The notes under the pieces are model-generated. The model was given only the letters and a program-made list of their open reading frames with translations. It made no database searches and was not told the DNA's origin. The position numbers were made by a program, and so were the translations under genes. DNA of 64,000 nt from Bacteroidetes bacterium GWF2_40_14 (GTDB lineage: Bacteria > Bacteroidota > Bacteroidia > Bacteroidales > UBA932): assembly GCA_001769195.1 (NCBI GenBank), contig MEOK01000020.1:190797-254796 (forward strand), read 5' to 3'. This document shows positions 1 through 64,000 of this stretch, piece after piece (position 1 is the stretch's first letter; each line of letters starts with the position of its first letter).

Positions 1-1
1 T

Positions 2-469
2 ACTGTCAGAACTAACGATGGAGGTTACACTTCGAATTGTAATGTGACTGTTTACAAGGTAGTGGATTTGTATTTCTACTTCTATAGGGTGGCTAAGCTT
101 GCGTACAAAGGGGGCGGAGAAAATTATTGGTATTTGAATGAATCTATGAGTGATGATGTATATGTGAAAGCAACAGGAGGCAACAATATTTCAGGGTCAA
201 TTTCCTATACTATTAACTGGGCATACAACCCTGCATCCGGTTTCAGCGAGCCAACACCGACTTCCGGAACAAAGTCAATCAGTATCTCATCTTCATTGAA
301 TACTCTGTTAGAATCAGGAACAGCATGGGGTAGTGAAACAGATCTTGATATCGCGTATCCGACAATTACCGTAACGAGCTATACTCCGAGCGAAACCAAT
401 TCTCCACCTACCAGAATTCGAGTGAATCAAAGCATCAATACTTATTACTTGGATGAAAGAGGAAGATGA
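2..469 (+). CDS. C-terminal part of a secreted protein with bacterial Ig-like domain (5' truncated)
   Basis: The frame is already open at base 2 and runs to the TGA at 467-469, so this is the 3' end of a gene that begins outside the window. The first residues (TVRTNDGGYTSNCNVTVYK) look like the last strands of a Big_2-type immunoglobulin-like repeat. The remaining ~140 residues are Ser/Thr/Asn-rich with many alternating hydrophobic positions and no membrane segment, as in surface or secreted beta-sandwich proteins. No catalytic motif is visible. A GTG at 44 could be mistaken for the start, but the upstream codons are clearly protein-like. Function unknown; probably extracellular. Confidence 0.6.
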   Translation, partial: TVRTNDGGYTSNCNVTVYKVVDLYFYFYRVAKLAYKGGGENYWYLNESMSDDVYVKATGGNNISGSISYTINWAYNPASGFSEPTPTSGTKSISISSSLNTLLESGTAWGSETDLDIAYPTITVTSYTPSETNSPPTRIRVNQSINTYYLDERGR

Positions 470-665
470 TAGTGAAGCAAATCTGGCCTGTCCCATATAG
501 ATTGAACATTTCAAAGGGGTGGGGGAGACTAAGAAATGTTTTGACACCATTTATCGAAATCCCCTTTTTCGTGGCATTTTATTTGATCGGATATTTACAA
601 ATATCCTTTAAATGTTTTACGTTGAGGAATTAGAATCAAATAAGTAACTGAGATATAAGATAATA

Positions 666-696
666 TTTGTCAATTGGATTATAATAACTAAATTTG
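666..696 (+). promoter_or_regulatory. Bacteroidota-type promoter of the TetR gene
   Basis: TTTG at 666-669, a 19-nt spacer and TAAATTTG at 689-696 match the Bacteroidota sigma-70 pattern (-33 TTTG, -7 TAnnTTTG). The -7 element runs into the palindromic operator at 694-718, as expected for an autorepressed gene. Confidence 0.65.
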
Positions 697-718
697 ACCG
701 ATTAACGTTAAAAGTCAA
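694..718 (+). promoter_or_regulatory. Candidate TetR operator 1
   Basis: A 25-bp partly palindromic site with outer arms TTGAC and GTCAA around a CGTTA core lies 4 nt before the TetR start codon and overlaps its -7 element. An almost identical site occurs in the other orientation at 1331-1355, in front of the exporter gene. This implies autoregulation plus control of the operon. Operator function is inferred. Confidence 0.6.
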
Positions 719-722
719 ATAT

Positions 723-1307
723 ATGTCGGAAATTAATGTAAAGAATTTGATTGTTGAGTCTGCCACAAAATATTTTTCCAAATTTGGCTTTCATAAAACA
801 ACTATGGATGATATAGCAAAGCATCTCCATAAGGCGAAAGGGGTATTGTATTACTATTTTAAAGGTAAAGAAGAACTTTTTAATGAAGTATTGAAACAAG
901 AATTAGATACTGTTAAAACCGCATTAAAAAAAATAGTAGATAGAGACAAGGATCCTCTTTTTACTCTCAAGGAATATATGCTTACCCGTTTAAAATTATT
1001 AAACACTGCCGTAAACTACCATGAAACACTTAAAGCAGATTTCTTTGAAAAATATCTATTCGTAAAAGATGTAAGAGAAGATTTTGCGGAGTTTGAAAGA
1101 AAACAATTAACTATTATTCTGGAAAAAGGGAAAAAAGAAGGTTACCTGGATGTTAAAAACATAAATTCTACTGTAAATATTATTATGATGGTAGTTACTG
1201 GTATCGAAATACCTTTATTTCTTCAAAACAAGTATACAGAATACGAAAACACTATTGATGAGCTTTCTTCAATGATTGTGAATAGTTTAAGAACTCAAAA
1301 ATATTAA
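723..1307 (+). CDS. TetR/AcrR family transcriptional regulator
   Basis: This 194-residue protein has the TetR DNA-binding domain at residues ~5-55 (VKNLIVESATKYFSKFGF, then KTTMDDIAKHLHKAKGVLYYYF, the HTH with the classic YYYF end). An all-helical ligand-binding domain follows. It sits first in front of the lipid synthesis/export operon. Paired palindromic operators precede it and the next gene, so it is the likely repressor of both, released by a lipid-like or amphipathic ligand (ligand inferred). The length is normal for the family. Confidence 0.9.
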   Translation: MSEINVKNLIVESATKYFSKFGFHKTTMDDIAKHLHKAKGVLYYYFKGKEELFNEVLKQELDTVKTALKKIVDRDKDPLFTLKEYMLTRLKLLNTAVNYHETLKADFFEKYLFVKDVREDFAEFERKQLTIILEKGKKEGYLDVKNINSTVNIIMMVVTGIEIPLFLQNKYTEYENTIDELSSMIVNSLRTQKY

Positions 1308-1330
1308 TTCCACTCTTTTTTTATAAAATA

Positions 1331-1355
1331 CTGACTAAATAACGCAATTGGTCAA
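1331..1355 (-). promoter_or_regulatory. Candidate TetR operator 2, upstream of the exporter operon
   Basis: Read on the minus strand this 25-bp site repeats operator 1: it starts TTGACC, shares ATT and CGTTA in the middle, and ends AGTCA. About 20 of 25 positions agree by eye. It lies 59 nt before the exporter start codon, where it could block transcription of the 1.4-13.5 kb operon. Confidence 0.6.
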
Positions 1356-1413
1356 TAAATAATTATACCTTAGCAGACACTGAAAAACTAAAATAGTCAA
1401 TTTATAAATTAAT

Positions 1414-3666
1414 ATGGAACGATTTGCACAGAAAATCTTAAAATTCAAATGGATAATAATTCTTATAGTATTAGTATTAACAATTTTCTTTGGTTATCAA
1501 ACCAAGTTTTTAACAATCAATTCAGACATTATAAGTTCATTACCTGATGATGATCCGGTTGCTTCATTATATAAAAAAATAGGTACTCAATTTGGCGGGA
1601 ATGATATGGGGATGATTGTTTTGGAATCTGACGATATTTTCAAAACAGAAATATTATTTCATGTAAAACAAATTACAGACAGCCTGAAAATCACTCCAGG
1701 GGTTTCATCCGTAACAAGCTTAACTAATATTCTTGATATTAAAAGCACAGTAGACGGTATCGAAATCGGTAAACTTGTTGATGAGTATAATCTACCTGAC
1801 AAACAGCCTCAATTGGACAGCCTGAAAAAATATGTTTTTTCGAAAGAAATGTATAAAGGGGTTATAATCTCCGAAGATGGAACTGCAACAATCATTCTTT
1901 TTACTCTACTTCCTGATGCTGATAAGCAAGCAGTTGCAAAAGATATTAAGAATAAAATCGAAAAACTCAATTTGTCAGAAAAGTTCTATTTCGGTGGTCT
2001 TCCCTTAATGATGAATGATATTTCTGATTTGATTAAGTCGGATGTTGTTTGGCTTTTACCTATCGTCTTTGCTGTCATTGCTATTATATTATTAATGAGT
2101 TTCAAGTCATTAATTGGAGTGCTTTTGCCATTGCTTACAGCTGGAATTGCCGTTATTTGGACGATTGGAATAATGATTATTACGGGGAATGAACTTACTA
2201 TAATTTCAAACATAATTCCTGTTGTGTTGTTGGCGGTTGGCAGTGCATACACAATACATGTCTTAAACAGTATCAATCATTACATGTTAAAAGACAAGAA
2301 ACAAGCCCTTATAAAAGCTCTTGTCTATGTAGCAATACCGGTAATTATGGCTGCAGCAACCACTGCAATTGGATTCATTTCATTTGTATTTGGTGCTTAT
2401 CTTACAATGATTAAAGACTTCGGAATATTTACGGCTATTGGGACATTAGTCGCTTTGCTTTTATCTATATTTTTTGTTCCTGCTCTTATTTCAGCATTAT
2501 CAATAAATAATAAAGAAATTAAAGATTATCCAAAAGAAAAACAAACCATTTTATCCCAAGTAATACTCAAACCTCTGGTTAATCTTCTTTTCAAGCATCC
2601 TAAATATACTTTAACAACCTGGAGTATTTTTCTTTTATTAAGTATCGGTGGTACTTTTCTGATTAAAACGAGCGTAAATATGGCTGATTACTTTAAGAAA
2701 GATAATCCTACAAGGATTTCGGAAGAAGTTATGCAGAAAAACTTTGGAGGATCATTGCCAGTATTCGTTTCTTTTAAAGGCGATATGCAAAGCCCTGAGG
2801 TTTTAAAGATGATGATTAAAACTGAACATTTCATGAAAGAGGACCCTAATATTGCTGTAACACAATCGGTAGCAGATCTCGTGGAGCAAATGAATGACGC
2901 TATGGGAGAAGGCAAGTCTATACCGGATGACAGAGCCAAAATTGAGCAATTATGGTTTTTGCTAGATGGACAGGAAGTTATGCCACAACTTGTTTCGGAA
3001 GGGTTGGATATAGGAATAATCCAGTCAAAATTTGCATCGGTTGAAGGTAAAGAAATTGAAACGTTCACTGCAAAGATGAATAAATTCATTCAAGAAAATT
3101 CAAACGAAACTTGTAAAATTGAATTGACAGGAATGCCTTCTGTTTATGTAAAACTGAATAATAGCCTGATTAAAAGCCAATTCAGCAGCTTGTTGCTTGC
3201 AATAATAATGGTTCTTTTAATTGTTGGAGCAATGTTCCGCTCAATTTCTAAAGGAGTATATGCGACAATTCCCATCATCGCAACAGTAATTATATTATTC
3301 GGTTTTATGGGTATAACCGGAATCCCGCTTGATATTGCGACTGTTCTTGTTGGAAGCATTGCGCTGGGTATTGGTATCGATTATTCAATACATTTTATTT
3401 CAGGATTTAACTTTCATCTGAAAGAAAACGGAGATGCCGATGAAGCTATAGAAAAGACGATAATGTCAAGTGGCAAGGCAGTAATCATTAATGTAATATC
3501 TGTTGCAGCCGGTTTTTTGGTTTTGTTATTCTCACAAATAGTACCACTGCAAAATTTCGGATTGCTGGTTGCAATAAGTATGTTCGGTTCAGGTCTTGGT
3601 GCTTTAACTCTATTGCCAGTTATATTGATATTAGCAAACAGAAAAGGTAAAATAATTGCAAACTAA
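1414..3666 (+). CDS. MMPL/RND-superfamily lipid exporter
   Basis: This 750-residue inner-membrane protein has the internal duplication of MMPL/HpnN-type RND transporters. One N-terminal membrane helix (~13-31) is followed by a periplasmic domain (~35-205) and a five-helix bundle (~210-370). A second helix (~400-420) is followed by a second periplasmic domain and a second bundle (~585-745). Relatives move lipids such as hopanoids, sterols, mycolates and polyene lipids across the envelope. It is first in a tightly packed operon containing a LolA-like carrier, an outer-membrane barrel and ceramide enzymes, so a complex lipid is the likely substrate (inferred). A palindromic operator precedes it. 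Confidence 0.85.
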   Translation: MERFAQKILKFKWIIILIVLVLTIFFGYQTKFLTINSDIISSLPDDDPVASLYKKIGTQFGGNDMGMIVLESDDIFKTEILFHVKQITDSLKITPGVSSVTSLTNILDIKSTVDGIEIGKLVDEYNLPDKQPQLDSLKKYVFSKEMYKGVIISEDGTATIILFTLLPDADKQAVAKDIKNKIEKLNLSEKFYFGGLPLMMNDISDLIKSDVVWLLPIVFAVIAIILLMSFKSLIGVLLPLLTAGIAVIWTIGIMIITGNELTIISNIIPVVLLAVGSAYTIHVLNSINHYMLKDKKQALIKALVYVAIPVIMAAATTAIGFISFVFGAYLTMIKDFGIFTAIGTLVALLLSIFFVPALISALSINNKEIKDYPKEKQTILSQVILKPLVNLLFKHPKYTLTTWSIFLLLSIGGTFLIKTSVNMADYFKKDNPTRISEEVMQKNFGGSLPVFVSFKGDMQSPEVLKMMIKTEHFMKEDPNIAVTQSVADLVEQMNDAMGEGKSIPDDRAKIEQLWFLLDGQEVMPQLVSEGLDIGIIQSKFASVEGKEIETFTAKMNKFIQENSNETCKIELTGMPSVYVKLNNSLIKSQFSSLLLAIIMVLLIVGAMFRSISKGVYATIPIIATVIILFGFMGITGIPLDIATVLVGSIALGIGIDYSIHFISGFNFHLKENGDADEAIEKTIMSSGKAVIINVISVAAGFLVLLFSQIVPLQNFGLLVAISMFGSGLGALTLLPVILILANRKGKIIAN

Positions 3667-3690
3667 TTTTTAACAATTAAAAAATCATAA

Positions 3691-4425
3691 ATGAAAACAA
3701 AAATTCTAAAAGCTATCGTTACAGCAATAATATTGACAGGAAGCTTATTCTCTGCAAATGCACAAGATGCTAACACCATATTGAAAAAAATGGACGATGT
3801 AATGTACTCTCCAAAAGATTTAACTGGGAAAAACAAGATTGTTTTGATTGACAAATCTGGAAAGCAGGAAATACGGGAAGCAACAGTACAACAAAAAGGT
3901 AACAACAAACGTATGTTCAGGTTTACCGCGCCATCTTCACAAGCGGGTATAGCCGTTTTATCTCTGCCTAATGATGTGATGTATATATATTTACCCGCAT
4001 TTGGCAAAGAAAGGAGAATTGCAACCAGTGCTAAAAATCAAAATTTTGCAGGAACTGATTTTTCTTATGATGATATGGAGTCAAAACCATATTCTGATAA
4101 ATACAACTCTAAGTTATTAAAAACAGAAGCTGACGTATTTGTAATTGAATTAACCCCAAAAGTGCAATCTGACTATTCTAAGATAATAGTAAATATAAAT
4201 AAAACTAATTATTACCCCGAAATAATGGAGTTCTATGACAAGGGAAACACAAAAATAAAAGAGGCAAAATATACATTTAATAAGGTTGACAATTATTGGA
4301 ATGCCAAAGAAATAGAGATGACTGATTTAAAGAAAAACCATAAAACCAAGATGCAGATGTCAGATACAAGATATGATACCGGTTTAGTAGACGATGATTT
4401 TACTGTAAGGAAATTAAAACAGTAA
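3691..4425 (+). CDS. LolA-like outer-membrane lipoprotein-sorting protein
   Basis: A 244-residue secreted protein with a signal peptide ending near SANAQ (residue ~25). The sequence matches the LolA-like family usually annotated 'outer membrane lipoprotein-sorting protein': MYIYLPAFGKERRI followed by the GTDFSYDDM box, then a beta-rich C-terminal half. Members form a half-barrel with a hydrophobic cavity and are often encoded beside MMPL transporters. Here the gene starts 24 nt after the exporter, suggesting that it accepts the lipid from the pump and carries it through the periplasm. Cargo is not visible from sequence. Confidence 0.8.
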   Translation: MKTKILKAIVTAIILTGSLFSANAQDANTILKKMDDVMYSPKDLTGKNKIVLIDKSGKQEIREATVQQKGNNKRMFRFTAPSSQAGIAVLSLPNDVMYIYLPAFGKERRIATSAKNQNFAGTDFSYDDMESKPYSDKYNSKLLKTEADVFVIELTPKVQSDYSKIIVNINKTNYYPEIMEFYDKGNTKIKEAKYTFNKVDNYWNAKEIEMTDLKKNHKTKMQMSDTRYDTGLVDDDFTVRKLKQ

Positions 4426-4490
4426 TTATAATGAGGGTTTATAATTATTCTCAAGCCATAATTAGCCAAACAAAAATTTAAAGCTAAAAT

Positions 4491-5249
4491 ATGTCATTAA
4501 AAAACGTGATTAATAAAGATAACATACCTTGCCATATTGCCATCATAATGGACGGAAATGGTAGGTGGGCGATAAAAAGAGGTAATAGCAGGATATTAGG
4601 TCATAAAGCTGGAGCAATCTCTGTTAGAAAAGTTGTTGAAGCATCTTTAGAGATCGGTGTTAAATATCTAACACTTTATACGTTTTCAACAGAAAACTGG
4701 GAACGACCGAAAATTGAGATAACTGCAATAATGGCTCTCCTCGAGGCTACAATAAATTCTGAAATTGAAGATTTGAAGAAAAATAATGTCAAATTATTAA
4801 CAATAGGTGATTCAGCTCCTTTACCGATTAACGTTATGGAAAAGATTAATTATGCAATAAATGCTACATCAGAGAATACTGGTCTTACTCTTATTTTAGC
4901 GTTAAGCTATGGTGCCAAGCAAGATATTGCTAATGCAATGCGGTTAATTGGTAAGGACGTTGAAAAAGGGATTTTTTCCATTTCGAATATTTCAATCGAT
5001 ACTTTTGGTAAATATCTTTCAACAGCTAATTTACCTGATCCCGAATTACTTATTAGAACAGGCGGAGAATATCGTATCAGTAATTTTTTACTTTGGGAAA
5101 TTGCTTATTCAGAGCTCTACTTTACAGAAACACTATGGCCCGATTTTGATAAAGAAGATTTTTATAAGGCTATACTGAATTATCAAAAAAGAGAAAGGAG
5201 ATATGGAAAAACTAGTAATCAGTTAACAAAAATGAAGAATATTATATGA
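4491..5249 (+). CDS. uppS: Isoprenyl (undecaprenyl-type) diphosphate synthase paralogue
   Basis: This cis-prenyltransferase of 252 residues carries all the usual signatures: IIMDGNGRWA (catalytic Asp21), GHKAG, TLYTFSTENWERP, and the C-terminal RTGGEYRISNFLLWEIAYSE box. Such enzymes elongate farnesyl diphosphate with cis-isoprene units to the polyprenyl carrier lipid. The housekeeping gene normally sits with envelope genes, so a copy in a ceramide/export operon is probably specialised. Together with GtrA and DPM-like GT2 proteins downstream, it may supply a polyprenyl-phosphate sugar carrier (inferred). It overlaps the next gene by 4 nt (ATGA). Confidence 0.85.
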   Translation: MSLKNVINKDNIPCHIAIIMDGNGRWAIKRGNSRILGHKAGAISVRKVVEASLEIGVKYLTLYTFSTENWERPKIEITAIMALLEATINSEIEDLKKNNVKLLTIGDSAPLPINVMEKINYAINATSENTGLTLILALSYGAKQDIANAMRLIGKDVEKGIFSISNISIDTFGKYLSTANLPDPELLIRTGGEYRISNFLLWEIAYSELYFTETLWPDFDKEDFYKAILNYQKRERRYGKTSNQLTKMKNII

Positions 5250-6193
5250 TAATAAATCATTTAACTCATTACATACCGGATATCGTAATACCAAACGAAT
5301 ACTTCTTTGCTAAATATGGTATTACCAATGAGGAGATAATTTCTAAAAGTGGAATTAAGCAAAGAAGACGGACACGGCCTGATGAGAACACCAATTCAAT
5401 GGCAATTGAAGCTGTAACAAAAGCTTTACCTGATTTACCGTTTCCAATAATTGAAATAGATTTAATAATAGGTGCAACATATACACCTTATGATACCGGT
5501 GGCACATTGGCTCATGCGGTGCAGAAGCAATTTAATATTGGCGAAGCGAGATGTTTTACAATCGATTCTGCATGTTCTTCCTTTGTAAATGCAATAGAAA
5601 TTGTTGACTGCTATTTTGCTAATAATAAAGCCAGTAAAGCATTAATTGTTATTTCTGAAAACAATACCGCTTATATAGACGAATCTGATAAAAATTCTTG
5701 TTTTTTATTTGGTGACGGTGCGGCGGCTGTATTTATTACCAATCAAAGATATTCTACTGGTGATATTGAAATAATTGATGTTAATACTACCGGCCTGGGG
5801 AATATCGGTAAAAGTATTGATGCCGTTTATGTCAGACCAAATCACGGAGGAATAAGGATGCCTTTTGGAAAAGATGTTTTTCAATATGCCTGCAAATATA
5901 TGCTACTTGAAACTGAACAAATTTTAAATAAAAACGATATTAACCTAAGTCAATTGAACTATTTTATTCCACATCAAGCTAATGCAAGAATTACTGATTA
6001 TGTGGCAAAAAAAATGAACATTGAGCAATCATGCGTCCTCACAAACATTGAAGAACTTGGTAATACCGGTTCAGCAAGTACTCCGATAGTATTATCTCAA
6101 AATTTAAAAAAATATAACCCAAACGATATAATTGTTATTTCAGTTTTTGGCGGAGGTTATTCAAGTGGAGCTATTCTTTTAAAAAAATTATAA
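5246..6193 (+). CDS. 3-oxoacyl-ACP synthase III (KASIII/FabH-like)
   Basis: This 315-residue thiolase-fold condensing enzyme has the intact Cys-His-Asn triad: Cys110 in DSACSS, His243 in IPHQANAR, Asn273 in ELGNTGSAS. FabH enzymes condense an acyl-CoA primer with malonyl-ACP to begin fatty-acid synthesis; relatives in secondary clusters act as acyl transferases or make beta-ketoacyl products. In this operon it may make or prime a special acyl chain for the sphingoid base or N-acyl group (inferred). Translation is probably coupled to uppS through the 4-nt overlap. The N-terminus aligns well from the chosen ATG. Confidence 0.85.
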   Translation: MIINHLTHYIPDIVIPNEYFFAKYGITNEEIISKSGIKQRRRTRPDENTNSMAIEAVTKALPDLPFPIIEIDLIIGATYTPYDTGGTLAHAVQKQFNIGEARCFTIDSACSSFVNAIEIVDCYFANNKASKALIVISENNTAYIDESDKNSCFLFGDGAAAVFITNQRYSTGDIEIIDVNTTGLGNIGKSIDAVYVRPNHGGIRMPFGKDVFQYACKYMLLETEQILNKNDINLSQLNYFIPHQANARITDYVAKKMNIEQSCVLTNIEELGNTGSASTPIVLSQNLKKYNPNDIIVISVFGGGYSSGAILLKKL

Positions 6194-6234
6194 GATTACT
6201 TAGAAAAAAACTGAAAACAACAGAATTAAAGAAC

Positions 6235-6792
6235 ATGAAAATAATTTCAAAATTTTTTCTTACGAGTCTTCTAGGTTGGAAAACAAAAGGCGAATTTTCA
6301 GACATTAAAAAATCTGTCATAATATTTGCTCCCCACACAAGTTACTGGGATGCTCTGTACGGAAAGCTTTATCTGATGCAGTTAGGTATAAGCTATAAGT
6401 TTTTGTCTAAAAAAGAACTTTTCTTTTTCCCAATGAATATTGTGATGAAGCTCTATGGATCAATACCTATACGCGGTGTTAAGGGTAAAAATGCTGTCCG
6501 TCAAGTTGCTTCTATGCTTAATAACGCTCATTCTTTACATGTAATTATATCACCGGAAGGAAGCTTTTCTAATGTAACAAATTGGAACAAGGGTTTCTAC
6601 TATATGGCTCAGAAAGCTAACGTTCCAATAATGGTTTGTTATTTAGATTATAGAAAAAAGGAAATTGGAGTAAAAGGGGTGATAGATAATCTTGACGACA
6701 TCAATACCGTTATGCTTCAAATAAACACAATGTACAAAGGTGTTTCGGCAAAATATCCTGATAATTTCTCACTTGAATCAATAAAACATTAA
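6235..6792 (+). CDS. PlsC-type lysophospholipid/1-acylglycerol-3-phosphate acyltransferase
   Basis: A short (185-residue) member of the PlsC acyltransferase family. It has the catalytic HX4D motif (HTSYWD, His34-Asp39) and the substrate-binding EGS motif (SPEGSF), with the intermediate IPIRG block that binds phosphate. Family members move an acyl group from acyl-ACP or acyl-CoA onto a lipid hydroxyl. It lacks the longer N-terminal membrane anchor of PlsC proper. Its position between a KASIII and a patatin suggests acyl-chain installation or remodelling on the locus's lipid (inferred). It abuts the next gene with no spacer. Confidence 0.8.
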   Translation: MKIISKFFLTSLLGWKTKGEFSDIKKSVIIFAPHTSYWDALYGKLYLMQLGISYKFLSKKELFFFPMNIVMKLYGSIPIRGVKGKNAVRQVASMLNNAHSLHVIISPEGSFSNVTNWNKGFYYMAQKANVPIMVCYLDYRKKEIGVKGVIDNLDDINTVMLQINTMYKGVSAKYPDNFSLESIKH

Positions 6793-7662
6793 ATGGAAAG
6801 AACAGTATCATTAGTATTATCCAGTGGGGGTGCAAGAGGAGTTGCCCATATCGGAGTAATCGAAGAATTGGAACGACAGGGATTTAAAATAACTTCAATA
6901 GCAGGATCTTCGATGGGTGCACTGGTGGGAGGGGTGTATGCATCTGGTAATTTACAAATTTTCAGTGAGTGGATATGTGATCTTGACAAAAAAGCAGTTT
7001 TTAATCTTGTGGATTTTGCGTTAAGTACTAATGGATTAGTTAAAGGCAATAAAGTAATAAAGGAACTAAAAAAAATAATTCCCGACCTTAACATTGAAGA
7101 TTTACCCTTAAATTTTACTGCCGTTACAACCGACATAAAAAATAAAAAAGAGGTTCTATTTGAAGCGGGAAGTCTTTATGAAGCGATCAGAGCTTCTATT
7201 TCAATACCAACTGTTTTCAAGCCATGTATGGTTGAAGGAATGGTTTTAATAGATGGAGGCGTATTGAATCCCTTACCAATCAATCGTGTTAAAAGAAATA
7301 ATAATGATTTGTTAATTGCCGTTGACGTTAACTCTCCAGTTTTATTTGAAAAACATGTTGCTGTCAAAAAAACATCAACGAAAGAAATCGAGTTAAACTA
7401 TTTCACCTTTTTAATGAACAAAGGATTCCGGTTTTTACCAAAATTCACAGGTACACAGCTTAATTATTATACACTATTATCTCAAACAACAAGTTTGATG
7501 ATACAACAAATTTCTGCATTGACAATAGAGATACAACAACCCGATATTTTAATTAAAATCCCTATGAATTCTTATGGACCCTTTCATTTTTATAAATCAG
7601 AAGAAATTATTAAAGCAGGAGAATTAGCCACCCGCAAAGCGTTGGAAGAGTTTCAACGTTGA
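6793..7662 (+). CDS. Patatin-like phospholipase
   Basis: A 289-residue protein with the patatin serine-aspartate dyad: the oxyanion box SSGGARG at residues 10-16, the nucleophile elbow GSSMG with Ser40, and the DGG motif with Asp154. RssA/patatin-type enzymes hydrolyse acyl esters of lipids, usually from the cytosolic face. The start codon follows the stop of the acyltransferase directly, so acylation and deacylation steps are co-expressed. There is no signal peptide. Substrate not visible; lipid remodelling in this pathway is an inference. Confidence 0.85.
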   Translation: MERTVSLVLSSGGARGVAHIGVIEELERQGFKITSIAGSSMGALVGGVYASGNLQIFSEWICDLDKKAVFNLVDFALSTNGLVKGNKVIKELKKIIPDLNIEDLPLNFTAVTTDIKNKKEVLFEAGSLYEAIRASISIPTVFKPCMVEGMVLIDGGVLNPLPINRVKRNNNDLLIAVDVNSPVLFEKHVAVKKTSTKEIELNYFTFLMNKGFRFLPKFTGTQLNYYTLLSQTTSLMIQQISALTIEIQQPDILIKIPMNSYGPFHFYKSEEIIKAGELATRKALEEFQR

Positions 7663-7730
7663 AAATAAAGTATTAAACAATTTAATATAATACCAAAAGC
7701 ACTTAAAAATAAACCTTACAAATTATAGTT

Positions 7731-9137
7731 ATGAAACAAATATATCTATTATCGGTGTTGATTATATTTATATCAGCTTCAGGTAATCTTAAAGCACAAG
7801 ATAGTACTTATGCATCCCCGGTTCAAGATGAAATAAAACTAAAACTTTCTGGTGAATTGCTCACAGATGAGAGAGTCCTGCTCAAAGACAAACACAACTG
7901 GGCCTGGAATGAGAACCGCCTTACATTAAAACTAGGCAAAAAAATTACTGACAACTCAAAGTTCTACAGCGAGGTATGGTTGCGAAACATTGGGTTACCT
8001 AATATTTCAAAATCAAGTGATTTATATAATAAAGGATTTACTGATCCTTATAATATTGATATAAGGGAAGCATACATTCAGTTGTATGGGTTTCTTACTA
8101 AAAATTTAGATGTAACCATTGGTCGTCAACGCATTGTTTGGGGAACTGCCGACAAATTAAATCCCACCGACAATCTTAATCCTTTCGATTTGGAAGACAT
8201 TCTGGATTTTGGTCGTCATCGTGGTTCAGATGCTATGAATCTAAATTATTATTTAAGCAACGACTTCTCGCTACAAGGGGTTTTTATTCCTTTCTTTCAA
8301 CCAGCGAATATGCCTGTAGGTATTTTTGCTAATGCATTAAGCCCTAAAATGGAATTACCCCAAGGTATGATTTTAAAAAACGTATCAGACACAATACTTA
8401 CACCTAAATATAACTTAGGAGAAAGTTCTACTTTAGGTTTAAAATTTAAAGGTTTTATTAAAGGAGTCGATTTTTCTTTAAGTTATGTTTGGGGATGGGA
8501 TGGGTTACCCTTTGTTACGAGAAATACATTTATACCTGTTGATGCACTTGGTGGAACAAATATTAACTCTCAACTTTCATTTGCAAGAACACATATTATT
8601 GGAGCTGATTTGTCAACAAGCATAAGTGGCATTGGATTTTGGGCGGAGGCAGCAGCTTTTATTTCTGAAAAAAACGTAATAATGTCCAATGATTTGTCTG
8701 CTCTTTATCCTATATTGCCTGTACCTGTAATACAAGATTCTCTAATCTTATCCAAATCAAAGCCATACATAAAATTTGTTGTTGGAGGTGATTACAATTT
8801 CGCTGACGGTTCTTACCTTAATATGCAGTATATGCACGGTTTTATTCACGAAAGAGGGAATGGAAATTTGAATGACTATTTCTTTTTACGTTTTGATAAG
8901 AAATTTTTCAATGAAAAATTAAAGGTTGCTCCTATCTGTGGTGGCTTCATTGTTACCAATTGGAACAATATTAAAGACAATTATGCACTTGTGTATATGC
9001 CCGAGATTACATACCAAGCTACAGAAAATGCAGAAATAAACCTATCCGCTTTAATTATTGACGGTAATGGAGACAATTTATTTGCGAATCTGAAAAACTA
9101 CAATATGATTCTGTTTAAGTTAAAATATAGTTTTTAG
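7731..9137 (+). CDS. Outer-membrane beta-barrel protein (DUF1302/alginate-porin-like)
   Basis: This 468-residue protein has a signal peptide (residues 1-22, ending LKAQ) and a long run of alternating amphipathic strands ending in an aromatic C-terminus (KLKYSF), as in outer-membrane barrels. The block TIGRQRIVWGTADKLNPTDNLNPFD matches the R-Q...WG..D..NP.D pattern of DUF1302-type barrels. In other bacteria such proteins are repeatedly encoded with an MMPL pump and a LolA-like protein, giving a complete inner membrane-periplasm-outer membrane route. That role is inferred here. A 68-nt spacer precedes it. Confidence 0.75.
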   Translation: MKQIYLLSVLIIFISASGNLKAQDSTYASPVQDEIKLKLSGELLTDERVLLKDKHNWAWNENRLTLKLGKKITDNSKFYSEVWLRNIGLPNISKSSDLYNKGFTDPYNIDIREAYIQLYGFLTKNLDVTIGRQRIVWGTADKLNPTDNLNPFDLEDILDFGRHRGSDAMNLNYYLSNDFSLQGVFIPFFQPANMPVGIFANALSPKMELPQGMILKNVSDTILTPKYNLGESSTLGLKFKGFIKGVDFSLSYVWGWDGLPFVTRNTFIPVDALGGTNINSQLSFARTHIIGADLSTSISGIGFWAEAAAFISEKNVIMSNDLSALYPILPVPVIQDSLILSKSKPYIKFVVGGDYNFADGSYLNMQYMHGFIHERGNGNLNDYFFLRFDKKFFNEKLKVAPICGGFIVTNWNNIKDNYALVYMPEITYQATENAEINLSALIIDGNGDNLFANLKNYNMILFKLKYSF

Positions 9138-9140
9138 GAT

Positions 9141-9827
9141 ATGAATAAAAAAGATGAAGTAAGAATTCAACATTCCATCTTAAGTAAGATGGAAAAAAGA
9201 GTACTGGTTTGTTTGGCAAAAAAACTTCCTAGACGGGTCACTTCTGACCATTTGACATGGTTGGGACTTTTTGGTGCGATCATTTCTGCAGGAGGATATT
9301 TTCTGTCTAATTGGGATGTTGAATTCTTATGGTTATCCTCTTTAGGATTTGTTGTAAACTGGTTTGGAGACAGTCTTGACGGAACCTTAGCTCGTGTAAG
9401 AAAAGCACAACGACCGATATATGGATTTTACCTCGATCACAACATAGATGGTTTGACTGTCTTAATATTTTGTATCGGTGCCGGAATCTCTCCTTTTATT
9501 TCTTTTTCGCTGGCAATGTTGATACTTTCTGGTTATTATCTTTTATCCATCTTTACGTACATAAATACTTACCTTAGAGGTGAGTTTAAAATTTCATACG
9601 GTGGCTTTGGGCCTACTGAATTACGATTAATCGTAATTCTCATAAACACTCTGTTTATTTACCTGCCAACGGATAATTCACCGATATTTATTATTGGCAT
9701 TCCAATAAAATTGTTTGACCTTTTTGCAATAGTTATAGCCTTGGTGCTGTTTATCATCTACTTTTGGTCCTTTTTTTCAGAAATGATAAAATACGGAAAA
9801 ATTGATCCTCCCCCCACACTTGATTAA
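9141..9827 (+). CDS. CDP-alcohol phosphatidyltransferase family membrane enzyme
   Basis: This 228-residue integral membrane enzyme carries the full signature D-x2-D-G-x2-A-R-x9-G-x3-D-x3-D, with metal-binding Asp77, Asp80, Asp99 and Asp103, and about six hydrophobic helices. The family transfers a phospho-alcohol from a CDP-linked donor to an alcohol acceptor (phosphatidylinositol phosphate, phosphatidylglycerol phosphate, and in some Bacteroidetes inositol lipids). Three genes downstream of it build ceramide, so transfer of a phospho-head-group to or from the sphingolipid branch is likely, but donor and acceptor cannot be read from sequence. It follows the barrel gene by 3 nt. Confidence 0.85.
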   Translation: MNKKDEVRIQHSILSKMEKRVLVCLAKKLPRRVTSDHLTWLGLFGAIISAGGYFLSNWDVEFLWLSSLGFVVNWFGDSLDGTLARVRKAQRPIYGFYLDHNIDGLTVLIFCIGAGISPFISFSLAMLILSGYYLLSIFTYINTYLRGEFKISYGGFGPTELRLIVILINTLFIYLPTDNSPIFIIGIPIKLFDLFAIVIALVLFIIYFWSFFSEMIKYGKIDPPPTLD

Positions 9828-9852
9828 TTTTAGATTTTTTATAATAAAGTAG

Positions 9853-10314
9853 ATGTCAATGCTTTCAAAATACTTAAAATTCTTTATAAGCCGGCTACTG
9901 GGTACACTGATAGAAACGGTAATACTATGGATATTTTCGACCTATTTATTCTTTTCTTATGTGGGAACATACATAGTTGCTCCAACCATTTCTTTTGAAA
10001 TTGTGATGTTTTGCAATTACGTCATATCATATTACTGGATATGGAATAAGCAAATTTCCCAAAAAAACACGAAGTATTTTTTTACTCGCCTTGCTTTATT
10101 CAATATTTCCTCAATTTTAGGTTTTCTCATAAAGATGGGATTTCTCCTTCTTTTCGAGAGCCTTTTTAAATGGGATGTCGTTTACTGTAATCTTATTGCA
10201 TTACTTATCTCCGGCATTGTTAATTTCTTACTTGCAGAACGATTGGTGTTTAAGAAACATGGTCATATATCAGTAATTGATGGCTATGTACTTGTTGAAG
10301 ATCAACTTAAATAA
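9853..10314 (+). CDS. GtrA-like membrane protein
   Basis: This protein of 153 residues has four predicted membrane helices (~12-32, 38-58, 78-100, 110-132) and the GtrA pattern F-x-NY-x(3)-YxWxW (FCNYVISYYWIW) with a closing aromatic/charged tail. GtrA proteins are thought to flip polyprenyl-phosphate-linked sugars. It sits between the phosphotransferase and SPT genes with short spacers. With the UppS paralogue upstream and the DPM-like GT2 genes downstream, it fits a carrier-linked glycosylation branch (inferred). Confidence 0.8.
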   Translation: MSMLSKYLKFFISRLLGTLIETVILWIFSTYLFFSYVGTYIVAPTISFEIVMFCNYVISYYWIWNKQISQKNTKYFFTRLALFNISSILGFLIKMGFLLLFESLFKWDVVYCNLIALLISGIVNFLLAERLVFKKHGHISVIDGYVLVEDQLK

Positions 10315-10318
10315 ATAA

Positions 10319-11533
<1,215 letters not shown>

Positions 11534-11545
11534 TAATAACCCATT

Positions 11546-12343
11546 ATGTCAAAAGTTGTATTCATTACTGGTATATCATCCGGCTTTGGGCGTGCTATGG
11601 CAATAGAGCTTACCAATAACGGACATAAAGTTTATGGTTCAATACGTAGTAAAGTTGATCCTATTCCGAAAGTAAACTATGTTCGTATGGATGTAACCGA
11701 CATAAGTTCCATTGAGCAGGCGGTTAAAGAAATTTATGATAAAGAAGGCCGCATAGATGTTTTAATCAATAATGCGGGAATTGGCATAGGAGGTCCCATT
11801 GAATTGACAAACATCAGAGATGCTCAATATCAAATGGATGTAAATTTTTTTGGTGTATTTAGGGTAACACAGGCAGTATTACCCATTATGCGCAAACAAA
11901 AAGATGGAGTAATTATTTATATCAGCTCAATTGGTGGTTTAATGGGCATTCCTTTCCAAGGTCTATACTCGGCAAGCAAATTCGCCATAGAGGGATATTG
12001 TCAGTCATTAAGTCTCGAATTAAAGCCACACGATATTCGTGTTGTATTAGTTAATCCGGGGGATTTTTCTACCAGCTTTACTTCGAATCGTAAAATTGTA
12101 GATAATCCGGAAATTAAATTGACTTATCCTCAATTCTACAATACTTTATCGATTATAACATCCGACGAAAGTAATGGTCCAAAACCAGAAATACTGGCGA
12201 AGAAAATAAAAAAAATAGTTTACAAGAAAAGACCGGCTTTTAGATATGTAATCGCATCACCTCTTCAAAAATTTTCTGTTTCATTGAAGAGGTTATTACC
12301 CGAAACTTGGTTTGCAGCTATATTAAAAAAATATTATGATTAA
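11546..12343 (+). CDS. Short-chain dehydrogenase, candidate 3-ketosphinganine reductase
   Basis: A classical SDR of 265 residues: cofactor motif TGISSGFG (8-15), NNAG (75-78), catalytic Ser128, and Tyr141-x3-Lys145 (YSASK). The C-terminal ~60 residues are basic and hydrophobic, consistent with membrane association, as in lipid-acting SDRs. It starts 12 nt after SPT and ends directly against the next ATG. That makes reduction of 3-ketosphinganine (or the capnine equivalent) to the sphingoid base the natural role. The specific substrate is inferred from context. Confidence 0.8.
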   Translation: MSKVVFITGISSGFGRAMAIELTNNGHKVYGSIRSKVDPIPKVNYVRMDVTDISSIEQAVKEIYDKEGRIDVLINNAGIGIGGPIELTNIRDAQYQMDVNFFGVFRVTQAVLPIMRKQKDGVIIYISSIGGLMGIPFQGLYSASKFAIEGYCQSLSLELKPHDIRVVLVNPGDFSTSFTSNRKIVDNPEIKLTYPQFYNTLSIITSDESNGPKPEILAKKIKKIVYKKRPAFRYVIASPLQKFSVSLKRLLPETWFAAILKKYYD

Positions 12344-13468
12344 ATGAAAATAACTATAAAAGAAGTATCTACTAAACGTCAATTAAAGCAGTTTGTAAAA
12401 TTTCCAAATAAGCTTTATATAGGTAATAAGTATTATGTCCCTCCTCTAATTTGTAGCGAACTAAAAACACTATCAAAAAAGGATAATCCTTCTTTCGAGT
12501 TTTGTGAAGCAAAATATTGGCTTGCATACATCAACTATAAGATAGTTGGTCGTGTGGCAGGTATAATTAATTACAATTATAACAAGAAAGCAGGTGAAAA
12601 TTTTGTTCGTTTTGGTTGGTTGGATTTTATTGAGGACGAAAATGTACTTAAAGAACTTATAGATACTGTTGAGTCCTGGGCTATACAAAATAATACAAAA
12701 ACAATACACGGACCGCTTGGACTTTCAGATTTTGATGCATCAGGTATTCTCATTGAAGGTTTTGAGGAACTGTCAACATCTTTTGGGAAATTTAATTTCC
12801 CTTATTATTCAGAACTTATTGAAAAATTGGGATTTAAAAAGGATATTGATTGGGTAGAATATAATATTAAGGTGCCAAAATCTATTCCTGAAAAATATTC
12901 GAGAATTGCTATGGTTGTGAAAAATAGACATAAATTATATAATGCACGTCTTCGAAAAAAAAAGGATCTTTTAAAATATTCCGATGAAGTGTTTCAACTC
13001 CTAAATCAGGAATATGCCGGACTTTATGCCTTTTCCGAGCTGACAAAAACGCAATGTGAAGATTTAAAAAGACAATTCATCCCTTTACTAAGGTTAAAAT
13101 ATGTATCAATCATCTTAAATGAAGAGAATAATGTAGTAGGATTTGGTATATGTATGCCATCACTTTCAAAGGCATTACAAAAGGCTAAAGGACGTTTGTA
13201 CCCATTTGGAATATTGAGAATTCAAAACGCATTAAAATATAATGATACTATAGACACTTTGCTCATTGCAGTACATAAGGATTACAAGGATAAAGGGGTA
13301 ATTTCTGTAATTTTTAATGATATCGGGAATTCAATAATAAACAGCGGAATCACAAACATTGAATCAACAAGGGAGCTTGAGGAAAACTTTAGCGTACAAA
13401 ATCTTTGGAATAAATTTGAATTTAGACAACACAAAAAAACAAGGTGTTATGTCAAAAAAATAGTTTAG
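12344..13468 (+). CDS. GNAT-superfamily protein, candidate bacterial ceramide synthase
   Basis: This 374-residue cytosolic protein has an N-terminal half with YVPPLICSEL and IHGPLGLSDFDASGILIEGF blocks and a C-terminal GNAT-like half (VVGFGICMPSLSKAL, LLIAVHKDYKDKGV). The layout is common in Bacteroidetes proteins annotated GNAT/YghO-like. Bacterial ceramide synthases described in other Gram-negatives belong to the acyl-CoA N-acyltransferase superfamily, and this gene abuts the SDR with no gap behind SPT. N-acylation of the sphingoid base to (dihydro)ceramide is therefore the favoured role. Family membership is moderately sure; the function is inferred. Confidence 0.65.
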   Translation: MKITIKEVSTKRQLKQFVKFPNKLYIGNKYYVPPLICSELKTLSKKDNPSFEFCEAKYWLAYINYKIVGRVAGIINYNYNKKAGENFVRFGWLDFIEDENVLKELIDTVESWAIQNNTKTIHGPLGLSDFDASGILIEGFEELSTSFGKFNFPYYSELIEKLGFKKDIDWVEYNIKVPKSIPEKYSRIAMVVKNRHKLYNARLRKKKDLLKYSDEVFQLLNQEYAGLYAFSELTKTQCEDLKRQFIPLLRLKYVSIILNEENNVVGFGICMPSLSKALQKAKGRLYPFGILRIQNALKYNDTIDTLLIAVHKDYKDKGVISVIFNDIGNSIINSGITNIESTRELEENFSVQNLWNKFEFRQHKKTRCYVKKIV

Positions 13469-13666
13469 TCCAAGAATATGTCAAAAAAATGACTAAACAC
13501 AAACTTGGAATTGATCTTGTTGCCCTATGAAATATTCAATATAAGATCAAAACAATTAAGGTTAAAATAGGTAACCCAATTATATATCAAACATTCGATA
13601 AAACAAGGTTGCATAACGATTGGACTCAATTTGTAAAAAACAAGTATGCAATTTATAATATGACTA

Positions 13667-14359
13667 ATGAAAAAGGTATCAGCAATTATATGTGTTCTTA
13701 ACGAGGAAAAAACCTTGCGAAATGTTATTATGGCAGTTTGGGAAGACTCATCAATAAATGAAATTGTAGTTGTAAACGATTGCTCTACAGACAATACCCA
13801 AAATATAATAAATGAACTCAAGCAGTTTATTGAAATCAAAGATATTCATTTGGCTGAAAACAAAGGAAAAGGATATGCCATGGCGGTTGGTGCAGAAAAT
13901 GCAACTGGAGAAATTTTAGTGTTTATTGACGCCGATCAAACAACTATAATACTAGGATATATTGACCAAATAGTGAATCCGATATTACGACATGAATGTG
14001 ATATGGTTTGTGGCTATTCTACCGTAAACATTATGAATCAGGATGTAAATCCATTGAAAATTTTAACAGGCGAAAGAGCTTTCCTTAAAAAGGATATCGC
14101 CCCAATACTAGATAGAATAAAAGAATCTCGATTTGGGGTAGAAACTTTATTGTACTTCTACTACACCTCAATAGGAAAATCGATAAAATTCGTTAGATTA
14201 GGAATAAAACATGATAACAAATACAAGAAAATGCCACCATTACAAGCTACTACAAATTATATCTGTGAAAGTTGGGAGATTGCATATGCTGCTATGAAAA
14301 ATTATGATCTAATTTTGAAATCTGCAGAAAAAAAATTAAGAAAAGGTCTAAGAAAATGA
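13667..14359 (+). CDS. Family 2 glycosyltransferase (DPM/GT-A type)
   Basis: This 230-residue GT-A enzyme has the N-terminal nucleotide-binding strand (KKVSAIICVLNEE), VVVNDCSTDNT, and the metal-binding D88-A-D90 motif (FIDADQ). There is no membrane segment, as in dolichyl-phosphate-mannose-synthase-type enzymes that load a sugar on a polyprenyl phosphate or lipid. It is separated from the ceramide genes by 198 nt and overlaps the next GT2 gene by 4 nt. Sugar and acceptor are not visible. A lipid acceptor or polyprenyl phosphate fits the context. Confidence 0.8.
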   Translation: MKKVSAIICVLNEEKTLRNVIMAVWEDSSINEIVVVNDCSTDNTQNIINELKQFIEIKDIHLAENKGKGYAMAVGAENATGEILVFIDADQTTIILGYIDQIVNPILRHECDMVCGYSTVNIMNQDVNPLKILTGERAFLKKDIAPILDRIKESRFGVETLLYFYYTSIGKSIKFVRLGIKHDNKYKKMPPLQATTNYICESWEIAYAAMKNYDLILKSAEKKLRKGLRK

Positions 14360-15053
14360 AAAAAATATCAGTTATTATTTGTACTTATAACGAAGCAGGG
14401 ACAAAAAAAGATGTTGCAACCAATGTTTCGGATTATTTCTTTGATGAAATAAATGTAGTAAACGATGGTTCAACAGATGAAACAGGTTCCGGTATAAAGG
14501 GATTAAATCCATCATGCAAATTCAAATACATTATTTTGCCTGAAAATAGCGGGAACGGTTTTGCAATGGCAATAGGAGTAGAACAAGCCGTCAATGAAAT
14601 AATTGTATATATTAATGCAGATTTATCTAATTTGCAAAGTGAACACATTGGTCAATTAACAAGTCCTCTGCATATTCTAGAGGCTGATTTGGTTCTATGG
14701 CAACCAACGGAAACATTGATTGATAATAAAGTTAACCCATTCAAGCCGTTTACTGGCCAAAGGGCCTTGCTAAATAAGATATTCTGCCAATTCTGAAAGA
14801 AATGAAAACTTCAAAATTTGGTGTTGGAACATTGATAAATATATATTATCAAGCCCAGGAGAAAAAGGTAAAATATGTTATGCTGAAAGACTTGATCCAT
14901 CCAACAAAATTTGGAAAAACAAATAAATACCAGGCAATTAAAGAATTTATTTTTGAAGGGAATCAAATAGCACTTACAGCACTCAATAACTATGAATTAA
15001 TCTCAAAAATTATAGTTATTAGATTTAAACGAACAATAGCTGCAATAAATTGA
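14356..15053 (+). pseudogene. Second GT2 glycosyltransferase, split by a single-base deletion
   Basis: The first frame (14356-14796) reads KKISVIICTYNEAG through PFTGQRALLNK and then runs to a stop. The homology continues in another frame as ILPILKEMKTSKFGVGTL to 15053. Adding one base after 14778 (AAG then GAT) joins them into a 232-residue protein closely parallel to the 230-residue neighbour (GERAFLKKDIAPIL.RIKES.FGVETL). It is therefore a tandem duplicate broken by a 1-nt deletion, or a sequencing error. The metal motif is also altered (YINADL in place of IDAD), so it may already have been diverging. Confidence 0.85.
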
Positions 15054-15054
15054 T

Positions 15055-15681
15055 ATGGATTCCATCTTCGTAAAAGGAATGATAATTGGAATTGTTGTAT
15101 CTATTTCCTTTGGCCCGGTGGTATTTACAACAATTCAAAAAACTATAAATAATGGAAAAGTAAGGGGTTTAATTGCTGGTCTGGGTGTTGCAATTGCGGA
15201 TACAATTTATTCAATAGTAGCAGCATACAGCGTAAGCTCTGCTTCTCAAATCATCAATAATTTCCAGGTTCCGATCCGTTCAATTGGTGCCATTATTCTT
15301 TTGATAGTAGGAATAAAAATAATAATTAAAAAACCTTCTTTAACTTCTGATGAACCAAAAAGAAACTTGCATCCAGCTTGTGATGATTTCTTTTCTTCCT
15401 TCTTTCTTGCACTTTCAAGTCCCCAAACTGTTTTGGTGTTTGCATTGCTTTTTACAACTTTCAATATTATTCCAGAAGAAACCAATAGCTTACAACTTAT
15501 TAAACTTTACTTTGGCGTTTTTGTAGGAACAAGCATGTGGTGGAGTTTTATGGTTAGTTCAATTAGCATCTTTCTGGATAAATTATGCTTAAATAATATA
15601 CCTTGGATGAATAAAATCATTGGAAGTTTCGTAATACTTTTTAGTATAATATTAGCACTGAGCATATGGGTTAAAATATAA
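15055..15681 (+). CDS. LysE-family transporter
   Basis: A 208-residue membrane protein with about six hydrophobic segments and the LysE/RhtB signature start GIVVSISFGPVVFTTIQKTINNG and a GLGVAIADTIYSIVAAY segment. The family exports amino acids or related small molecules. It begins 2 nt after the broken GT2 and is the last gene of the plus-strand run. A substrate linked to lipid head groups is possible, but nothing in the sequence shows it. Confidence 0.75.
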   Translation: MDSIFVKGMIIGIVVSISFGPVVFTTIQKTINNGKVRGLIAGLGVAIADTIYSIVAAYSVSSASQIINNFQVPIRSIGAIILLIVGIKIIIKKPSLTSDEPKRNLHPACDDFFSSFFLALSSPQTVLVFALLFTTFNIIPEETNSLQLIKLYFGVFVGTSMWWSFMVSSISIFLDKLCLNNIPWMNKIIGSFVILFSIILALSIWVKI

Positions 15682-16015
15682 AAAATCACTATTGCCCGCA
15701 TAAACAGCCAATAATTGGTTAAAAAAAATTTCAATTATCCGGCTCTTGCAGGTGTCAGTAAAAACATCAAAGAATGGTTTATGAGAAAAATATAATCTTC
15801 TTGAAAAAGAAACAATAACTCTTTTATATACAGATAACATAAAAGTTTTGTCCGGGGAACCTTAAAAAACATCCACTAATTGATTTTGTGTCAGTTAGGG
15901 ATATAAGTTAAAATTAATTGATTGTTCACCAATCAAAAGGCAGCTGCTTGAAATTAAAAATATTTAAAACAGCATATAATAAATAGGACTTTAAGCGGCA
16001 CGAAGTTAATCAATC
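15682..16015. other. Intergenic region without a recognisable gene
   Basis: These 334 bases separate the plus-strand lipid locus from the convergent minus-strand peptidase gene. The sequence is AT-rich with stops in every frame. I see no strong hairpin with a T-run, no repeat shared with the rest of the window and no RNA gene. Confidence 0.5.
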
Positions 16016-17671
16016 TCATTTTTTGTCAAGTTTCAAGAAATCCTCAAAAGAATATTGCATACCTGAAAGCGCCATTGTTTGTTTTACAATAATCTCCCTG
16101 CTAACAGCATTAAACCAAGAAGCATCAGCTTTCATAATACTTTTCTGTTCGCTTCTGTAAAACTGAGGAAAATCAGCTCCTGAGAATACTCCAACCATTT
16201 CATAGCCTGGAAGTCCTATGAGGTGAGCCCAGGGAACTTTCTTAGGGTCGGATTGAATGGATTTGTTAAGATTCTTCTCAAGCGTTAGATAATTGTCTTG
16301 CCAATACTGTAAGTATTCTGCCGACGGTGAATATCCATAAGCGTATTCATCAACCAGGCCGGCAAAAGCATGTCCCATTTCGTGAACAGGTGCATCATGC
16401 TTTTTATATCCTGTATTGCTTTTATAAAAGCTTTCTGAGTATGAAAAGAAAGCATAGCCAACATCATAGTAATTCTTACCTCCACAACCCATATTTGCGT
16501 CATGATTTACAACCATTACAACTGTGCAATTTGAAATATCAAAGCCAATCAAAGAAGATATTTTTTGCTTGATTGCAAGATTCCCGCTTAATTCAACCCG
16601 GCTTACATCCATTAAAGTAATTCCGTAGTATGTATCTCTTGAATAATGAGGATCAGAAATATATCTTTGCCTTGATACAGCTTTAACCATGTATATATTA
16701 AAGTATTCTTTATAACTCTTGAATGGCTCTGTTTCAAAAATATTATCCCGTGTTCCATTGATAATTGTTTCAAATTCTCCTCCGTTACCCATGGTTGAAC
16801 TTGGAAAACCGTCCCCGGTAATGATGATGTTTACTCCCTTACCTCGGATTGCTTTGTTAAGTAGAACGACTTTACCATGCTCGCTAGGGTTGTATTCCAC
16901 CTGCCTATCGAAGTTACTGAATTTGTATCCATTTTTTTGCCAGGCAACATAGTAAGAAGGACCCCAATCAATCCAGTTTTTGTGGTTGAAAACTTCTTCA
17001 GGTATCTCTCCGCTTAATTTATTCTCGGCAATTGAAAATACTATAAGAGAATCCATATTACCAATCTCCTTTGGAATTGTGCCTGATAGATTATTGTTAA
17101 TTAGAGTTATGGCCTCCACCCTTGCTGTACCTTCAAGCATACCGGCCGAGGTGCAATTAATGCCATACCATGAGTAGATAGGCTTATCGGATAACCAATT
17201 TGCATTATTTGTCCAATCCTTTCCATTGGTTGAATTATAAAATGCTACCAATGCAAGGGAGTCTGTAATCCGGCCTAAACTCCTTCCCCTTTGGGATATT
17301 CTTAATGAAAATGTTCGGACAGGTGTAATCTCGAAGATCACAGTTGCGTTTCTGGATTCAGATTCGTTCTTTTTAAATATTAGCTTATATTTCTTATAAA
17401 AGATACCGTTTTTAGTACTATCCCTTTCCAGAGTAATATTAATCCAATCGGATTCATTTTTAATTGAATACGCAATGTCAGTAGTTATATCGATGCTGAT
17501 TGTTTTTTCTTCTTTTTCAAGAGAGATGCTTTCCTGAGACAATTCGAAAAAGTTTCTTTTAGTTGTGTCGTTTATAATATCAGTATCTTCCTGTATTGTT
17601 TCTTTAGTACAAGAAATGGTAGTGATAGCTATTAAAGCAATTATTAGATTATATAATGTGAAGTGTTTCAT
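16016..17671 (-). CDS. BACON-LRR-M64 metallopeptidase lipoprotein
   Basis: An SPII lipoprotein (Cys21 in TISCTKE) of 551 residues. A BACON domain (~40-130) is followed by a short plant-type LRR segment (~135-230, NNLSGTIPKEIGNMDSL and NKLSGEIPEEV). The C-terminal M64 (IgA-protease-like) domain carries the zinc motif HEMGH at 430-434 followed by AFAGLVDEY. It is probably exposed on the cell surface, where the BACON/LRR part binds glycan or mucin and the M64 domain cleaves protein (inferred). I chose ATG 17671: a longer frame to 17824 would overlap radC and would hide the signal peptide. Confidence 0.85.
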   Translation of the reverse strand: MKHFTLYNLIIALIAITTISCTKETIQEDTDIINDTTKRNFFELSQESISLEKEEKTISIDITTDIAYSIKNESDWINITLERDSTKNGIFYKKYKLIFKKNESESRNATVIFEITPVRTFSLRISQRGRSLGRITDSLALVAFYNSTNGKDWTNNANWLSDKPIYSWYGINCTSAGMLEGTARVEAITLINNNLSGTIPKEIGNMDSLIVFSIAENKLSGEIPEEVFNHKNWIDWGPSYYVAWQKNGYKFSNFDRQVEYNPSEHGKVVLLNKAIRGKGVNIIITGDGFPSSTMGNGGEFETIINGTRDNIFETEPFKSYKEYFNIYMVKAVSRQRYISDPHYSRDTYYGITLMDVSRVELSGNLAIKQKISSLIGFDISNCTVVMVVNHDANMGCGGKNYYDVGYAFFSYSESFYKSNTGYKKHDAPVHEMGHAFAGLVDEYAYGYSPSAEYLQYWQDNYLTLEKNLNKSIQSDPKKVPWAHLIGLPGYEMVGVFSGADFPQFYRSEQKSIMKADASWFNAVSREIIVKQTMALSGMQYSFEDFLKLDKK

Positions 17672-17747
17672 AATATTAAATGCAAAATTAGTAAAATATT
17701 GAATATCTGTATAAGCCCTCCGGAGAGGGCTCTCATTGATGATAACA

Positions 17748-18359
17748 TTACATAATACCATCATCCGCAAAGCTAAAGTAACTGTCACCGGCAATAATGA
17801 CGTGATCCAGTAGTGTGATGTCAAAAAGGTCAGCTGCTCCTTTCAGCAACTTTGTCTGAACTTTGTCATTCTCACCGGGATGAGTGTTCCCCGATGGGTG
17901 GTTGTGTATAAGAATTATCGAACAGGCAAGTAGCTCAAGGGCTCTTTTCAGTATGATTTTCACGTCAACGACTGTTGCACATACGCCACCTATGGATAGC
18001 TGTTCCTTGATGAGCACTTTGTTCGCCCTGTTCAGGTAAAACACCCAACACTCTTCGTGTGATAGATGCTTTAGTATGGGTGACATTATTGCTGCTATGG
18101 AGCTTGAGGATTGGATGGATTCTCTTTCCGGAATGGGAGCCAATGAGTACCTGTGAGCCACTTCACCGAGGGCAGTTATCTTTGCAATGGTGGATGACCT
18201 GAAGCCTTTTCTGAGGAGTGCCTCACGGCTTGATTTGAAAAGATCTAGAAAATCGCAGGATTCCAGATTGATTCCCAGAAGCTGGAGAAGCTCCACGTCC
18301 CTTAAAGCCTTTACGCCGGCTTGTTGATACAGTTCCTGAATTTCTTTTAGTGTTCTCAT
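17748..18359 (-). CDS. radC: RadC-family JAB/MPN domain protein
   Basis: 203 residues. An N-terminal helix-hairpin-helix region (~15-70) is followed by the RadC JAB domain with metal ligands His152 and His154 (LIHNHPSGN) and Asp165. The RadC family is named for DNA repair but its biochemical role is unclear, and many copies ride on mobile DNA. Here the usual PS before the Asp is PG, and the protein is a little shorter than average. It is transcribed with the M64 gene, 76 nt apart. Confidence 0.85.
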   Translation of the reverse strand: MRTLKEIQELYQQAGVKALRDVELLQLLGINLESCDFLDLFKSSREALLRKGFRSSTIAKITALGEVAHRYSLAPIPERESIQSSSSIAAIMSPILKHLSHEECWVFYLNRANKVLIKEQLSIGGVCATVVDVKIILKRALELLACSIILIHNHPSGNTHPGENDKVQTKLLKGAADLFDITLLDHVIIAGDSYFSFADDGIM

Positions 18360-18774
18360 AATACATTGTTTTTAAGTGAATTTGAGGCATAAAAGAAAAG
18401 CGAACGGATGTGCAGGGATTTTCATGAGAATACTACCTGAAAGTGTGGAGATTGTCAGGAAAACAACGCCTGTCCTTGCACAGCGTCAAGTGAGCGAAAT
18501 ATCTTTGCCGACAATTCACAAAAACAGAATGAGAACGAAATTCAGTAAAGCAACAATAAGTACAGCCGCGCTCAGGTTTCAAAGAAAAATGGGAAACCTA
18601 AGATTATAAGACACTGTCCAGTATTTTGCGTAATGATAATGCAGAAACTGCAATGTAGAAGAAAAGTAACGGTACAGTAGGATTGTCAGTTGTATACGAT
18701 AGTTTTGCAGTTGGTTGTTCTGCTATTAATTCAATAAAAAAAACGCAATGTATTTGTCTTATCAATTGCTTGTA
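18360..18774. other. Intergenic region carrying one copy of a degenerate repeat
   Basis: 415 bases between the radC start and the radical-SAM gene end. The stretch 18417-18455 is copy A of the dispersed element also seen near 21061, 21459 and 21616 (GAATACTACCTGAAAGTGTG version). A 77-codon frame here (18376-18609) is Arg/Lys-rich and spans the repeat; I do not treat it as a gene. Confidence 0.5.
18417..18455 (+). repeat. Dispersed degenerate repeat, copy A
   Basis: Core pattern (TTTTGAGAA)(A)ATA-Y-T-M-CC, then TA-rich bases, then GTGGAGATTGT. Copies C, D and B lie within 21.0-21.7 kb on the same strand. Copies A and B also share a downstream TTTGCC...CAGAATGAG segment. Confidence 0.45.
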
Positions 18775-20253
18775 TTAGGAATTCTTAAACTTTTCCTTCC
18801 TTTCAAGCAATATTTGTCTGTTGAGTTTTGCGATATTGCAAAAAAACTCATTGACTACTAACGGATCTCCATTTGGATTTTCATTTGAATTTCTGACCAT
18901 ACACATGGTGCAAAATTCTTTATCCTTACATTGAATACATTTAGGAAAGTCTTGATTGCGCAAGTCTCTTAAATATTTCACTTTTTCAGAATTATCCCAA
19001 ATATCATTTAGAGAAGCTTCTTTAACATTACCAACAATATAATCCTGCCAGCCGGCACATGGATATACATCTCCGTTGTCTGCTATGCAAATAGAGGAAT
19101 GGCAAACACTACAAACAAAATCGTTAGATGTAATATTTTTTTTCTCTTCAGCTAGCATTTCCATTAGGTCCAAATATTTTACGTCTTTAGCAATTTTTTC
19201 GTTGATCACTTCTTTGATTTCATTAATTGATAGACGACAAGTCAAATTTTGTGTTGTATGATTGTATCTAGCTATGATGCCATAATCATCTCCGACATGA
19301 ATCTTATACTTTTTCGCCCAATTTATAACATCATCATAACTGTTTTTGTTTTGTTTCATTATTGGGCAGCTTATTTGCAAAGGGATATCGTTTTCAATCA
19401 GTTTTAAGATTGCATTTTTTGTTTTTTCGAAACTCCCTTTTATTTGGGTTATCTCATCGTGAATATTGGAAATCATTGAGTATAATGAGACCTGAACACC
19501 TAAAAGGGGGTTTGTCTTCATTTCTTTGATAATTACATCATCAAGCAAAGTTAAGTTACTAAGCACATTTACAGATAAATCATATTCTTTGCATTTTTTT
19601 AAAAAATCGCAAAAGTTTTTGTGTAACATTGGTTCACCACCACTTAATGTTAAATGCAACAACCTCATATTTTTACATTGATGTAAAACATCATAAAATA
19701 AGTCAGGATCGATATAACTTACTTTGTAATCATGTGGAATATAGCAATGTATGCACCTTTCATTGCATATGCTAGTAATTTCTATGTGCAAGTTTGAAAG
19801 TTGAGGTTTGCCTTTAAAGTATTCTTCAAAAAAATCCTGTGTGGGTTTTTCAGGATGCTCAATAGTCGTTGGGAATTTTTTTTTTGTTATTTCTGGATCT
19901 AATATTGTGTATGAAAACCTCGTGTCTTTTTCATCGCATTCCTGCATTGTTTCTCCAGAAACAATAAATCCATCTTGTTCAAGCATACAATAAAATTCTC
20001 TGACATCTCTCTTTATTGTTATGATATCAATATCTGAAAATTGCTTATTTACTTTTTTTGCAAGCTCATCAAGGGTTTGCGGTATTCTATCTAAAACAGA
20101 AAAAAAAACGGCACCACTTTCCGATAGAATTTTGTCCCCGATGTAGTTAGCATTTTTATTCGTTAGTTCATATCCGAAATTTCTATTGTCCGTAATATAT
20201 CCGAAGGACTCATAGTCTCTGAATATAACATTAGATTTTTGCTTGAAAAACAT
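18775..20253 (-). CDS. Radical SAM/SPASM peptide maturase with N-terminal PqqD-like region
   Basis: A 492-residue RiPP-type maturase. Residues ~5-105 resemble a PqqD-like RiPP recognition element (YELTNKNANYIGDKIL, LDRIPQTLDELAKKV). The radical SAM barrel follows, with the [4Fe-4S] motif Cys163-x3-Cys167-x2-Cys170 and SGGEP at 204-208. A C-terminal SPASM domain has cysteines 381, 384, 389, 399, 439, 442, 448, 451 and 472, enough for two auxiliary clusters. Such enzymes make thioether or carbon cross-links or epimerise residues in a precursor peptide. A 38-residue precursor with a strong Shine-Dalgarno sequence lies 75 nt upstream. The modification chemistry cannot be read from sequence. Confidence 0.9.
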   Translation of the reverse strand: MFFKQKSNVIFRDYESFGYITDNRNFGYELTNKNANYIGDKILSESGAVFFSVLDRIPQTLDELAKKVNKQFSDIDIITIKRDVREFYCMLEQDGFIVSGETMQECDEKDTRFSYTILDPEITKKKFPTTIEHPEKPTQDFFEEYFKGKPQLSNLHIEITSICNERCIHCYIPHDYKVSYIDPDLFYDVLHQCKNMRLLHLTLSGGEPMLHKNFCDFLKKCKEYDLSVNVLSNLTLLDDVIIKEMKTNPLLGVQVSLYSMISNIHDEITQIKGSFEKTKNAILKLIENDIPLQISCPIMKQNKNSYDDVINWAKKYKIHVGDDYGIIARYNHTTQNLTCRLSINEIKEVINEKIAKDVKYLDLMEMLAEEKKNITSNDFVCSVCHSSICIADNGDVYPCAGWQDYIVGNVKEASLNDIWDNSEKVKYLRDLRNQDFPKCIQCKDKEFCTMCMVRNSNENPNGDPLVVNEFFCNIAKLNRQILLERKEKFKNS

Positions 20254-20278
20254 AAAAACATCTTTTTTCTTTAGTAAC

Positions 20279-20315
20279 CAGGCGACGAGTTATAGTTGTA
20301 TAATATCGCCGCCTG
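20279..20315 (-). promoter_or_regulatory. Hairpin between RiPP precursor and maturase genes
   Basis: Arms CAGGCGGCGA and TCGTCGCCTG (minus-strand reading) pair over 10 positions with one G-U, around a 17-nt AT-rich loop. There is no T-run directly after it, so a processing or partial-attenuation element that yields more precursor than enzyme is more likely than a full terminator. Confidence 0.6.
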
Positions 20316-20328
20316 ATTAAATTGTTCA

Positions 20329-20445
20329 TTAACGTCCACTAGGCTTTGGTGGATTACATGGCCTTCCACTCGGTTTACTATTGGGACGGCATTCTGCCAT
20401 CTTTACAATACTTTGTGCCAAGATTTTTGGTTTTTTGTAAGTCAT
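20329..20445 (-). CDS. RiPP precursor peptide with two C..P..KPSGR units
   Basis: A 38-residue peptide. It begins MTYKKPKILAQS, a leader resembling the KPK-[IV]-LA-[QK]-[SN] leaders of SPASM-maturase substrates. It ends in a 20-residue core made of two units, CRPNSKPSGRP and CNPPKPSGR (Cys19 and Cys30; KPSGR at 24-28 and 34-38). The core has no aromatic residue, which argues against cyclophane or Trp-linked chemistry and favours Cys thioethers or another Lys/Arg/Ser/Asn modification (inferred). The start is fixed by an AGGAGGT Shine-Dalgarno at 20455-20461, 10 nt ahead of ATG, unusually strong for this phylum. No dedicated transporter or peptidase gene is adjacent. Confidence 0.8.
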   Translation of the reverse strand: MTYKKPKILAQSIVKMAECRPNSKPSGRPCNPPKPSGR

Positions 20446-20733
20446 AAGTTTCACACCTCCTTTTTATAGATTTTTTTGTTATTAACCAGAATTAATATAT
20501 TATTCAAAGCCATATCATCTATTATTTTACTATATTCAAATGCTCCTTTAATGGATTCAGTTGTTTGTGCAATCTTGCATAACTATCTATAATGTTTCTT
20601 ACGGATTTTCCAAACAAATGGCTCATAGTTACATAAGCTATAAAGTTATAATACTTTTTTAATTGCACCAAATAGAACTGCTTTTGCCACATTCTTTATT
20701 TCCAAAATACTCAAACAATAAAAAGCCAAAGAC

Positions 20734-20907
20734 CTACTTCACTGGTTTGGGTTTTCCTATCTCTGTAAATAGTGTTACTGTATGAATTTGATTGAATTCG
20801 GGCATCCTGTTGCTTTCCAGATTTTTCGATGTTGTGACATATGGTCTCATCAACGAACTCACCAGTCTGTTCTTTAACCTGTCATAAGTGGCTATCGAAA
20901 GCCTCAT
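20734..20907 (-). CDS. Possible small hypothetical protein (57 aa)
   Basis: Opens with ATG at 20907 and reads MRLSIATYDRLKNRLVSS through LFTEIGKPKPVK to TAG. It is basic and soluble, with no signal peptide and no known motif. There is no clear Shine-Dalgarno sequence. It could be a decayed fragment of a mobile-element gene or chance. Confidence 0.25.
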   Translation of the reverse strand: MRLSIATYDRLKNRLVSSLMRPYVTTSKNLESNRMPEFNQIHTVTLFTEIGKPKPVK

Positions 20908-21060
20908 TACTGCTGCACTGCTTTAATGGTTGTACCTCTTATTGAAAATCCAACATTTACTACTATGCGTACATAATTCTTTTTATCATAATTGATTTTT
21001 TAGGTAAATATTTTGAATTTTAATAGTAGCGATTAAAGGTGAATGACTGCAGATAAAAGG

Positions 21061-21100
21061 TTTTGAAAAAGAATATTCCCTATAAGTGTGGAGATTGTTA
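21061..21100 (+). repeat. Dispersed degenerate repeat, copy C
   Basis: TTTTGAAAAAGAATATTCCC followed by TATAAGTGTGGAGATTGT. It shares the GTGTGGAGATTGT end with copy A and the AATATTCCC start with copy D. Confidence 0.45.
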
Positions 21101-21255
21101 CAAAAAAGGTTCACGATAATGAATTTAAATTTTTTTGATTCGGTAAAATTCTAGACTTATATTATGAATCATTGAAAAGTAATACCTGCAAAGAAATGAT
21201 TGCGCCATAGAATTAGCCTAAAATCATATCATTTATTATATTGATTTGCAATTAA

Positions 21256-21456
21256 CTAGTTAATAAAGTTTAAGTAGAATAAAAGAATAGTAGTGATAAT
21301 AACGAACATTGTGATTATCATATAAAATACAATCTTAAAAATCGCTCTAAGAGTGTAGAAAAGAATTATCAAGAATGGGGCAGTACCACACTTTAAACAA
21401 ATGAGAGTTAATGAAACAAAGAATAATAACTTAAAAAATCTCTTATTACATATCAT
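21256..21456 (-). CDS. Small hydrophobic membrane protein (66 aa)
   Basis: From ATG 21456 the frame gives MICNKRFFKLLFFVSLTL, then a Cys/Gly turn and a second long hydrophobic stretch ending YLNFIN, i.e. two predicted membrane helices. A longer frame to 21594 would add an Arg/Lys-rich part that is just the reverse of repeat copy D, so the shorter start is preferred. No family recognised. It could be a small membrane toxin-like or accessory protein of the neighbouring mobile region, but nothing shows this. Confidence 0.35.
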   Translation of the reverse strand: MICNKRFFKLLFFVSLTLICLKCGTAPFLIILFYTLRAIFKIVFYMIITMFVIITTILLFYLNFIN

Positions 21457-21458
21457 CC

Positions 21459-21492
21459 TTTTGAGAATATTCCCCGTATAAATGCGAATTTG
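21459..21492 (+). repeat. Dispersed degenerate repeat, copy D
   Basis: TTTTGAGAATATTCCCCGTA followed by TAAATGCGAATTTGT. It lies directly before (minus-strand sense) the small membrane protein gene. It is the most diverged copy in the second half. Confidence 0.4.
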
Positions 21493-21615
21493 TGAGGTAG
21501 GGGAGTTTTTGCTTCGGTTGATTGCTTTCATGATCCGACTTTTTTTTATGCGCCTTTCGATCGGCTTGTCGTTTTTGTTTCGTTGGCAATACATTGTAGG
21601 ATTTGGAAGTAAAGG

Positions 21616-21655
21616 TTTTTGAGAAAAATACTACCCATAGGGATGGAGATTTTTT
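21616..21655 (+). repeat. Dispersed degenerate repeat, copy B
   Basis: TTTTTGAGAAAAATACTACC followed by CATAGGGATGGAGATTTTTTG. Similar flanking sequence (TTTGCCATACGAAA, AGCAGAATGAGG) extends to about 21750 and partly matches the flank of copy A. Confidence 0.45.
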
Positions 21656-21964
21656 GCAAAACCGCAAGGCTAGACCTTTTACTCCCAAACAAATCCGGAA
21701 ATAAATTTGCCATACGAAATAAAACGCTGAGCCAAAAAGCAGAATGAGGAGTGGTTAATTCATAGAAGAAAATTGCATTACACTATAGTTTAAATACATG
21801 TAATTAACACGGAAGCTGGTTGCCTTGAACCGGCAGATAATTGAATTAACAAAAGAATTTGAGCAGAAATGGTTGCATAAATAAATGTAGGAAATTCGCT
21901 TTTTGGAGCATTGGCATACAATCAAAAGAAGATCGTTGAAGGTGTAGCCTTTAAGTGAAGTTTA

Positions 21965-22011
21965 GTGCAAGGTGCAAGTATATATCTATATATATAGCTT
22001 GCACCTTGCAC
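21965..22011. repeat. Perfect 14-bp inverted repeat with AT-rich stem-loop
   Basis: Left arm GTGCAAGGTGCAAG (21965-21978) and right arm CTTGCACCTTGCAC (21998-22011) are perfect complements. The 19-bp centre of alternating TA bases can pair further. Each arm is itself a tandem GTGCAAG repeat. There is no T-run, so it is not an ordinary terminator. It lies just outside the left long direct repeat of the defence island. Confidence 0.6.
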
Positions 22012-22075
22012 CAATCATAAAGTACTGAAATAAAAAGTTTTGGAAATTCTAAAAAGAAGAGTAATTTTGAACCCA

Positions 22076-22217
22076 GAAAAACACGTTCTTTTAGGTATTG
22101 AACCCACGGAAAAAACGACAACAATTTCCATGACCAATTCATGACCTATTGAAATATTGAAAATCTAACTCATTTATATTGTGTTTGTTATGGTGGCTGG
22201 TTCAGAACCCAACCGAA
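22076..22217 (+). repeat. Long imperfect direct repeat, left copy
   Basis: About 140 bp beginning AGAAAAACACGTTCTTTTAG, containing GACCAATTCATGACCTATTG and ending near CAGAACCCAACCGA. It matches 28085-28231 in the same orientation with scattered changes. The two copies enclose the AbiH operon, integrase remnant and first AbiE pair. Confidence 0.6.
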
Positions 22218-22219
22218 TC

Positions 22220-22347
22220 ACAAAGCAAAAAACTTAAGCTGTGCATCGCACAGCTTTTTTTTATTTTGGGGCTGACCGCATGCAAATGTATTTGCTGCGG
22301 CTGCCCCAAATAAAAAAGGGCAGAGCCCCTTAAGTTTTTTGCTTTGT
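22220..22347. repeat. 19-bp inverted repeat enclosing nested hairpins
   Basis: ACAAAGCAAAAAACTTAAG (22220-22238) is the exact reverse complement of 22329-22347. Inside are the hairpin 22238-22254, a long imperfect stem TTGGGGC/CCGCATGCAAAT paired with ATTTGCTGCGG/GCCCCAA, and a GGGC-AGA-GCCC stem. Confidence 0.65.
22238..22262 (+). terminator. Rho-independent terminator-like hairpin
   Basis: GCTGTGC-ATC-GCACAGC is followed by eight T residues (22255-22262). It is a perfect 7-bp GC-rich stem with a 3-nt loop, terminating plus-strand transcription. Confidence 0.65.
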
Positions 22348-22391
22348 AGAGCCCCCCACCGCGGATCACCGAGCGATAGCGAGGTAATCCC
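22270..22391 (+). repeat. Structured ~122-bp repeat, left copy
   Basis: Begins GGCTGACCGCATGCAAATG and ends CACCGAGCGATAGCGAGGT then AATCC. It recurs nearly unchanged at 26231-26353 in the same orientation. It holds several stem-loops, including GGATCACC...GGTAATCC. It is a REP/MITE-like intergenic element of unknown function. Confidence 0.7.
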
Positions 22392-22456
22392 TAGAGAATT
22401 AAATAAACAAATAAAAACCTTTTGATACATTTATTGCGAGGCCTTTTTATTTTGTA

Positions 22457-22481
22457 GGGGAATGATTAGGGGAATGATTTA
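22457..22481 (+). repeat. Short direct repeat, candidate attachment site (left)
   Basis: GGGGAATGATTAGGGGAATG followed by ATTTA. The same double GGAATGATTA unit occurs at 26130-26153, directly ahead of the integrase remnant. The two copies bound the AbiH operon, as attL/attR of a recombinase-borne element would (inferred). Confidence 0.5.
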
Positions 22482-22496
22482 CGGATAAATGGCAAA

Positions 22497-23591
22497 TTAT
22501 AGTGGTTTGCAATCTTTAATGTTTACAATTTTTTTTCTCATTTTCGCTTTCTGGTCAAGAGGGAATATCCGTGAAATATTCATTGTTTTTTCTTTATAGT
22601 CATTTGTCCCATCTTCCTTTTTATAATAGTAGATTTGAATTTTTTTACAATTGTCTGCACAGAAGAGCTCCTTTAATAATACCCTATCACTAACGCCACA
22701 CGAATGCCCCATTATATGTATGTTGTATTCCTGATTCTCTAATAATCCTATTAATGATGAATATGCTCTACTATGAAAATAGTCAAAGGATTTAAAGTTG
22801 CTTAAAATATCATTATCGCCAATTTCCTCCAATTCGCTGTACCTTTTATCGGATTCATCTCCATATCCAAAAATAATAGAATTTATGTCGCTAAGATTTC
22901 CATGAATATCAATGAGAAATGCGTTATCCCTTATACCGTATTTATTAATGAAATGACTGTAACATACTCTTGCTGTATTAGTATAATTGAAATTTAACAG
23001 AACTATTTTATAGTCACTTAGCTCCCCAGCAGAGGCCTTTTGGGTAATATCTATTTTGCATTTTGCAAACAATATATTTAGAGAATCTAAGATAGAGCCA
23101 TTAAGATCAACACCTAAAATATTCTTAGGCGTTTTATCCTCCAGATATTCAAGAAGTTCATTTTTAATTATAGATAAGCAGGAATTCAGATCCTTAACTT
23201 TCTTATTGATCAGTGTTTCGTCATAGTCGTCTGGGTTTTCATCAGCTCCAGGATCTAATTTATGTGTATTGGTAACAGTCTTGTATAAGTACAAAAAATA
23301 TTCTCTTTCGATACCTTCCCAGGTACTGGACTTGTGATTTTCTACGATTTCTTTAAAAAAGTCATGTTTGTATTCATGCGTTAATTTTTCTCGGTCTAAT
23401 TCTCCTTTAGCATTGAATAGATATGGACCTATTTTTTTTATTTTAATTAGGCTATGATCCATCGTGACCCACCCACTTTTTTCTGATATAGCATATGATT
23501 TTTTTATATACCAATCAATGAAATGAGAGTATAGTGTTTCATAACCATGCGCACGGTCAAATCCGTTACCTATAATTACTAACTCTACCAT
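22497..23591 (-). CDS. abiH: AbiH-family phage abortive infection protein
   Basis: 364 residues from ATG 23591 (an ATG 9 nt upstream is also possible). The N-terminus LVIIGNGFDRAHGYETLYSHF is the defining AbiH start (GNGFD, a Rossmann-like turn). Further conserved blocks are DIHGNLSD...IFGYGDE and HIMGHSCGVSDRVLLKELF. AbiH proteins abort phage infection by an unknown mechanism. It is the last gene of a minus-strand operon and overlaps the 90-residue gene by 7 nt. The neighbouring integrase remnant and flanking repeats indicate acquisition on a mobile element. Confidence 0.85.
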   Translation of the reverse strand: MVELVIIGNGFDRAHGYETLYSHFIDWYIKKSYAISEKSGWVTMDHSLIKIKKIGPYLFNAKGELDREKLTHEYKHDFFKEIVENHKSSTWEGIEREYFLYLYKTVTNTHKLDPGADENPDDYDETLINKKVKDLNSCLSIIKNELLEYLEDKTPKNILGVDLNGSILDSLNILFAKCKIDITQKASAGELSDYKIVLLNFNYTNTARVCYSHFINKYGIRDNAFLIDIHGNLSDINSIIFGYGDESDKRYSELEEIGDNDILSNFKSFDYFHSRAYSSLIGLLENQEYNIHIMGHSCGVSDRVLLKELFCADNCKKIQIYYYKKEDGTNDYKEKTMNISRIFPLDQKAKMRKKIVNIKDCKPL

Positions 23592-23857
23592 AATAAACAA
23601 ACTTTATTTGTAAATACCCCACCCTTACCGGTAAGCAGCCATTCAGCCGAAATCCCATAATCGTTAACATAGTAAATCAACAATGCTGTTTGAAAAATAT
23701 CCCGTGACATATCTTTTTGAAGGGAATTGAGATTCCACCTGTTTATACCGTACTTGGTGGTAAACGTTTGTTTCCCATGAATTATCTTGGCCTCCTTTAA
23801 TAATTTAAAGGCCTCAAAAAATCGCTTTATCACTTCCTGACTCTCCGGAGTTTGCAT
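23585..23857 (-). CDS. Small phage-repressor-like helix-turn-helix protein
   Basis: 90 residues, ending YGISAEWLLTGKGGVF, the typical tail of XRE-like repressors in Bacteroidetes phages and elements. The N-terminal helices (FFEAFKLLKEAKIIHGKQTF, TTKYGINRWNLNSLQKD) would form the DNA-binding part. Likely a regulator of this operon. Its stop overlaps the abiH start, so translation is coupled. Confidence 0.55.
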   Translation of the reverse strand: MQTPESQEVIKRFFEAFKLLKEAKIIHGKQTFTTKYGINRWNLNSLQKDMSRDIFQTALLIYYVNDYGISAEWLLTGKGGVFTNKVCLLW

Positions 23858-23862
23858 AATTA

Positions 23863-24237
23863 TTAATTAATTTGATCAGTTTGGTAATACATACATCCGC
23901 ACTTAGGGCATTTCGCTGTATCGGTCGCAACCTTTCCGCAATAATGGCATTTATATGTTTTATGTGACATATCTCCTTTATCAATTGGCTTAACATAACC
24001 ATCATAAAAGATTTTTTCTACGACGGCCTCTGTCTTAGGATCGAGCTGCTCTCCCGGTTTAAACTTATGCCCACAACTGAGGCATGTTATTATGACGTTA
24101 TTTTTTCCAATAGATCCGGCAGCAGTGCCAACCAATAAACCTCCGGCTAAAGCACCAATAATTCCTCTTCCGAAGCCGAAACCTTTTTTATCAGCATGTA
24201 TCTGATCAGATCCACATTTCGGACATTGAATATTCAT
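23863..24237 (-). CDS. Zinc-ribbon protein with glycine-zipper segment
   Basis: 124 residues: an N-terminal CPKCG pair completed by CLSCG (~residue 55), and a C-terminal ribbon CHYCG...CPKCG. Between the first two Cys pairs is GRGIIGALAGGLLVGTAAGSIG, a glycine-zipper hydrophobic stretch that may insert in membrane. No enzyme motif. It lies 5 nt upstream of the HTH gene. Function unknown; a membrane-associated sensor or structural partner in the AbiH operon is one guess. Confidence 0.5.
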   Translation of the reverse strand: MNIQCPKCGSDQIHADKKGFGFGRGIIGALAGGLLVGTAAGSIGKNNVIITCLSCGHKFKPGEQLDPKTEAVVEKIFYDGYVKPIDKGDMSHKTYKCHYCGKVATDTAKCPKCGCMYYQTDQIN

Positions 24238-24345
24238 AAATATTATTTAAGTTTATATAATTTAATGATTGTTTTTAACAATAGTTGTTATACAAGCAGC
24301 AAAATGTCCTTTTTTGCAACCTTTTACTCGTCTTTGAGATTATTT

Positions 24346-24627
24346 TTATATTAAACTTATACTATCAATTTCTGCTTTATCAAGGGGTATATTACTTTTT
24401 AATTTTTCGATTCTTATATATAAAGCTTTCATAAGTTTTTCAAAACGAGGTTTAATTAGATCGAAGTACTTATTACTTCTAATTTGATTCTCTCTATCCT
24501 TAATAAAGTTTACATAAAAATCTATATTATTTTCTTCCCCCATGGCATTTTTCCCGCTGATTGGTAGTACTAATATTTCAACTATTATGCCTTTTAGGTT
24601 GTTAATGAGTAAATTAACATTTTTCAT
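24346..24627 (-). CDS. Small hypothetical protein (93 aa), translationally coupled
   Basis: From ATG 24627 it reads MKNVNLLINNLKGIIVEILVLP and is charged and helical toward the C-terminus (DRENQIRSNKYFDLIKPRFEKL). Its start lies 14 nt inside the upstream gene, so it is probably coupled to it. No recognised family. A longer frame to 24690 would overlap the neighbour by 77 nt and is less likely. Confidence 0.5.
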   Translation of the reverse strand: MKNVNLLINNLKGIIVEILVLPISGKNAMGEENNIDFYVNFIKDRENQIRSNKYFDLIKPRFEKLMKALYIRIEKLKSNIPLDKAEIDSISLI

Positions 24628-25003
24628 CCTCAGCTTCCATATTGAAAAATAATGCATCAAGTTGGTACTGAAATGCAAGATAATTGACATTATTGGATGC
24701 GGCGGTAACTCCAGCTAAATATGAAATATTGGCGCTCGCTCTTAACCCTATTTTATTTAATTCTACTTTGAAATTATCAATATCCTTAACCTTTTCTTTC
24801 AAACAATCTACTTCGTTTTTTAATACAATAGATTGATATATTTGAAACCCGATTGCTAAGGTTACAGAAACTGCAATAAACGTAGCAATCACGCTAATAT
24901 ACCCGATTGCGTCTACCCCAATAGGTGAAAACTTAAAGAAATAAAGGACTATTGAAAATATTGATAGGGTAATGGCTACTACGGATAAAATGATGTTTTT
25001 CAT
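24614..25003 (-). CDS. Two-helix membrane protein with coiled-coil
   Basis: 129 residues: membrane helices at ~5-24 and ~32-55, then a heptad-like segment (LKNEVDCLKEKVKDIDNFKVEL). The rest is a soluble helical tail ending in MEAEDEKC. No family assigned. Starting 15 nt after the channel-like gene and overlapping the next, it is likely part of a three-gene membrane module. Confidence 0.5.
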   Translation of the reverse strand: MKNIILSVVAITLSIFSIVLYFFKFSPIGVDAIGYISVIATFIAVSVTLAIGFQIYQSIVLKNEVDCLKEKVKDIDNFKVELNKIGLRASANISYLAGVTAASNNVNYLAFQYQLDALFFNMEAEDEKC

Positions 25004-25018
25004 AGTACATAGATTTAG

Positions 25019-25612
25019 TTATTTTTTTTCATATCCACTTACGATATCTGTTTGGGACCCCATCTTTGATTTACCGACCTCTTTGTAATTAGCCACTATG
25101 ATAACTATGATATAAAAAAACATAAGTGATTCTACCATGGAAATAAACTTCCCGTAAAATGTAGTGGCCATGATGCTGCTTTGCGAACTGGAGGATAATA
25201 TGCCAATACTATAAAAGAAGAAATCAAAAAAAGTAGAAAAGTAACCGTCTGAGTTAACGCTTTGGAACGATTTAGGGTTTAAAATATACAAAGTATTGTA
25301 AATCATTGCGAATTGGTAAGAGATAGCAATAGAGAATATAATAATATGTGATATAAACTGTCTGAAAGATATTTTTTTCGATACACGGTGGAAAGGCACC
25401 GAATTTAATTCTAAAAAAAGGATTACAGCAAAAAAGACGGCCACTAAAGCGGGGGCTGTCACGAATTCCGATTGAGATTCCAAATTGATGTTTAGATAAT
25501 CATAGATTTTAAAAGCAGTAAATTGAACCATTGTAAAAAAAACAGAAAAGAACGCAATTTCAAAATAGTGTTTTTTAAATGAATACTCAGGATTTTTTAA
25601 CATATTATTCAT
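25019..25612 (-). CDS. Ion-channel-like membrane protein with altered selectivity filter
   Basis: 197 residues with four predicted helices (~15-36, 52-70, 85-108, 158-176). The segment ~124-152 has the layout of a two-helix K+-channel pore: aromatic-rich FFFYSIGIL, a filter position, then ATTFYGKFISMVESLMFF matching the P-TT..GK....ES consensus. The TVGYG filter is replaced by SSSSQS, so potassium selectivity is unlikely. It is the first gene of the AbiH operon. A pore effector that depolarises the infected cell is possible (inferred). Confidence 0.55.
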   Translation of the reverse strand: MNNMLKNPEYSFKKHYFEIAFFSVFFTMVQFTAFKIYDYLNINLESQSEFVTAPALVAVFFAVILFLELNSVPFHRVSKKISFRQFISHIIIFSIAISYQFAMIYNTLYILNPKSFQSVNSDGYFSTFFDFFFYSIGILSSSSQSSIMATTFYGKFISMVESLMFFYIIVIIVANYKEVGKSKMGSQTDIVSGYEKK

Positions 25613-25629
25613 ATCTATAAGTATTAACC

Positions 25630-26129
25630 TTACTTACTTTTAAAAAAATTATGATTCGCTAATATCTGTGCATTTTGTTGCCTGGTAACCTTAATGTACT
25701 TTAGAAATGCTCTCTCTGTTGTATGGCCCGTTATCATCATAATTTAAATAGATGGTATCCGGATAAGTACATATTCGTTGCACCAGAACGTCTCGCGGTA
25801 TGCGATGTTATCAGCTCATACTTTTTGAAAGTCCGTGTAACCTTTTCACCACCCTCAGTTTTTGTGACGATTATTGGCTCGTTCATCCCCGCCAGTTCGC
25901 CAACCTCTTTGATAAACTCGTTGAGTTTTGGCTCAGATTGTTTGGGAAGTTTATAATCATACCGCTCCAAAATTTCCTTATCAATATAATCCTTTTTTTT
26001 CCAGTATTTCACCGGCACCACTTCCGCTATGGGATATTTAAAGGGCTTCTTCTGGCCGGCAAAAATGTACATATAAATTAAACTACAATCTTTGTTCGGT
26101 TCCTTAAGAATAAACTTTGTTGAGATCAT
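25630..26129 (-). pseudogene. Tyrosine recombinase (integrase) remnant, internally deleted and frameshifted
   Basis: It begins like Bacteroidetes integrases (STKFILKEP, then KYWKKK). It then jumps to the C-terminal catalytic part: LNEFIKEVGELAGMNEP, HTARRSGATNMYLSG and, after a frame change near 25741, ITGHTTERAFLKYIKVT. About 190 central residues, including the first catalytic Arg box, are missing. One base is lost between TTTAAATT and ATGATG. The His-x2-Arg, His and nucleophilic Tyr motifs survive. It is inactive, but it marks the AbiH block as a former integrative element. Confidence 0.85.
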
Positions 26130-26153
26130 GGGGAATGATTAAGGAAATGATTA
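26130..26153 (+). repeat. Short direct repeat, candidate attachment site (right)
   Basis: GGGGAATGATTAAGGAAATG followed by ATTA. It matches 22457-22481 in the same orientation and sits immediately before the integrase start codon. Confidence 0.5.
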
Positions 26154-26230
26154 CAAAGATAATAATTTATTTAATGCAATAAATGAAGTAAAAATAAGTA
26201 GATAAATATCTGTAAATTAAAGATAGTCAA

Positions 26231-26353
26231 GGCTGACCGCATGCAAATGCATTTGCTGCGGCTGCCCCAAATAAAAAAGGGCTTAGCCCCTTAATTTTTT
26301 TGCTTTGTTGGCCCCCCCCACCGCGGATCACCGAGCGCTAGCGAGGTAATCCC
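26231..26353 (+). repeat. Structured ~122-bp repeat, right copy
   Basis: Second copy of 22270-22391 with only a few mismatches. Here ATGCAAATGCAT is a full palindrome. The outer 19-bp inverted repeat and the terminator seen at the left copy are missing. Confidence 0.7.
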
Positions 26354-26435
26354 AAGGTGGAGCAGAGCAGAGTCCTAAGTTTTTTATTATCCTAAAAATC
26401 TGATAGCTTTTAAATCACATTAAAAAAAATATTTT

Positions 26436-26473
26436 TATATTTGCAAAAGGATACACAAATCGTATCTATTTGC
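26436..26473 (+). promoter_or_regulatory. Promoter -7 element and palindromic operator of AbiE pair 1
   Basis: TATATTTG at 26436-26443 is a Bacteroidota -7 element. It overlaps an inverted repeat with arms GCAAAAGGATAC (26443-26454) and GTATCTATTTGC (26462-26473), matching at 10 of 12 positions. AbiEi antitoxins are known to repress their own promoters by binding inverted repeats, so this is the likely operator. Confidence 0.5.
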
Positions 26474-26482
26474 AATTTGAAT

Positions 26483-27298
26483 ATGTCAAATAAAACAACC
26501 ATATCATACGGGTATATAGAGAAATTTCTATCGGATATTCGCTCGAGAGGCAGGTATGCTTTTACACTTGAGGAGCTGATGGAGGAATTTAATCTCCCTT
26601 ACTTAACAATCAAACAAGGGCTGTATCGACTTAAATTGAAAAAAGTAATTTTTCAAGTGAGACAGGGGTTTTACACAATTGTCCCACCAGAATATTCTGC
26701 TCAAGGGATAATCCCTCTCTATTTTTATTTGGATGATTTGATGAAGTATCTTGGCAGAACATATTATTTAAGTCTGCTCTCAGCAGCCGCATTACATGGA
26801 GCAGCTCATCAGCAACCTATGGAGTTCTTTGTGACAATTCAACATCCTGCCCTCAGAAGCATTAAGAATAAGAAGGTGAAAATAAATTTTGTCCTAAAGA
26901 ACAATTGGCCAGAGGAGGCAATAGTTCAGCATAAGACAAATTCTGGATACATAAATGTATCTTCACCTGAATGGACAGCATTGGATCTTATGGCTTATGC
27001 TGATAAATTTGGACTTAATCGTGTGGTTACTGTCATTCAGGAATTAGCAGCAGAAATTAAAGTCTCTAATCTTTTTAGAGCTGCAATAAAATATGATAAT
27101 ATCTCCAATTTACAGCGCTTGGGATATATTCTGGATAATTTTATTGATGAGGAGAATAAATTAGCCGATTCGTTGCATAAAGTATTGGAGAAAAAGAAAT
27201 ACAATTTGATATTATTGTCTCCTGTAAAAGGGAAAAAAGGAGAAATTGATAAAAAATGGAGAGTGAGAAAAAATATGGAAATCGAAAGTGACTTATGA
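26483..27298 (+). CDS. AbiEi-type antitoxin (type IV toxin-antitoxin), pair 1
   Basis: 271 residues from ATG 26483 (a frame from 26441 would start inside the promoter). An N-terminal winged-helix region (FTLEELMEEFNLPYLTIKQGLYRLKLKKVIF..RQGFYTIVPPEY) precedes the AbiEi C-terminal domain (YYLSLLSAAALHGAAHQQP, VSSPEWTALDLMAY). The antitoxin represses the operon and counters the toxin. It overlaps the toxin gene by 4 nt (ATGA), the usual arrangement. Confidence 0.8.
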   Translation: MSNKTTISYGYIEKFLSDIRSRGRYAFTLEELMEEFNLPYLTIKQGLYRLKLKKVIFQVRQGFYTIVPPEYSAQGIIPLYFYLDDLMKYLGRTYYLSLLSAAALHGAAHQQPMEFFVTIQHPALRSIKNKKVKINFVLKNNWPEEAIVQHKTNSGYINVSSPEWTALDLMAYADKFGLNRVVTVIQELAAEIKVSNLFRAAIKYDNISNLQRLGYILDNFIDEENKLADSLHKVLEKKKYNLILLSPVKGKKGEIDKKWRVRKNMEIESDL

Positions 27299-28086
27299 TA
27301 CCTCAAAGATACATAGAAGAATGGAAAATTTCTGCTCCGTGGCCTAATGATGCCCAGGTCGAGCAGGATCTGATAATAGCAAGAGCCTTAGTTGAAATTT
27401 TTTCCGATGATATGTTAAGGGAATCGTTGGCATTTAGAGGGGGTACAGCTCTTCATAAGCTCTATGTGCAGCCTCAAGCCCGATATTCTGAAGATATTGA
27501 TTTAGTGCAAATTAAGCCAGAACCCATTAATCCGATACTTAAAAGAATAAGGGAGCGACTTTCGTTCATGGGGACAAAGAGAACAGTAAAACAACATATT
27601 CACAATAATACTATCATTTACAGGTTTGAAACAGAAATTCAGCCCATTATTAATATGAGATTAAAAATAGAGATCAATACACGTGAACATTTTGATGTCT
27701 TAGGGATGAAACTTATTCCTTATCAGATTAAAAACGGATGGTTTTCTGGTGAATGTAATTTGAATTGTTATGATTTGGAGGAGTTATTGGGGACGAAACT
27801 AAGAGCATTATACCAACGGCGCAAAGGGAGGGATTTGTTTGATTTATATTGGACTTTAAGAAACCATGAAATTGATGAAGAGAAAGTTGTTAAATGCTAT
27901 AAAGCTTACATGAAATACTCTGTAAAACAACCACCTACTCAAAAACAGTTTTTAGCAAACATTGAAGAGAAGATGAAAGATATTGAGTTCACTCAGGATA
28001 TTCATATAATCCTAAAACAGGGAGTTGATTATAATAACGAGACGGCTTGGGCCTTAGTAAACGAAAAATTGATTAGTAAAATATAG
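27295..28086 (+). CDS. AbiEii-type nucleotidyltransferase toxin, pair 1
   Basis: 263 residues of the AbiEii/AbiGii nucleotidyltransferase family. FRGGTALHK (GGT at 49-51) is followed by RYSEDIDL with catalytic Asp67 and Asp69, then a KLRALYQRRKGRDLFDLYW block (motif with conserved Lys and Asp). Members add nucleotides to tRNA acceptor ends and stop growth. The motifs are intact, so it is probably active. The stop codon lies at the edge of the right long direct repeat. Confidence 0.85.
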   Translation: MIPQRYIEEWKISAPWPNDAQVEQDLIIARALVEIFSDDMLRESLAFRGGTALHKLYVQPQARYSEDIDLVQIKPEPINPILKRIRERLSFMGTKRTVKQHIHNNTIIYRFETEIQPIINMRLKIEINTREHFDVLGMKLIPYQIKNGWFSGECNLNCYDLEELLGTKLRALYQRRKGRDLFDLYWTLRNHEIDEEKVVKCYKAYMKYSVKQPPTQKQFLANIEEKMKDIEFTQDIHIILKQGVDYNNETAWALVNEKLISKI

Positions 28087-28231
28087 AAAAACACATTCTT
28101 TTAGGTATTGAATCCACAGGAAAAACGACAAAAATTCCTGTGACCAATTAATGACCTATTGAAAATATGAAAAGATAACGTATTGATATTTAGTTTGTCA
28201 TAGAAATAGGTTCACAACCCAACCGAGTCGC
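28085..28231 (+). repeat. Long imperfect direct repeat, right copy
   Basis: Matches 22076-22217: AGAAAAACACATTCTTTTAG, GACCAATTAATGACCTATTG and a CACAACCCAACCGAGTC end. It begins at the stop codon of the AbiEii gene. Confidence 0.6.
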
Positions 28232-28297
28232 TAAAATGTTCAAAAACAGACAAAACCTACAATATCAAGTAATAGGTTTGTTTATTTTCAATTTGTC

Positions 28298-28326
28298 CGG
28301 AATAATGGTTAAAAAAATGGTCACAA
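28298..28326 (+). repeat. Possible third, diverged copy of the candidate attachment repeat
   Basis: CGGAATAATGGTTAAAAAAA followed by TGGTCACAA resembles the GGAATGATTA double unit at 22457 and 26130. It lies ~70 nt after the right long repeat. The similarity is weak. Confidence 0.3.
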
Positions 28327-28348
28327 TTAGATGTTTCATCAAATTAAT

Positions 28349-28385
28349 TTTGTTTGTCGCAAAATATATCTAAATTTGCGACAAA
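28349..28385 (+). promoter_or_regulatory. Promoter of AbiE pair 2 with perfect 11-bp inverted-repeat operator
   Basis: TTTG at 28349-28352 and TAAATTTG at 28371-28378 (18-nt spacer) form the promoter. The perfect arms TTTGTCGCAAA (28353-28363) and TTTGCGACAAA (28375-28385) are spaced 22 bp centre to centre, two helical turns, and cover the spacer and the -7 element. This is a textbook position for AbiEi autorepression. Confidence 0.65.
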
Positions 28386-28403
28386 TCTTCATGGGATTAT
28401 TAT

Positions 28404-29006
28404 ATGCAAAAAACTGTAAATGAAATAGAAAGTCTAATAAAACAGAAGCAAAAAGGGAAAATATATTTTGCTTCAGACTTTGTATTAATGGGTACTCCAA
28501 AGACAATAAATAAATCTTTGGAGAGATTGGAGCAATCGAAAACTATAATTAGAATAGCAAGGGGAATTTACTACTATCCAAAAACCGATACAAAATTAGG
28601 TTTAGGTATCCTCTATCCTTCACTGGAAGAGATCGCAAAAGAAATTGCCAAGAGGGATAAGGCAAGAATAGTTCCAACAGGTATTTATGCATTGAATAAA
28701 TTAGGATTATCAACTCAAGTTCCCATGAATATTGTATACCTGACAGATGGAACTCCAAGAAGAATAAAAATTGGAGATGGCAAGGGAATTCTTTTCAAAC
28801 ATACAGCTCCCAAAAATTTAGCCTATAAAAATGATCTTATATTATTAATCGTTTCTGCTCTTAAAGCTATTGGAAAAGAAAATATCAAAAATGAAGATAT
28901 TGAAAAGTTGCGAATCCTGCTCTCTTCTAGACAAATATCAGACTGGAAAGATGACCTTAAATTAGCCCCCGCATGGATTAAACAAATATTAATATCAAAA
29001 GTATGA
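28404..29006 (+). CDS. AbiEi-type antitoxin (DUF6088-like), pair 2
   Basis: 200 residues: an N-terminal winged helix (GKIYFASDFVLMGTPKTINKSLERLEQSKTIIRIARGIYYYP) and a smaller AbiEi-like C-terminal domain (ARIVPTGIYALNKLGLS, NIVYLTDGTPRRI). It is shorter than and clearly not a recent copy of the antitoxin of pair 1. The 4-nt overlap with the toxin gene and the palindrome over the promoter support an autoregulated type IV system. Confidence 0.8.
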   Translation: MQKTVNEIESLIKQKQKGKIYFASDFVLMGTPKTINKSLERLEQSKTIIRIARGIYYYPKTDTKLGLGILYPSLEEIAKEIAKRDKARIVPTGIYALNKLGLSTQVPMNIVYLTDGTPRRIKIGDGKGILFKHTAPKNLAYKNDLILLIVSALKAIGKENIKNEDIEKLRILLSSRQISDWKDDLKLAPAWIKQILISKV

Positions 29007-30016
29007 ATGAGTGGTTAAGGCTATCACAAGATGACAGAAAAACGGTAATATTACAGACCGCAGCCAAATTAAATCTTTCAGTAGAAGCGATAGAAAAGGA
29101 TTGGTGGGTAACTATTGCATTAAGAGCATTATTCCAGTGTGATTTTGCCAACGCAATGGTATTTAAAGGTGGAACTTCATTAAGTAAAGCATGGAAGTTA
29201 ATTGAGAGATTTTCTGAAGACATTGATATAGCGATAGATAGATCTTATCTGGGATTTTCCGGAGAGTTGAAGAAAAAAGAAATTACAGAATTAAGAAGAG
29301 CATCTTGTTCTTTTGTTAATACAATTTTGCTTTATCAACTTGATCAGAACCTTAAATCAATAGGTGTAACAGGGTACAAACTCTCACTCAAAGAATTAAA
29401 AGATACAACAGCAGATCCTCAGGTAGTTGAACTTAGCTTTGATTCTCTATTTGGAGAGGGTGAGTATATTAAAGAAAAGGTATTAATAGAGATTGGTGCC
29501 AGATCATTAATAGAACCGTCTCAGAATAAAGTAATAAAATCCTTAATTAGTGAGCAATACCCGAATTCAAATTTTGCGGATAAGGATTTTGACATACCAA
29601 CTGTTCTGCCTACCAGAACTTTTTTAGAAAAAGCTTTTTTACTCCATGAGAAATTTCAAAAACCAGTTGACCCAAGTGGAGTTATTAGGTTGAGTAGACA
29701 TTTCTATGACTTGGAAAAACTAATGGATACAGATTTTGCCAAGGCAGCACTTGCAGATAAAATTTTATATGAATCGATTGTAGAGCATAGGCGTAAATTG
29801 ACCAAGATAAGCGGGATAGATTATTCAACACACAACCCTCAAGCAATAAACTTTATACCTCCTGTTCACATAATTGATGCCTTAAAATCAGATTATGAAG
29901 ATATGCAGTCGAGTATGATTTATGGTGAATCCTTATCTTTTGATTCATTAATCAGTCGTATTACAGAATTGAATAATAGATTTCATCTTAGACAATATCT
30001 TGATCCTCGATTTTAA
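29003..30016 (+). CDS. AbiEii-type nucleotidyltransferase toxin, pair 2
   Basis: 337 residues. The nucleotidyltransferase core is FKGGTSLSKAWKLIERFSEDID (GGT at 56-58, Asp73 and Asp75). Later motifs include VLIEIGARS and a HFYDLEKL block with a trailing helical domain. It belongs to the longer AbiEii branch usually paired with DUF6088 antitoxins. Catalytic residues are intact. It is the last gene of the island before the convergent secreted-protein gene. Confidence 0.85.
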   Translation: MNEWLRLSQDDRKTVILQTAAKLNLSVEAIEKDWWVTIALRALFQCDFANAMVFKGGTSLSKAWKLIERFSEDIDIAIDRSYLGFSGELKKKEITELRRASCSFVNTILLYQLDQNLKSIGVTGYKLSLKELKDTTADPQVVELSFDSLFGEGEYIKEKVLIEIGARSLIEPSQNKVIKSLISEQYPNSNFADKDFDIPTVLPTRTFLEKAFLLHEKFQKPVDPSGVIRLSRHFYDLEKLMDTDFAKAALADKILYESIVEHRRKLTKISGIDYSTHNPQAINFIPPVHIIDALKSDYEDMQSSMIYGESLSFDSLISRITELNNRFHLRQYLDPRF

Positions 30017-30096
30017 AAATAAATTATTCCGGGTAAAGTAGAAGAGGGAAACGCCACAGCGGTTGTAGGTTTTATAAATATTATTCTTTCTTGAAA

Positions 30097-31110
30097 TCAA
30101 TTATTACCCCATTTTTTATATTTAATTGAAATATCGGACAGTTTAATATCAACATGTGAACCATCAACCATTTGTGCGTTATAATGTAAATTGACGGGGA
30201 TCAGAACTGTATTCATCATGGGCTTTTTATGTGTGAAAATCTCACAATCACATTTGATGCTGAATTTATTAATAATCATATTTTTATTGAGGTTTGTATT
30301 AACAGCTTCAAACTCTACAGAATGGATAAATTTTGTATTCTTATCTACATACAGAATAATTTGGTACGAATATCCAATATACGTTTGTGGATATGAAATT
30401 CTGAATACTTTATAATTGTCTTTGACACCAAGATAACTGTAATGTGGTTTATAAATCCCATACGATTTATTTCTGCAGATTTCCAGCGCTTTTATAATAG
30501 AATGGAGAGCAATATGGGTGTTAAAGTTTAAAAGGCGACCAGTTTTTGTAGTATCGCTATCAGTAGTAAATTTCAAAGGGTGATGAAACCAACCTCTACT
30601 TCTATATGAGAAATTTTTAGACCAAGCTTCATTAGCTGCTTCAAGTGATCCAATAACATAATAAACCTTTTGGGTAGTATCCTGAAACTTAGCATCAAAT
30701 TTAGAGTCCATTATACAATTATAGTTGAGTTGGGGAATGATCTTGGTGTTCTTTCTAAACAATTTCTCAGGATCTCGTAAGGTTACTACCAGCTCGTCAA
30801 GTATAAAAGCTGATTCTTCAATATAGAAACAATATTTTCCGATTTTTTTCAGAGATACATCAAAAAGTATCCATTGAGAAGAGGTCCCTAAATACCTGAC
30901 ACTAATAGTATCTTTATCGACGAGTTTATTTGTGGGGATTATTGCTACTCCTAGTGTATCACTGGTGGCTAATGGTTTGCCATTTACAAGGATGAAAGCA
31001 TATGGCATTGGCTGTGAATTTTTATTCAAAACTGTTATTTCAATATTTTGAGCGAAGGATATTCCGTGCCAAAACAGAACGGTAATTATCAGTAAAAAAT
31101 ATCTTTTCAT
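30097..31110 (-). CDS. Secreted protein with carboxypeptidase-regulatory-like domain
   Basis: 337 residues with a signal peptide (to ~residue 20, GISFAQN). It starts with a CarboxypepD_reg-like beta-sandwich (IEITVLNKNSQPMPYAFILVNG, TSDTLGVAIIP). A ~230-residue domain follows with paired tyrosines and GYSYQIILYVDKNTKFIHSVEFEAVN, reminiscent of the transthyretin-like/DUF5686-type secreted proteins. No membrane anchor and no catalytic motif. Function unknown; likely periplasmic or outer-membrane associated. Transcribed alone. Confidence 0.5.
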   Translation of the reverse strand: MKRYFLLIITVLFWHGISFAQNIEITVLNKNSQPMPYAFILVNGKPLATSDTLGVAIIPTNKLVDKDTISVRYLGTSSQWILFDVSLKKIGKYCFYIEESAFILDELVVTLRDPEKLFRKNTKIIPQLNYNCIMDSKFDAKFQDTTQKVYYVIGSLEAANEAWSKNFSYRSRGWFHHPLKFTTDSDTTKTGRLLNFNTHIALHSIIKALEICRNKSYGIYKPHYSYLGVKDNYKVFRISYPQTYIGYSYQIILYVDKNTKFIHSVEFEAVNTNLNKNMIINKFSIKCDCEIFTHKKPMMNTVLIPVNLHYNAQMVDGSHVDIKLSDISIKYKKWGNN

Positions 31111-31320
31111 AATGTCCAGCCTGTTATATGTTTAAGAAGTCATTTTGCTGTTTATTAATGACATTCCAAAATTTGGGCCAGATATTAATATATTGTTGTA
31201 AAAACCCCTCAGCAACTCTCTTTCAATTCTGTAGCCTGAAAAATTAAATTGGAATAAATAAAATTATCCGTAAATTTAATCGCCTATGACTATAACAATA
31301 TTACATATAACCAGAATTAT

Positions 31321-32547
31321 ATGAAAACAAAGATTACCATAATAATTTTAGCAATGCTTGCTTGTTTGGCGTGCAAAACTAACGGTTCAAAAAATAAAAG
31401 TCAGTCAGATAGCATTACAGTTAATTCTGGAAATACCGGACTTTTAGAGATTGATATTACAAAAGAATATCCTGCCAAAAGAATTAGTTTACAAGAAATT
31501 GCCGACATCGAATATATCCAATTAGAAAAGAAGGAGAATATAATCCCGGATAGAATCCGATATATTTCTGATAGCATAATTATAGCGATTGAATATAAAC
31601 ATGGAGATATTATTACATATACCGGAGATGGTAAATTCATCTCAAAATTCAACAAAAAAGGTAGAAGCGGAGAAGAATATCAAAGCATTGGAAGTATCGC
31701 GTACAGTTCGGAAGACAGGGAACTTTTTATCACGGACTATTTGCTATTACATAGAATTCAGGTATATTCAATTGATGGATTATACAGGCGCACATTGAAT
31801 CATCCACAAGGCTCATGGATAACTAAAATATACAATTTTGATAGTGAAACCCTGTTGGCATATGAAGATCCTGATGTCAATGTCCACAAGAAAAATAACG
31901 ATATATTTACACCATATCTTTTTATATCAAAAAAGGATGGTTCGATTGTTTCAAAAGTGAATATTTCTTTCAAAAAAGAGGATAGGATATCTGCGATTAA
32001 AGTAAAAGTTATTGATAAATTTAGATCTATTCAAGCAAGTATTACGCAGACCAATATTATTAAAAGCAATGGAAATTATATCATAGGGGATTTATCTGTA
32101 GACACAATATTTATGGTGAAAAATGACAAATCCATCACACCTATCGTTGTTAAGAATAGAGGGAACGATCCGGATCCAAATTTGTTGCCGTTTTTAGTAT
32201 ATAAAAATGATAAATACTCTTTTTTTACAGTCATTGATTTTAATTTAGATTTGGACACACTTACTAATTTAAATAACCCAAAAATTGACTCAAGATATTT
32301 ACTATATAATGCATCAGATGGACAAATTAATGAAATTACACTATATAATGAAGATTATCCAGAAAATGACATTGATATAGATGGTATAGGGACGTTATCT
32401 CAAAAAGGATATGCAGTATATTCCATCGAAGCATATAAACTTGTAGATGCATATAAGAAAGAAAATCTTAAGGGAGAGCTTAAGGCAATAGCGTCAAAAT
32501 TAACGGATGATGATAACCGGGTACTGGTCAAAGTATTTTTTAAATAG
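31321..32547 (+). CDS. 6-bladed beta-propeller lipoprotein
   Basis: 408 residues. The SPII signal has Cys16 or Cys19 (LACLACKTNG). A repeated-blade pattern follows, with motifs such as YTGDGKFISKFNKKGRSGEEYQ and ITDYLLLHRIQVYSIDGLY, matching the 6-bladed beta-propeller (DUF4934/NHL-like) lipoproteins abundant in Bacteroidales. No catalytic residues recognisable; often a binding or surface protein. It is a single gene followed by the MutS-like gene, which has its own promoter. Confidence 0.75.
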   Translation: MKTKITIIILAMLACLACKTNGSKNKSQSDSITVNSGNTGLLEIDITKEYPAKRISLQEIADIEYIQLEKKENIIPDRIRYISDSIIIAIEYKHGDIITYTGDGKFISKFNKKGRSGEEYQSIGSIAYSSEDRELFITDYLLLHRIQVYSIDGLYRRTLNHPQGSWITKIYNFDSETLLAYEDPDVNVHKKNNDIFTPYLFISKKDGSIVSKVNISFKKEDRISAIKVKVIDKFRSIQASITQTNIIKSNGNYIIGDLSVDTIFMVKNDKSITPIVVKNRGNDPDPNLLPFLVYKNDKYSFFTVIDFNLDLDTLTNLNNPKIDSRYLLYNASDGQINEITLYNEDYPENDIDIDGIGTLSQKGYAVYSIEAYKLVDAYKKENLKGELKAIASKLTDDDNRVLVKVFFK

Positions 32548-32574
32548 AAATTTCTCTACCAGCATTACTCTAAA

Positions 32575-32603
32575 TTGCACATGGCAATGTTTGTTTATAT
32601 TTG
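32575..32603 (+). promoter_or_regulatory. Promoter of the MutS-like gene
   Basis: TTG at 32575-32577, an 18-nt spacer and TATATTTG at 32596-32603 match the Bacteroidota promoter. Transcription would begin near the AAAAGGATAC stretch, which also follows the -7 element of AbiE pair 1. A short CGACA...TGTCG inverted repeat lies just downstream. Confidence 0.5.
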
Positions 32604-32642
32604 CAAAAGGATACCGACATCGTAACTGTCGAATAATAAATT

Positions 32643-34442
32643 ATGCAAAATACCATTGCCGATTTCTATAATGACAAAATATTAACCTTAGAATCAGAGA
32701 TTAAGAAGATCAGAAGGTATATCACATACCTCTATTTACTGCGTCTTTTTACTTTTATTTCATTTGCTTCTTTTCTGATAATTTTTTTTCTTCACAGACA
32801 TGATTATCTCTATCTTATACTCTCTTTGACGAGTTTAGTATTATTCTTATGTGCTGTTAGACTTGACCTCAAATATGATCATAAAGAGAAGTTTTTGTCA
32901 AATAAACTTCAGATTAATAAAAACGAAGTCATGTTTTTGGAACATCAATACCATGAGCGGGAAACGGGGGATGAGTATAATTATTTGAATCCACATTTGG
33001 CCGCTGATTTTGATGTTTTTGGTAAAGGGTCTCTGTTTCAATATTTAAACCGTACTTCCACTAAAATTGGCAAAGCAATATTTGCAAAAAGACTTTGTCA
33101 ATCACAAATGGACGAGAATCTTATTAGGGAAAGACAGCTTGCAATAGAAGAGTTGGCGGGCAAGAACGATTTTATTCAAGATTTCCAGACACATGGAATG
33201 TTCTTTACCGAAAATGACAATGAATCAGCAAATTTACATTCATGGCTCAATCAGCCTGCCGAAAAAAACAATTTTTTGCGACTATTATGTATAGTAGTAC
33301 CGCTGTTTAATGCGGTATGGATTGCATTAATCGTTTTTGGCGTATTTACATTAAATTCCATAGCATTAATTGTGTTTCTTAATATATTCATAATCTCTTT
33401 GAATTTTAAGAAAATACAAAAAGCACATTCCTTGTTAGGTAAAACAGCCAAGACTTTTGAGAAATATACGGCTCTTATAAAGATGGTAGAGGAAACTGAA
33501 TTTAAATCTGCCTATTTGTCATCTGTAAGACAACAATTGTTTCACAATGGTAATAAAGCAGGTGATTCATTGTCGTCGCTGTTCAAACTATTGAATAAAT
33601 TCGATTTACGATATAATATAATTGTCTCTTTTGTTTTAAATACATTGCTGCTTTTTGATATCCAAGTGTATTATCGCTTAATAAAATGGAAAGAAAAAAA
33701 TAAAGATCTGGTGTTTTTGTGGTTAGATGCTTTGTCTGAGGTAGATGTTCTTATTGGCTTTTCTACCTTTGCATTTAACAACCAAAAATCGGTATGTTAT
33801 CCCAAAATATCTGATAATGAATTTGAAATAAGGGCAATGGCAATGGGGCACCCTCTTTTGCACCACTCGGTAAGAGTCTGCAATGACTTTCATATTTCAG
33901 GAACACCGGCAGTAATGATAATAACCGGAGCAAACATGGCCGGTAAAAGTACCTTCTTAAGGACATTGTCTGTGAATTTGTTATTGGCAATGAATGGCGC
34001 ACCTGTTTGTGCAAAAGATTTTCTGTTTAAACCATGCGAAATACTGTCGAGTATAAAAATTCAGGATTCATTAACAAACAATGAATCTTATTTTTATGCC
34101 GAATTATTAAGATTAAAAGATATCATCACCCATGCAAAAGCAAATCCCGGGACACTTATAATTTTGGATGAAATATTACGAGGTACTAACACTAAAGATA
34201 AGCATTTGGGTTCATTAGGGCTGTTAGAGAAATTGATAAGTATAAACTCGGTTGTGATTATTGCGACACATGATTTAGCTATAGCGGAACTAGAAAAAGA
34301 TTATCCGGAGGTTGTTGCTAACCATTGTTTTGAGGTGGAACTTATGAATGACCAGCTAATATTCGACTATAAATTAAAGAAGGGAATAAGTCAAAAACTA
34401 AATGCCTCTTTTTTAATGAGAAAAATGGAGATAATAAATTGA
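32643..34442 (+). CDS. Membrane-anchored MutS-like ATPase
   Basis: 599 residues. Two N-terminal hydrophobic helices (~25-70) are followed by a MutS core-like helical region interrupted by a second hydrophobic pair (~215-255). The C-terminal MutS ATPase domain has Walker A GANMAGKST (429-437), Walker B LIILDE (Asp509-Glu510) and the ATHD signature. It lacks the mismatch-recognition domain (no GxFxE), so it is unlikely to be the mismatch-repair MutS. This membrane-bound type is common in Bacteroidetes; its role is unknown. It ends 8 nt from the convergent AraC gene. Confidence 0.8.
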   Translation: MQNTIADFYNDKILTLESEIKKIRRYITYLYLLRLFTFISFASFLIIFFLHRHDYLYLILSLTSLVLFLCAVRLDLKYDHKEKFLSNKLQINKNEVMFLEHQYHERETGDEYNYLNPHLAADFDVFGKGSLFQYLNRTSTKIGKAIFAKRLCQSQMDENLIRERQLAIEELAGKNDFIQDFQTHGMFFTENDNESANLHSWLNQPAEKNNFLRLLCIVVPLFNAVWIALIVFGVFTLNSIALIVFLNIFIISLNFKKIQKAHSLLGKTAKTFEKYTALIKMVEETEFKSAYLSSVRQQLFHNGNKAGDSLSSLFKLLNKFDLRYNIIVSFVLNTLLLFDIQVYYRLIKWKEKNKDLVFLWLDALSEVDVLIGFSTFAFNNQKSVCYPKISDNEFEIRAMAMGHPLLHHSVRVCNDFHISGTPAVMIITGANMAGKSTFLRTLSVNLLLAMNGAPVCAKDFLFKPCEILSSIKIQDSLTNNESYFYAELLRLKDIITHAKANPGTLIILDEILRGTNTKDKHLGSLGLLEKLISINSVVIIATHDLAIAELEKDYPEVVANHCFEVELMNDQLIFDYKLKKGISQKLNASFLMRKMEIIN

Positions 34443-34450
34443 CTTAATTC

Positions 34451-35341
34451 CTAGTACTTCGTCACTGTATTCTGTATATCATTCCTGTATACCCTAGGGG
34501 TCTGGTTGCGGTATTTTTTAAATGTGTGGTTAAAATTGGAGAGATTATTGAAACCACAGGAATATGCAACATCAGAAATGCTTCGGGTTGTCTCTTCAAG
34601 AAGTCTTGAGGCATTACCAATTCTAACGTCATTTATATATGTAATAAAGCTTCTGCCTGTTCGTTTTTTGAAAAAGTGACTAATTGCCGACTCTGACATA
34701 TTTACAAGGTCGCCAATCTCCTTAAGGGTAATTTCTCTGTGATAATTCTGGTTGATATACTGGCAAATAGTATTTATGCGTCTGCTTTGCGATGTCTTTA
34801 CAATGGAGAGAGAGCTGTAATTTGTACTAGCCAGCACTCTCTGCTTTTGCGATGTTGCGAGATCATAAAGAATTGACAGGAAATCAAGAGCAGAAGAAAA
34901 CCCCTGGGACTGACTCAATTTTAAAAACTTGCCCTTCATATCATTAATGGTTTCCTGAGAAAATAATATGCCTCTTGATGCCCTCTCAAGCATCTCTTTC
35001 ACGGGCAGAAAAAGTCTTTTGTCCATAATCCAGGATTCAAGTATTTGTGCCTGGAACTTTATGTTTATAATGTGATTGTCCTTATCAAACGGAGCTTTCC
35101 ATGCATGTGGAAGATTACTGCCTATGAGTACAAGGTCGTCGTTGTTAAAATTTTCCATAGAATCTCCAATAATTCTCTTACCGGAAATATTCATAACTAA
35201 ATTAATTTCGTAGTCGGAGTGAAAATGAATGGGGTAATCAAATTTCGCCGGTTTATGATTGGCTAAAAGAAACAAATCTTCCGAATTCAAATTAGTTATT
35301 TCTGAATGAATCTTTGACATAGATTTTGATATTTGCGACAA
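34451..35341 (-). CDS. AraC-family regulator of the mannan locus
   Basis: 296 residues: an N-terminal cupin sensor (~30-110, FHSDYEINLVMNISGKRIIGD, LVLIGSNLPHAWK) and a C-terminal double HTH (~190-290; ITLKEIGDLVNMSESAISHFFKKRTGRSF, ISDVAYSCGFNNLSNFNHTFKKY). Genes of this kind regulate sugar use in response to a small sugar. It is divergent from the glycoside hydrolase genes. Conserved sequence blocks lie in both PUL promoter regions, the nearest 34 nt from its own start, and are the likely binding sites. Confidence 0.85.
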   Translation of the reverse strand: MSQISKSMSKIHSEITNLNSEDLFLLANHKPAKFDYPIHFHSDYEINLVMNISGKRIIGDSMENFNNDDLVLIGSNLPHAWKAPFDKDNHIINIKFQAQILESWIMDKRLFLPVKEMLERASRGILFSQETINDMKGKFLKLSQSQGFSSALDFLSILYDLATSQKQRVLASTNYSSLSIVKTSQSRRINTICQYINQNYHREITLKEIGDLVNMSESAISHFFKKRTGRSFITYINDVRIGNASRLLEETTRSISDVAYSCGFNNLSNFNHTFKKYRNQTPRVYRNDIQNTVTKY

Positions 35342-35374
35342 AAGTAATAATTAATATTAATTATAGTTAATAAT

Positions 35375-35478
35375 GTGTTCAAAAATACATTAGTTGATAA
35401 TTGTGTAAATGGCAGAAAAACAGCAGTATGCAAAATGAAAGAAAATTATATTCAAAAAAGCGTCAAAAATTAACATAA
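35375..35478. promoter_or_regulatory. Regulatory blocks shared with the susC promoter (copy 1)
   Basis: Block 1 (35375-35400: GTGTTCAAAAA...TACA..AG.TGATAA) and block 2 (35449-35478: TATTCAAAAAA..TCAAAAATTAACATAA) recur at 38202-38228 and 38298-38327. They lie between the divergent araC and GH-A genes, block 2 ending 61 nt before the GH-A start. Candidate AraC-regulator sites. Confidence 0.55.
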
Positions 35479-35539
35479 ATTAATAATAAATAGTTGTTGC
35501 AAACTCCTATTTTTACACTACCCATAAATCAATATACCA

Positions 35540-36994
35540 ATGAAAAACATTCTCTCCTCTTTAGTGTGTCTTTTATTTATTCTCTCATGCAGCAAAAAGG
35601 ATATTCAAATAGATATAGGGCCCGATATAATTAATGCCAGCTATCTGGGAAATGGAGCAGAGTGGGACCCTTACTGTGAAGCCGAGTTGTGGGGAGCTAC
35701 TGTTACAGAAGAGATGTGGAAGACAATTTTTGAAAGGACAGATTATATGAGAATGTCAATCGTGAGATGTATGATCAATAGTCCGTTCAGATATTATGAT
35801 GTCAAGACCGGTAAATTCGAAAAAGAGAGAAATGTTGAATCCCTAAAAAAGATGCTCTCGTATTGCCAGAAGAACAACATCACTGTAATGTATGGAGAAT
35901 TTAATCCACCCACTGCAGAATTGAAAAGCGATCTGAGATGGATTAGTATGTCTGTAAAGTATCTGAATTATCTTGTGGTGGATTGCGGATTTACATGCAT
36001 TAAATACTTTATCCCCACAAATGAACCCGATGGCAACTGGTCGGTCTACGATGGAAACTATGAATTATACAAAGATCTGATAAGCAAGTTCCATAAGGAG
36101 ATGAAGCTGTATCCGGAACTATCTGAACATATAAAATTTGCCGGTCCGGATGTGGTGATGGGGTATAAAAATCCAAAATATGACATGAAAACTGCAGATT
36201 GGGTTGCTGGTTCTGCAAGAGATATTGATTCACTTGTAGGTGTCTATGAAATACATACCTATCCGGGATATGAGCAAGTGAGAGACGGCAGCTTTTCTAA
36301 GATGCTTAAAGAGGTTTTGAAAGAGGTACCTGCCGGGAAACAGCTTATAGTAGGAGAGGCGGGGTATAAAGCAGGTAAGGAGGGTGATTCACTGGAAAAC
36401 AGGATCCACAAAGAAAAATTGGACAAAACCCCACTGATAACTAACAAGGAGGGTGCTGACTGTAATATGCGTGTCTATGATTTTGAATACGGTCTTGATA
36501 TGGCTCTTCTTGCAATGGAGGTAATGAATAACGGAGGTTCCGGTGTTGCAGCATGGATGCTTGATGATTCGCATAGTGTTGGAGACAAGGGCGATACAGC
36601 AAATGTGAAAATATGGGGTATGTGGAACATTTTCGGATCAAAAGTCTGGAGCATGAAAGGAGAGGAGAACCTGAGGCCATGGTACTATGCGTGGTCCCTT
36701 ATGTGCCGGTATTTTCCCGCCGGAAGTAAAATATTAAAGACAAATTTCTCTGAGGTCAAGGATTTAAATGTTGCTGCATCTGTAAAGGATGGAAAACTTT
36801 CTATTGCGTTCCTAAACAGATCTTCAGAAAAAATAGATTTAAACGTGAACATACCAGAAGAATTTAAAGAGGCAAGAGTATTAAGGTATGAAAAAGAGAA
36901 TATAAATATGTCCGGTGAATCAATCAAAGCAGAAAAGAGATTTAATCTTATGATTAATGGTAAGAGCCTGGTAGTGATTACGGATCTCAATTAA
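35540..36994 (+). CDS. Clan GH-A glycoside hydrolase lipoprotein
   Basis: 484 residues. The SPII signal has Cys17 (LFILSCSKK). A TIM barrel of clan GH-A type follows, with acid/base candidate Glu162 in IPTNEPDG, H239/Y241 in YEIHTYPG and nucleophile candidate Glu273 in VGEAGY. A C-terminal beta-sandwich (~400-484) is as in GH30/GH39-like enzymes. In this locus a beta-mannosidase, beta-mannanase or side-chain enzyme on the cell surface is likely (inferred). The GH family cannot be fixed by eye. It is the first gene of the PUL and is followed 8 nt later by GH26. Confidence 0.7.
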   Translation: MKNILSSLVCLLFILSCSKKDIQIDIGPDIINASYLGNGAEWDPYCEAELWGATVTEEMWKTIFERTDYMRMSIVRCMINSPFRYYDVKTGKFEKERNVESLKKMLSYCQKNNITVMYGEFNPPTAELKSDLRWISMSVKYLNYLVVDCGFTCIKYFIPTNEPDGNWSVYDGNYELYKDLISKFHKEMKLYPELSEHIKFAGPDVVMGYKNPKYDMKTADWVAGSARDIDSLVGVYEIHTYPGYEQVRDGSFSKMLKEVLKEVPAGKQLIVGEAGYKAGKEGDSLENRIHKEKLDKTPLITNKEGADCNMRVYDFEYGLDMALLAMEVMNNGGSGVAAWMLDDSHSVGDKGDTANVKIWGMWNIFGSKVWSMKGEENLRPWYYAWSLMCRYFPAGSKILKTNFSEVKDLNVAASVKDGKLSIAFLNRSSEKIDLNVNIPEEFKEARVLRYEKENINMSGESIKAEKRFNLMINGKSLVVITDLN

Positions 36995-37002
36995 CTGCAG
37001 TA

Positions 37003-38169
37003 ATGAAAAACTCTTATTACATCTTAATGATATCGTTGATTATACTATTATTTGTTGCGTCATGCGATAAAAAGCAGAGTCCGGATCCTGATCCGCAACC
37101 TGTTACTACAAATCTGACTATAGTTGATAAAAGTGCCACACCGGCCACAAAAGCTCTATATGCCAATCTATGGACGATTAGGAAAATTGCACCAATGTTT
37201 GGTCATCATAATTATTCTGCTTATGGAGTAGGATGGAGTGATATAGAAGGTAAGAGTGATGTCAAAACCTTATGTGGAGATTATCCTGCTCTGCTGAGTG
37301 TAGATATATCCGAAGTTGAGCTTGGTAATGAGAACAATGGAGGCAATATACCTTTCGACAAAATAAGGTCGATGATAAAACAGAGCTATTCAAGAGGAGG
37401 GGTGATAATGATCTGTTGGCATCAGACAAATCCTGTAACAGGGGGTGATGCCTGGGATAATTCAAAGGCAGTAGATAAAATTCTATTGGAAGGGGGAGAG
37501 GTAAATGTAATGTACAAGGAGTGGCTGAACAGAGTAGCTACATTTATGCTGTCACTGAAAGATGATAACAATCAACTGATTCCGGTAATATTCAGACCAT
37601 TTCACGAACACACGCAACAGTGGAGCTGGTGGGGTAGTTCGGCGACGACAATTTCTGAGTTTATTAATCTCTGGAGAATGACTGTGAAATATCTGAGGGA
37701 TACCAAAAATGTACATAATCTTTTATATGCAATATCTCCCCAGATGGACACCGATTACGGGGCGGCCACTACCGACAGGTTAATTTTCAGATGGCCGGGA
37801 GATGAATATGTAGATGTAATAGGTATGGATTGCTATCATGGCACAAATACAAAAGCCTTTAAAAGTAATCTGTCCTATTTGTCTGCTTTGTCATCAAAAT
37901 TAAAGAAACCTGCCGGTGTTACAGAAACCGGAATCCCTTCCGGCAGAGCTTCGGATTATTGGACAAGACAAATAGCGGAGCCGGTAAGTGGAGTTTACTG
38001 CTCGATGGTAGTGATGTGGCGTAACGAAAGTACATCTCATGCTTACGGACCTTACCCCGGAGACAACTCTGCAGCGGATTTTATACAGATGTATAATTCT
38101 AAAAAGCTTGTTTTCGAAAAGAACCTGCCGGATATGTATTCAATGCCAAAGAATGTCACTATACAATAG
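37003..38169 (+). CDS. GH26 beta-mannanase lipoprotein
   Basis: 388 residues. The SPII signal has Cys21 (FVASCDKK). A GH26 barrel follows: GHHNYSAYGVGW near the N-terminus, MICWHQTNPVTGG, acid/base Glu202 in IFRPFHEHTQQWSWWG, and nucleophile Glu308 in VTETGIP. GH26 endo-enzymes cut beta-1,4-mannan or release mannobiose at the surface. With GH130 downstream the substrate is a beta-mannan such as glucomannan or galactomannan. Family assignment is firm; exact specificity is not. Confidence 0.9.
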   Translation: MKNSYYILMISLIILLFVASCDKKQSPDPDPQPVTTNLTIVDKSATPATKALYANLWTIRKIAPMFGHHNYSAYGVGWSDIEGKSDVKTLCGDYPALLSVDISEVELGNENNGGNIPFDKIRSMIKQSYSRGGVIMICWHQTNPVTGGDAWDNSKAVDKILLEGGEVNVMYKEWLNRVATFMLSLKDDNNQLIPVIFRPFHEHTQQWSWWGSSATTISEFINLWRMTVKYLRDTKNVHNLLYAISPQMDTDYGAATTDRLIFRWPGDEYVDVIGMDCYHGTNTKAFKSNLSYLSALSSKLKKPAGVTETGIPSGRASDYWTRQIAEPVSGVYCSMVVMWRNESTSHAYGPYPGDNSAADFIQMYNSKKLVFEKNLPDMYSMPKNVTIQ

Positions 38170-38201
38170 TTTTTATAAAATATTAACATAATACTTTAAT
38201 T

Positions 38202-38327
38202 GTGTTCAAAAAAATACAAGTTTGATAAATAAATATGCAAAGTTCGTAAAATCATAAAAGACAAATAATCAGGTATATAAAACAAAATATTGAATATTAT
38301 TCAAAAAATAATCAAAAATTAACATAA
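38202..38327. promoter_or_regulatory. Regulatory blocks shared with the GH-A promoter (copy 2)
   Basis: Block 1 (38202-38228, GTGTTCAAAAAAATACAAG then TTTGATAA) and block 2 (38298-38327, TATTCAAAAAATAATC then AAAAATTAACATAA) repeat those upstream of the GH-A gene. Block 2 ends 69 nt before susC. They suggest a second regulated promoter inside the PUL. Confidence 0.55.
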
Positions 38328-38396
38328 TATGCCAAGTAAAATAACATATAGAGGAATAACTTTATACAGACAAATTAATAATTAAAAACTTGAACA

Positions 38397-41300
38397 ATGA
38401 CAAAATTTAGCCTAAGTCTGTGTTTGCTTTTGTTGACGAGTGTGACTGCTTTTACTCAGAATATAAAGGTAAATGGAAGCATAAAAGACGAAAAGGGAGA
38501 ACCTATCGTTGGTGCGTATGTTTCCGTACAAAGAACAAAAAATGCTGTTAATTCCGATGCCTACGGAAATTATTCGATTTCTACTGCAAAGGGTCAGACA
38601 CTTGTTTGCCAGTTTCTAGGTTATACTACTCAAACAGCAGTAGTATCCTCTTCTACAACAATCAACTTTATTTTAAAGGAAGAAGCAGCTCTTTTAAGTC
38701 AGGTTGTTGTCATGGGTTACGGGAGTATTAAAAAATCTGATTTGACAGGTTCTGTAGCCTCGGTTAAATCTGATGTTTTCACTCGTCAGCCGTCACCATC
38801 TTTTGAAAAGACCCTACAGGGCAGAGTTGCCGGAGTTCAGGTAGTGACTGACAATTCGCCCGGAGGTAGTGCCACAATCAGAATCAGGGGTGGTAGTTCT
38901 ATCTATTCCGATAATTCACCATTATTGGTAGTGGATGGATTTCCTTTAGGAAGTGCCGGAGGTCTTAAACAATTGTCGCCGGACGAAATAGAGCGGGTAG
39001 ATATATTAAAAGATGCCTCAGCATCTGCAATTTACGGATCAAGAGGGGCCAACGGAGTTATTATCGTTACAACTAAAAGAGCCGCAGAAGGAACAACAAG
39101 GGTTTCTGTCAGCAATCAGACTACGTTCAATCAACTAGCCTCAAAGCTTGACAGGTGGTATGATATGCTTCTGATGGCCCAACTTAGTAATGAGGCTTCC
39201 ATTAACGCCGGGTTGAACCCACGATACATTGGTAAAACCAATCCTTCAGGAATCTATTATCCTTCATTGGGAGATATCGCTACCGGAGCATGGCCTTACA
39301 ATACGGCATGGGAAGATTTGGTATACAGAAAGGTGCCAGTAACTAACGACATAAGTGTGAATGTTAGCGGATCAAGTGCAAAGACCCAGTATAATCTTGG
39401 GGTCTCGTACCTGTATGAACAGGGGAAATCAATCAAGGATGATTACAATAAGGGAAATATCAATTTTTCCATTCAGCATAAAATTGGTGAGAATGTCACC
39501 ATTAAATTCAATGAGATTCTTTCCAGAGATTATAGATACAATAATTCTCTATCGTTAAGGAACCCGATTTTCCCGGCGTTCCATCCTGATGGTTCATATT
39601 ATATGCTAAATGATGTGGACTATTCTCATCCAATAGCAATTTCTGATAACAGCTATAACTATTCAAACGGATTCGACAATATCACAATGCTGGGTCTGGA
39701 AGGTCAGCTTACAAGCTGGTTGAAATTTACTGCGCAATCAAGTTATAAATATGGGAATTCTGTTGGTGACTATTATCAGCCAGTAAAATATACATCTGAA
39801 GGTAACCTTAGAAACGGTTACGGAAAAATATCAAACTGGAACGGACAAAATGCTGCCATTGACGCATACCTTACTTTTAACAAGACCTTTGGTGACATAC
39901 ACAATGTGAATGCAATGGCGGGATATTCATACGAATATTCTACTGCAAGAAGCTCGTCCCTTGCAGCAGAGGATTTCATTAACACGGCATTGGGCAACGA
40001 AAACCTTGCATCGGGAAAACCGGAAAAGATGAGAGTGTCCAATTCGCTTTCAAGATCGGAGCTGGTGTCGGGGATGTTCAGGACAAACTATTCATTGATG
40101 GATAAATATCTCTTTACTTTCACGGCCCGTATGGACGGATCTTCTAAGTTCGGAGATGACAACAAATATGCTTTTTTCCCTTCAGGAGCTGTAAGCTGGA
40201 AGGCTCATAACGAGAATTTCATAAAGGATATGAACATGTTTAACGAGCTAAAGGTTCGCTTAAGCTATGGTACATCTGGAAATCAGGGTATTTCTGCTTA
40301 TCAGACACTGCCTAGATATGGACAGCAACTGTACTATTATGAAGGAGAATGGCAAAATGCAATAGGGCAGGGCTTTGTTGCAGCCTGGACAGGTCCGAAC
40401 GGGCGTATAAGACTATTTGAAGGGTTGGGAGCTCCATCTCTTCGTTGGGAAACTACCACCCAGACAGACTTAGGTCTTGACTTAGGTATGCTTGACAATA
40501 GAATAAGACTGACATTGGACTTTTATAACAAGCGCACAGACAATCTTTTAAGAGATGGTTATCTTCCTCCTTCTTCTGCCTTTGACCGTAAGAAAATAAA
40601 CGGGGGAACAGTTTTGAATAAGGGATTTGAAGTTACACTTGGTGGAGATATAAAGAGAGGCAGAGACTTTAAAATTTCTGCAACAGCAGTATTTTCGCTA
40701 AACAGAAATAAACTGGTAGATCTGGGCGATGTTACAAGCGTTGGATTTAATACTGATCCAAAGGACAATATGGCTTACCAGTACTGGGGATCGGTACCTT
40801 CTCTGTATCGTGAATCGGGTATCAATATTCTGGCAATAGGTCAGCCAGTAAATGTATTCTACGGATTCAAGACAAATGGCATCATACAAAGTCTGGCAGA
40901 GGGTCTGGAAGCGGGGCTCACAGGAGATCTTGCCAAACCGGGAGAGATTAAATATGTTGACTATGATAAAAGCGGTGTTTTTGATGATGGAGACAAAACC
41001 ATTATTGGTGACCCGAATCCTGATTTTCTTGCCAGTTTTACCATTAATTTAACATGGAAGAATTTTGAGGCTGAATTGTTCTTTAACGGGTCCTATGGAA
41101 ACGATATCGTAAACACTCAGAAGTTTGGGTCACCCAAGACAATGCCTCTGAGATGGACCCAGGACAACCCATCTACAGTTTATCCTCGCCTTAACGAATC
41201 GCGTTACGAATACAGGTTTTCTGATTTTTGGGTAGAAGATGGCTCGTATTTAAAGCTCCAGAACCTTAATATTTCTTATAATATTAATTTCAAGACCAAG

Positions 41301-41465
41301 AAATATGTTATCAAAGGGCTAAAGGTGAACCTGAATGCAACCAATCTTTTTACAATCACAAAGTTTACCGGCTTTGATCCTCAGAAGACAGGCCTGGATG
41401 GTATATATGGTGGAGGACTACCAGGATACAGATTATATACTTTAGGGTTAAATATGAATTTTTAA
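38397..41465 (+). CDS. susC: SusC-like TonB-dependent outer-membrane transporter (mannan PUL)
   Basis: 1022 residues: a signal peptide (to ~21), a CarboxypepD_reg-like domain (~24-100), and a plug with VVVMGYGSIKKSDLTGS, RVAGVQV and IRIRGGSS..SDNSPLLVVDGFP. A 22-strand-type barrel follows, ending YRLYTLGLNMNF. It imports oligosaccharides across the outer membrane together with the SusD lipoprotein that follows 6 nt later. There is no STN domain, so regulation is by the AraC protein rather than by sigma/anti-sigma. Imports manno-oligosaccharides (inferred from context). Confidence 0.92.
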   Translation: MTKFSLSLCLLLLTSVTAFTQNIKVNGSIKDEKGEPIVGAYVSVQRTKNAVNSDAYGNYSISTAKGQTLVCQFLGYTTQTAVVSSSTTINFILKEEAALLSQVVVMGYGSIKKSDLTGSVASVKSDVFTRQPSPSFEKTLQGRVAGVQVVTDNSPGGSATIRIRGGSSIYSDNSPLLVVDGFPLGSAGGLKQLSPDEIERVDILKDASASAIYGSRGANGVIIVTTKRAAEGTTRVSVSNQTTFNQLASKLDRWYDMLLMAQLSNEASINAGLNPRYIGKTNPSGIYYPSLGDIATGAWPYNTAWEDLVYRKVPVTNDISVNVSGSSAKTQYNLGVSYLYEQGKSIKDDYNKGNINFSIQHKIGENVTIKFNEILSRDYRYNNSLSLRNPIFPAFHPDGSYYMLNDVDYSHPIAISDNSYNYSNGFDNITMLGLEGQLTSWLKFTAQSSYKYGNSVGDYYQPVKYTSEGNLRNGYGKISNWNGQNAAIDAYLTFNKTFGDIHNVNAMAGYSYEYSTARSSSLAAEDFINTALGNENLASGKPEKMRVSNSLSRSELVSGMFRTNYSLMDKYLFTFTARMDGSSKFGDDNKYAFFPSGAVSWKAHNENFIKDMNMFNELKVRLSYGTSGNQGISAYQTLPRYGQQLYYYEGEWQNAIGQGFVAAWTGPNGRIRLFEGLGAPSLRWETTTQTDLGLDLGMLDNRIRLTLDFYNKRTDNLLRDGYLPPSSAFDRKKINGGTVLNKGFEVTLGGDIKRGRDFKISATAVFSLNRNKLVDLGDVTSVGFNTDPKDNMAYQYWGSVPSLYRESGINILAIGQPVNVFYGFKTNGIIQSLAEGLEAGLTGDLAKPGEIKYVDYDKSGVFDDGDKTIIGDPNPDFLASFTINLTWKNFEAELFFNGSYGNDIVNTQKFGSPKTMPLRWTQDNPSTVYPRLNESRYEYRFSDFWVEDGSYLKLQNLNISYNINFKTKKYVIKGLKVNLNATNLFTITKFTGFDPQKTGLDGIYGGGLPGYRLYTLGLNMNF

Positions 41466-41471
41466 TTAGTT

Positions 41472-43028
41472 ATGAAAATGAAAAAATATATAATTACACT
41501 TTTTCTTTTTATGGGTCTTGTAAGTTCTTGTGACCTTAAAGAGGATCCCTATGGAATATATTCAAAAGAGAATATGTTCTCAAATGAGGCCGGAGCCCAG
41601 TCGGTACTGCTCTCTGCGTATAGATCGTTATGCGATGTCGATTACAGTATAATGCTTATCTATTTTGGAGATATGACAACGGACATAGCATATAATAACA
41701 GGATGGACGATCAGCCATATCCAGAGATCACTGAATGGAAGATAAGTGCTCTTGCGAATAATATCTGGATTTTGAATTTTTACAAGACTCTTTACAGAAC
41801 AATCAATTCGGCTTGTGATGTAATCGAAAATGTACCTGGTGCAACATTTCCTGAGGCTGCAAAAAGCCGCATACTTGGTGAGGCATATTTCCTGAGGGGC
41901 TATGCATATTATCAACTTGCATGGATGTATGGCAAGGTTCCTATGAAGCTGACTACAACAGAGTCATTTCCAAAACTGGCTAAGGATCTGGATGAGGTAT
42001 ACGGGCAAATTATAAAAGACTTGACCGAATCTGAAAAACTGCTGACTATTAGTCGCTCTCCCGGTTGTGCCGATAAGGTTGCTGCGTGGGCTATGTTGGC
42101 CAAAACTTACCTTTTCCTTGCATCTGCAAAAGAAAACAATGCATTATTGTATAAGGATATGACCTCGGTAAACGTTACTTCATATTACACAGAGGCAGCA
42201 AAATGGGCCAAAAAGGTTGTGGATAATCCGGAACAGACAGTCTATTCTCTTGACCCAAATATTTATAATGTTTATGATTGCAACAAGCAAAACGGTCAGG
42301 AGCATATATTTCTTTTATCGCACTATCGTTCGGGAAGTTCAACGGAGGGAGACTATTCAAAGTTGCCAAGATATTTTCTACCTGGAAACGGAGGAGCGGC
42401 ATTTTATGTAAAAAGCCCGGTAAACGGTAGTTATGGAATTACTTGTGATGGTTGGTCGGTATGTGTGGCAACAGACAAGCTGAGGAGCGACATGGAAGTA
42501 GCCAGTGCAATAGATAAGAGATTGACCTTTTTCCATAATGCCTACTACAAAAAATCGGGTGAAAATTATGTTGTTGAATCTATGGTCCCTCAAAATCTGA
42601 CACACTATGTATATACATCAAAATTTCTGGATGTCAATGCAGAAGGTACAGAAAGGACTAGTGTTCCCTCTTACCTGATAAGGTTCTCCGAAATTGTACT
42701 TGTTTATGCAGAAGCATTGGGTAAGACTGAGGGTCTGCAGTGGCTCAACAGGGTAACTGCCCGAGTAAATGGCAGACAATATCAAGCTTCGGAATTTGCA
42801 AACGATGCCCAATTCAGGTCGGCTATACTTCAGGAAAGGGCATTCGAATTTTGTTTTGAACATAAACGTCTTGAAGATCTTAGAAGGTTTAATCTTGTAC
42901 GAACTATGGTGCAGGGTAAGAAGTGCTTTGGAAGAGCAGATACAGATCTCTCTTCTGTAACTGATGTGCAACTGGCATTTTTCCCTATTCCGCAAAGAGA
43001 AATTGACCTTAACCCGAATTTAAAATAA
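41472..43028 (+). CDS. susD: SusD/RagB-like glycan-binding lipoprotein (mannan PUL)
   Basis: 518 residues, SPII Cys20 (GLVSSCDLKEDPYG). It has the SusD layout: TPR-like helices (ILGEAYFLRGYAYYQLAWMYGKVPM), a variable glycan-facing middle, and the C-terminal RFSEIVLVYAEALGK...ERAFEFCFEHKRLEDLRRF, FFPIPQREIDLNPNLK. It acts as the lid of the SusC transporter. Co-transcribed with susC. Confidence 0.92.
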   Translation: MKMKKYIITLFLFMGLVSSCDLKEDPYGIYSKENMFSNEAGAQSVLLSAYRSLCDVDYSIMLIYFGDMTTDIAYNNRMDDQPYPEITEWKISALANNIWILNFYKTLYRTINSACDVIENVPGATFPEAAKSRILGEAYFLRGYAYYQLAWMYGKVPMKLTTTESFPKLAKDLDEVYGQIIKDLTESEKLLTISRSPGCADKVAAWAMLAKTYLFLASAKENNALLYKDMTSVNVTSYYTEAAKWAKKVVDNPEQTVYSLDPNIYNVYDCNKQNGQEHIFLLSHYRSGSSTEGDYSKLPRYFLPGNGGAAFYVKSPVNGSYGITCDGWSVCVATDKLRSDMEVASAIDKRLTFFHNAYYKKSGENYVVESMVPQNLTHYVYTSKFLDVNAEGTERTSVPSYLIRFSEIVLVYAEALGKTEGLQWLNRVTARVNGRQYQASEFANDAQFRSAILQERAFEFCFEHKRLEDLRRFNLVRTMVQGKKCFGRADTDLSSVTDVQLAFFPIPQREIDLNPNLK

Positions 43029-43047
43029 CACTCAAAATAGAATAGAT

Positions 43048-43995
43048 ATGAAAACTCAATACTTATTAATAGTTTCTGTTCTGTTTCTTGCTCTGTTTTC
43101 TTGCCAGAAAGATGTGATGAAAGAGATAAATGAAGGTAAATGGAACAAGGAGAGAAATATTACAGAAATCAAGTTTGAAAATCAAATTGGACTTGCAACA
43201 ATTTCCAGAAGTGGAGAGACTGCCACCGTATCCTTCAAGTATAATATGGATGCCACAGGGTCAAAAAAGATAAAAATGACCTCTCTGGTTCCTTCATGGG
43301 GAGCTAGTGCCAATGTTAAAACCGGTGATATATTGGATTTTGATAATGCAGATAATCGGACAAAAATAATTGTGACTTCTGCTGAAGGTTCGCAACTTGA
43401 ATGGACAGTCAATATGATTCCTTTTGTTGAGCCAATCAAAGGCGAATGGAAAGTGGCATTAATGATGGTCTACGGAGGAGCAGATGGAGGAGCTTATGGC
43501 GGAGATGCATGGGTTAACCTTAGTTCCCAAAATACACTCTTTCTTGGAAACCCACCAAGTTGCGAACTGGACAATATTTATACATTTGAACAGACAGGTT
43601 TTACGGAATCGGGAAATTCATATGGTAACATTGTGAACAATCCTGGTGCAGACGGAAAATATGCCGAATACAAATGGAAAAACGGTGTTGATAATGCTGA
43701 AAGAGTATACAGATTAATTCCTCAGACAGGGGGTAAGTGGGAACACGATGCAGTTACAGATGAATATATAATTAAAGATGTCAATGGAAATCTGATAATC
43801 AAAACGACATTCAGGCGCGATGTGCCATTCGAGTATAAACCTAACAACAAAAAGGGGTATACATTTACAAATAACACGCTTGTATTTAATGTCAAGACCT
43901 TAGGTTTGTTTGTAGGCAGCTGGAACTGGTTATACAACTCTTACGATGCAATGATAGCAAACCCGTGGAGTTATTGTGTCAGTCTGAAACGATAA
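43048..43995 (+). CDS. Surface glycan-binding lipoprotein (DUF5018-like)
   Basis: 315 residues, SPII Cys19 (LALFSCQKDV). The N-terminal domain (~35-135: ITEIKFENQIGLATISRSGETATVSFKYN, LEWTVNMIPF) is the DUF5018-type Ig-like fold. A C-terminal domain rich in Gly, Trp and Tyr (YGGADGGAYGGDAWVN, SWNWLYNSYDA) probably supplies the aromatic glycan platform. Such proteins follow SusD in many PULs and hold the polysaccharide at the surface. Binding to mannan is inferred. Confidence 0.7.
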   Translation: MKTQYLLIVSVLFLALFSCQKDVMKEINEGKWNKERNITEIKFENQIGLATISRSGETATVSFKYNMDATGSKKIKMTSLVPSWGASANVKTGDILDFDNADNRTKIIVTSAEGSQLEWTVNMIPFVEPIKGEWKVALMMVYGGADGGAYGGDAWVNLSSQNTLFLGNPPSCELDNIYTFEQTGFTESGNSYGNIVNNPGADGKYAEYKWKNGVDNAERVYRLIPQTGGKWEHDAVTDEYIIKDVNGNLIIKTTFRRDVPFEYKPNNKKGYTFTNNTLVFNVKTLGLFVGSWNWLYNSYDAMIANPWSYCVSLKR

Positions 43996-44122
43996 TTTAT
44001 AGAAAGTAAAAGTAAAGGTTATTAGGTTATATATAGTAGTTGGTTTTTTGATACAGCTCCTCTATGGAAATGGAGGAGCTGTTAGTAAAGAGATTATTAC
44101 TTCTAATAAGAAATATAAAAAT

Positions 44123-45718
44123 ATGATGACAGGAACGTTGAACATAATAGATGCAATTGTAATAACGTGTTATTTCGCATTTATTGTTTTGTTAGGACTA
44201 AAATATCGAAAGAGCAGTACGGCAGAGGGATATTTTCTTGCCAGCAGGTCGGTCAGCTGGCCGGTAGTGGGCTTTTCTATGTTTGCTGCAAGTATATCCT
44301 CTTCTACATTGATTGGTCAGAGCGGGGATGCTTATTCCACAGGTATAGGAGTGTTCAACTATAGTTTCATGGCCATAATTGTTATGCTCACATTTGTGTG
44401 GTTTATTTTGCCCTTTTATATAAAATCGGGAGTATATACAATACCTGAATTTCTAGGTAAACGTTATGATCAGAAAAGCAGATACTATTTTTCTGCTATA
44501 ACAATTATAATAAACATTTTCCTTGATGCAGCCGGATCGCTTTATGCTGCCGCATTAGTCATGAAACTTGTTTTCCCGGAAATGTCCATAGAGTTCTTTG
44601 TAGTCATTTTTGCGTTGGTTGTAGCAGCATATACGATTCCGGGGGGACTCTCATCTGCAATAAGGGTAGACCTTATTCAGGGAATAGTACTTACAGCCGG
44701 GGCCATATGTCTGACAATCATAATATCGCTGAAAGGAGGGACATCATATATAATTGATATGATGATGAATAATGATATTACGATGAAACTTGTCAGACCA
44801 ATGAGTGATCCTTCTGTACCATGGCTGGGGATGATTCTGGGGATTCCTATTCTGGGATTTTTCTTCTGGACAAACAACCAACAGTTGGTTCAACGTGTGC
44901 TTACAGCTAAAAGCCTGGATGACGGGCGAAAAGGTGTATTGATGGTGGGTTTCCTTACTCTGCTTACCCTATTTATCATTATTATTCCTGGAGTTATGGC
45001 AAGGAAGTTTTTTCCCGACCTTGCAAAGCCCGACATGGTTTATCCATCATTGATAATTAATATGTTGCCTGTAGGAGTGATTGGTTTTTTGCTTGCTGCC
45101 CTTATTGCCGCTCTTACATCTACATTAAGCGGTCTGTTAAACTCTGTGGCAACGCTGTTTACAATGGATTTCTACAAATCGGTTAAAAAGGAGTCAACTC
45201 CCGAAAATCAGGTTAAGGTAGGTAAAATTGTATCGGTCATAGTATTGATTATAGCTGTATTGTGGGCTCCGCAAATAGGAGAAAGATTCAGTTCACTTGT
45301 GAAATACTACCAGGAGATGCTCTCTATGCTCGCACCACCAATTGTCTCTGCATTTTTGCTGGGGCTCTTCTGGAAAAGGATAAATGCTAACGCTGCATTT
45401 TATGGTATGATAATAGGTGCAGTACCAGGATTGGTAAATATGATTTACAAAATATATACCGGCACATCAATCTTTGGAGATATGCATTTTCTGAATACTG
45501 TGCCTATATATATGGCTTTCAGCATGGTAATAATGATTATATTCTCATATCTCTCTCCTGCCCCGGATAGTGACAGCGCTAAAGATCTCATCTGGACAAA
45601 GAGGGTGTTTAAGGAAGATACACTATCATTAGTGGGAATTCCATTCTATAAAAATTACAGATTTATATCATATATATTATTGGCGACATTCGTATTAATG
45701 CTTGTTGTCTTCTGGTAA
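44123..45718 (+). CDS. Sodium:solute symporter (SSS family)
   Basis: 531 residues from ATG 44123 (a frame from 44048 starts in the leader and adds a non-membrane tail). About 13 membrane helices. SSS signatures are GYFLASRSVSWPVVGFSMFAASISSSTLIG and GGLSSAIRVDLIQGIVL. These permeases bring mono- or disaccharides across the inner membrane with Na+. Placed between the glycan-binding genes and GH130, it is the likely importer of mannobiose or short manno-oligosaccharides for intracellular phosphorolysis (inferred). Confidence 0.85.
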   Translation: MMTGTLNIIDAIVITCYFAFIVLLGLKYRKSSTAEGYFLASRSVSWPVVGFSMFAASISSSTLIGQSGDAYSTGIGVFNYSFMAIIVMLTFVWFILPFYIKSGVYTIPEFLGKRYDQKSRYYFSAITIIINIFLDAAGSLYAAALVMKLVFPEMSIEFFVVIFALVVAAYTIPGGLSSAIRVDLIQGIVLTAGAICLTIIISLKGGTSYIIDMMMNNDITMKLVRPMSDPSVPWLGMILGIPILGFFFWTNNQQLVQRVLTAKSLDDGRKGVLMVGFLTLLTLFIIIIPGVMARKFFPDLAKPDMVYPSLIINMLPVGVIGFLLAALIAALTSTLSGLLNSVATLFTMDFYKSVKKESTPENQVKVGKIVSVIVLIIAVLWAPQIGERFSSLVKYYQEMLSMLAPPIVSAFLLGLFWKRINANAAFYGMIIGAVPGLVNMIYKIYTGTSIFGDMHFLNTVPIYMAFSMVIMIIFSYLSPAPDSDSAKDLIWTKRVFKEDTLSLVGIPFYKNYRFISYILLATFVLMLVVFW

Positions 45719-45739
45719 AATAATAGACCTATTATAAAA

Positions 45740-46759
45740 ATGAAACTTAAAAAATTTAGTGGGAATCCAATACTAAGGCCACTTGAAACAAATAGTTGGG
45801 AGAATTTAATTGTGTGTAATCCAGGAGCCTGGTATGAAAACGGTATATTTTATCTTCTTTACAGAGCTGCAGGAGACGACGAGGATCATGTGATAAGATT
45901 TGGTCTTGCAACAAGCAAAGATGGTTATAACTTCACAAGAGAGAATGATTTGCCCTGCTTCGGACCAAGCAAGGAGGGGCCGGATTCAGGTTGCGTGGAG
46001 GATGCCAGAATTGTTAAATTTGATGATTATTACTATATTACATATGCTTTCAGACCCTTCCATCCAGGACAATACTGGAGATTTGATCATGATGAAGTTC
46101 TTACTCCGGAGATGGGAGAGAATGCTCCTGTGTTTTTAAAGAAGAATATTGCCAATTCTGCACTTGCAATAACTAAGGATTTTAAAACATGGCGCAGGCT
46201 TGGGAGAATAACTCAGTCTAATCTCGATGACAGAGACGTAATAATCTTTCCGGAAAAGATAAACGGCAAATTTGTTATGCTTCACAGACCAAAAGAGTGG
46301 ATAGGTGTAGGTTATGGCCCTAAGTATCCTGCAATATGGATCAGATCGTCTGAAGACCTGCTTAACTGGGAAGAGCCAAGCAAGGTACTTATTGAAGGAG
46401 TGGAAGAGAGTTGGGAAGAAAAGGTAGGAGGAAGCACACCCCCCATTAAAACTGACAAAGGTTGGTTTCTCCTTTACCATGGCGTAGAAAATGGTGGGAG
46501 AGGGTACTACAGGGTAGGTGCTCTTATGCTCGACCTGAATGATCCGACAAAAGTAATAGCAAGGACCAGAAACTTTATAATGGAACCTGAGTTTGATTAT
46601 GAACTGGAGGGCTATTATAACGGATGTGTATTTCCGACAGGCAATATTGTGAAAGATGGAATACTGTATGTCTATTATGGAGGAGCCGACAAGTATGTAG
46701 GGGTAGCAACTGTAGATTTTGACGAACTGGTAGATAAACTCTTGAAAGGAGAACTGTAG
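45740..46759 (+). CDS. GH130 beta-mannoside phosphorylase
   Basis: 339 residues, no signal peptide, so cytosolic. It is a five-bladed propeller of family GH130 with the proton-donor Asp88 in SGCVEDARI and phosphate-binding blocks (DRDVIIFPEKINGKFVMLHRPK, GGSTPPIKTDKGWFLLYHGV). The length fits the shorter GH130 subfamilies (beta-1,4-manno-oligosaccharide phosphorylase type) better than the longer mannosylglucose phosphorylases, but this is not certain. It would release mannose-1-phosphate from imported oligosaccharides. Its stop shares one base with the GTG start of the next gene. Confidence 0.85.
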   Translation: MKLKKFSGNPILRPLETNSWENLIVCNPGAWYENGIFYLLYRAAGDDEDHVIRFGLATSKDGYNFTRENDLPCFGPSKEGPDSGCVEDARIVKFDDYYYITYAFRPFHPGQYWRFDHDEVLTPEMGENAPVFLKKNIANSALAITKDFKTWRRLGRITQSNLDDRDVIIFPEKINGKFVMLHRPKEWIGVGYGPKYPAIWIRSSEDLLNWEEPSKVLIEGVEESWEEKVGGSTPPIKTDKGWFLLYHGVENGGRGYYRVGALMLDLNDPTKVIARTRNFIMEPEFDYELEGYYNGCVFPTGNIVKDGILYVYYGGADKYVGVATVDFDELVDKLLKGEL

Positions 46760-48225
46760 TGAACAGATATATTCTTTTTTTTATTCTGCTATCTGTATTC
46801 TCTTGTTCAAGCAAAGAGGAAAAGGCAGTAAGTGAAAAATTTGTGAGTAATTCCACAATTGAGGTGAACTCCTCTCTTAAGAGTGACATGGTAATTCAAC
46901 AGAATTCTGCTTTTGTTATTAAGGGAAAGGGGACAGTCGGTGAGAAGGTAAGAGTGACATGTTCCTGGGCTGGCTCACCAGTAATAACAACTGTGGCCAG
47001 CAACTCGTCCTGGAGCGTGTCTGTCACTACTCCCGGCGCTGCAATGGAACCGGTCAGTATAATTGTAGAGGGAAAAATCAAAAAAACGTTTTCGAATATA
47101 CTAGTTGGAGAAGTGTGGATTTGTGCCGGTCAATCGAATATGCAATGGTATCTAAAAAACGCAACCAATGGAACTGAGGAGGTGGCAACTGCCACTTATC
47201 CAAAAATACGTCTGCTGAATATTAGCCGAAAGACCGCCGTGACGCCTCAGGATGAGTTTGATGCTCAGTGGCTGCCATGTGTCCCCTCTACAGCGGGAGA
47301 CTTTAGCGCAGTAGGATATTTTTTTGGCAAGAAACTGTTTAACGAATTGAACACTCCTATTGGCTTGATAAGTGTCAACTGGGGAAACACAGCTATAGAG
47401 GTATGGATGAACTCGCAATGGGTAAATAGTGATGCAGAACTTCTGGATGATGCTTTTACACGGACAGTTGGTCATGATGACGGGAGCCCAAGTACTGTTG
47501 GAAGTGCATACAATGCAATGATTCATCCTCTTAAGGGAATTCCGGTTGCGGGCGTTATCTGGTATCAAGGTGAGAATAACCAAGGCAGTCCTTATATTTA
47601 CCCGAAATTTCTCAAGACCATGATTGAAGGTTGGCGAAATGACTGGCAAATACAATTTCCTGTATATATTTGTCAAATAGCCCCTTACCAGAGATTATGG
47701 AACTATAAAACCTACTATTCAAATCCTGCTATGAGGTTTTCTCAGGCAGAAGCCACAAAAACAATAGCAAAAACTGCAATTGAAGTTAATGACGACATAG
47801 CTGATATCAACGATATACATCCCAGAAACAAGAAGGATGTAGGTTTAAGACTGGCGTCGCTTGCCCTTGGCCAAACATACGGCAAGACAACTTTTAATAC
47901 ACTAAGGTCGCCAATATACAAAGAGATGTCTGTTGTTGGCAATAAAATCATAATTAGGTTTAACTTTGCAGATACAGGATTTAAAACTACTGACGGAAAT
48001 CCACCCTCTTTGTTCGAGATTTGTGGTGAAGACAAGGTTTTTTATGTAGCAAATGCTAAGATAAGCGGATCAGTAATTGAATTGACGAGCGCTAATGTAT
48101 TGGCACCTGTAGCAGCAAGAATGGGTTGGAGCTATACGAGAGTCACAAATTTAAGAACAACCGACAACCTCCCGGTTAGTGTATTCAAAACATACCAATG
48201 GGCAGATAATACTGAAGAAAAATAG
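46759..48225 (+). CDS. SASA-type carbohydrate acetylesterase lipoprotein 1
   Basis: 488 residues starting at GTG 46759, which overlaps the GH130 stop by one base. The SPII signal has Cys16 (SVFSCSSKE). The sialate O-acetylesterase-like (SGNH superfamily) domain has Ser126 in WICAGQSNMQW, the IWYQGENN block and the Asp-x2-His pair in DIHPRNKKDVG. It probably removes acetyl groups from acetylated mannan at the surface. A beta-sandwich precedes the catalytic domain (residues ~35-115). Confidence 0.8.
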   Translation: MNRYILFFILLSVFSCSSKEEKAVSEKFVSNSTIEVNSSLKSDMVIQQNSAFVIKGKGTVGEKVRVTCSWAGSPVITTVASNSSWSVSVTTPGAAMEPVSIIVEGKIKKTFSNILVGEVWICAGQSNMQWYLKNATNGTEEVATATYPKIRLLNISRKTAVTPQDEFDAQWLPCVPSTAGDFSAVGYFFGKKLFNELNTPIGLISVNWGNTAIEVWMNSQWVNSDAELLDDAFTRTVGHDDGSPSTVGSAYNAMIHPLKGIPVAGVIWYQGENNQGSPYIYPKFLKTMIEGWRNDWQIQFPVYICQIAPYQRLWNYKTYYSNPAMRFSQAEATKTIAKTAIEVNDDIADINDIHPRNKKDVGLRLASLALGQTYGKTTFNTLRSPIYKEMSVVGNKIIIRFNFADTGFKTTDGNPPSLFEICGEDKVFYVANAKISGSVIELTSANVLAPVAARMGWSYTRVTNLRTTDNLPVSVFKTYQWADNTEEK

Positions 48226-48230
48226 CGGAT

Positions 48231-50165
48231 ATGCACAGAATTTCTCTTTTACTTATTTTTTTTCTGCAAATTTTCACTCTAAATGCGCAGGAACTGAAAT
48301 TGGCATCAATATTTACTGACGGTGCCGTTTTTCAGCAAGAGAGTGTAGTAAAACTGTGGGGGAAATCTGCGCCATTGCAAATTGTCAGTATAATGCCATC
48401 ATGGAGAGAGGCAATAACTGTCACATCAGATTCAAATGGAGACTGGTGCGCACTCTTGAAGACCCTTAAGGCCGGGTATAAATCCTATTCAGTAAAAATT
48501 GAAGCTGGTAATGAGATTATTAAGCTTGAAGACATAGTTTTTGGTGAGGTTTGGATCATTTCGGGACAATCCAATATGGAGATGTCTTTTTACGAAGATA
48601 AGCTCAGTCCAAACAGGGTAGAGGGAGCAAATGAAGTTATAAACGGGAAGGATGATGCTTTTCTGAGGAGCTTCAATGTAGCCAGAAAAGAGTGTTTCTA
48701 TCCGCAGGAAAATGTGGTTCCAAATGGGGGATGGAAGAAAAAAAATCGCGAGAATGTTGTCTGGTTTTCTGCTGTGGGATATTTTTTTGCAGCCAAACTG
48801 AGGGAACACCTGGATATACCTGTGGGTATTATAAATTCTTCATACGGAGGATCTCCTGTCGAGAGCTGGATACCTGAGGAATATACGGTCGGCCAAATAT
48901 ATTCGTCTAAAAGTGAGGAGAGGAGGGAGGAGATAAGAATGAATACGCTGGGGCAGAATGAAGCTTTTAAACGATTCGGAAAATGGATAAATGAATCACA
49001 GAAATTCACCGGGCAGGAGTTGGCAGGGCGCGATTTCTCAAATCTTGATAAATTGTCTTTGCCAAATTATTTTTACAATACATCAAGAGGCGAGTCTTTG
49101 GGTGGAACTTTTCTGTATAAGAAAATTGACATTGCAAAGCCTTCGGAACTGATACTTGAGCTTCCCATGATTGACAGGAACTGCGAGATATATTTCAATG
49201 GCAAACTGATTCATCAGAATATTTTGCCTTCTCAGGCATACCGGCGACCAAGTGTGACCATACCTTCTGAGAATGTGGAAAACGGAGGTAATGTAATAGC
49301 TGTTAACCTCATATCATCATTATGGAACGGGGGAATTGTCGGCCGACCAGAAGAGATGAGGATAGTTGCTTCCGACACTGTAATCTCTTTAGCGGGAGAG
49401 TGGTACTTCAAAAAAACATTTGAACTCAGTCAGGTTGCTCCCATGCCAAAGGAGGGTTTACCTAATGCATTCTTGTTATCGTCGTTGTATAACGGAATGA
49501 TGTACCCGCTTGCAAGATACTCTGTAAAAGGGTTTCTGTGGTATCAAGGTGAGTCAAATGTCGGCAATACAGGTCAGTATCCGGAAATGTTAAAAAACAT
49601 GGTAAAGGGATGGAGAGATATATGGGGGAAGAACCTTCCGTTCTATTATGTACAGATTGCTCCTTACAAATATTCCGGACATGAGAATACTGATGCCGCT
49701 GAAATGAGGGTGCAAATGTCTGAGGCTTATAAATATATCCCTAATTCTGATGTGATACTGACCACAGATTTAGGTGACCCGGAAAACATACACCCTCCAA
49801 GAAAGAGAGAGGTGGGGCAAAGACTTGCTTTAAAGGCGTTGTCAGAAACATACAAACGCAAGGAGTTCAGATTAGATTATCCTGAGGTATCCGATGCAAA
49901 AACGGTTGACGGAGTAGTTATTCTAAAATTCAGAAAAACATACGGAAAACTAATTTCACTTTCCGATTCGTCGGCATTTGAACTCTCTGAGGATGACAAA
50001 ACTTACTTTAAGTCGAATTTTAAAATTGTTGGTGATGAAATTCATATTTTCAACAATTCAATAAAAAATCCTAAATTCGTGAGGCATGCTTACAGAAACA
50101 GCTCAACGGCCACAATCTGTAATGCTAAAATGCTGCCAATAAACACATTCAAAATAGACTTATGA
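48231..50165 (+). CDS. SASA-type carbohydrate acetylesterase 2 with inserted beta-sandwich
   Basis: 644 residues with a cleaved signal peptide (to ~20, TLNAQ). The same SASA architecture as the previous gene: Ser114 in WIISGQSNMEM, FLWYQGESNVG, and NIHPPRKREVG. It is longer because a galactose-binding-like domain (~280-395, LGGTFLYKKIDI...CEIYFNGKLIH) is inserted in the middle of the esterase, as in other long SASA proteins. The pair suggests two acetyl positions or two cell compartments (this one periplasmic, the first lipid-anchored). Overlaps the next gene by 4 nt. Confidence 0.8.
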   Translation: MHRISLLLIFFLQIFTLNAQELKLASIFTDGAVFQQESVVKLWGKSAPLQIVSIMPSWREAITVTSDSNGDWCALLKTLKAGYKSYSVKIEAGNEIIKLEDIVFGEVWIISGQSNMEMSFYEDKLSPNRVEGANEVINGKDDAFLRSFNVARKECFYPQENVVPNGGWKKKNRENVVWFSAVGYFFAAKLREHLDIPVGIINSSYGGSPVESWIPEEYTVGQIYSSKSEERREEIRMNTLGQNEAFKRFGKWINESQKFTGQELAGRDFSNLDKLSLPNYFYNTSRGESLGGTFLYKKIDIAKPSELILELPMIDRNCEIYFNGKLIHQNILPSQAYRRPSVTIPSENVENGGNVIAVNLISSLWNGGIVGRPEEMRIVASDTVISLAGEWYFKKTFELSQVAPMPKEGLPNAFLLSSLYNGMMYPLARYSVKGFLWYQGESNVGNTGQYPEMLKNMVKGWRDIWGKNLPFYYVQIAPYKYSGHENTDAAEMRVQMSEAYKYIPNSDVILTTDLGDPENIHPPRKREVGQRLALKALSETYKRKEFRLDYPEVSDAKTVDGVVILKFRKTYGKLISLSDSSAFELSEDDKTYFKSNFKIVGDEIHIFNNSIKNPKFVRHAYRNSSTATICNAKMLPINTFKIDL

Positions 50166-50902
50166 ATATCTCTAATATTAAATATTTACTACTTTCTACT
50201 TTAATATTTTTTTCTGTAACGCTATGTGCTCAATACAGAGAGAAGGGTAACAGCGTTGTATGGAAAATCGGTTTTAACGAACTATATGAAGACAATCTGA
50301 ATTTCAAAGAGAGGTATTCCGATGAAATCAAGGCAATAGCACAAAAAAGCAAGAGAGGGTCAGGCATTTCAAAGGATATTGATGTTCTTTTTGTAGGCAG
50401 TTCATCAATAAGAGGCTGGCGGTCAGTTTATCAGGATATGCAACCTCTTAATGTTGTCAATAATGGTTTTGGGGGTTCTACCATAAGAGATATTCTATAC
50501 CATTACAAAGTTCTTGTTAAGCCTTTCAACCCCGATAAAATTGTCCTCTATGTAGAAAATGATATAATTCAGGATGCTGCAGTTGAGACATATATATTAT
50601 TCGACCTTTTCCGGATATTTGCCCATAAAGTAAACTGCGATTTTCCTTTGTCTACCCTGTATATTGTTTCTGTAAAGCCCTCTCCTTCAAGATTTAGTCT
50701 TATAGATAAGCAGGCTGCCATAAACGGAATGCTAAAGAGTTTTGCCGACAAAATGCCAAACATAGAATATATTGATGTTGCATCACAAATGATGACCCCA
50801 AACGGTGTCGACTCAACACTCTTTATTAATGACAAACTACACATGAATGCAAAGGGATATCAGTTGTGGACCACTATAATAAGACCCCTGCTGATAAAAT
50901 AG
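50162..50902 (+). CDS. SGNH/GDSL-family hydrolase
   Basis: 246 residues with a signal peptide (to ~23, TLCAQY). SGNH blocks: DVLFVGSSSIRGW (catalytic Ser ~81), VVNNGFGGSTIRD (block II), IVLYVENDI (block III Asn) and NDKLHMNAKGYQLW (His and Asp). A third esterase in a row, coupled by ATGA overlap to the SASA gene. A deacetylase for mannan oligosaccharides is likely. Confidence 0.8.
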   Translation: MNISNIKYLLLSTLIFFSVTLCAQYREKGNSVVWKIGFNELYEDNLNFKERYSDEIKAIAQKSKRGSGISKDIDVLFVGSSSIRGWRSVYQDMQPLNVVNNGFGGSTIRDILYHYKVLVKPFNPDKIVLYVENDIIQDAAVETYILFDLFRIFAHKVNCDFPLSTLYIVSVKPSPSRFSLIDKQAAINGMLKSFADKMPNIEYIDVASQMMTPNGVDSTLFINDKLHMNAKGYQLWTTIIRPLLIK

Positions 50903-50913
50903 ACAGGAATAAT

Positions 50914-50922
50914 TACATTTGC
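50914..50922 (+). promoter_or_regulatory. -7 promoter element ahead of the small basic protein gene
   Basis: TACATTTGC matches TAnnTTTG and ends 3 nt before the ATG at 50926, which would give a nearly leaderless transcript. No good -33 partner is visible. Confidence 0.35.
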
Positions 50923-50925
50923 ACC

Positions 50926-51126
50926 ATGAAACCGAAGAAACGTATTACAGAAGCCGATTACATTAAGGCCAACAGAATCGCTAGCAGGGATGCTGAGATT
51001 GAAGAACACGGACATCCGGTGTGTCACAAGCGGGTACACAGGTCCAAAAAGATTTATGACCGAAAAAGGAAAAAGGCAGGCGATAAAGGTCTGCCTTTTT
51101 TGGTTTGTTTGGAATCAAATGCATGA
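50926..51126 (+). CDS. Conserved small basic protein
   Basis: 66 residues: MKPKKRITEADYIKANRIAS, then HGHPVCHKRVHRSKKIYDRKRKK. This highly charged sequence resembles a small uncharacterised protein that recurs in Bacteroidales. The last third of the gene (AGDKGLPFLV) is also a GC-rich hairpin with a T-run, so the terminator lies inside the reading frame. No function known; basic enough to bind nucleic acid. The start at 50926 is preferred over 50866, which would overlap the SGNH gene. Confidence 0.7.
   Translation: MKPKKRITEADYIKANRIASRDAEIEEHGHPVCHKRVHRSKKIYDRKRKKAGDKGLPFLVCLESNA
51071..51102 (+). terminator. Intragenic rho-independent terminator
   Basis: AAAAGGCAG (51071-51079) pairs with CTGCCTTTT (51091-51099) around an 11-nt loop, followed by more T. 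It lies within the 3' part of the small basic protein gene and would end the mannan-PUL transcript or that gene's own. Confidence 0.65.
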
Positions 51127-51165
51127 TTCTGTCAAGTATGTAATTATTTATTTATCACCTGAACA

Positions 51166-51195
51166 TTTTCGTGTTATTGATAAATATTATATTTG
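51166..51195 (+). promoter_or_regulatory. Promoter of the ECF sigma gene
   Basis: TATATTTG at 51188-51195 is a consensus -7 element. TTTT at 51166-51169 with an 18-nt spacer is a weak -33. The start codon follows 15 nt after the -7 element. Confidence 0.5.
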
Positions 51196-51210
51196 CTTTA
51201 ACTTTGAGTT

Positions 51211-51708
51211 ATGCTAAACAATCCTTTTGATAAGAGATATTTTGAAGTACTTTTTGATGCTCACTTTGAGGATCTGATGACTTTTGTATATGGCTACGTG
51301 AGGGATAATGAGATTTCAAAGGACATTGTTCACGATGCTTATATGGCATTATGGAATAGGAGGGAGATACTTGACACAAGCTTGTCTCCTAAGGCTTATC
51401 TGTATAAACTGGCCCGAAATATGGCGCTTAACTATTTAAGACATCAGAAGGTGGTCCTTACAAATGAACAGTCAATCATAACTCATGAAAAGGAGGTCCG
51501 GCAGGATATGGATGACTATGACAAGTCTCTTGACTTGTTAGCGATGTATGTAAAAAAATTACCCGAAAAACAGAGAGAGGTCATAAATAAGTGCTTTGTT
51601 GAGGGCAAGATGTATAAGGAGATTGCGGATGACTTGGGAATCTCTATTAATACAGTTAAAACTCATCTAAAGAGGGCCATATTGTATCTGCGATCTGAGT
51701 TGAGATAG
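51211..51708 (+). CDS. ECF RNA polymerase sigma factor
   Basis: 165 residues: sigma region 2 (~8-70: YFEVLFDAHFEDLMTFVYGYV, KDIVHDAYMALWNRRE, LARNMALNYLRHQ) and region 4 (~108-160: LPEKQREVINKCFVEGKMYKEIADDLGISINTVKTHLKRA). The type is the RpoE-like ECF sigma factor controlled by FecR in Bacteroidetes TonB systems. The FecR gene follows 50 nt later, and the regulated SusC has the STN signalling domain. Confidence 0.92.
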   Translation: MLNNPFDKRYFEVLFDAHFEDLMTFVYGYVRDNEISKDIVHDAYMALWNRREILDTSLSPKAYLYKLARNMALNYLRHQKVVLTNEQSIITHEKEVRQDMDDYDKSLDLLAMYVKKLPEKQREVINKCFVEGKMYKEIADDLGISINTVKTHLKRAILYLRSELR

Positions 51709-51758
51709 ACTTCCTAAATAAATATTCAGGATTCATGTCACCCATTCTGGGGTGATGC

Positions 51759-52967
51759 GTGTATTATATGCAAACAAAAAAATTCATGGGGGGAAAAGAT
51801 CACGATATAAATATTGAGTTCCTGAACAGACTTCTGTATCATAGGGAAGAGCTGTCAGGAGAGGAAATTGAGAGCTGGCTTTCATCAGAAAACAACAGGA
51901 AGCTGTTGGATGAAGCAGCTATGTACAATCGTGCTCTATGTTCATTTAAATATGTTTCTGCAAAGGAGAAGGAGAAGGAGCGGCTACGTCTGATGAACAG
52001 AATAAAATCACCAGGGAAACAGCTATTCCGTTGGGTTGGGTATGCGGCTTCTATACTGATACTAGTATCAGCAGGGCTCGTATTCTATATGAGCAGCTCT
52101 GATAACAGACCAGAACAACTGTCAATACAAGAAAAGATAAACCCTGGAGAATTCAAGGCAGAATTGGTATTGCCCGACGGAAAAAAGATCTTGCTGGCAG
52201 CAAAGGAAGCATATGTAGATTCATCAAAAGGGGTGGTTGTTAAGAATGACCAAACCAATGGCCTTGTCTATTCTAAGAATGATGCAAGTACTGACAAATC
52301 GGAAAAAACCTATCACACCCTTAAAGTCCCTTTGGGTGGTTTTTATCCGCTCTTACTTTCGGATGGGACCAAAGTCTGGTTAAATGCCGGTTCTGAATTG
52401 AAATATCCGGTTGAATTTAATGGAGAGGTGCGTGATGTTTATCTACACGGTGAGGCCTATTTTGAGGTAATGAAAGACAAAATACCATTCGTCGTAAATC
52501 TTGAGGATAGCAGAATAGAGGTTCTGGGGACAAGCTTTAATGTTAATGCCTATAAAGGGGATGATAACATTTTTGCTACTCTTAAAAGTGGGTCCATTGC
52601 ATTCTATTCTGAAAAAGAAAAGATTAAGACAGTCATTAAACCAGGGCAACAGTTAAAGATGAATGCCAATTCGGGAGAGACATTTGTCAGGGATGTGGAT
52701 GTGAACACATACACTTCATGGACAGAGGGAATATTCAATTTTAACGAGATGAACTTGGATGAGATAATGAAGATAATTGCCCGGTGGTATCAGGTGGATG
52801 TTGTATTTAGAGATGAAAAGATCAGATATGACGAGTACTATGGTAAGATGCCGATGTATTCGGATATCGAGGATGTCTTAAGAAAAATAGAAATGTCTGG
52901 TAATGTGAAATATAAACTAGAAGGAAAAATGTTAACAATTACAGAAAGCAAGAACGGGATTAATTAA
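51759..52967 (+). CDS. FecR-type anti-sigma factor (FecR plus DUF4974)
   Basis: 402 residues (possible starts at 51759, 51768 and 51786). A cytosolic sigma-binding helical region (~15-85) is followed by one membrane helix (~98-113, WVGYAASILILVSAGLVFYM). The periplasmic FecR domain follows (~190-300, PLGGFYPLLLSDGTKVWLNAGSELKYP, GEAYFEV, VLGTSFNVNAY). The C-terminal DUF4974 (~325-400, FNFNEMNLDEIMKIIARWY) contacts the STN domain of the transporter. It releases the sigma factor when the SusC protein binds its ligand. Confidence 0.92.
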   Translation: MYYMQTKKFMGGKDHDINIEFLNRLLYHREELSGEEIESWLSSENNRKLLDEAAMYNRALCSFKYVSAKEKEKERLRLMNRIKSPGKQLFRWVGYAASILILVSAGLVFYMSSSDNRPEQLSIQEKINPGEFKAELVLPDGKKILLAAKEAYVDSSKGVVVKNDQTNGLVYSKNDASTDKSEKTYHTLKVPLGGFYPLLLSDGTKVWLNAGSELKYPVEFNGEVRDVYLHGEAYFEVMKDKIPFVVNLEDSRIEVLGTSFNVNAYKGDDNIFATLKSGSIAFYSEKEKIKTVIKPGQQLKMNANSGETFVRDVDVNTYTSWTEGIFNFNEMNLDEIMKIIARWYQVDVVFRDEKIRYDEYYGKMPMYSDIEDVLRKIEMSGNVKYKLEGKMLTITESKNGIN

Positions 52968-53003
52968 AACCCCGTTCTCCACAAAAAAAGTGTCGGCCAA
53001 CAC
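52952..53003 (+). promoter_or_regulatory. Two hairpins between fecR and susC
   Basis: GAACGGG (52952-52958) pairs with CCCGTTC (52971-52977) across the fecR stop. GTGT-CGGCCA-ACAC (52990-53003) is flanked by A- and T-runs (AAAAAAA before, ATTTTT after) like a weak terminator. They may attenuate read-through into the transporter genes. Confidence 0.5.
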
Positions 53004-53043
53004 ATTTTTGTGAATTTTTAATTAAAAAAACCAAAACAAATGT

Positions 53044-56000
53044 ATGAAAAAAAACTCAGATTCATTGCCATTTTCTTTATGGCAATCAATGCTTGACAGA
53101 TGCTTAGGCAATGTTAAGAAAGCAAGGCTTTTATTGTGTTTAATTGCTTTGTTGTTATCCACAAACAATTATGCTCAGCAAAAGGTTACTCTGACAATGA
53201 AGAACTCCACTCCAAAGGAGGTTTTCACTGCTCTAGAAAAGAAGACGGGATACACATTTTTTTATAAAATGGAGTATCTGGCACCCTCGCAGAGGATTGA
53301 TGTAAATGCAAAAGATGCTGATTTCTCTGACTTGTTGAAAGAGATCCTCTCTCCTTTGGGCCTTACATTCAAAATTGATGACAAGGTAGTTGTGATCTCT
53401 CTTAAACCCAGGACTCCTGAAGCAAAGAAGGAGGTAACAATCAAAGGCAAGGTAGTTGATAATAACAACATAACCTTGCCCGGGGTTGCTGTGCTAGTGA
53501 AAGGGACAAAGTATGGTATGTCTACAGATATGGGTGGAGAGTTTTCATTCTCTGTTCCCTATCAGAATGATATACTTCTTAGTTTTACCTTTTTGGGAAT
53601 GAAACCTCGTTTGTTAAGATACACCGGACAAAACAACATGCATGTAGTCATGGAAGAGGACAGTACTGGCTTAAAAGAAGTTGTCGTAACAGGATACCAG
53701 GTACTTGATAAGGAGCGTGTAGCCGGTGCAATAAGCACTATCAAGGCGAAAGATCTATTCTTTGATGGTGTGACCAACCTCGAACAGGCCCTTCAAGGGA
53801 GGCTGCCAGGTATGGTTGTGACAAATACAAGCGGTCTGACAGGTGTAAGGCAGAGTGTACGAGTGAGAGGAACCTCTACCCTTATGGGAAGCCAAGAGCC
53901 AATATGGGTTGTTGATGGAATAATCCAGGAGGACCCGCTCCCTTTTGAAACAAAGGTTTTAGATGCACAGGGGGGGATAACTGAAGATAATTTTGATTTT
54001 ATCAGAAATTTTGTCGGAAGCTCAATTTCATGGCTGAATCCAAGTGATATAGAGTCTATTACTGTGCTCAAGGATGCATCTGCAACAGCTATTTATGGAG
54101 TAAGGGCTGCGAACGGTGTGATAGTGATTAATACAAAGCTGCAAAAAGGTGGTCCGGCAAAGGTCTCTTATTCATTCGGACTCAATGTCGGAGAGAGACT
54201 CACCTATAAGAAGCTTGAATTGATGAATTCAAAGGACAGGGTGGCAGTGTCGAGGGAGATATATGAAAGGGGACTTATTTCCAACTGGAGCAATAACAAT
54301 ATTGGATATACAGGACTTCTCAACAGGTACCTCAATAAAGATATAACACAGGAGGAATTTAATAATGGAGTGGCTAAACTTGAGACAAATAATACCGACT
54401 GGTTTGACATACTATTCAGGAATCCTGTGAGCCACAACCACTCTGTAACCATGTCTGGTGGATCAGACAAGACTAACTACTATAGTTCTGTAAATTACAA
54501 CTCTGTAAAAAACACTGCAATTGGAAACCAAATGCAGTCATACTCAGCCAGTGTAGGAATCTCCAGTTATTTTAGCAATCGGTTTAAAGTTGCGTTCAGA
54601 TTGTCAGGATCTCATTCGGATGTAGAGGGTTTCAAGCAGGTCAGTCCCTATTCATATGCTTCAACAACCAACAGGGTTATACCGGCTTATGAGGATGACG
54701 GGTCACTTTCCTATTATCAGGATGGATCAAACCGTTTTCTGTACAATTTTATCAATGAGAGAAACGAGACTGGTCTTACAACCAAGACTACTAATCTGAA
54801 TACGAACCTTAACCTTTCTTACAATATAAGTAAGGCTTTACGATATGAGACTGTGGGAAGCTTCAATATTTCTATGGTCAACGGTGAGTCTTTTGCTACA
54901 GAACGGTCAAACTATATAACAGCAATAAGGAACTATGAATATGGTTCAGAGAAGCCAAATTCCGAGAATGCCAAGAATTCAAAGCTTCCTGTAGGTGGAG
55001 AATATAATTATGATGGTATGAAGACTCTAAGCTGGAACTGGAGGAATTCTCTTTCCTACAATGCAGTCTTCAATAAGGTGCATGCATTGACAGCCATGTT
55101 GGGAGTGGAGATGTCGAGTAAGAAATATGATGGAAACTCTTCAGTTGCATATGGTTATCTTTTGTATAGAGGAAAGTCTTTTACACAGGTACCTGTCACC
55201 CTCACTAACCCTGTGTCCGGTGCTATATATGCAAACACACAGATTGAGAAGTTCTATAATCAGATAACTGACCGCCTGACTAATAATATGGGCGTTTATT
55301 TGACTATCAATTACGCTTATGATAGCAGATATGTTCTGAATTTCAGTGTAAGGAACGATGCTTCTAATAGATTCGGAAGATATTCTAATGAAAATTTCAA
55401 TCCTGTATACGCAGGTGGAGTGAAGTGGAACGTCTCCCGCGAGAAGTGGTTTCACAAGCAGAACATTGTCTCTGATCTCAACCTAAGGGCAAGCTTCGGA
55501 TACCAGCGCAATATTGCGGAAAACTACAGCCCAAGTCTGATTGTTAAAATTCCTAAAGGGGCAGCCTCAACTATAACTGATATCAATACTCAGGAAGAGT
55601 TGCTCAATATAAGCAGCCTTCCGTATACCGACCTTCGCTGGGAAAAAACATTCTCATCAAATTTTGGGATAGACATGGGATTTTTTGATAATAAGGTGAT
55701 TTTTGGTGCGGATTATTACATCAAAAAGGGAACTGATATGATTACTGTTCTTGCAATTCCTGTTGAATACGGAATTGACGGAATGCCTGTCAACGGAGGT
55801 AGCATGGAAAATAGTGGTTATGAACTCAGTGCCATGTTTACTCCGGTTCGTACCAAGGATTTCACATGGAGTTTAAATATCAACACATCCAAGAACCATA
55901 ATCAGATAACAAAAGTCGGCACACAGAATGTCACATGGAAAACAGCCGTTTCCGGATCGATGTACAAGGAGGGTTACTCTTCTTCTGCCTTTTGGGTTTT

Positions 56001-56640
56001 CAAATGTAACGGTATTGACCAGAACACAGGCTATCCTGTTTTTGATCTTTCAACCAAGGAGGGGAGTGATCCCGCTAACGACCCTACCGCTTATATGGTT
56101 TATGCCGGTAAAAGGGAGGCCGATTTTACAGGGGGGCTTAATTCTCACTTCAGATACAGACAACTTAGCTTTTCTTTTAATTTCAGCTTGCAGATAGGAG
56201 GAAAGAAGCTGCTTAGCCCGGCTTATAAATCAACAACTTTGCCAAACGAGTATGAGAATTTCTCTACTGAACTCCTGAACAGATGGGTGCCGGGTGATAC
56301 CGATGCAACATTTCCAGGACTTCCAGATGCGAATGTGAAGAATAATGTGCTGTTGCCGGGGTCAACGAATAAATATACCAATGTTTATGAAATGTATAAT
56401 TATAGTTCGGCCAGGGTAGTAAATGCGTCCACTTTGAGATGCAACAATTTATCATTGAATTATGCGCTGTCTGAAAAGATTGCCAAGAAGCTGTTCTGCA
56501 AGTATATCTCTTTGGGAGTCAGTATGTCCAATCCTTTTGCTATCGTAAGCAAAGATTTCAGGGGAAGGGATGCAGAGGTGGCCATTGGAAGTCAGCCACG
56601 TACCAGATCATATAATTTAAATCTCAGTTTAACATTTTAA
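53044..56640 (+). CDS. susC: SusC-like TonB-dependent transporter with STN signalling domain
   Basis: 1198 residues. The signal region lies at ~25-45 (cleavage near NNYAQ). The STN domain (~48-115, VTLTMKNSTPKEVFTALEKKTGYTFFY) contacts the FecR protein. A CarboxypepD_reg domain (~132-205), a plug (VVVTGYQVLDKERVAGAI, GRLPGMVVT, VRVRGTSTL) and a barrel ending YNLNLSLTF complete it. The long N-terminus before the signal helix is typical of sigma-regulated SusC proteins. Downstream protease-family genes suggest a peptide or glycopeptide ligand (inferred). Confidence 0.92.
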   Translation: MKKNSDSLPFSLWQSMLDRCLGNVKKARLLLCLIALLLSTNNYAQQKVTLTMKNSTPKEVFTALEKKTGYTFFYKMEYLAPSQRIDVNAKDADFSDLLKEILSPLGLTFKIDDKVVVISLKPRTPEAKKEVTIKGKVVDNNNITLPGVAVLVKGTKYGMSTDMGGEFSFSVPYQNDILLSFTFLGMKPRLLRYTGQNNMHVVMEEDSTGLKEVVVTGYQVLDKERVAGAISTIKAKDLFFDGVTNLEQALQGRLPGMVVTNTSGLTGVRQSVRVRGTSTLMGSQEPIWVVDGIIQEDPLPFETKVLDAQGGITEDNFDFIRNFVGSSISWLNPSDIESITVLKDASATAIYGVRAANGVIVINTKLQKGGPAKVSYSFGLNVGERLTYKKLELMNSKDRVAVSREIYERGLISNWSNNNIGYTGLLNRYLNKDITQEEFNNGVAKLETNNTDWFDILFRNPVSHNHSVTMSGGSDKTNYYSSVNYNSVKNTAIGNQMQSYSASVGISSYFSNRFKVAFRLSGSHSDVEGFKQVSPYSYASTTNRVIPAYEDDGSLSYYQDGSNRFLYNFINERNETGLTTKTTNLNTNLNLSYNISKALRYETVGSFNISMVNGESFATERSNYITAIRNYEYGSEKPNSENAKNSKLPVGGEYNYDGMKTLSWNWRNSLSYNAVFNKVHALTAMLGVEMSSKKYDGNSSVAYGYLLYRGKSFTQVPVTLTNPVSGAIYANTQIEKFYNQITDRLTNNMGVYLTINYAYDSRYVLNFSVRNDASNRFGRYSNENFNPVYAGGVKWNVSREKWFHKQNIVSDLNLRASFGYQRNIAENYSPSLIVKIPKGAASTITDINTQEELLNISSLPYTDLRWEKTFSSNFGIDMGFFDNKVIFGADYYIKKGTDMITVLAIPVEYGIDGMPVNGGSMENSGYELSAMFTPVRTKDFTWSLNINTSKNHNQITKVGTQNVTWKTAVSGSMYKEGYSSSAFWVFKCNGIDQNTGYPVFDLSTKEGSDPANDPTAYMVYAGKREADFTGGLNSHFRYRQLSFSFNFSLQIGGKKLLSPAYKSTTLPNEYENFSTELLNRWVPGDTDATFPGLPDANVKNNVLLPGSTNKYTNVYEMYNYSSARVVNASTLRCNNLSLNYALSEKIAKKLFCKYISLGVSMSNPFAIVSKDFRGRDAEVAIGSQPRTRSYNLNLSLTF

Positions 56641-56641
56641 T

Positions 56642-58123
56642 ATGAACTATATGAGAAGCAATATAATATTTTACTTTTTAGGTCTTGTTTTACTTTCTTC
56701 ACTGAGTGGATGCCAGGATTTTCTGAAAGAATCAAGCCAGGATGAGATCATTCCTTCCACAGTGAGTGACCTGAGATCTGTTATGTACAAGGAGGCTTAC
56801 CCTTATCAGTTCTCTTCCGACAACTATGTCCCATTGCTAACTGACGAAATGACCTGCAATGGATTGAATTATAGTAGTTATGCCACTGTTCTTCAAAACG
56901 GTACACCGGTGTTTACATTCAATCCTGAGATGTTCGACGGTACTGAGGCATTTCCTGCAAATGAAAATTCATGGAAAAAATATTATGAGAAGATTAAGGG
57001 GTGCAATGTCGTAATTGACCAATTGGCAAACGTTTCTGGCTCCGAAAAGGATAAAAATGCACTCCTTGGCCAGTCTCTGTGCCTTAGAGGCTATTACTAC
57101 ATGAAGCTGGTCCTTCTTTATGGACAGGCTTACACTGGAACTGGGGTAGATCCTGAAGTGTCGTTGGGAGTTCCGCTTATTCTCTCTATGAATGTGACAG
57201 ACCAATTCCCTTCAAGGAATACATTGAAAGAGGTCTATGGTCAGATAGAGAAAGATCTGACCAAGGGGGCAACACTTCTTGAAGAGAATTACGTTTCTGA
57301 GACTGCCTTCAGAATTGGTCATGTAACAGCTAACGCATTATTGACTAGATTTTATCTGTACAAGGGAGATTATGAAAAACTTGTTCAATATGCAAATAAA
57401 GCAATAACCGATGGACCTGCTCTGACAAACATTTCATTAGGAGGTGTGAATTTTTGTATCTATGATCCGTCTCTCAGTACAGAGGTTTTATGGGTATACG
57501 GTAGCGTAGTATCAAGAAACAGCCTTTATTTCTCCACTTCATACTCTGCCGCTACAGGTGCGATCCCTTTCACCGTCTCCAATAGCCTGATAGAAATGTA
57601 TGACTCAGCCAATGATTTGAGATATAGTTCATACTTCTATTATGAGACAATGAAATCAACAGGAGTGCGTTATGCTGTCAGAGGAAATAAAGTCGGACAG
57701 AACGTCTCTGGTTTCGGTGAACGTGGTGTCAGGATAGGTGAGGTCTATATCAACAGGGCAGAAGCTGCAGCCAGATTGTTCAAGGAGAAGGGTAATGTGG
57801 CGGACAGAACACAAGCTTTGTCCGATCTCAACACTCTTCGCAGAAACAGGTACAAAACAGGGACCTATACCAATGTAAATATTTCTGATCCAGATGAATT
57901 GATCACTTTTTGCCTTGCAGAACGCCAAAGGGAGCTCTGTCTGGAGGAGGGTTTAAGATGGTATGATATTAAAAGACTGGGACTTTCTGTTTCACATACA
58001 TATATCAATCCGGAGGGAGCATCTTCATCTCATCTGCTGGAGGCTGGTAGTAAGCTTTATGCTCTTCCGATTCCATATGATGCCATTGGCCGGAATTATA
58101 AGTTAGTACAAAATCCAAGATAA
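56642..58123 (+). CDS. susD: SusD/RagB-like lipoprotein (protease operon)
   Basis: 493 residues, SPII Cys24 (SSLSGCQDFLKESSQDE). It has the SusD architecture with GQSLCLRGYYYMKLVLLYGQAY in the TPR region and the C-terminal RIGEVYINRAEAAARLFKEK...ERQRELCLEEGLRWYDIKRLGL block. It starts 1 nt after the susC stop. Ligand unknown; neighbours point to peptides. Confidence 0.92.
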   Translation: MNYMRSNIIFYFLGLVLLSSLSGCQDFLKESSQDEIIPSTVSDLRSVMYKEAYPYQFSSDNYVPLLTDEMTCNGLNYSSYATVLQNGTPVFTFNPEMFDGTEAFPANENSWKKYYEKIKGCNVVIDQLANVSGSEKDKNALLGQSLCLRGYYYMKLVLLYGQAYTGTGVDPEVSLGVPLILSMNVTDQFPSRNTLKEVYGQIEKDLTKGATLLEENYVSETAFRIGHVTANALLTRFYLYKGDYEKLVQYANKAITDGPALTNISLGGVNFCIYDPSLSTEVLWVYGSVVSRNSLYFSTSYSAATGAIPFTVSNSLIEMYDSANDLRYSSYFYYETMKSTGVRYAVRGNKVGQNVSGFGERGVRIGEVYINRAEAAARLFKEKGNVADRTQALSDLNTLRRNRYKTGTYTNVNISDPDELITFCLAERQRELCLEEGLRWYDIKRLGLSVSHTYINPEGASSSHLLEAGSKLYALPIPYDAIGRNYKLVQNPR

Positions 58124-58129
58124 TAAGAA

Positions 58130-59092
58130 ATGAAAAAAATATACTTAATTTTAATAGTCCTTCTCGCGGGGTTATTCTCCTCGTGCGAGAAAGGTGAAGG
58201 TACACTTACTCCGTCGGGTATCGAGGAAGGGTATCACATGCCCCAGGGGAATAATCCATTTGATGCGACTATCATGGGCTATTATGAGAAATACGGCTCA
58301 TGCTTCCTCTATAATTTTACAGATAAAGACACCTACTGGACTCCTTCAGGCTGGAAAAATGGTGTTACAAGCGAAACAATGACAGGTGGAATTCCCGGGT
58401 ATCTTGTAACACCAGCAGAACCGGAATATATTCCACAACAGTTGGCTCTTATAGAAAAATGTTGGCTGAATTTATATTCAGAAGCCTTTTTGAAAAAATT
58501 CCTGCCATTAAAAATTATGTTATGCTCTTCTGTGTCAACAGTTACTTTGTTATTTTCCCCATCTCCCGCACATTATGGATTGACCCCAGTAGAGGCCTAT
58601 TTCAACTACGACAATATATGTGTAAATTATGGAAATGAGAGTGTGCTGGCTATGAATACAAGTAAGGAGTTGGCACTGAACCGTACTTTAAGCAGATTGT
58701 TTGTCGAGTTAATTGTTAGCAGGGGTATAAGTTCTCCTTCTGATCTACCTGCTTTCTCCACAGTCGTTTCCTATTCCGGACTGAGCAGTCTTAAGACAGT
58801 CTCTGCCGGATTGGCCAGGGGTTTCTTTCCTATGCCTTCCAGCACAACACCAACTATTGACTGGAAAAAGTTTATGCTACTGATGGTAAGCTATCCTGAG
58901 TCTTATCTCAACAGGAACAAGGCAATCACCAACGACAGCTGGGATAACAGCGAAGCCGCCTGGGAGGGGATTTTGAATCCTACCAAGGACACCAAAGGTC
59001 TGATGAAAAAACGTTATGACATGGTGAGAAACTATTTTATTGAAAAATACAATATGGATCTTCAGTCCATTGGTAACAGATTCAACTATTAA
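58130..59092 (+). CDS. Lipoprotein resembling import-associated zinc metallohydrolases but lacking HExxH
   Basis: 320 residues, SPII Cys19 (GLFSSCEKGEG). The position after SusD and the sequence layout (NPFDATIMGYYEKYGSCFLYNF, LIEKCWLNLYSEAFLKKFLPLKIML) resemble the 'substrate import-associated zinc metallohydrolase lipoprotein' family. The place where HEFAH is expected reads LNRTLSRLFVELIV, with no histidine. It is therefore probably a non-catalytic binding protein. The family call is moderate, since only the layout supports it. The stop overlaps the next start (TAATG). Confidence 0.5.
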   Translation: MKKIYLILIVLLAGLFSSCEKGEGTLTPSGIEEGYHMPQGNNPFDATIMGYYEKYGSCFLYNFTDKDTYWTPSGWKNGVTSETMTGGIPGYLVTPAEPEYIPQQLALIEKCWLNLYSEAFLKKFLPLKIMLCSSVSTVTLLFSPSPAHYGLTPVEAYFNYDNICVNYGNESVLAMNTSKELALNRTLSRLFVELIVSRGISSPSDLPAFSTVVSYSGLSSLKTVSAGLARGFFPMPSSTTPTIDWKKFMLLMVSYPESYLNRNKAITNDSWDNSEAAWEGILNPTKDTKGLMKKRYDMVRNYFIEKYNMDLQSIGNRFNY

Positions 59093-61530
59093 TGAAGAAA
59101 ATACTTAATGCAGTTGTCTTGCTGCCTCTCCTTTTCTGTTTCATGTACGAATTAAGAGCCCAAAACAGAGAAGGAGTGGCGGTAAGCTCCTCAATTATTA
59201 AAGAGGGGACAATTATTGACAGTGGTTTTATAAGCACTTTCCAGCAAGAGGGGAAATATTACCTTATTATCCCCGAATCAGCACTTGACAGGGACATCCT
59301 TGTCACAATCACAATCCTGAGAGGATCGGCCTATAAGGATAAAGATCCTGAAATGCGTTTCGGTTACGGAGGAGACTCGGTTTTTGAGAAACTTATCAGA
59401 ATCATTAAGAACAAGGACAATATAGAAATTACAAATCCGCAGTTGATATACGAAGGCAGACCGAACTCAATATACAGCTCATATCTGAAGTCATTTGATG
59501 GGACAGTTATCACGTCCGCACCTATTATTGAAAAGAGTGGTTCAGGGTATGTAATTGATATTACTGACATGATGAAGGAAGATTCGGAATTGTACTCTCT
59601 AAGAGGTTCAAAAGATGCACTTAAATTGGGAGAGTACAAGAAAAATCTGTCATATATATCAGATATCAAAGCTTTCTCAGAAAACATCAATTTCAGTTCG
59701 GTAAGGTATTATACAGTTGTTGAGAATAAGGAGAAGAAGGATGGCGGGGAAAACTATAATAATACTGCTTGGGAAGTTGGAGCAAGCTGGCTGTTGTTGC
59801 CTGAAAAACCGATGAAACCAAGAGTAGCTGAACCAAGAATAGGTTATTTCACGAAGTCAATAAAGGGTATAAATGACTGGCAGGATAAGGAAAATGGCGT
59901 ACAGTCCGGTATCACCGTCGCTACACGCTGGCGTCTTGAACCTAAACCAGAGGACAAGGAGCGCTATTTCAAAGGGGAGATGGTAGAACCTCAGAAGCCA
60001 ATAATCTTTTATATAGACAGGGCGACTCCGGATTACCTTGTGCCATCATTCATAAAAGCAGTAGAGGCATGGCAACCCGTATTCGAGAAGGTCGGTTTTA
60101 AAAATGCAATTCAGGCAAGACTTGCCCCGACGAAGGAGGAAGATCCTGAATATTGTGAGGGAGATGTTCGATATAGCCTTGTGTCCTATAAGGCATCACC
60201 TATTCCGAATGCTTACGGCCCTATGGTGACCGACCCACGGTCGGGTGAGATAATAACCTCACACGTTGCTATCTTTCATTCTGTGCAAGACCTACTCCAA
60301 CGCTGGTATTTTGTATTGTGTTCGGTTGTTGATACAAATGCCAGGAAATACCCACTCTCCCGTGAGGTCATGGGAACGCTTGCAGGAACTGTGCTCACCC
60401 ATGAGGTGGGACATACGCTTGGATTGATGCACGATTATATGGGCAGCACTGTTTATTCGGTAGACAGTCTCAGAAGCAAGAGTTTTATCCGGAAAAACGG
60501 ATTGGGTGCCTCAATAATGGATTATCAACGGTTTAATTATCTGGCTCAACCCGAGGATGGTTTCGAACCACAGGACCTGTTTCCAAGAATAGGGGTATAT
60601 GACAACTACGCCATTGAGTGGGGGTATCGTTACTTGCCAGACACACTTGATGTGGTTTCTCAGACTGAGATACTTAGAAAGTGGGTCGATGGGAAAAGAA
60701 AAAATCCCGCACTGCTTTTTGTCAGAGAGAATGATTTACTTGATCCGCGTGTACAATCTGAGGATTTTGGTTCGGACGTGATCTATGCAAACAGCTTAGG
60801 TATAAAGAATCTGAAAGTAATTATGAATAATCTACAGGATTGGACCCCCAATAATGATCCTAACTATTTTCCCTTGAGAAGACGTTACCTCTCTGTCTTG
60901 AACCAATACAACAACTATATAAATCATGTATTGAAAATCATCGGCGGCAGATATATTGACAATCCTGAATTTGGCGAGGATCACACTTTGTACAGACCCG
61001 TTCCGGCTGAAAGACAACTGGAGGCATTGAAGTTTATTGAAACCAACCTAATGGTTGAACCTGAGTGGCTCTACAGACAGGATATCATGGACAAGACAAG
61101 GATTGACTATTCATATTATGTCTTGAACTTTGTAAGCACTACTCTGGGAAAGTTATTCGCAAAAGCATCTGAGGTGATCAAGACTAAGGAGCTTTCAGAA
61201 GCACCATTCAGTTTTGATCTGATCGTGGAGACCATGTACAAGTCGATATTTGAGTCAAAGACTTCTAAACTGAAGCTTTCCAGATATGAAAGAATGATAC
61301 AGAACGAATTCGTCATTAAGCTGACAATATTCGGAGAGAATCAAGGAAGCAACGGAAATGGTACCGGAGTTATGTTCAAGAGTATGCTATCCGATATCAA
61401 GTCTATCTGTAAAAGTCAGATTGAAAAATATCCCGGCACTCTGGAAACCTCACACTATAGGGGTATCGCCAACTTTATCACTATATGGGAAAATGGTAAA
61501 CAATCATCAATCTTAAATAATTTAAAATAA
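59092..61530 (+). CDS. Secreted zinc-dependent metalloprotease (DUF5117/DUF4953 type)
   Basis: 812 residues with a signal peptide (to ~23, YELRAQ). An N-terminal DUF5117-like beta domain (~45-215, KYYLIIPESALDRDILVTI) is followed by a metzincin-like catalytic domain with the complete zinc motif HEVGHTLGLMH (His437, Glu438, His441, His447) and a downstream ASIMDYQRFNYLAQPEDG region containing the Met-turn. A C-terminal helical domain (~600-800) follows. It is probably periplasmic or surface-exposed and degrades the proteinaceous substrate of the SusCD pair (inferred). Motifs intact, so likely active. Confidence 0.88.
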   Translation: MKKILNAVVLLPLLFCFMYELRAQNREGVAVSSSIIKEGTIIDSGFISTFQQEGKYYLIIPESALDRDILVTITILRGSAYKDKDPEMRFGYGGDSVFEKLIRIIKNKDNIEITNPQLIYEGRPNSIYSSYLKSFDGTVITSAPIIEKSGSGYVIDITDMMKEDSELYSLRGSKDALKLGEYKKNLSYISDIKAFSENINFSSVRYYTVVENKEKKDGGENYNNTAWEVGASWLLLPEKPMKPRVAEPRIGYFTKSIKGINDWQDKENGVQSGITVATRWRLEPKPEDKERYFKGEMVEPQKPIIFYIDRATPDYLVPSFIKAVEAWQPVFEKVGFKNAIQARLAPTKEEDPEYCEGDVRYSLVSYKASPIPNAYGPMVTDPRSGEIITSHVAIFHSVQDLLQRWYFVLCSVVDTNARKYPLSREVMGTLAGTVLTHEVGHTLGLMHDYMGSTVYSVDSLRSKSFIRKNGLGASIMDYQRFNYLAQPEDGFEPQDLFPRIGVYDNYAIEWGYRYLPDTLDVVSQTEILRKWVDGKRKNPALLFVRENDLLDPRVQSEDFGSDVIYANSLGIKNLKVIMNNLQDWTPNNDPNYFPLRRRYLSVLNQYNNYINHVLKIIGGRYIDNPEFGEDHTLYRPVPAERQLEALKFIETNLMVEPEWLYRQDIMDKTRIDYSYYVLNFVSTTLGKLFAKASEVIKTKELSEAPFSFDLIVETMYKSIFESKTSKLKLSRYERMIQNEFVIKLTIFGENQGSNGNGTGVMFKSMLSDIKSICKSQIEKYPGTLETSHYRGIANFITIWENGKQSSILNNLK

Positions 61531-61533
61531 TAT

Positions 61534-63807
61534 ATGAAACACAAACTTGTCCTTTTATTATTGGCTATTGTCTTATTACCTTCCGCGATGCACGGACAGG
61601 GAAATAACAAGTCTTTGAGTTATGGCCAGTTTTACAAGAAGGACACCACTACTATACATAAAGGGTATTATTCAGTATATGTTTCCAAGGGTAAATACTA
61701 TCTGGAAGTGCCTTGTTCTGCATTTGGTAAGGAACTCCTCATGACAATGCATGTTTCGGGAGGAATGTCTGCCTTTGTTTCTCCGGCTTCAGGCGTCATC
61801 AGGTTTTCAGAGGGGAGGAACAATACTCTGGAGATTTATAAAAACCTGACAAGAGATGTTGCATCTGATTCGACAGAGTGGGAGATGAATCTATCTCTAG
61901 AGAAATCCGGCTTTGTACCGGTGTTTTATACACTACCCGTTTATGCCCGGGGCGAGGATGAAAAATCTGTAATAATAGATATTACAGGAGAGCTTGGCAA
62001 TCCGTCAGGACTGTTCTCTGTAAGTGCGTATTCAGGATTGAGCCATCCTGATCCCGCAAGATCAGGAATAGATACATGTAAGATAATTGATAAGGGTGTG
62101 GTATTCACGGTTCACCGCACTCAGACCGACTATAGGCAAAACCCTCAGACAAGAATAGGTTTTGATGAAATTTCTTCATATAAGCTGGATATTCTGTTGC
62201 AGGAATTACCGGAGAGACAATTTTCAGATGTTGAGGCCCATCCTGCATATGGGTTTGAGACTGTGACAAAAAACATATATGATACAAGACAATTTCTGGT
62301 TCAGAAGAAGGAGTTTATACAACATTGGGATCTTTCAAAACATTCCGGCAATAAAATCACAGTATACATTGACTCCCTTACTCCGCCGCCTTTCAGACAA
62401 AGTATTTTAAATGCGCTTAAACAATGGGAGATGGCGTTTAAAAAGGCTGGGTACGATGATGTCTTTAACATTACTTCAGATCCGGGTAAGAATCTGTTGG
62501 TATATAAGACGATATTATTCAAATGGGGAAGTGCATATGGTAATGTTTTGTCTACAAATATAAGCCATCCGCTTACAGGAGAGATTCTTTGTGCCAAGGT
62601 CAATGTTACTGATGCAACTGCGGATGAGATGTTGCAAAAATATTTGCTTCAGTGCGGATTGATTGACAGGCGTGTTCTCAAGGATATGTGTGATTTATCT
62701 CTGCGTCAGGATATATTGACGGCTCTTGTTGCATCAAAACTCGGAAAGATCTTAGGAATGAAGGAGAATTATGCGGGGTATACAGCATTTCCTGCAGATG
62801 ACTTGCGTTCCGAGGCGAAGTTAAGGAAGTACGGAATAAGTGCCTCAATAACTCCTCCGGTGGTATTTAACTATGCGGCAAGGCCGGGAGATAAAATAAA
62901 GCCTGTGAACCTTCTGCCTATCGTTTCGATATACGATCAGGAAGCCATTGCTTACGCATATGCTGGAAGGAAGAACCCACCGTCACTGAAATCATCATAT
63001 TTCACAACAAAAAAAGGGGATCCATATTCACATCCAATGTATCTCTCAAATGACCTCCTGAGATCTGCCCAACTAGGGATAGATAACCTAAAGGAAATTT
63101 ACCCCGATCTGGAGAAGATTGTCCGTCAGCAACCATATCCGGAGAATAAATGGGGCAATGTAGGTCTTCTGACAGCAACACACATGATTATGTATAGTGA
63201 TTATCTAAAACAGGTGGCCTCATTGGTAGGAGGTAAATCTTCCAGAGCTGTGGTACAAGGTTACAACGACACTCCTGTAACATTTGTTGCGGGCGATCTT
63301 CAACGGAGTGCATTAGCATTTCTTGAAAGTGAAATATTGACACAGCCATCTACCTGGTGGGATTATAAGAATAACCTGAAGTCATGCGGACTGAGTAGTG
63401 AGTCATTCCTTATCCAGACAGCAAATGATGTGTTAAAGATGATTCTCAAGCCTGAAGTGTTTGGCTCTTTGGTTGAAGCCAAAGATTTGAAAGTTGATGG
63501 TGCAATGACTTGTGAAGAGCTATTCAAATACCTTGACCGGGTTGTTTTTCATGATTTCCGGGATGCAACAGTGTTGACTCCATACCAGAGATCGATACAG
63601 ATGAACTTTGTTGCTGCTTTGGCAGAGATTGCCGCAAAGAATAATATCACATCCGGACTGTCTGATAGCTCTAATGCTCTACACTCTTATTTATACAGGG
63701 TGTCAGGGAAGGTTAACTCCTTGCTTAAGAGTGCATCCACCGATGAGGGGAAGGAGTACTATGAGCTCATGATACTCCGTCTCAAACGACTTTATTACAA
63801 TAACTAA
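61534..63807 (+). CDS. Pseudoprotease paralogue of the upstream metalloprotease
   Basis: 757 residues with a signal peptide (to ~22, AMHGQ). It aligns along its length with the previous protein: KYYLEVPCSAFGKELLMTM, ASITPPVVFNYAARPGDKIKPVNLLPIVSIYDQEAIAYAY. At the zinc site, however, HEVGHTLGLMH is replaced by SKLGKILGMKE (Ser401, Lys402, Lys405, Glu411), so all three zinc ligands and the general base are gone. The fold is otherwise well kept. A binding or regulatory partner of the active protease is the likely role (inferred). It starts 3 nt after its paralogue. Confidence 0.85.
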   Translation: MKHKLVLLLLAIVLLPSAMHGQGNNKSLSYGQFYKKDTTTIHKGYYSVYVSKGKYYLEVPCSAFGKELLMTMHVSGGMSAFVSPASGVIRFSEGRNNTLEIYKNLTRDVASDSTEWEMNLSLEKSGFVPVFYTLPVYARGEDEKSVIIDITGELGNPSGLFSVSAYSGLSHPDPARSGIDTCKIIDKGVVFTVHRTQTDYRQNPQTRIGFDEISSYKLDILLQELPERQFSDVEAHPAYGFETVTKNIYDTRQFLVQKKEFIQHWDLSKHSGNKITVYIDSLTPPPFRQSILNALKQWEMAFKKAGYDDVFNITSDPGKNLLVYKTILFKWGSAYGNVLSTNISHPLTGEILCAKVNVTDATADEMLQKYLLQCGLIDRRVLKDMCDLSLRQDILTALVASKLGKILGMKENYAGYTAFPADDLRSEAKLRKYGISASITPPVVFNYAARPGDKIKPVNLLPIVSIYDQEAIAYAYAGRKNPPSLKSSYFTTKKGDPYSHPMYLSNDLLRSAQLGIDNLKEIYPDLEKIVRQQPYPENKWGNVGLLTATHMIMYSDYLKQVASLVGGKSSRAVVQGYNDTPVTFVAGDLQRSALAFLESEILTQPSTWWDYKNNLKSCGLSSESFLIQTANDVLKMILKPEVFGSLVEAKDLKVDGAMTCEELFKYLDRVVFHDFRDATVLTPYQRSIQMNFVAALAEIAAKNNITSGLSDSSNALHSYLYRVSGKVNSLLKSASTDEGKEYYELMILRLKRLYYNN

Positions 63808-63818
63808 GAAGCCATTTC

Positions 63819-64000
63819 ATGAAAAAAGTGATATATAGCCTTGTCATAGTCTTGACTATGATTCTTAATACTACTTTGTTTGCACAGAGTAGAAGTATAG
63901 ACTTTAAGCACATAACGCTTGAAGAGGCCTTTCAGATTTCCGGGACAACTGGTAAAACAATATTTGTTGATTGTTACACTCAATGGTGCGGCCCATGCAA
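63819..64000 (+). CDS. Thioredoxin-like secreted protein (3' truncated by window end)
   Basis: The first ~60 residues only: a signal peptide (to ~23, TTLFAQ) then ITLEEAFQISGTTGKTIFVD and CYTQWCGPC, an intact thioredoxin WCxxC motif. Starting 11 nt after the pseudoprotease, it is probably the next gene of the same operon. A periplasmic disulphide reductase acting on imported peptides or on the proteases is possible. Confidence 0.75.
   Translation, partial: MKKVIYSLVIVLTMILNTTLFAQSRSIDFKHITLEEAFQISGTTGKTIFVDCYTQWCGPC

Follow-up and report, generated by a model that had tools for sequence, protein, structure and literature searches.

A 38-codon open reading frame (ORF) in front of a radical SAM gene raises the question of whether the two encode a RiPP precursor and the enzyme that modifies it and, if so, what the product does for the bacteria that carry them. 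The pair lies in a stretch of 64,000 nucleotides of Bacteroidetes bacterium GWF2_40_14 (contig MEOK01000020.1, positions 190,797 to 254,796), referred to below as the window. Because the ORF is paired with orthologous maturases, its cysteines and core are conserved, the stem-loop between the genes covaries and the codon differences between two plasmid copies are all synonymous, we assign the pair, from comparative sequence data, as an unannotated RiPP precursor and its maturase; the peptide is almost certainly modified by the adjacent radical enzyme. Mobile elements carry the two genes as a pair between distant bacteria, and the pair often sits amid virus-defence genes; it may therefore represent a novel type of compact protective system in bacteria.

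A conserved peptide gene precedes a radical SAM/SPASM gene

On the minus strand of the window, positions 20329-20445 translate to MTYKKPKILAQSIVKMAECRPNSKPSGRPCNPPKPSGR followed by a stop, and an AGGAGGT ribosome-binding site (20455-20461, minus strand) ends 9 nt before the ATG. The ORF of the 492-aa maturase (18775-20253, minus strand) starts after a gap of 75 nt. At its N-terminus is a PqqD-like recognition domain whose Pfam match (25.4 bits) is only 2 bits over the cut-off of 23.4; Radical_SAM (65.4 bits) and SPASM (43.7 bits) were matched as well, with the CX3CX2C motif at C163/C167/C170 and conserved C-terminal cysteines at C381-C472. The CX3CX2C motif, the SPASM domain and the RRE/PqqD domain expected of a radical SAM RiPP enzyme are thus all present, and a short precursor ORF is conserved as a pair with the enzyme. 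These results agree with the first-pass annotation, which had described a 38-codon gene with an AGGAGGT site upstream of a SPASM radical SAM maturase. No NCBIfam equivalog model reached its cut-off for the maturase, so its reaction is not readable from its family, and searches with NCBIfam and Pfam models assigned the peptide to no known family. An AlphaFold model of the maturase, based on 13 sequences, was poor (mean pLDDT 49), and a tree of 22 maturases had 3 well-supported inner branches of 19, too weak for placing transfers.

A recount across all fetched loci yielded 22 distinct peptides. The leader occupies approximately residues 1-18, and the KKPKILAQS-type sequence noticed at its start in the window is conserved among the orthologues as YxKPxxLAxS/G. 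The core (C19-R38) consists of two C-x-P...P-x-G-R units. P6, A10, M16, A17, C19 and P21 were constant in the 21 aligned peptides, and the second Cys was present in 21 of 21 (by eye); both cysteines and most of CRPNSKPSGRPCNPP are conserved, the plasmid peptide described below being identical to that of the window over this segment. The core had been read as two near-copies. A common unit (C-x-P-...-P-x-G-R, with a short variable stretch) and the two cysteines bear this out, but the repeat is loose: unit 1 is far more conserved than unit 2, where C30, P35 and the final R/K are kept but most other positions are variable.

Two plasmid copies of the pair (L046 and L047), one on an E. coli and one on a Photobacterium plasmid, have peptide genes with 17 codon differences, 17 of 17 synonymous, and maturases with 364 of 475 residues matching (77%). 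Purifying selection therefore acts on the peptide gene. Between the peptide and maturase genes lies a stem-loop (window 20275-20319, minus strand). RNAalifold on 19 of 20 spacers, with the 267-nt spacer of L045 left out and that of L039 used in part, gave 8 stem pairs, 4 of which had changes on both sides with pairing kept, so that the stem is conserved by covariation. When two plasmid copies were folded, the stem-loop was followed by a T-run, as in a terminator. The element is probably an attenuator or processing hairpin, and its simplest reading would be attenuation that leaves more peptide than enzyme.

The pair is rare and occurs in distant bacteria

When 99 genomes, comprising that of the window and its relatives, were searched, two further maturase orthologues were found, 83% and 73% identical, the latter cut at a contig end; both have the peptide in front. 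Pattern scans found 14 loci in a collection holding one genome for each of 84,980 species and 1 locus in IMG/VR. The first-pass annotation had proposed a RiPP precursor paired with its maturase, a proposal that depends on the ORF being conserved in front of orthologous maturases: it precedes them in 14 of the 15 loci, and the 22 distinct versions give the same picture. The 15th locus (L040) is on a 5,520-bp contig whose start truncates the maturase gene; the peptide is encoded at the opposite end. The peptide was also found in genomes G263, G240, G606, G432 and G1130, and it was present with every non-remnant maturase scoring at least 570 bits to a maturase profile built without three sequences (L040 and L043, which are cut, and L041, which is frameshifted). 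The pairing is far beyond chance.

Carriers belong to the Bacteroidota, Thermodesulfobacteriota and Bacillota and include gammaproteobacterial plasmids; among the scan loci are Dysgonomonas, Odoribacter, Tannerella, Paludibacter, Desulfatitalea, a Desulfuromonadaceae and a bin of the Bacillota family Peptococcaceae. One carrier, Dysgonomonas capnocytophagoides DSM 22835 (L035), is in culture. Small MAG contigs can be misbinned; a 2.94-Mb contig from the phylum of the Peptococcaceae bin (G1130) also holds the peptide, with the maturase interrupted by an apparent insertion sequence. The frequency at E<=1e-60 was low, at 7 of 393 Bacteroidales genomes (including G114, which has a different core), 2 of 296 genomes from the phylum, 1 of 198 from the phylum of Desulfatitalea and 3 of 249 from that of G748 (one a remnant only), each draw counting its own centre. 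None of 5426 E. coli RefSeq complete genomes held most of the L046 cassette; 30 matched it, with only the resolvase end covered among the matches listed. Phage carriage was considered and rejected: one putative viral contig of IMG/VR (L045/L050) carries the cassette, and an annotated phage collection contained no full-length relative (2 records, covering 53-54% of the query at 23-27% identity).

Peptide and maturase are the sole cargo of two Tn3-family units

Seven plasmid records (5 E. coli, 1 Salmonella and 1 Photobacterium) have maturases 51-53% identical to that of the window and one identical 38-aa peptide. No annotated feature lies under the peptide in any of the seven copies, although the gene table is stated to be incomplete; the gene therefore appears to have been missed, as the first-pass annotation had supposed. 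We fetched four of these plasmids (L046, L047, L048 and L049) for analysis of carriage. In L046, 49-nt inverted repeats (3897-3945 and 9988-10036) enclose the pair together with genes for a Tn3-family transposase and a resolvase; in L047, 55-nt repeats (4478-4532 and 9606-9660) enclose it together with tnpA and tnpR. The L047 tnpA is in two pieces, 23-36% identical to that of L046, which is whole. The L047 unit is flanked exactly by TATAT on both sides; in L046 a target duplication, TTATA, is found only with the left edge shifted by one base. Terminal repeats, a 5-bp duplication and tnpA/tnpR, as expected of a Tn3-family unit, are thus present in both, exactly in L047 and with the one-base shift in L046. 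The other two plasmids have the same Tn3 unit without its left end, and a Tn3 transposase domain was found in two members of the set of neighbouring proteins described below.

Inside the repeats of L046 and L047 there is no other ATG-initiated ORF of at least 80 aa, except an 86-aa antisense frame within tnpA. Precursor and maturase are therefore the sole cargo of two different Tn3-family units, each consisting of tnpA, tnpR, precursor and maturase. These two units hence lack any gene for export, proteolysis or immunity, which suggests that the product acts inside the producer or uses host functions. In L046 the 3' portion of the resolvase gene is also present as direct repeats on either side of the cassette (7289-7599 and 9609-9918, ~80% identical), a possible trace of cassette entry.

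The cassette often resides among defence genes

In the window the inserted cassette extends over approximately 18610-20570, its edges being set by comparison with congeners; 18674-20566 is 86% identical to congener G004. The fixed downstream edge of this variable site is a RadC JAB-domain gene (17748-18359, minus strand; Pfam RadC), conserved in G004 and in a second congener, G023. In G023 the flanks are retained (93% identity over window 16012-18563, 71-91% over pieces of 20622-22394), and between them, instead of the cassette, lies a Shedu domain (SduA_C, PF14082; 82.5 bits, cut-off 27), in a gene seemingly split over two frames, as well as an HNH-like ORF. The cassette is thus exchanged with a Shedu gene at one site beside radC. 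Labels such as HNH-like, single-strand-binding protein, insertion sequence and transposase for ORFs in this congener's locus (L101), in that of G1130 (L107) and near 20.7 kb of the window were assigned by eye. Upstream of the cassette (window 20734-20907) lies what remains of a gene for a single-strand-binding protein, apparently intact in G023 (L101:6409-6819). Next to radC is an M64-type peptidase gene with a weak BACON-like match (window 16016-17674). Of 25 genomes of the genus, 4 have this gene, in each case beside radC; as congeners, the window and G004 both carry it together with radC.

Upstream of the cassette in the window are an AbiH abortive-infection gene (22497-23600, minus strand; Pfam AbiH 86.3 bits, PADLOC AbiH weak at 23.6 bits) and two AbiEi/AbiEii pairs (26441-30016, plus strand; four proteins, best PADLOC E 6.4e-68 to 1.6e-114). 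At other loci PADLOC matched a TIR gene (L063), an OLD/AriA/GajA-like gene (L065), a CD-NTase (L066), a methyltransferase (L068), a PDC-S01 ATPase (L069), HsdS of type I restriction (L070), DUF4917/PDC-S21 (L073, the same contig as L040) and, weakly, ZacB (L071); a DpnII restriction gene is the third gene upstream of the cassette in L064. The scanned neighbours at L061, L062, L067 and L072 gave no PADLOC match, and 6 of the 15 loci had no positive immediate neighbour (these four, L064, and L075, whose neighbours were outside the one-by-one scan).

As single proteins (PADLOC, E<=1e-5), 10 of 20 neighbours, chosen partly by eye, were positive against 1 of 20 controls (Fisher p 0.003), the latter being 20 of the 30 listed control proteins. 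A strict count over all 28 immediate neighbours (27 and one across the L073 contig end), in which 19 were scanned, the 9 unscanned were taken as misses and DpnII was dropped, still left 9 positives among 28, compared with 1 of 20 controls (p 0.03). When whole loci were counted, 9 of 15 cassette loci and 1 of 14 control places were positive (p 0.005). As whole sets, 359 PADLOC models found a match among 107 neighbours at 21 loci (108 entries less one maturase fragment) and 70 among 107 controls from 16 random places (112 entries less 5 long proteins), counts inflated by redundant models, since one OLD-like protein accounts for 86 and one HsdS for 59. The pair is thus located with known defence genes more often than control regions are, subject to the selection caveats just given; because the controls were random places of carrier genomes and not random islands, the enrichment indicates residence among defence genes, not function, and the neighbours may only reflect shared riding of islands. 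On the maturase side, the only neighbour common to several independent loci is a TPR-repeat protein, encoded directly downstream in three of them at 41-58% identity (L062:4248-5765, L063:7104-8900 and L069:18905-19789), a possible accessory or receptor. The stem-loop, transposon carriage and defence context were all added to what the first-pass annotation had seen.

Predicted modification of the core

Phe, Tyr and Trp are absent from the core in 22 of 22 distinct peptides (that of L056 has one His). The lack of aromatic residues seen in the window thus holds throughout, and the cyclophane, streptide and Trp-linked classes do not fit. Modification at Cys would be the probable outcome, given the two conserved cysteines, and we give about even odds that it consists of thioethers. 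When the maturase profile was compared with solved sequences, the best match was SkfB (6efn; 63.4 bits, E 1.5e-16), followed by PqqE (38.9 bits) and 5v1q (35.2 bits). SkfB is described as a thioether-forming sactisynthase (PMC8326336), and Cys-to-backbone bridges are weakly favoured because it scored best. The models for sactipeptide enzymes remained below their cut-offs for the maturase (AlbA 60.2/850, SkfB 59/300 and StsB 65.8/625 bits), as did that for PapB (58/340 bits). Ranthipeptides of the PapB kind have Cx3D motifs; no Asp stands at C+4 in the precursor cores. The cassette resembles sactipeptides and ranthipeptides (SkfB, AlbA, CteB and PapB) in having a leader-core precursor beside a radical SAM-SPASM enzyme, an N-terminal recognition domain on the enzyme and Cys in the core, and differs from them in its Pro-rich basic core and in the lack of exporter and immunity genes in the two transposon units.

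The first-pass annotation had gone on to suggest two identical rings. The alignment gives this no support: N22, S26, P32 and the second G vary, so no single acceptor common to both halves was seen beyond C, P and R. L058 lacks N22, Lys replaces P32 in L035, and the L073 peptide ends in PPGPSR without the second G; a fixed-acceptor thioether as a strict rule was rejected on these three sequences. S26 is Cys in L041 and in the divergent L056, where CGRPC replaces SGRPC and gives a third Cys.

Prokaryotic viperins (pVip) are radical SAM proteins listed as defence proteins and share the radical SAM core with the maturase. The PADLOC pVip model matched the maturase at 60.3 bits over residues 157-319 (profile 4-167 of 257). 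Viperins act on nucleotides, whereas the maturase is paired with a peptide and has PqqD and SPASM domains as well; with a match only partial and SPASM present, identity as a viperin was rejected.

Proposed function and alternatives

The cassette is a new family within a known kind, the radical SAM RiPPs. No description of the peptide or cassette was found in the accessible portion of the open-licence literature on RiPPs, anti-phage defence, SPASM enzymes and Tn3, nor in the available part of a study of Bacteroidales RiPP mining (PMC10352776); within those sources the view that no RiPP with such a core had been described stands. The explanation that best covers the data, to which we give a probability of roughly 0.42, is a self-sufficient mobile two-gene RiPP cassette whose Cys-modified product acts within the cell and protects it. 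With the help of the intergenic hairpin, more precursor than maturase would be translated; the PqqD-like domain would bind the YxKPxxLAxS leader; and the radical SAM and SPASM clusters would act on the two invariant cysteines of the core, a Cys-to-backbone thioether bridge in each C-x-P...P-x-G-R unit being the likeliest result. The modified basic, Pro-rich peptide would act inside the producing cell, perhaps after trimming by host proteases, and mobile elements and defence islands would retain the cassette because it is protective, most likely against phage or competing elements.

Taken singly, intracellular action is somewhat favoured by the gene content of the transposon units, and defence as the benefit to the carrier is a tentative suggestion. 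A defence effector is nevertheless our best guess because of the defence context and because there is a precedent: lanthipeptides encoded in Streptomyces defence islands are reported to act intracellularly against phage (PMC12360287). The cassette shares with them the residence of RiPP genes in defence islands; they have lanthionine chemistry and belong to Actinomycetota, whereas the cassette has a radical SAM enzyme, other phyla and Tn3 carriage, and its activity would be a prediction. The bolder version is more doubtful: it would make this the first radical SAM-made RiPP to be a cell-autonomous immune effector, moving between phyla as a complete two-gene unit, both as Tn3 cargo and as a module of defence islands, with a doubly Cys-modified Pro/Arg-rich peptide that acts on a highly conserved target. 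Nearly the same 20-residue core occurs in Bacteroidota, Bacillota, Thermodesulfobacteriota and Gammaproteobacteria, so such a target would have to be very conserved; the translation machinery, or a step that phages have in common, would be examples. Constancy of this degree from phylum to phylum is not usual in arms-race effectors and argues against defence; a housekeeping function, as ligand or as cofactor, would fit it too. If the protective reading is true, the use of the peptide and its carriage as a complete two-gene transposon cargo are new, a RiPP family has been missed by annotation, a maturase and a 38-codon gene make up a complete selectable trait, and the cassette is a small, testable candidate for radical SAM peptides as immune effectors.

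Alternatively, the product could be a bacteriocin or signal secreted through an exporter and trimmed by a protease of the host, the defence neighbours being mere co-residents of islands. Sactipeptides from related enzymes are often antibiotics, and lanthipeptide clusters in general also co-locate with defence genes (PMC12715929). We consider this unlikely, since the two Tn3 units have no dedicated transport or immunity gene, the TPR protein is the only shared maturase-side neighbour, and there is no GG before C19 in any of the 22 distinct peptides. Bacteriocin cores also usually diversify, and this one is very constant.

An addiction or stability module, in which the peptide (modified or unmodified) is harmful and the maturase or its product relieves the harm, would suit a two-gene unit on plasmids, transposons and islands. 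It is quite improbable, as L041 and G1130 keep an intact peptide ORF although the maturase is broken, which argues against a harmful unmodified peptide. To a similarly small degree we credit a metal- or stress-handling peptide with Cys as ligand, possibly thiooxazole-like, borne on Tn3 as metal-resistance cargo is. The two invariant cysteines and the Tn3 carriage are in line with it, and the radical SAM enzyme SbtM reportedly forms a thiooxazole from Cys; yet no metal genes were noticed beside the cassette when the annotated plasmid stretches were read, and the context elsewhere is defence-like. A precursor of a peptide-derived cofactor of the PQQ/mycofactocin type, for which the constant core and PqqD/SPASM enzyme might speak, is very improbable in view of a core devoid of Phe, Tyr and Trp and Tn3 units devoid of further processing enzymes.

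Related and degenerate loci

In addition to the loci described above, broken maturases adjoin intact peptide ORFs in L041 (frameshifts) and L107 of G1130 (apparent insertion sequence), indicating repeated decay of the cassette. In G1042 (L108) only the last third of the maturase remains, and no precursor was seen in the preceding 2.2 kb. The L073 contig (1-5520) has a 162-bp terminal direct overlap and is therefore perhaps a circle of ~5.36 kb; no replication gene was recognised on it, and it contains the cassette, the defence-candidate gene DUF4917 (PDC-S21) and one unknown ORF. A sibling locus in G114 (L057), whose peptide was kept apart from the 22 distinct ones, has a maturase scoring 442 bits to the same profile, which as a query found only itself in 149 genomes. 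The precursor in front of it (1214-1339, plus strand) has the leader MKKYQKPKVVAKN and an unrelated core with three cysteines, YAAGCPAKGTGTSTYCRSCERSS. With the same type of leader and a different core, the maturase family seems to have been core-swapped at least once.
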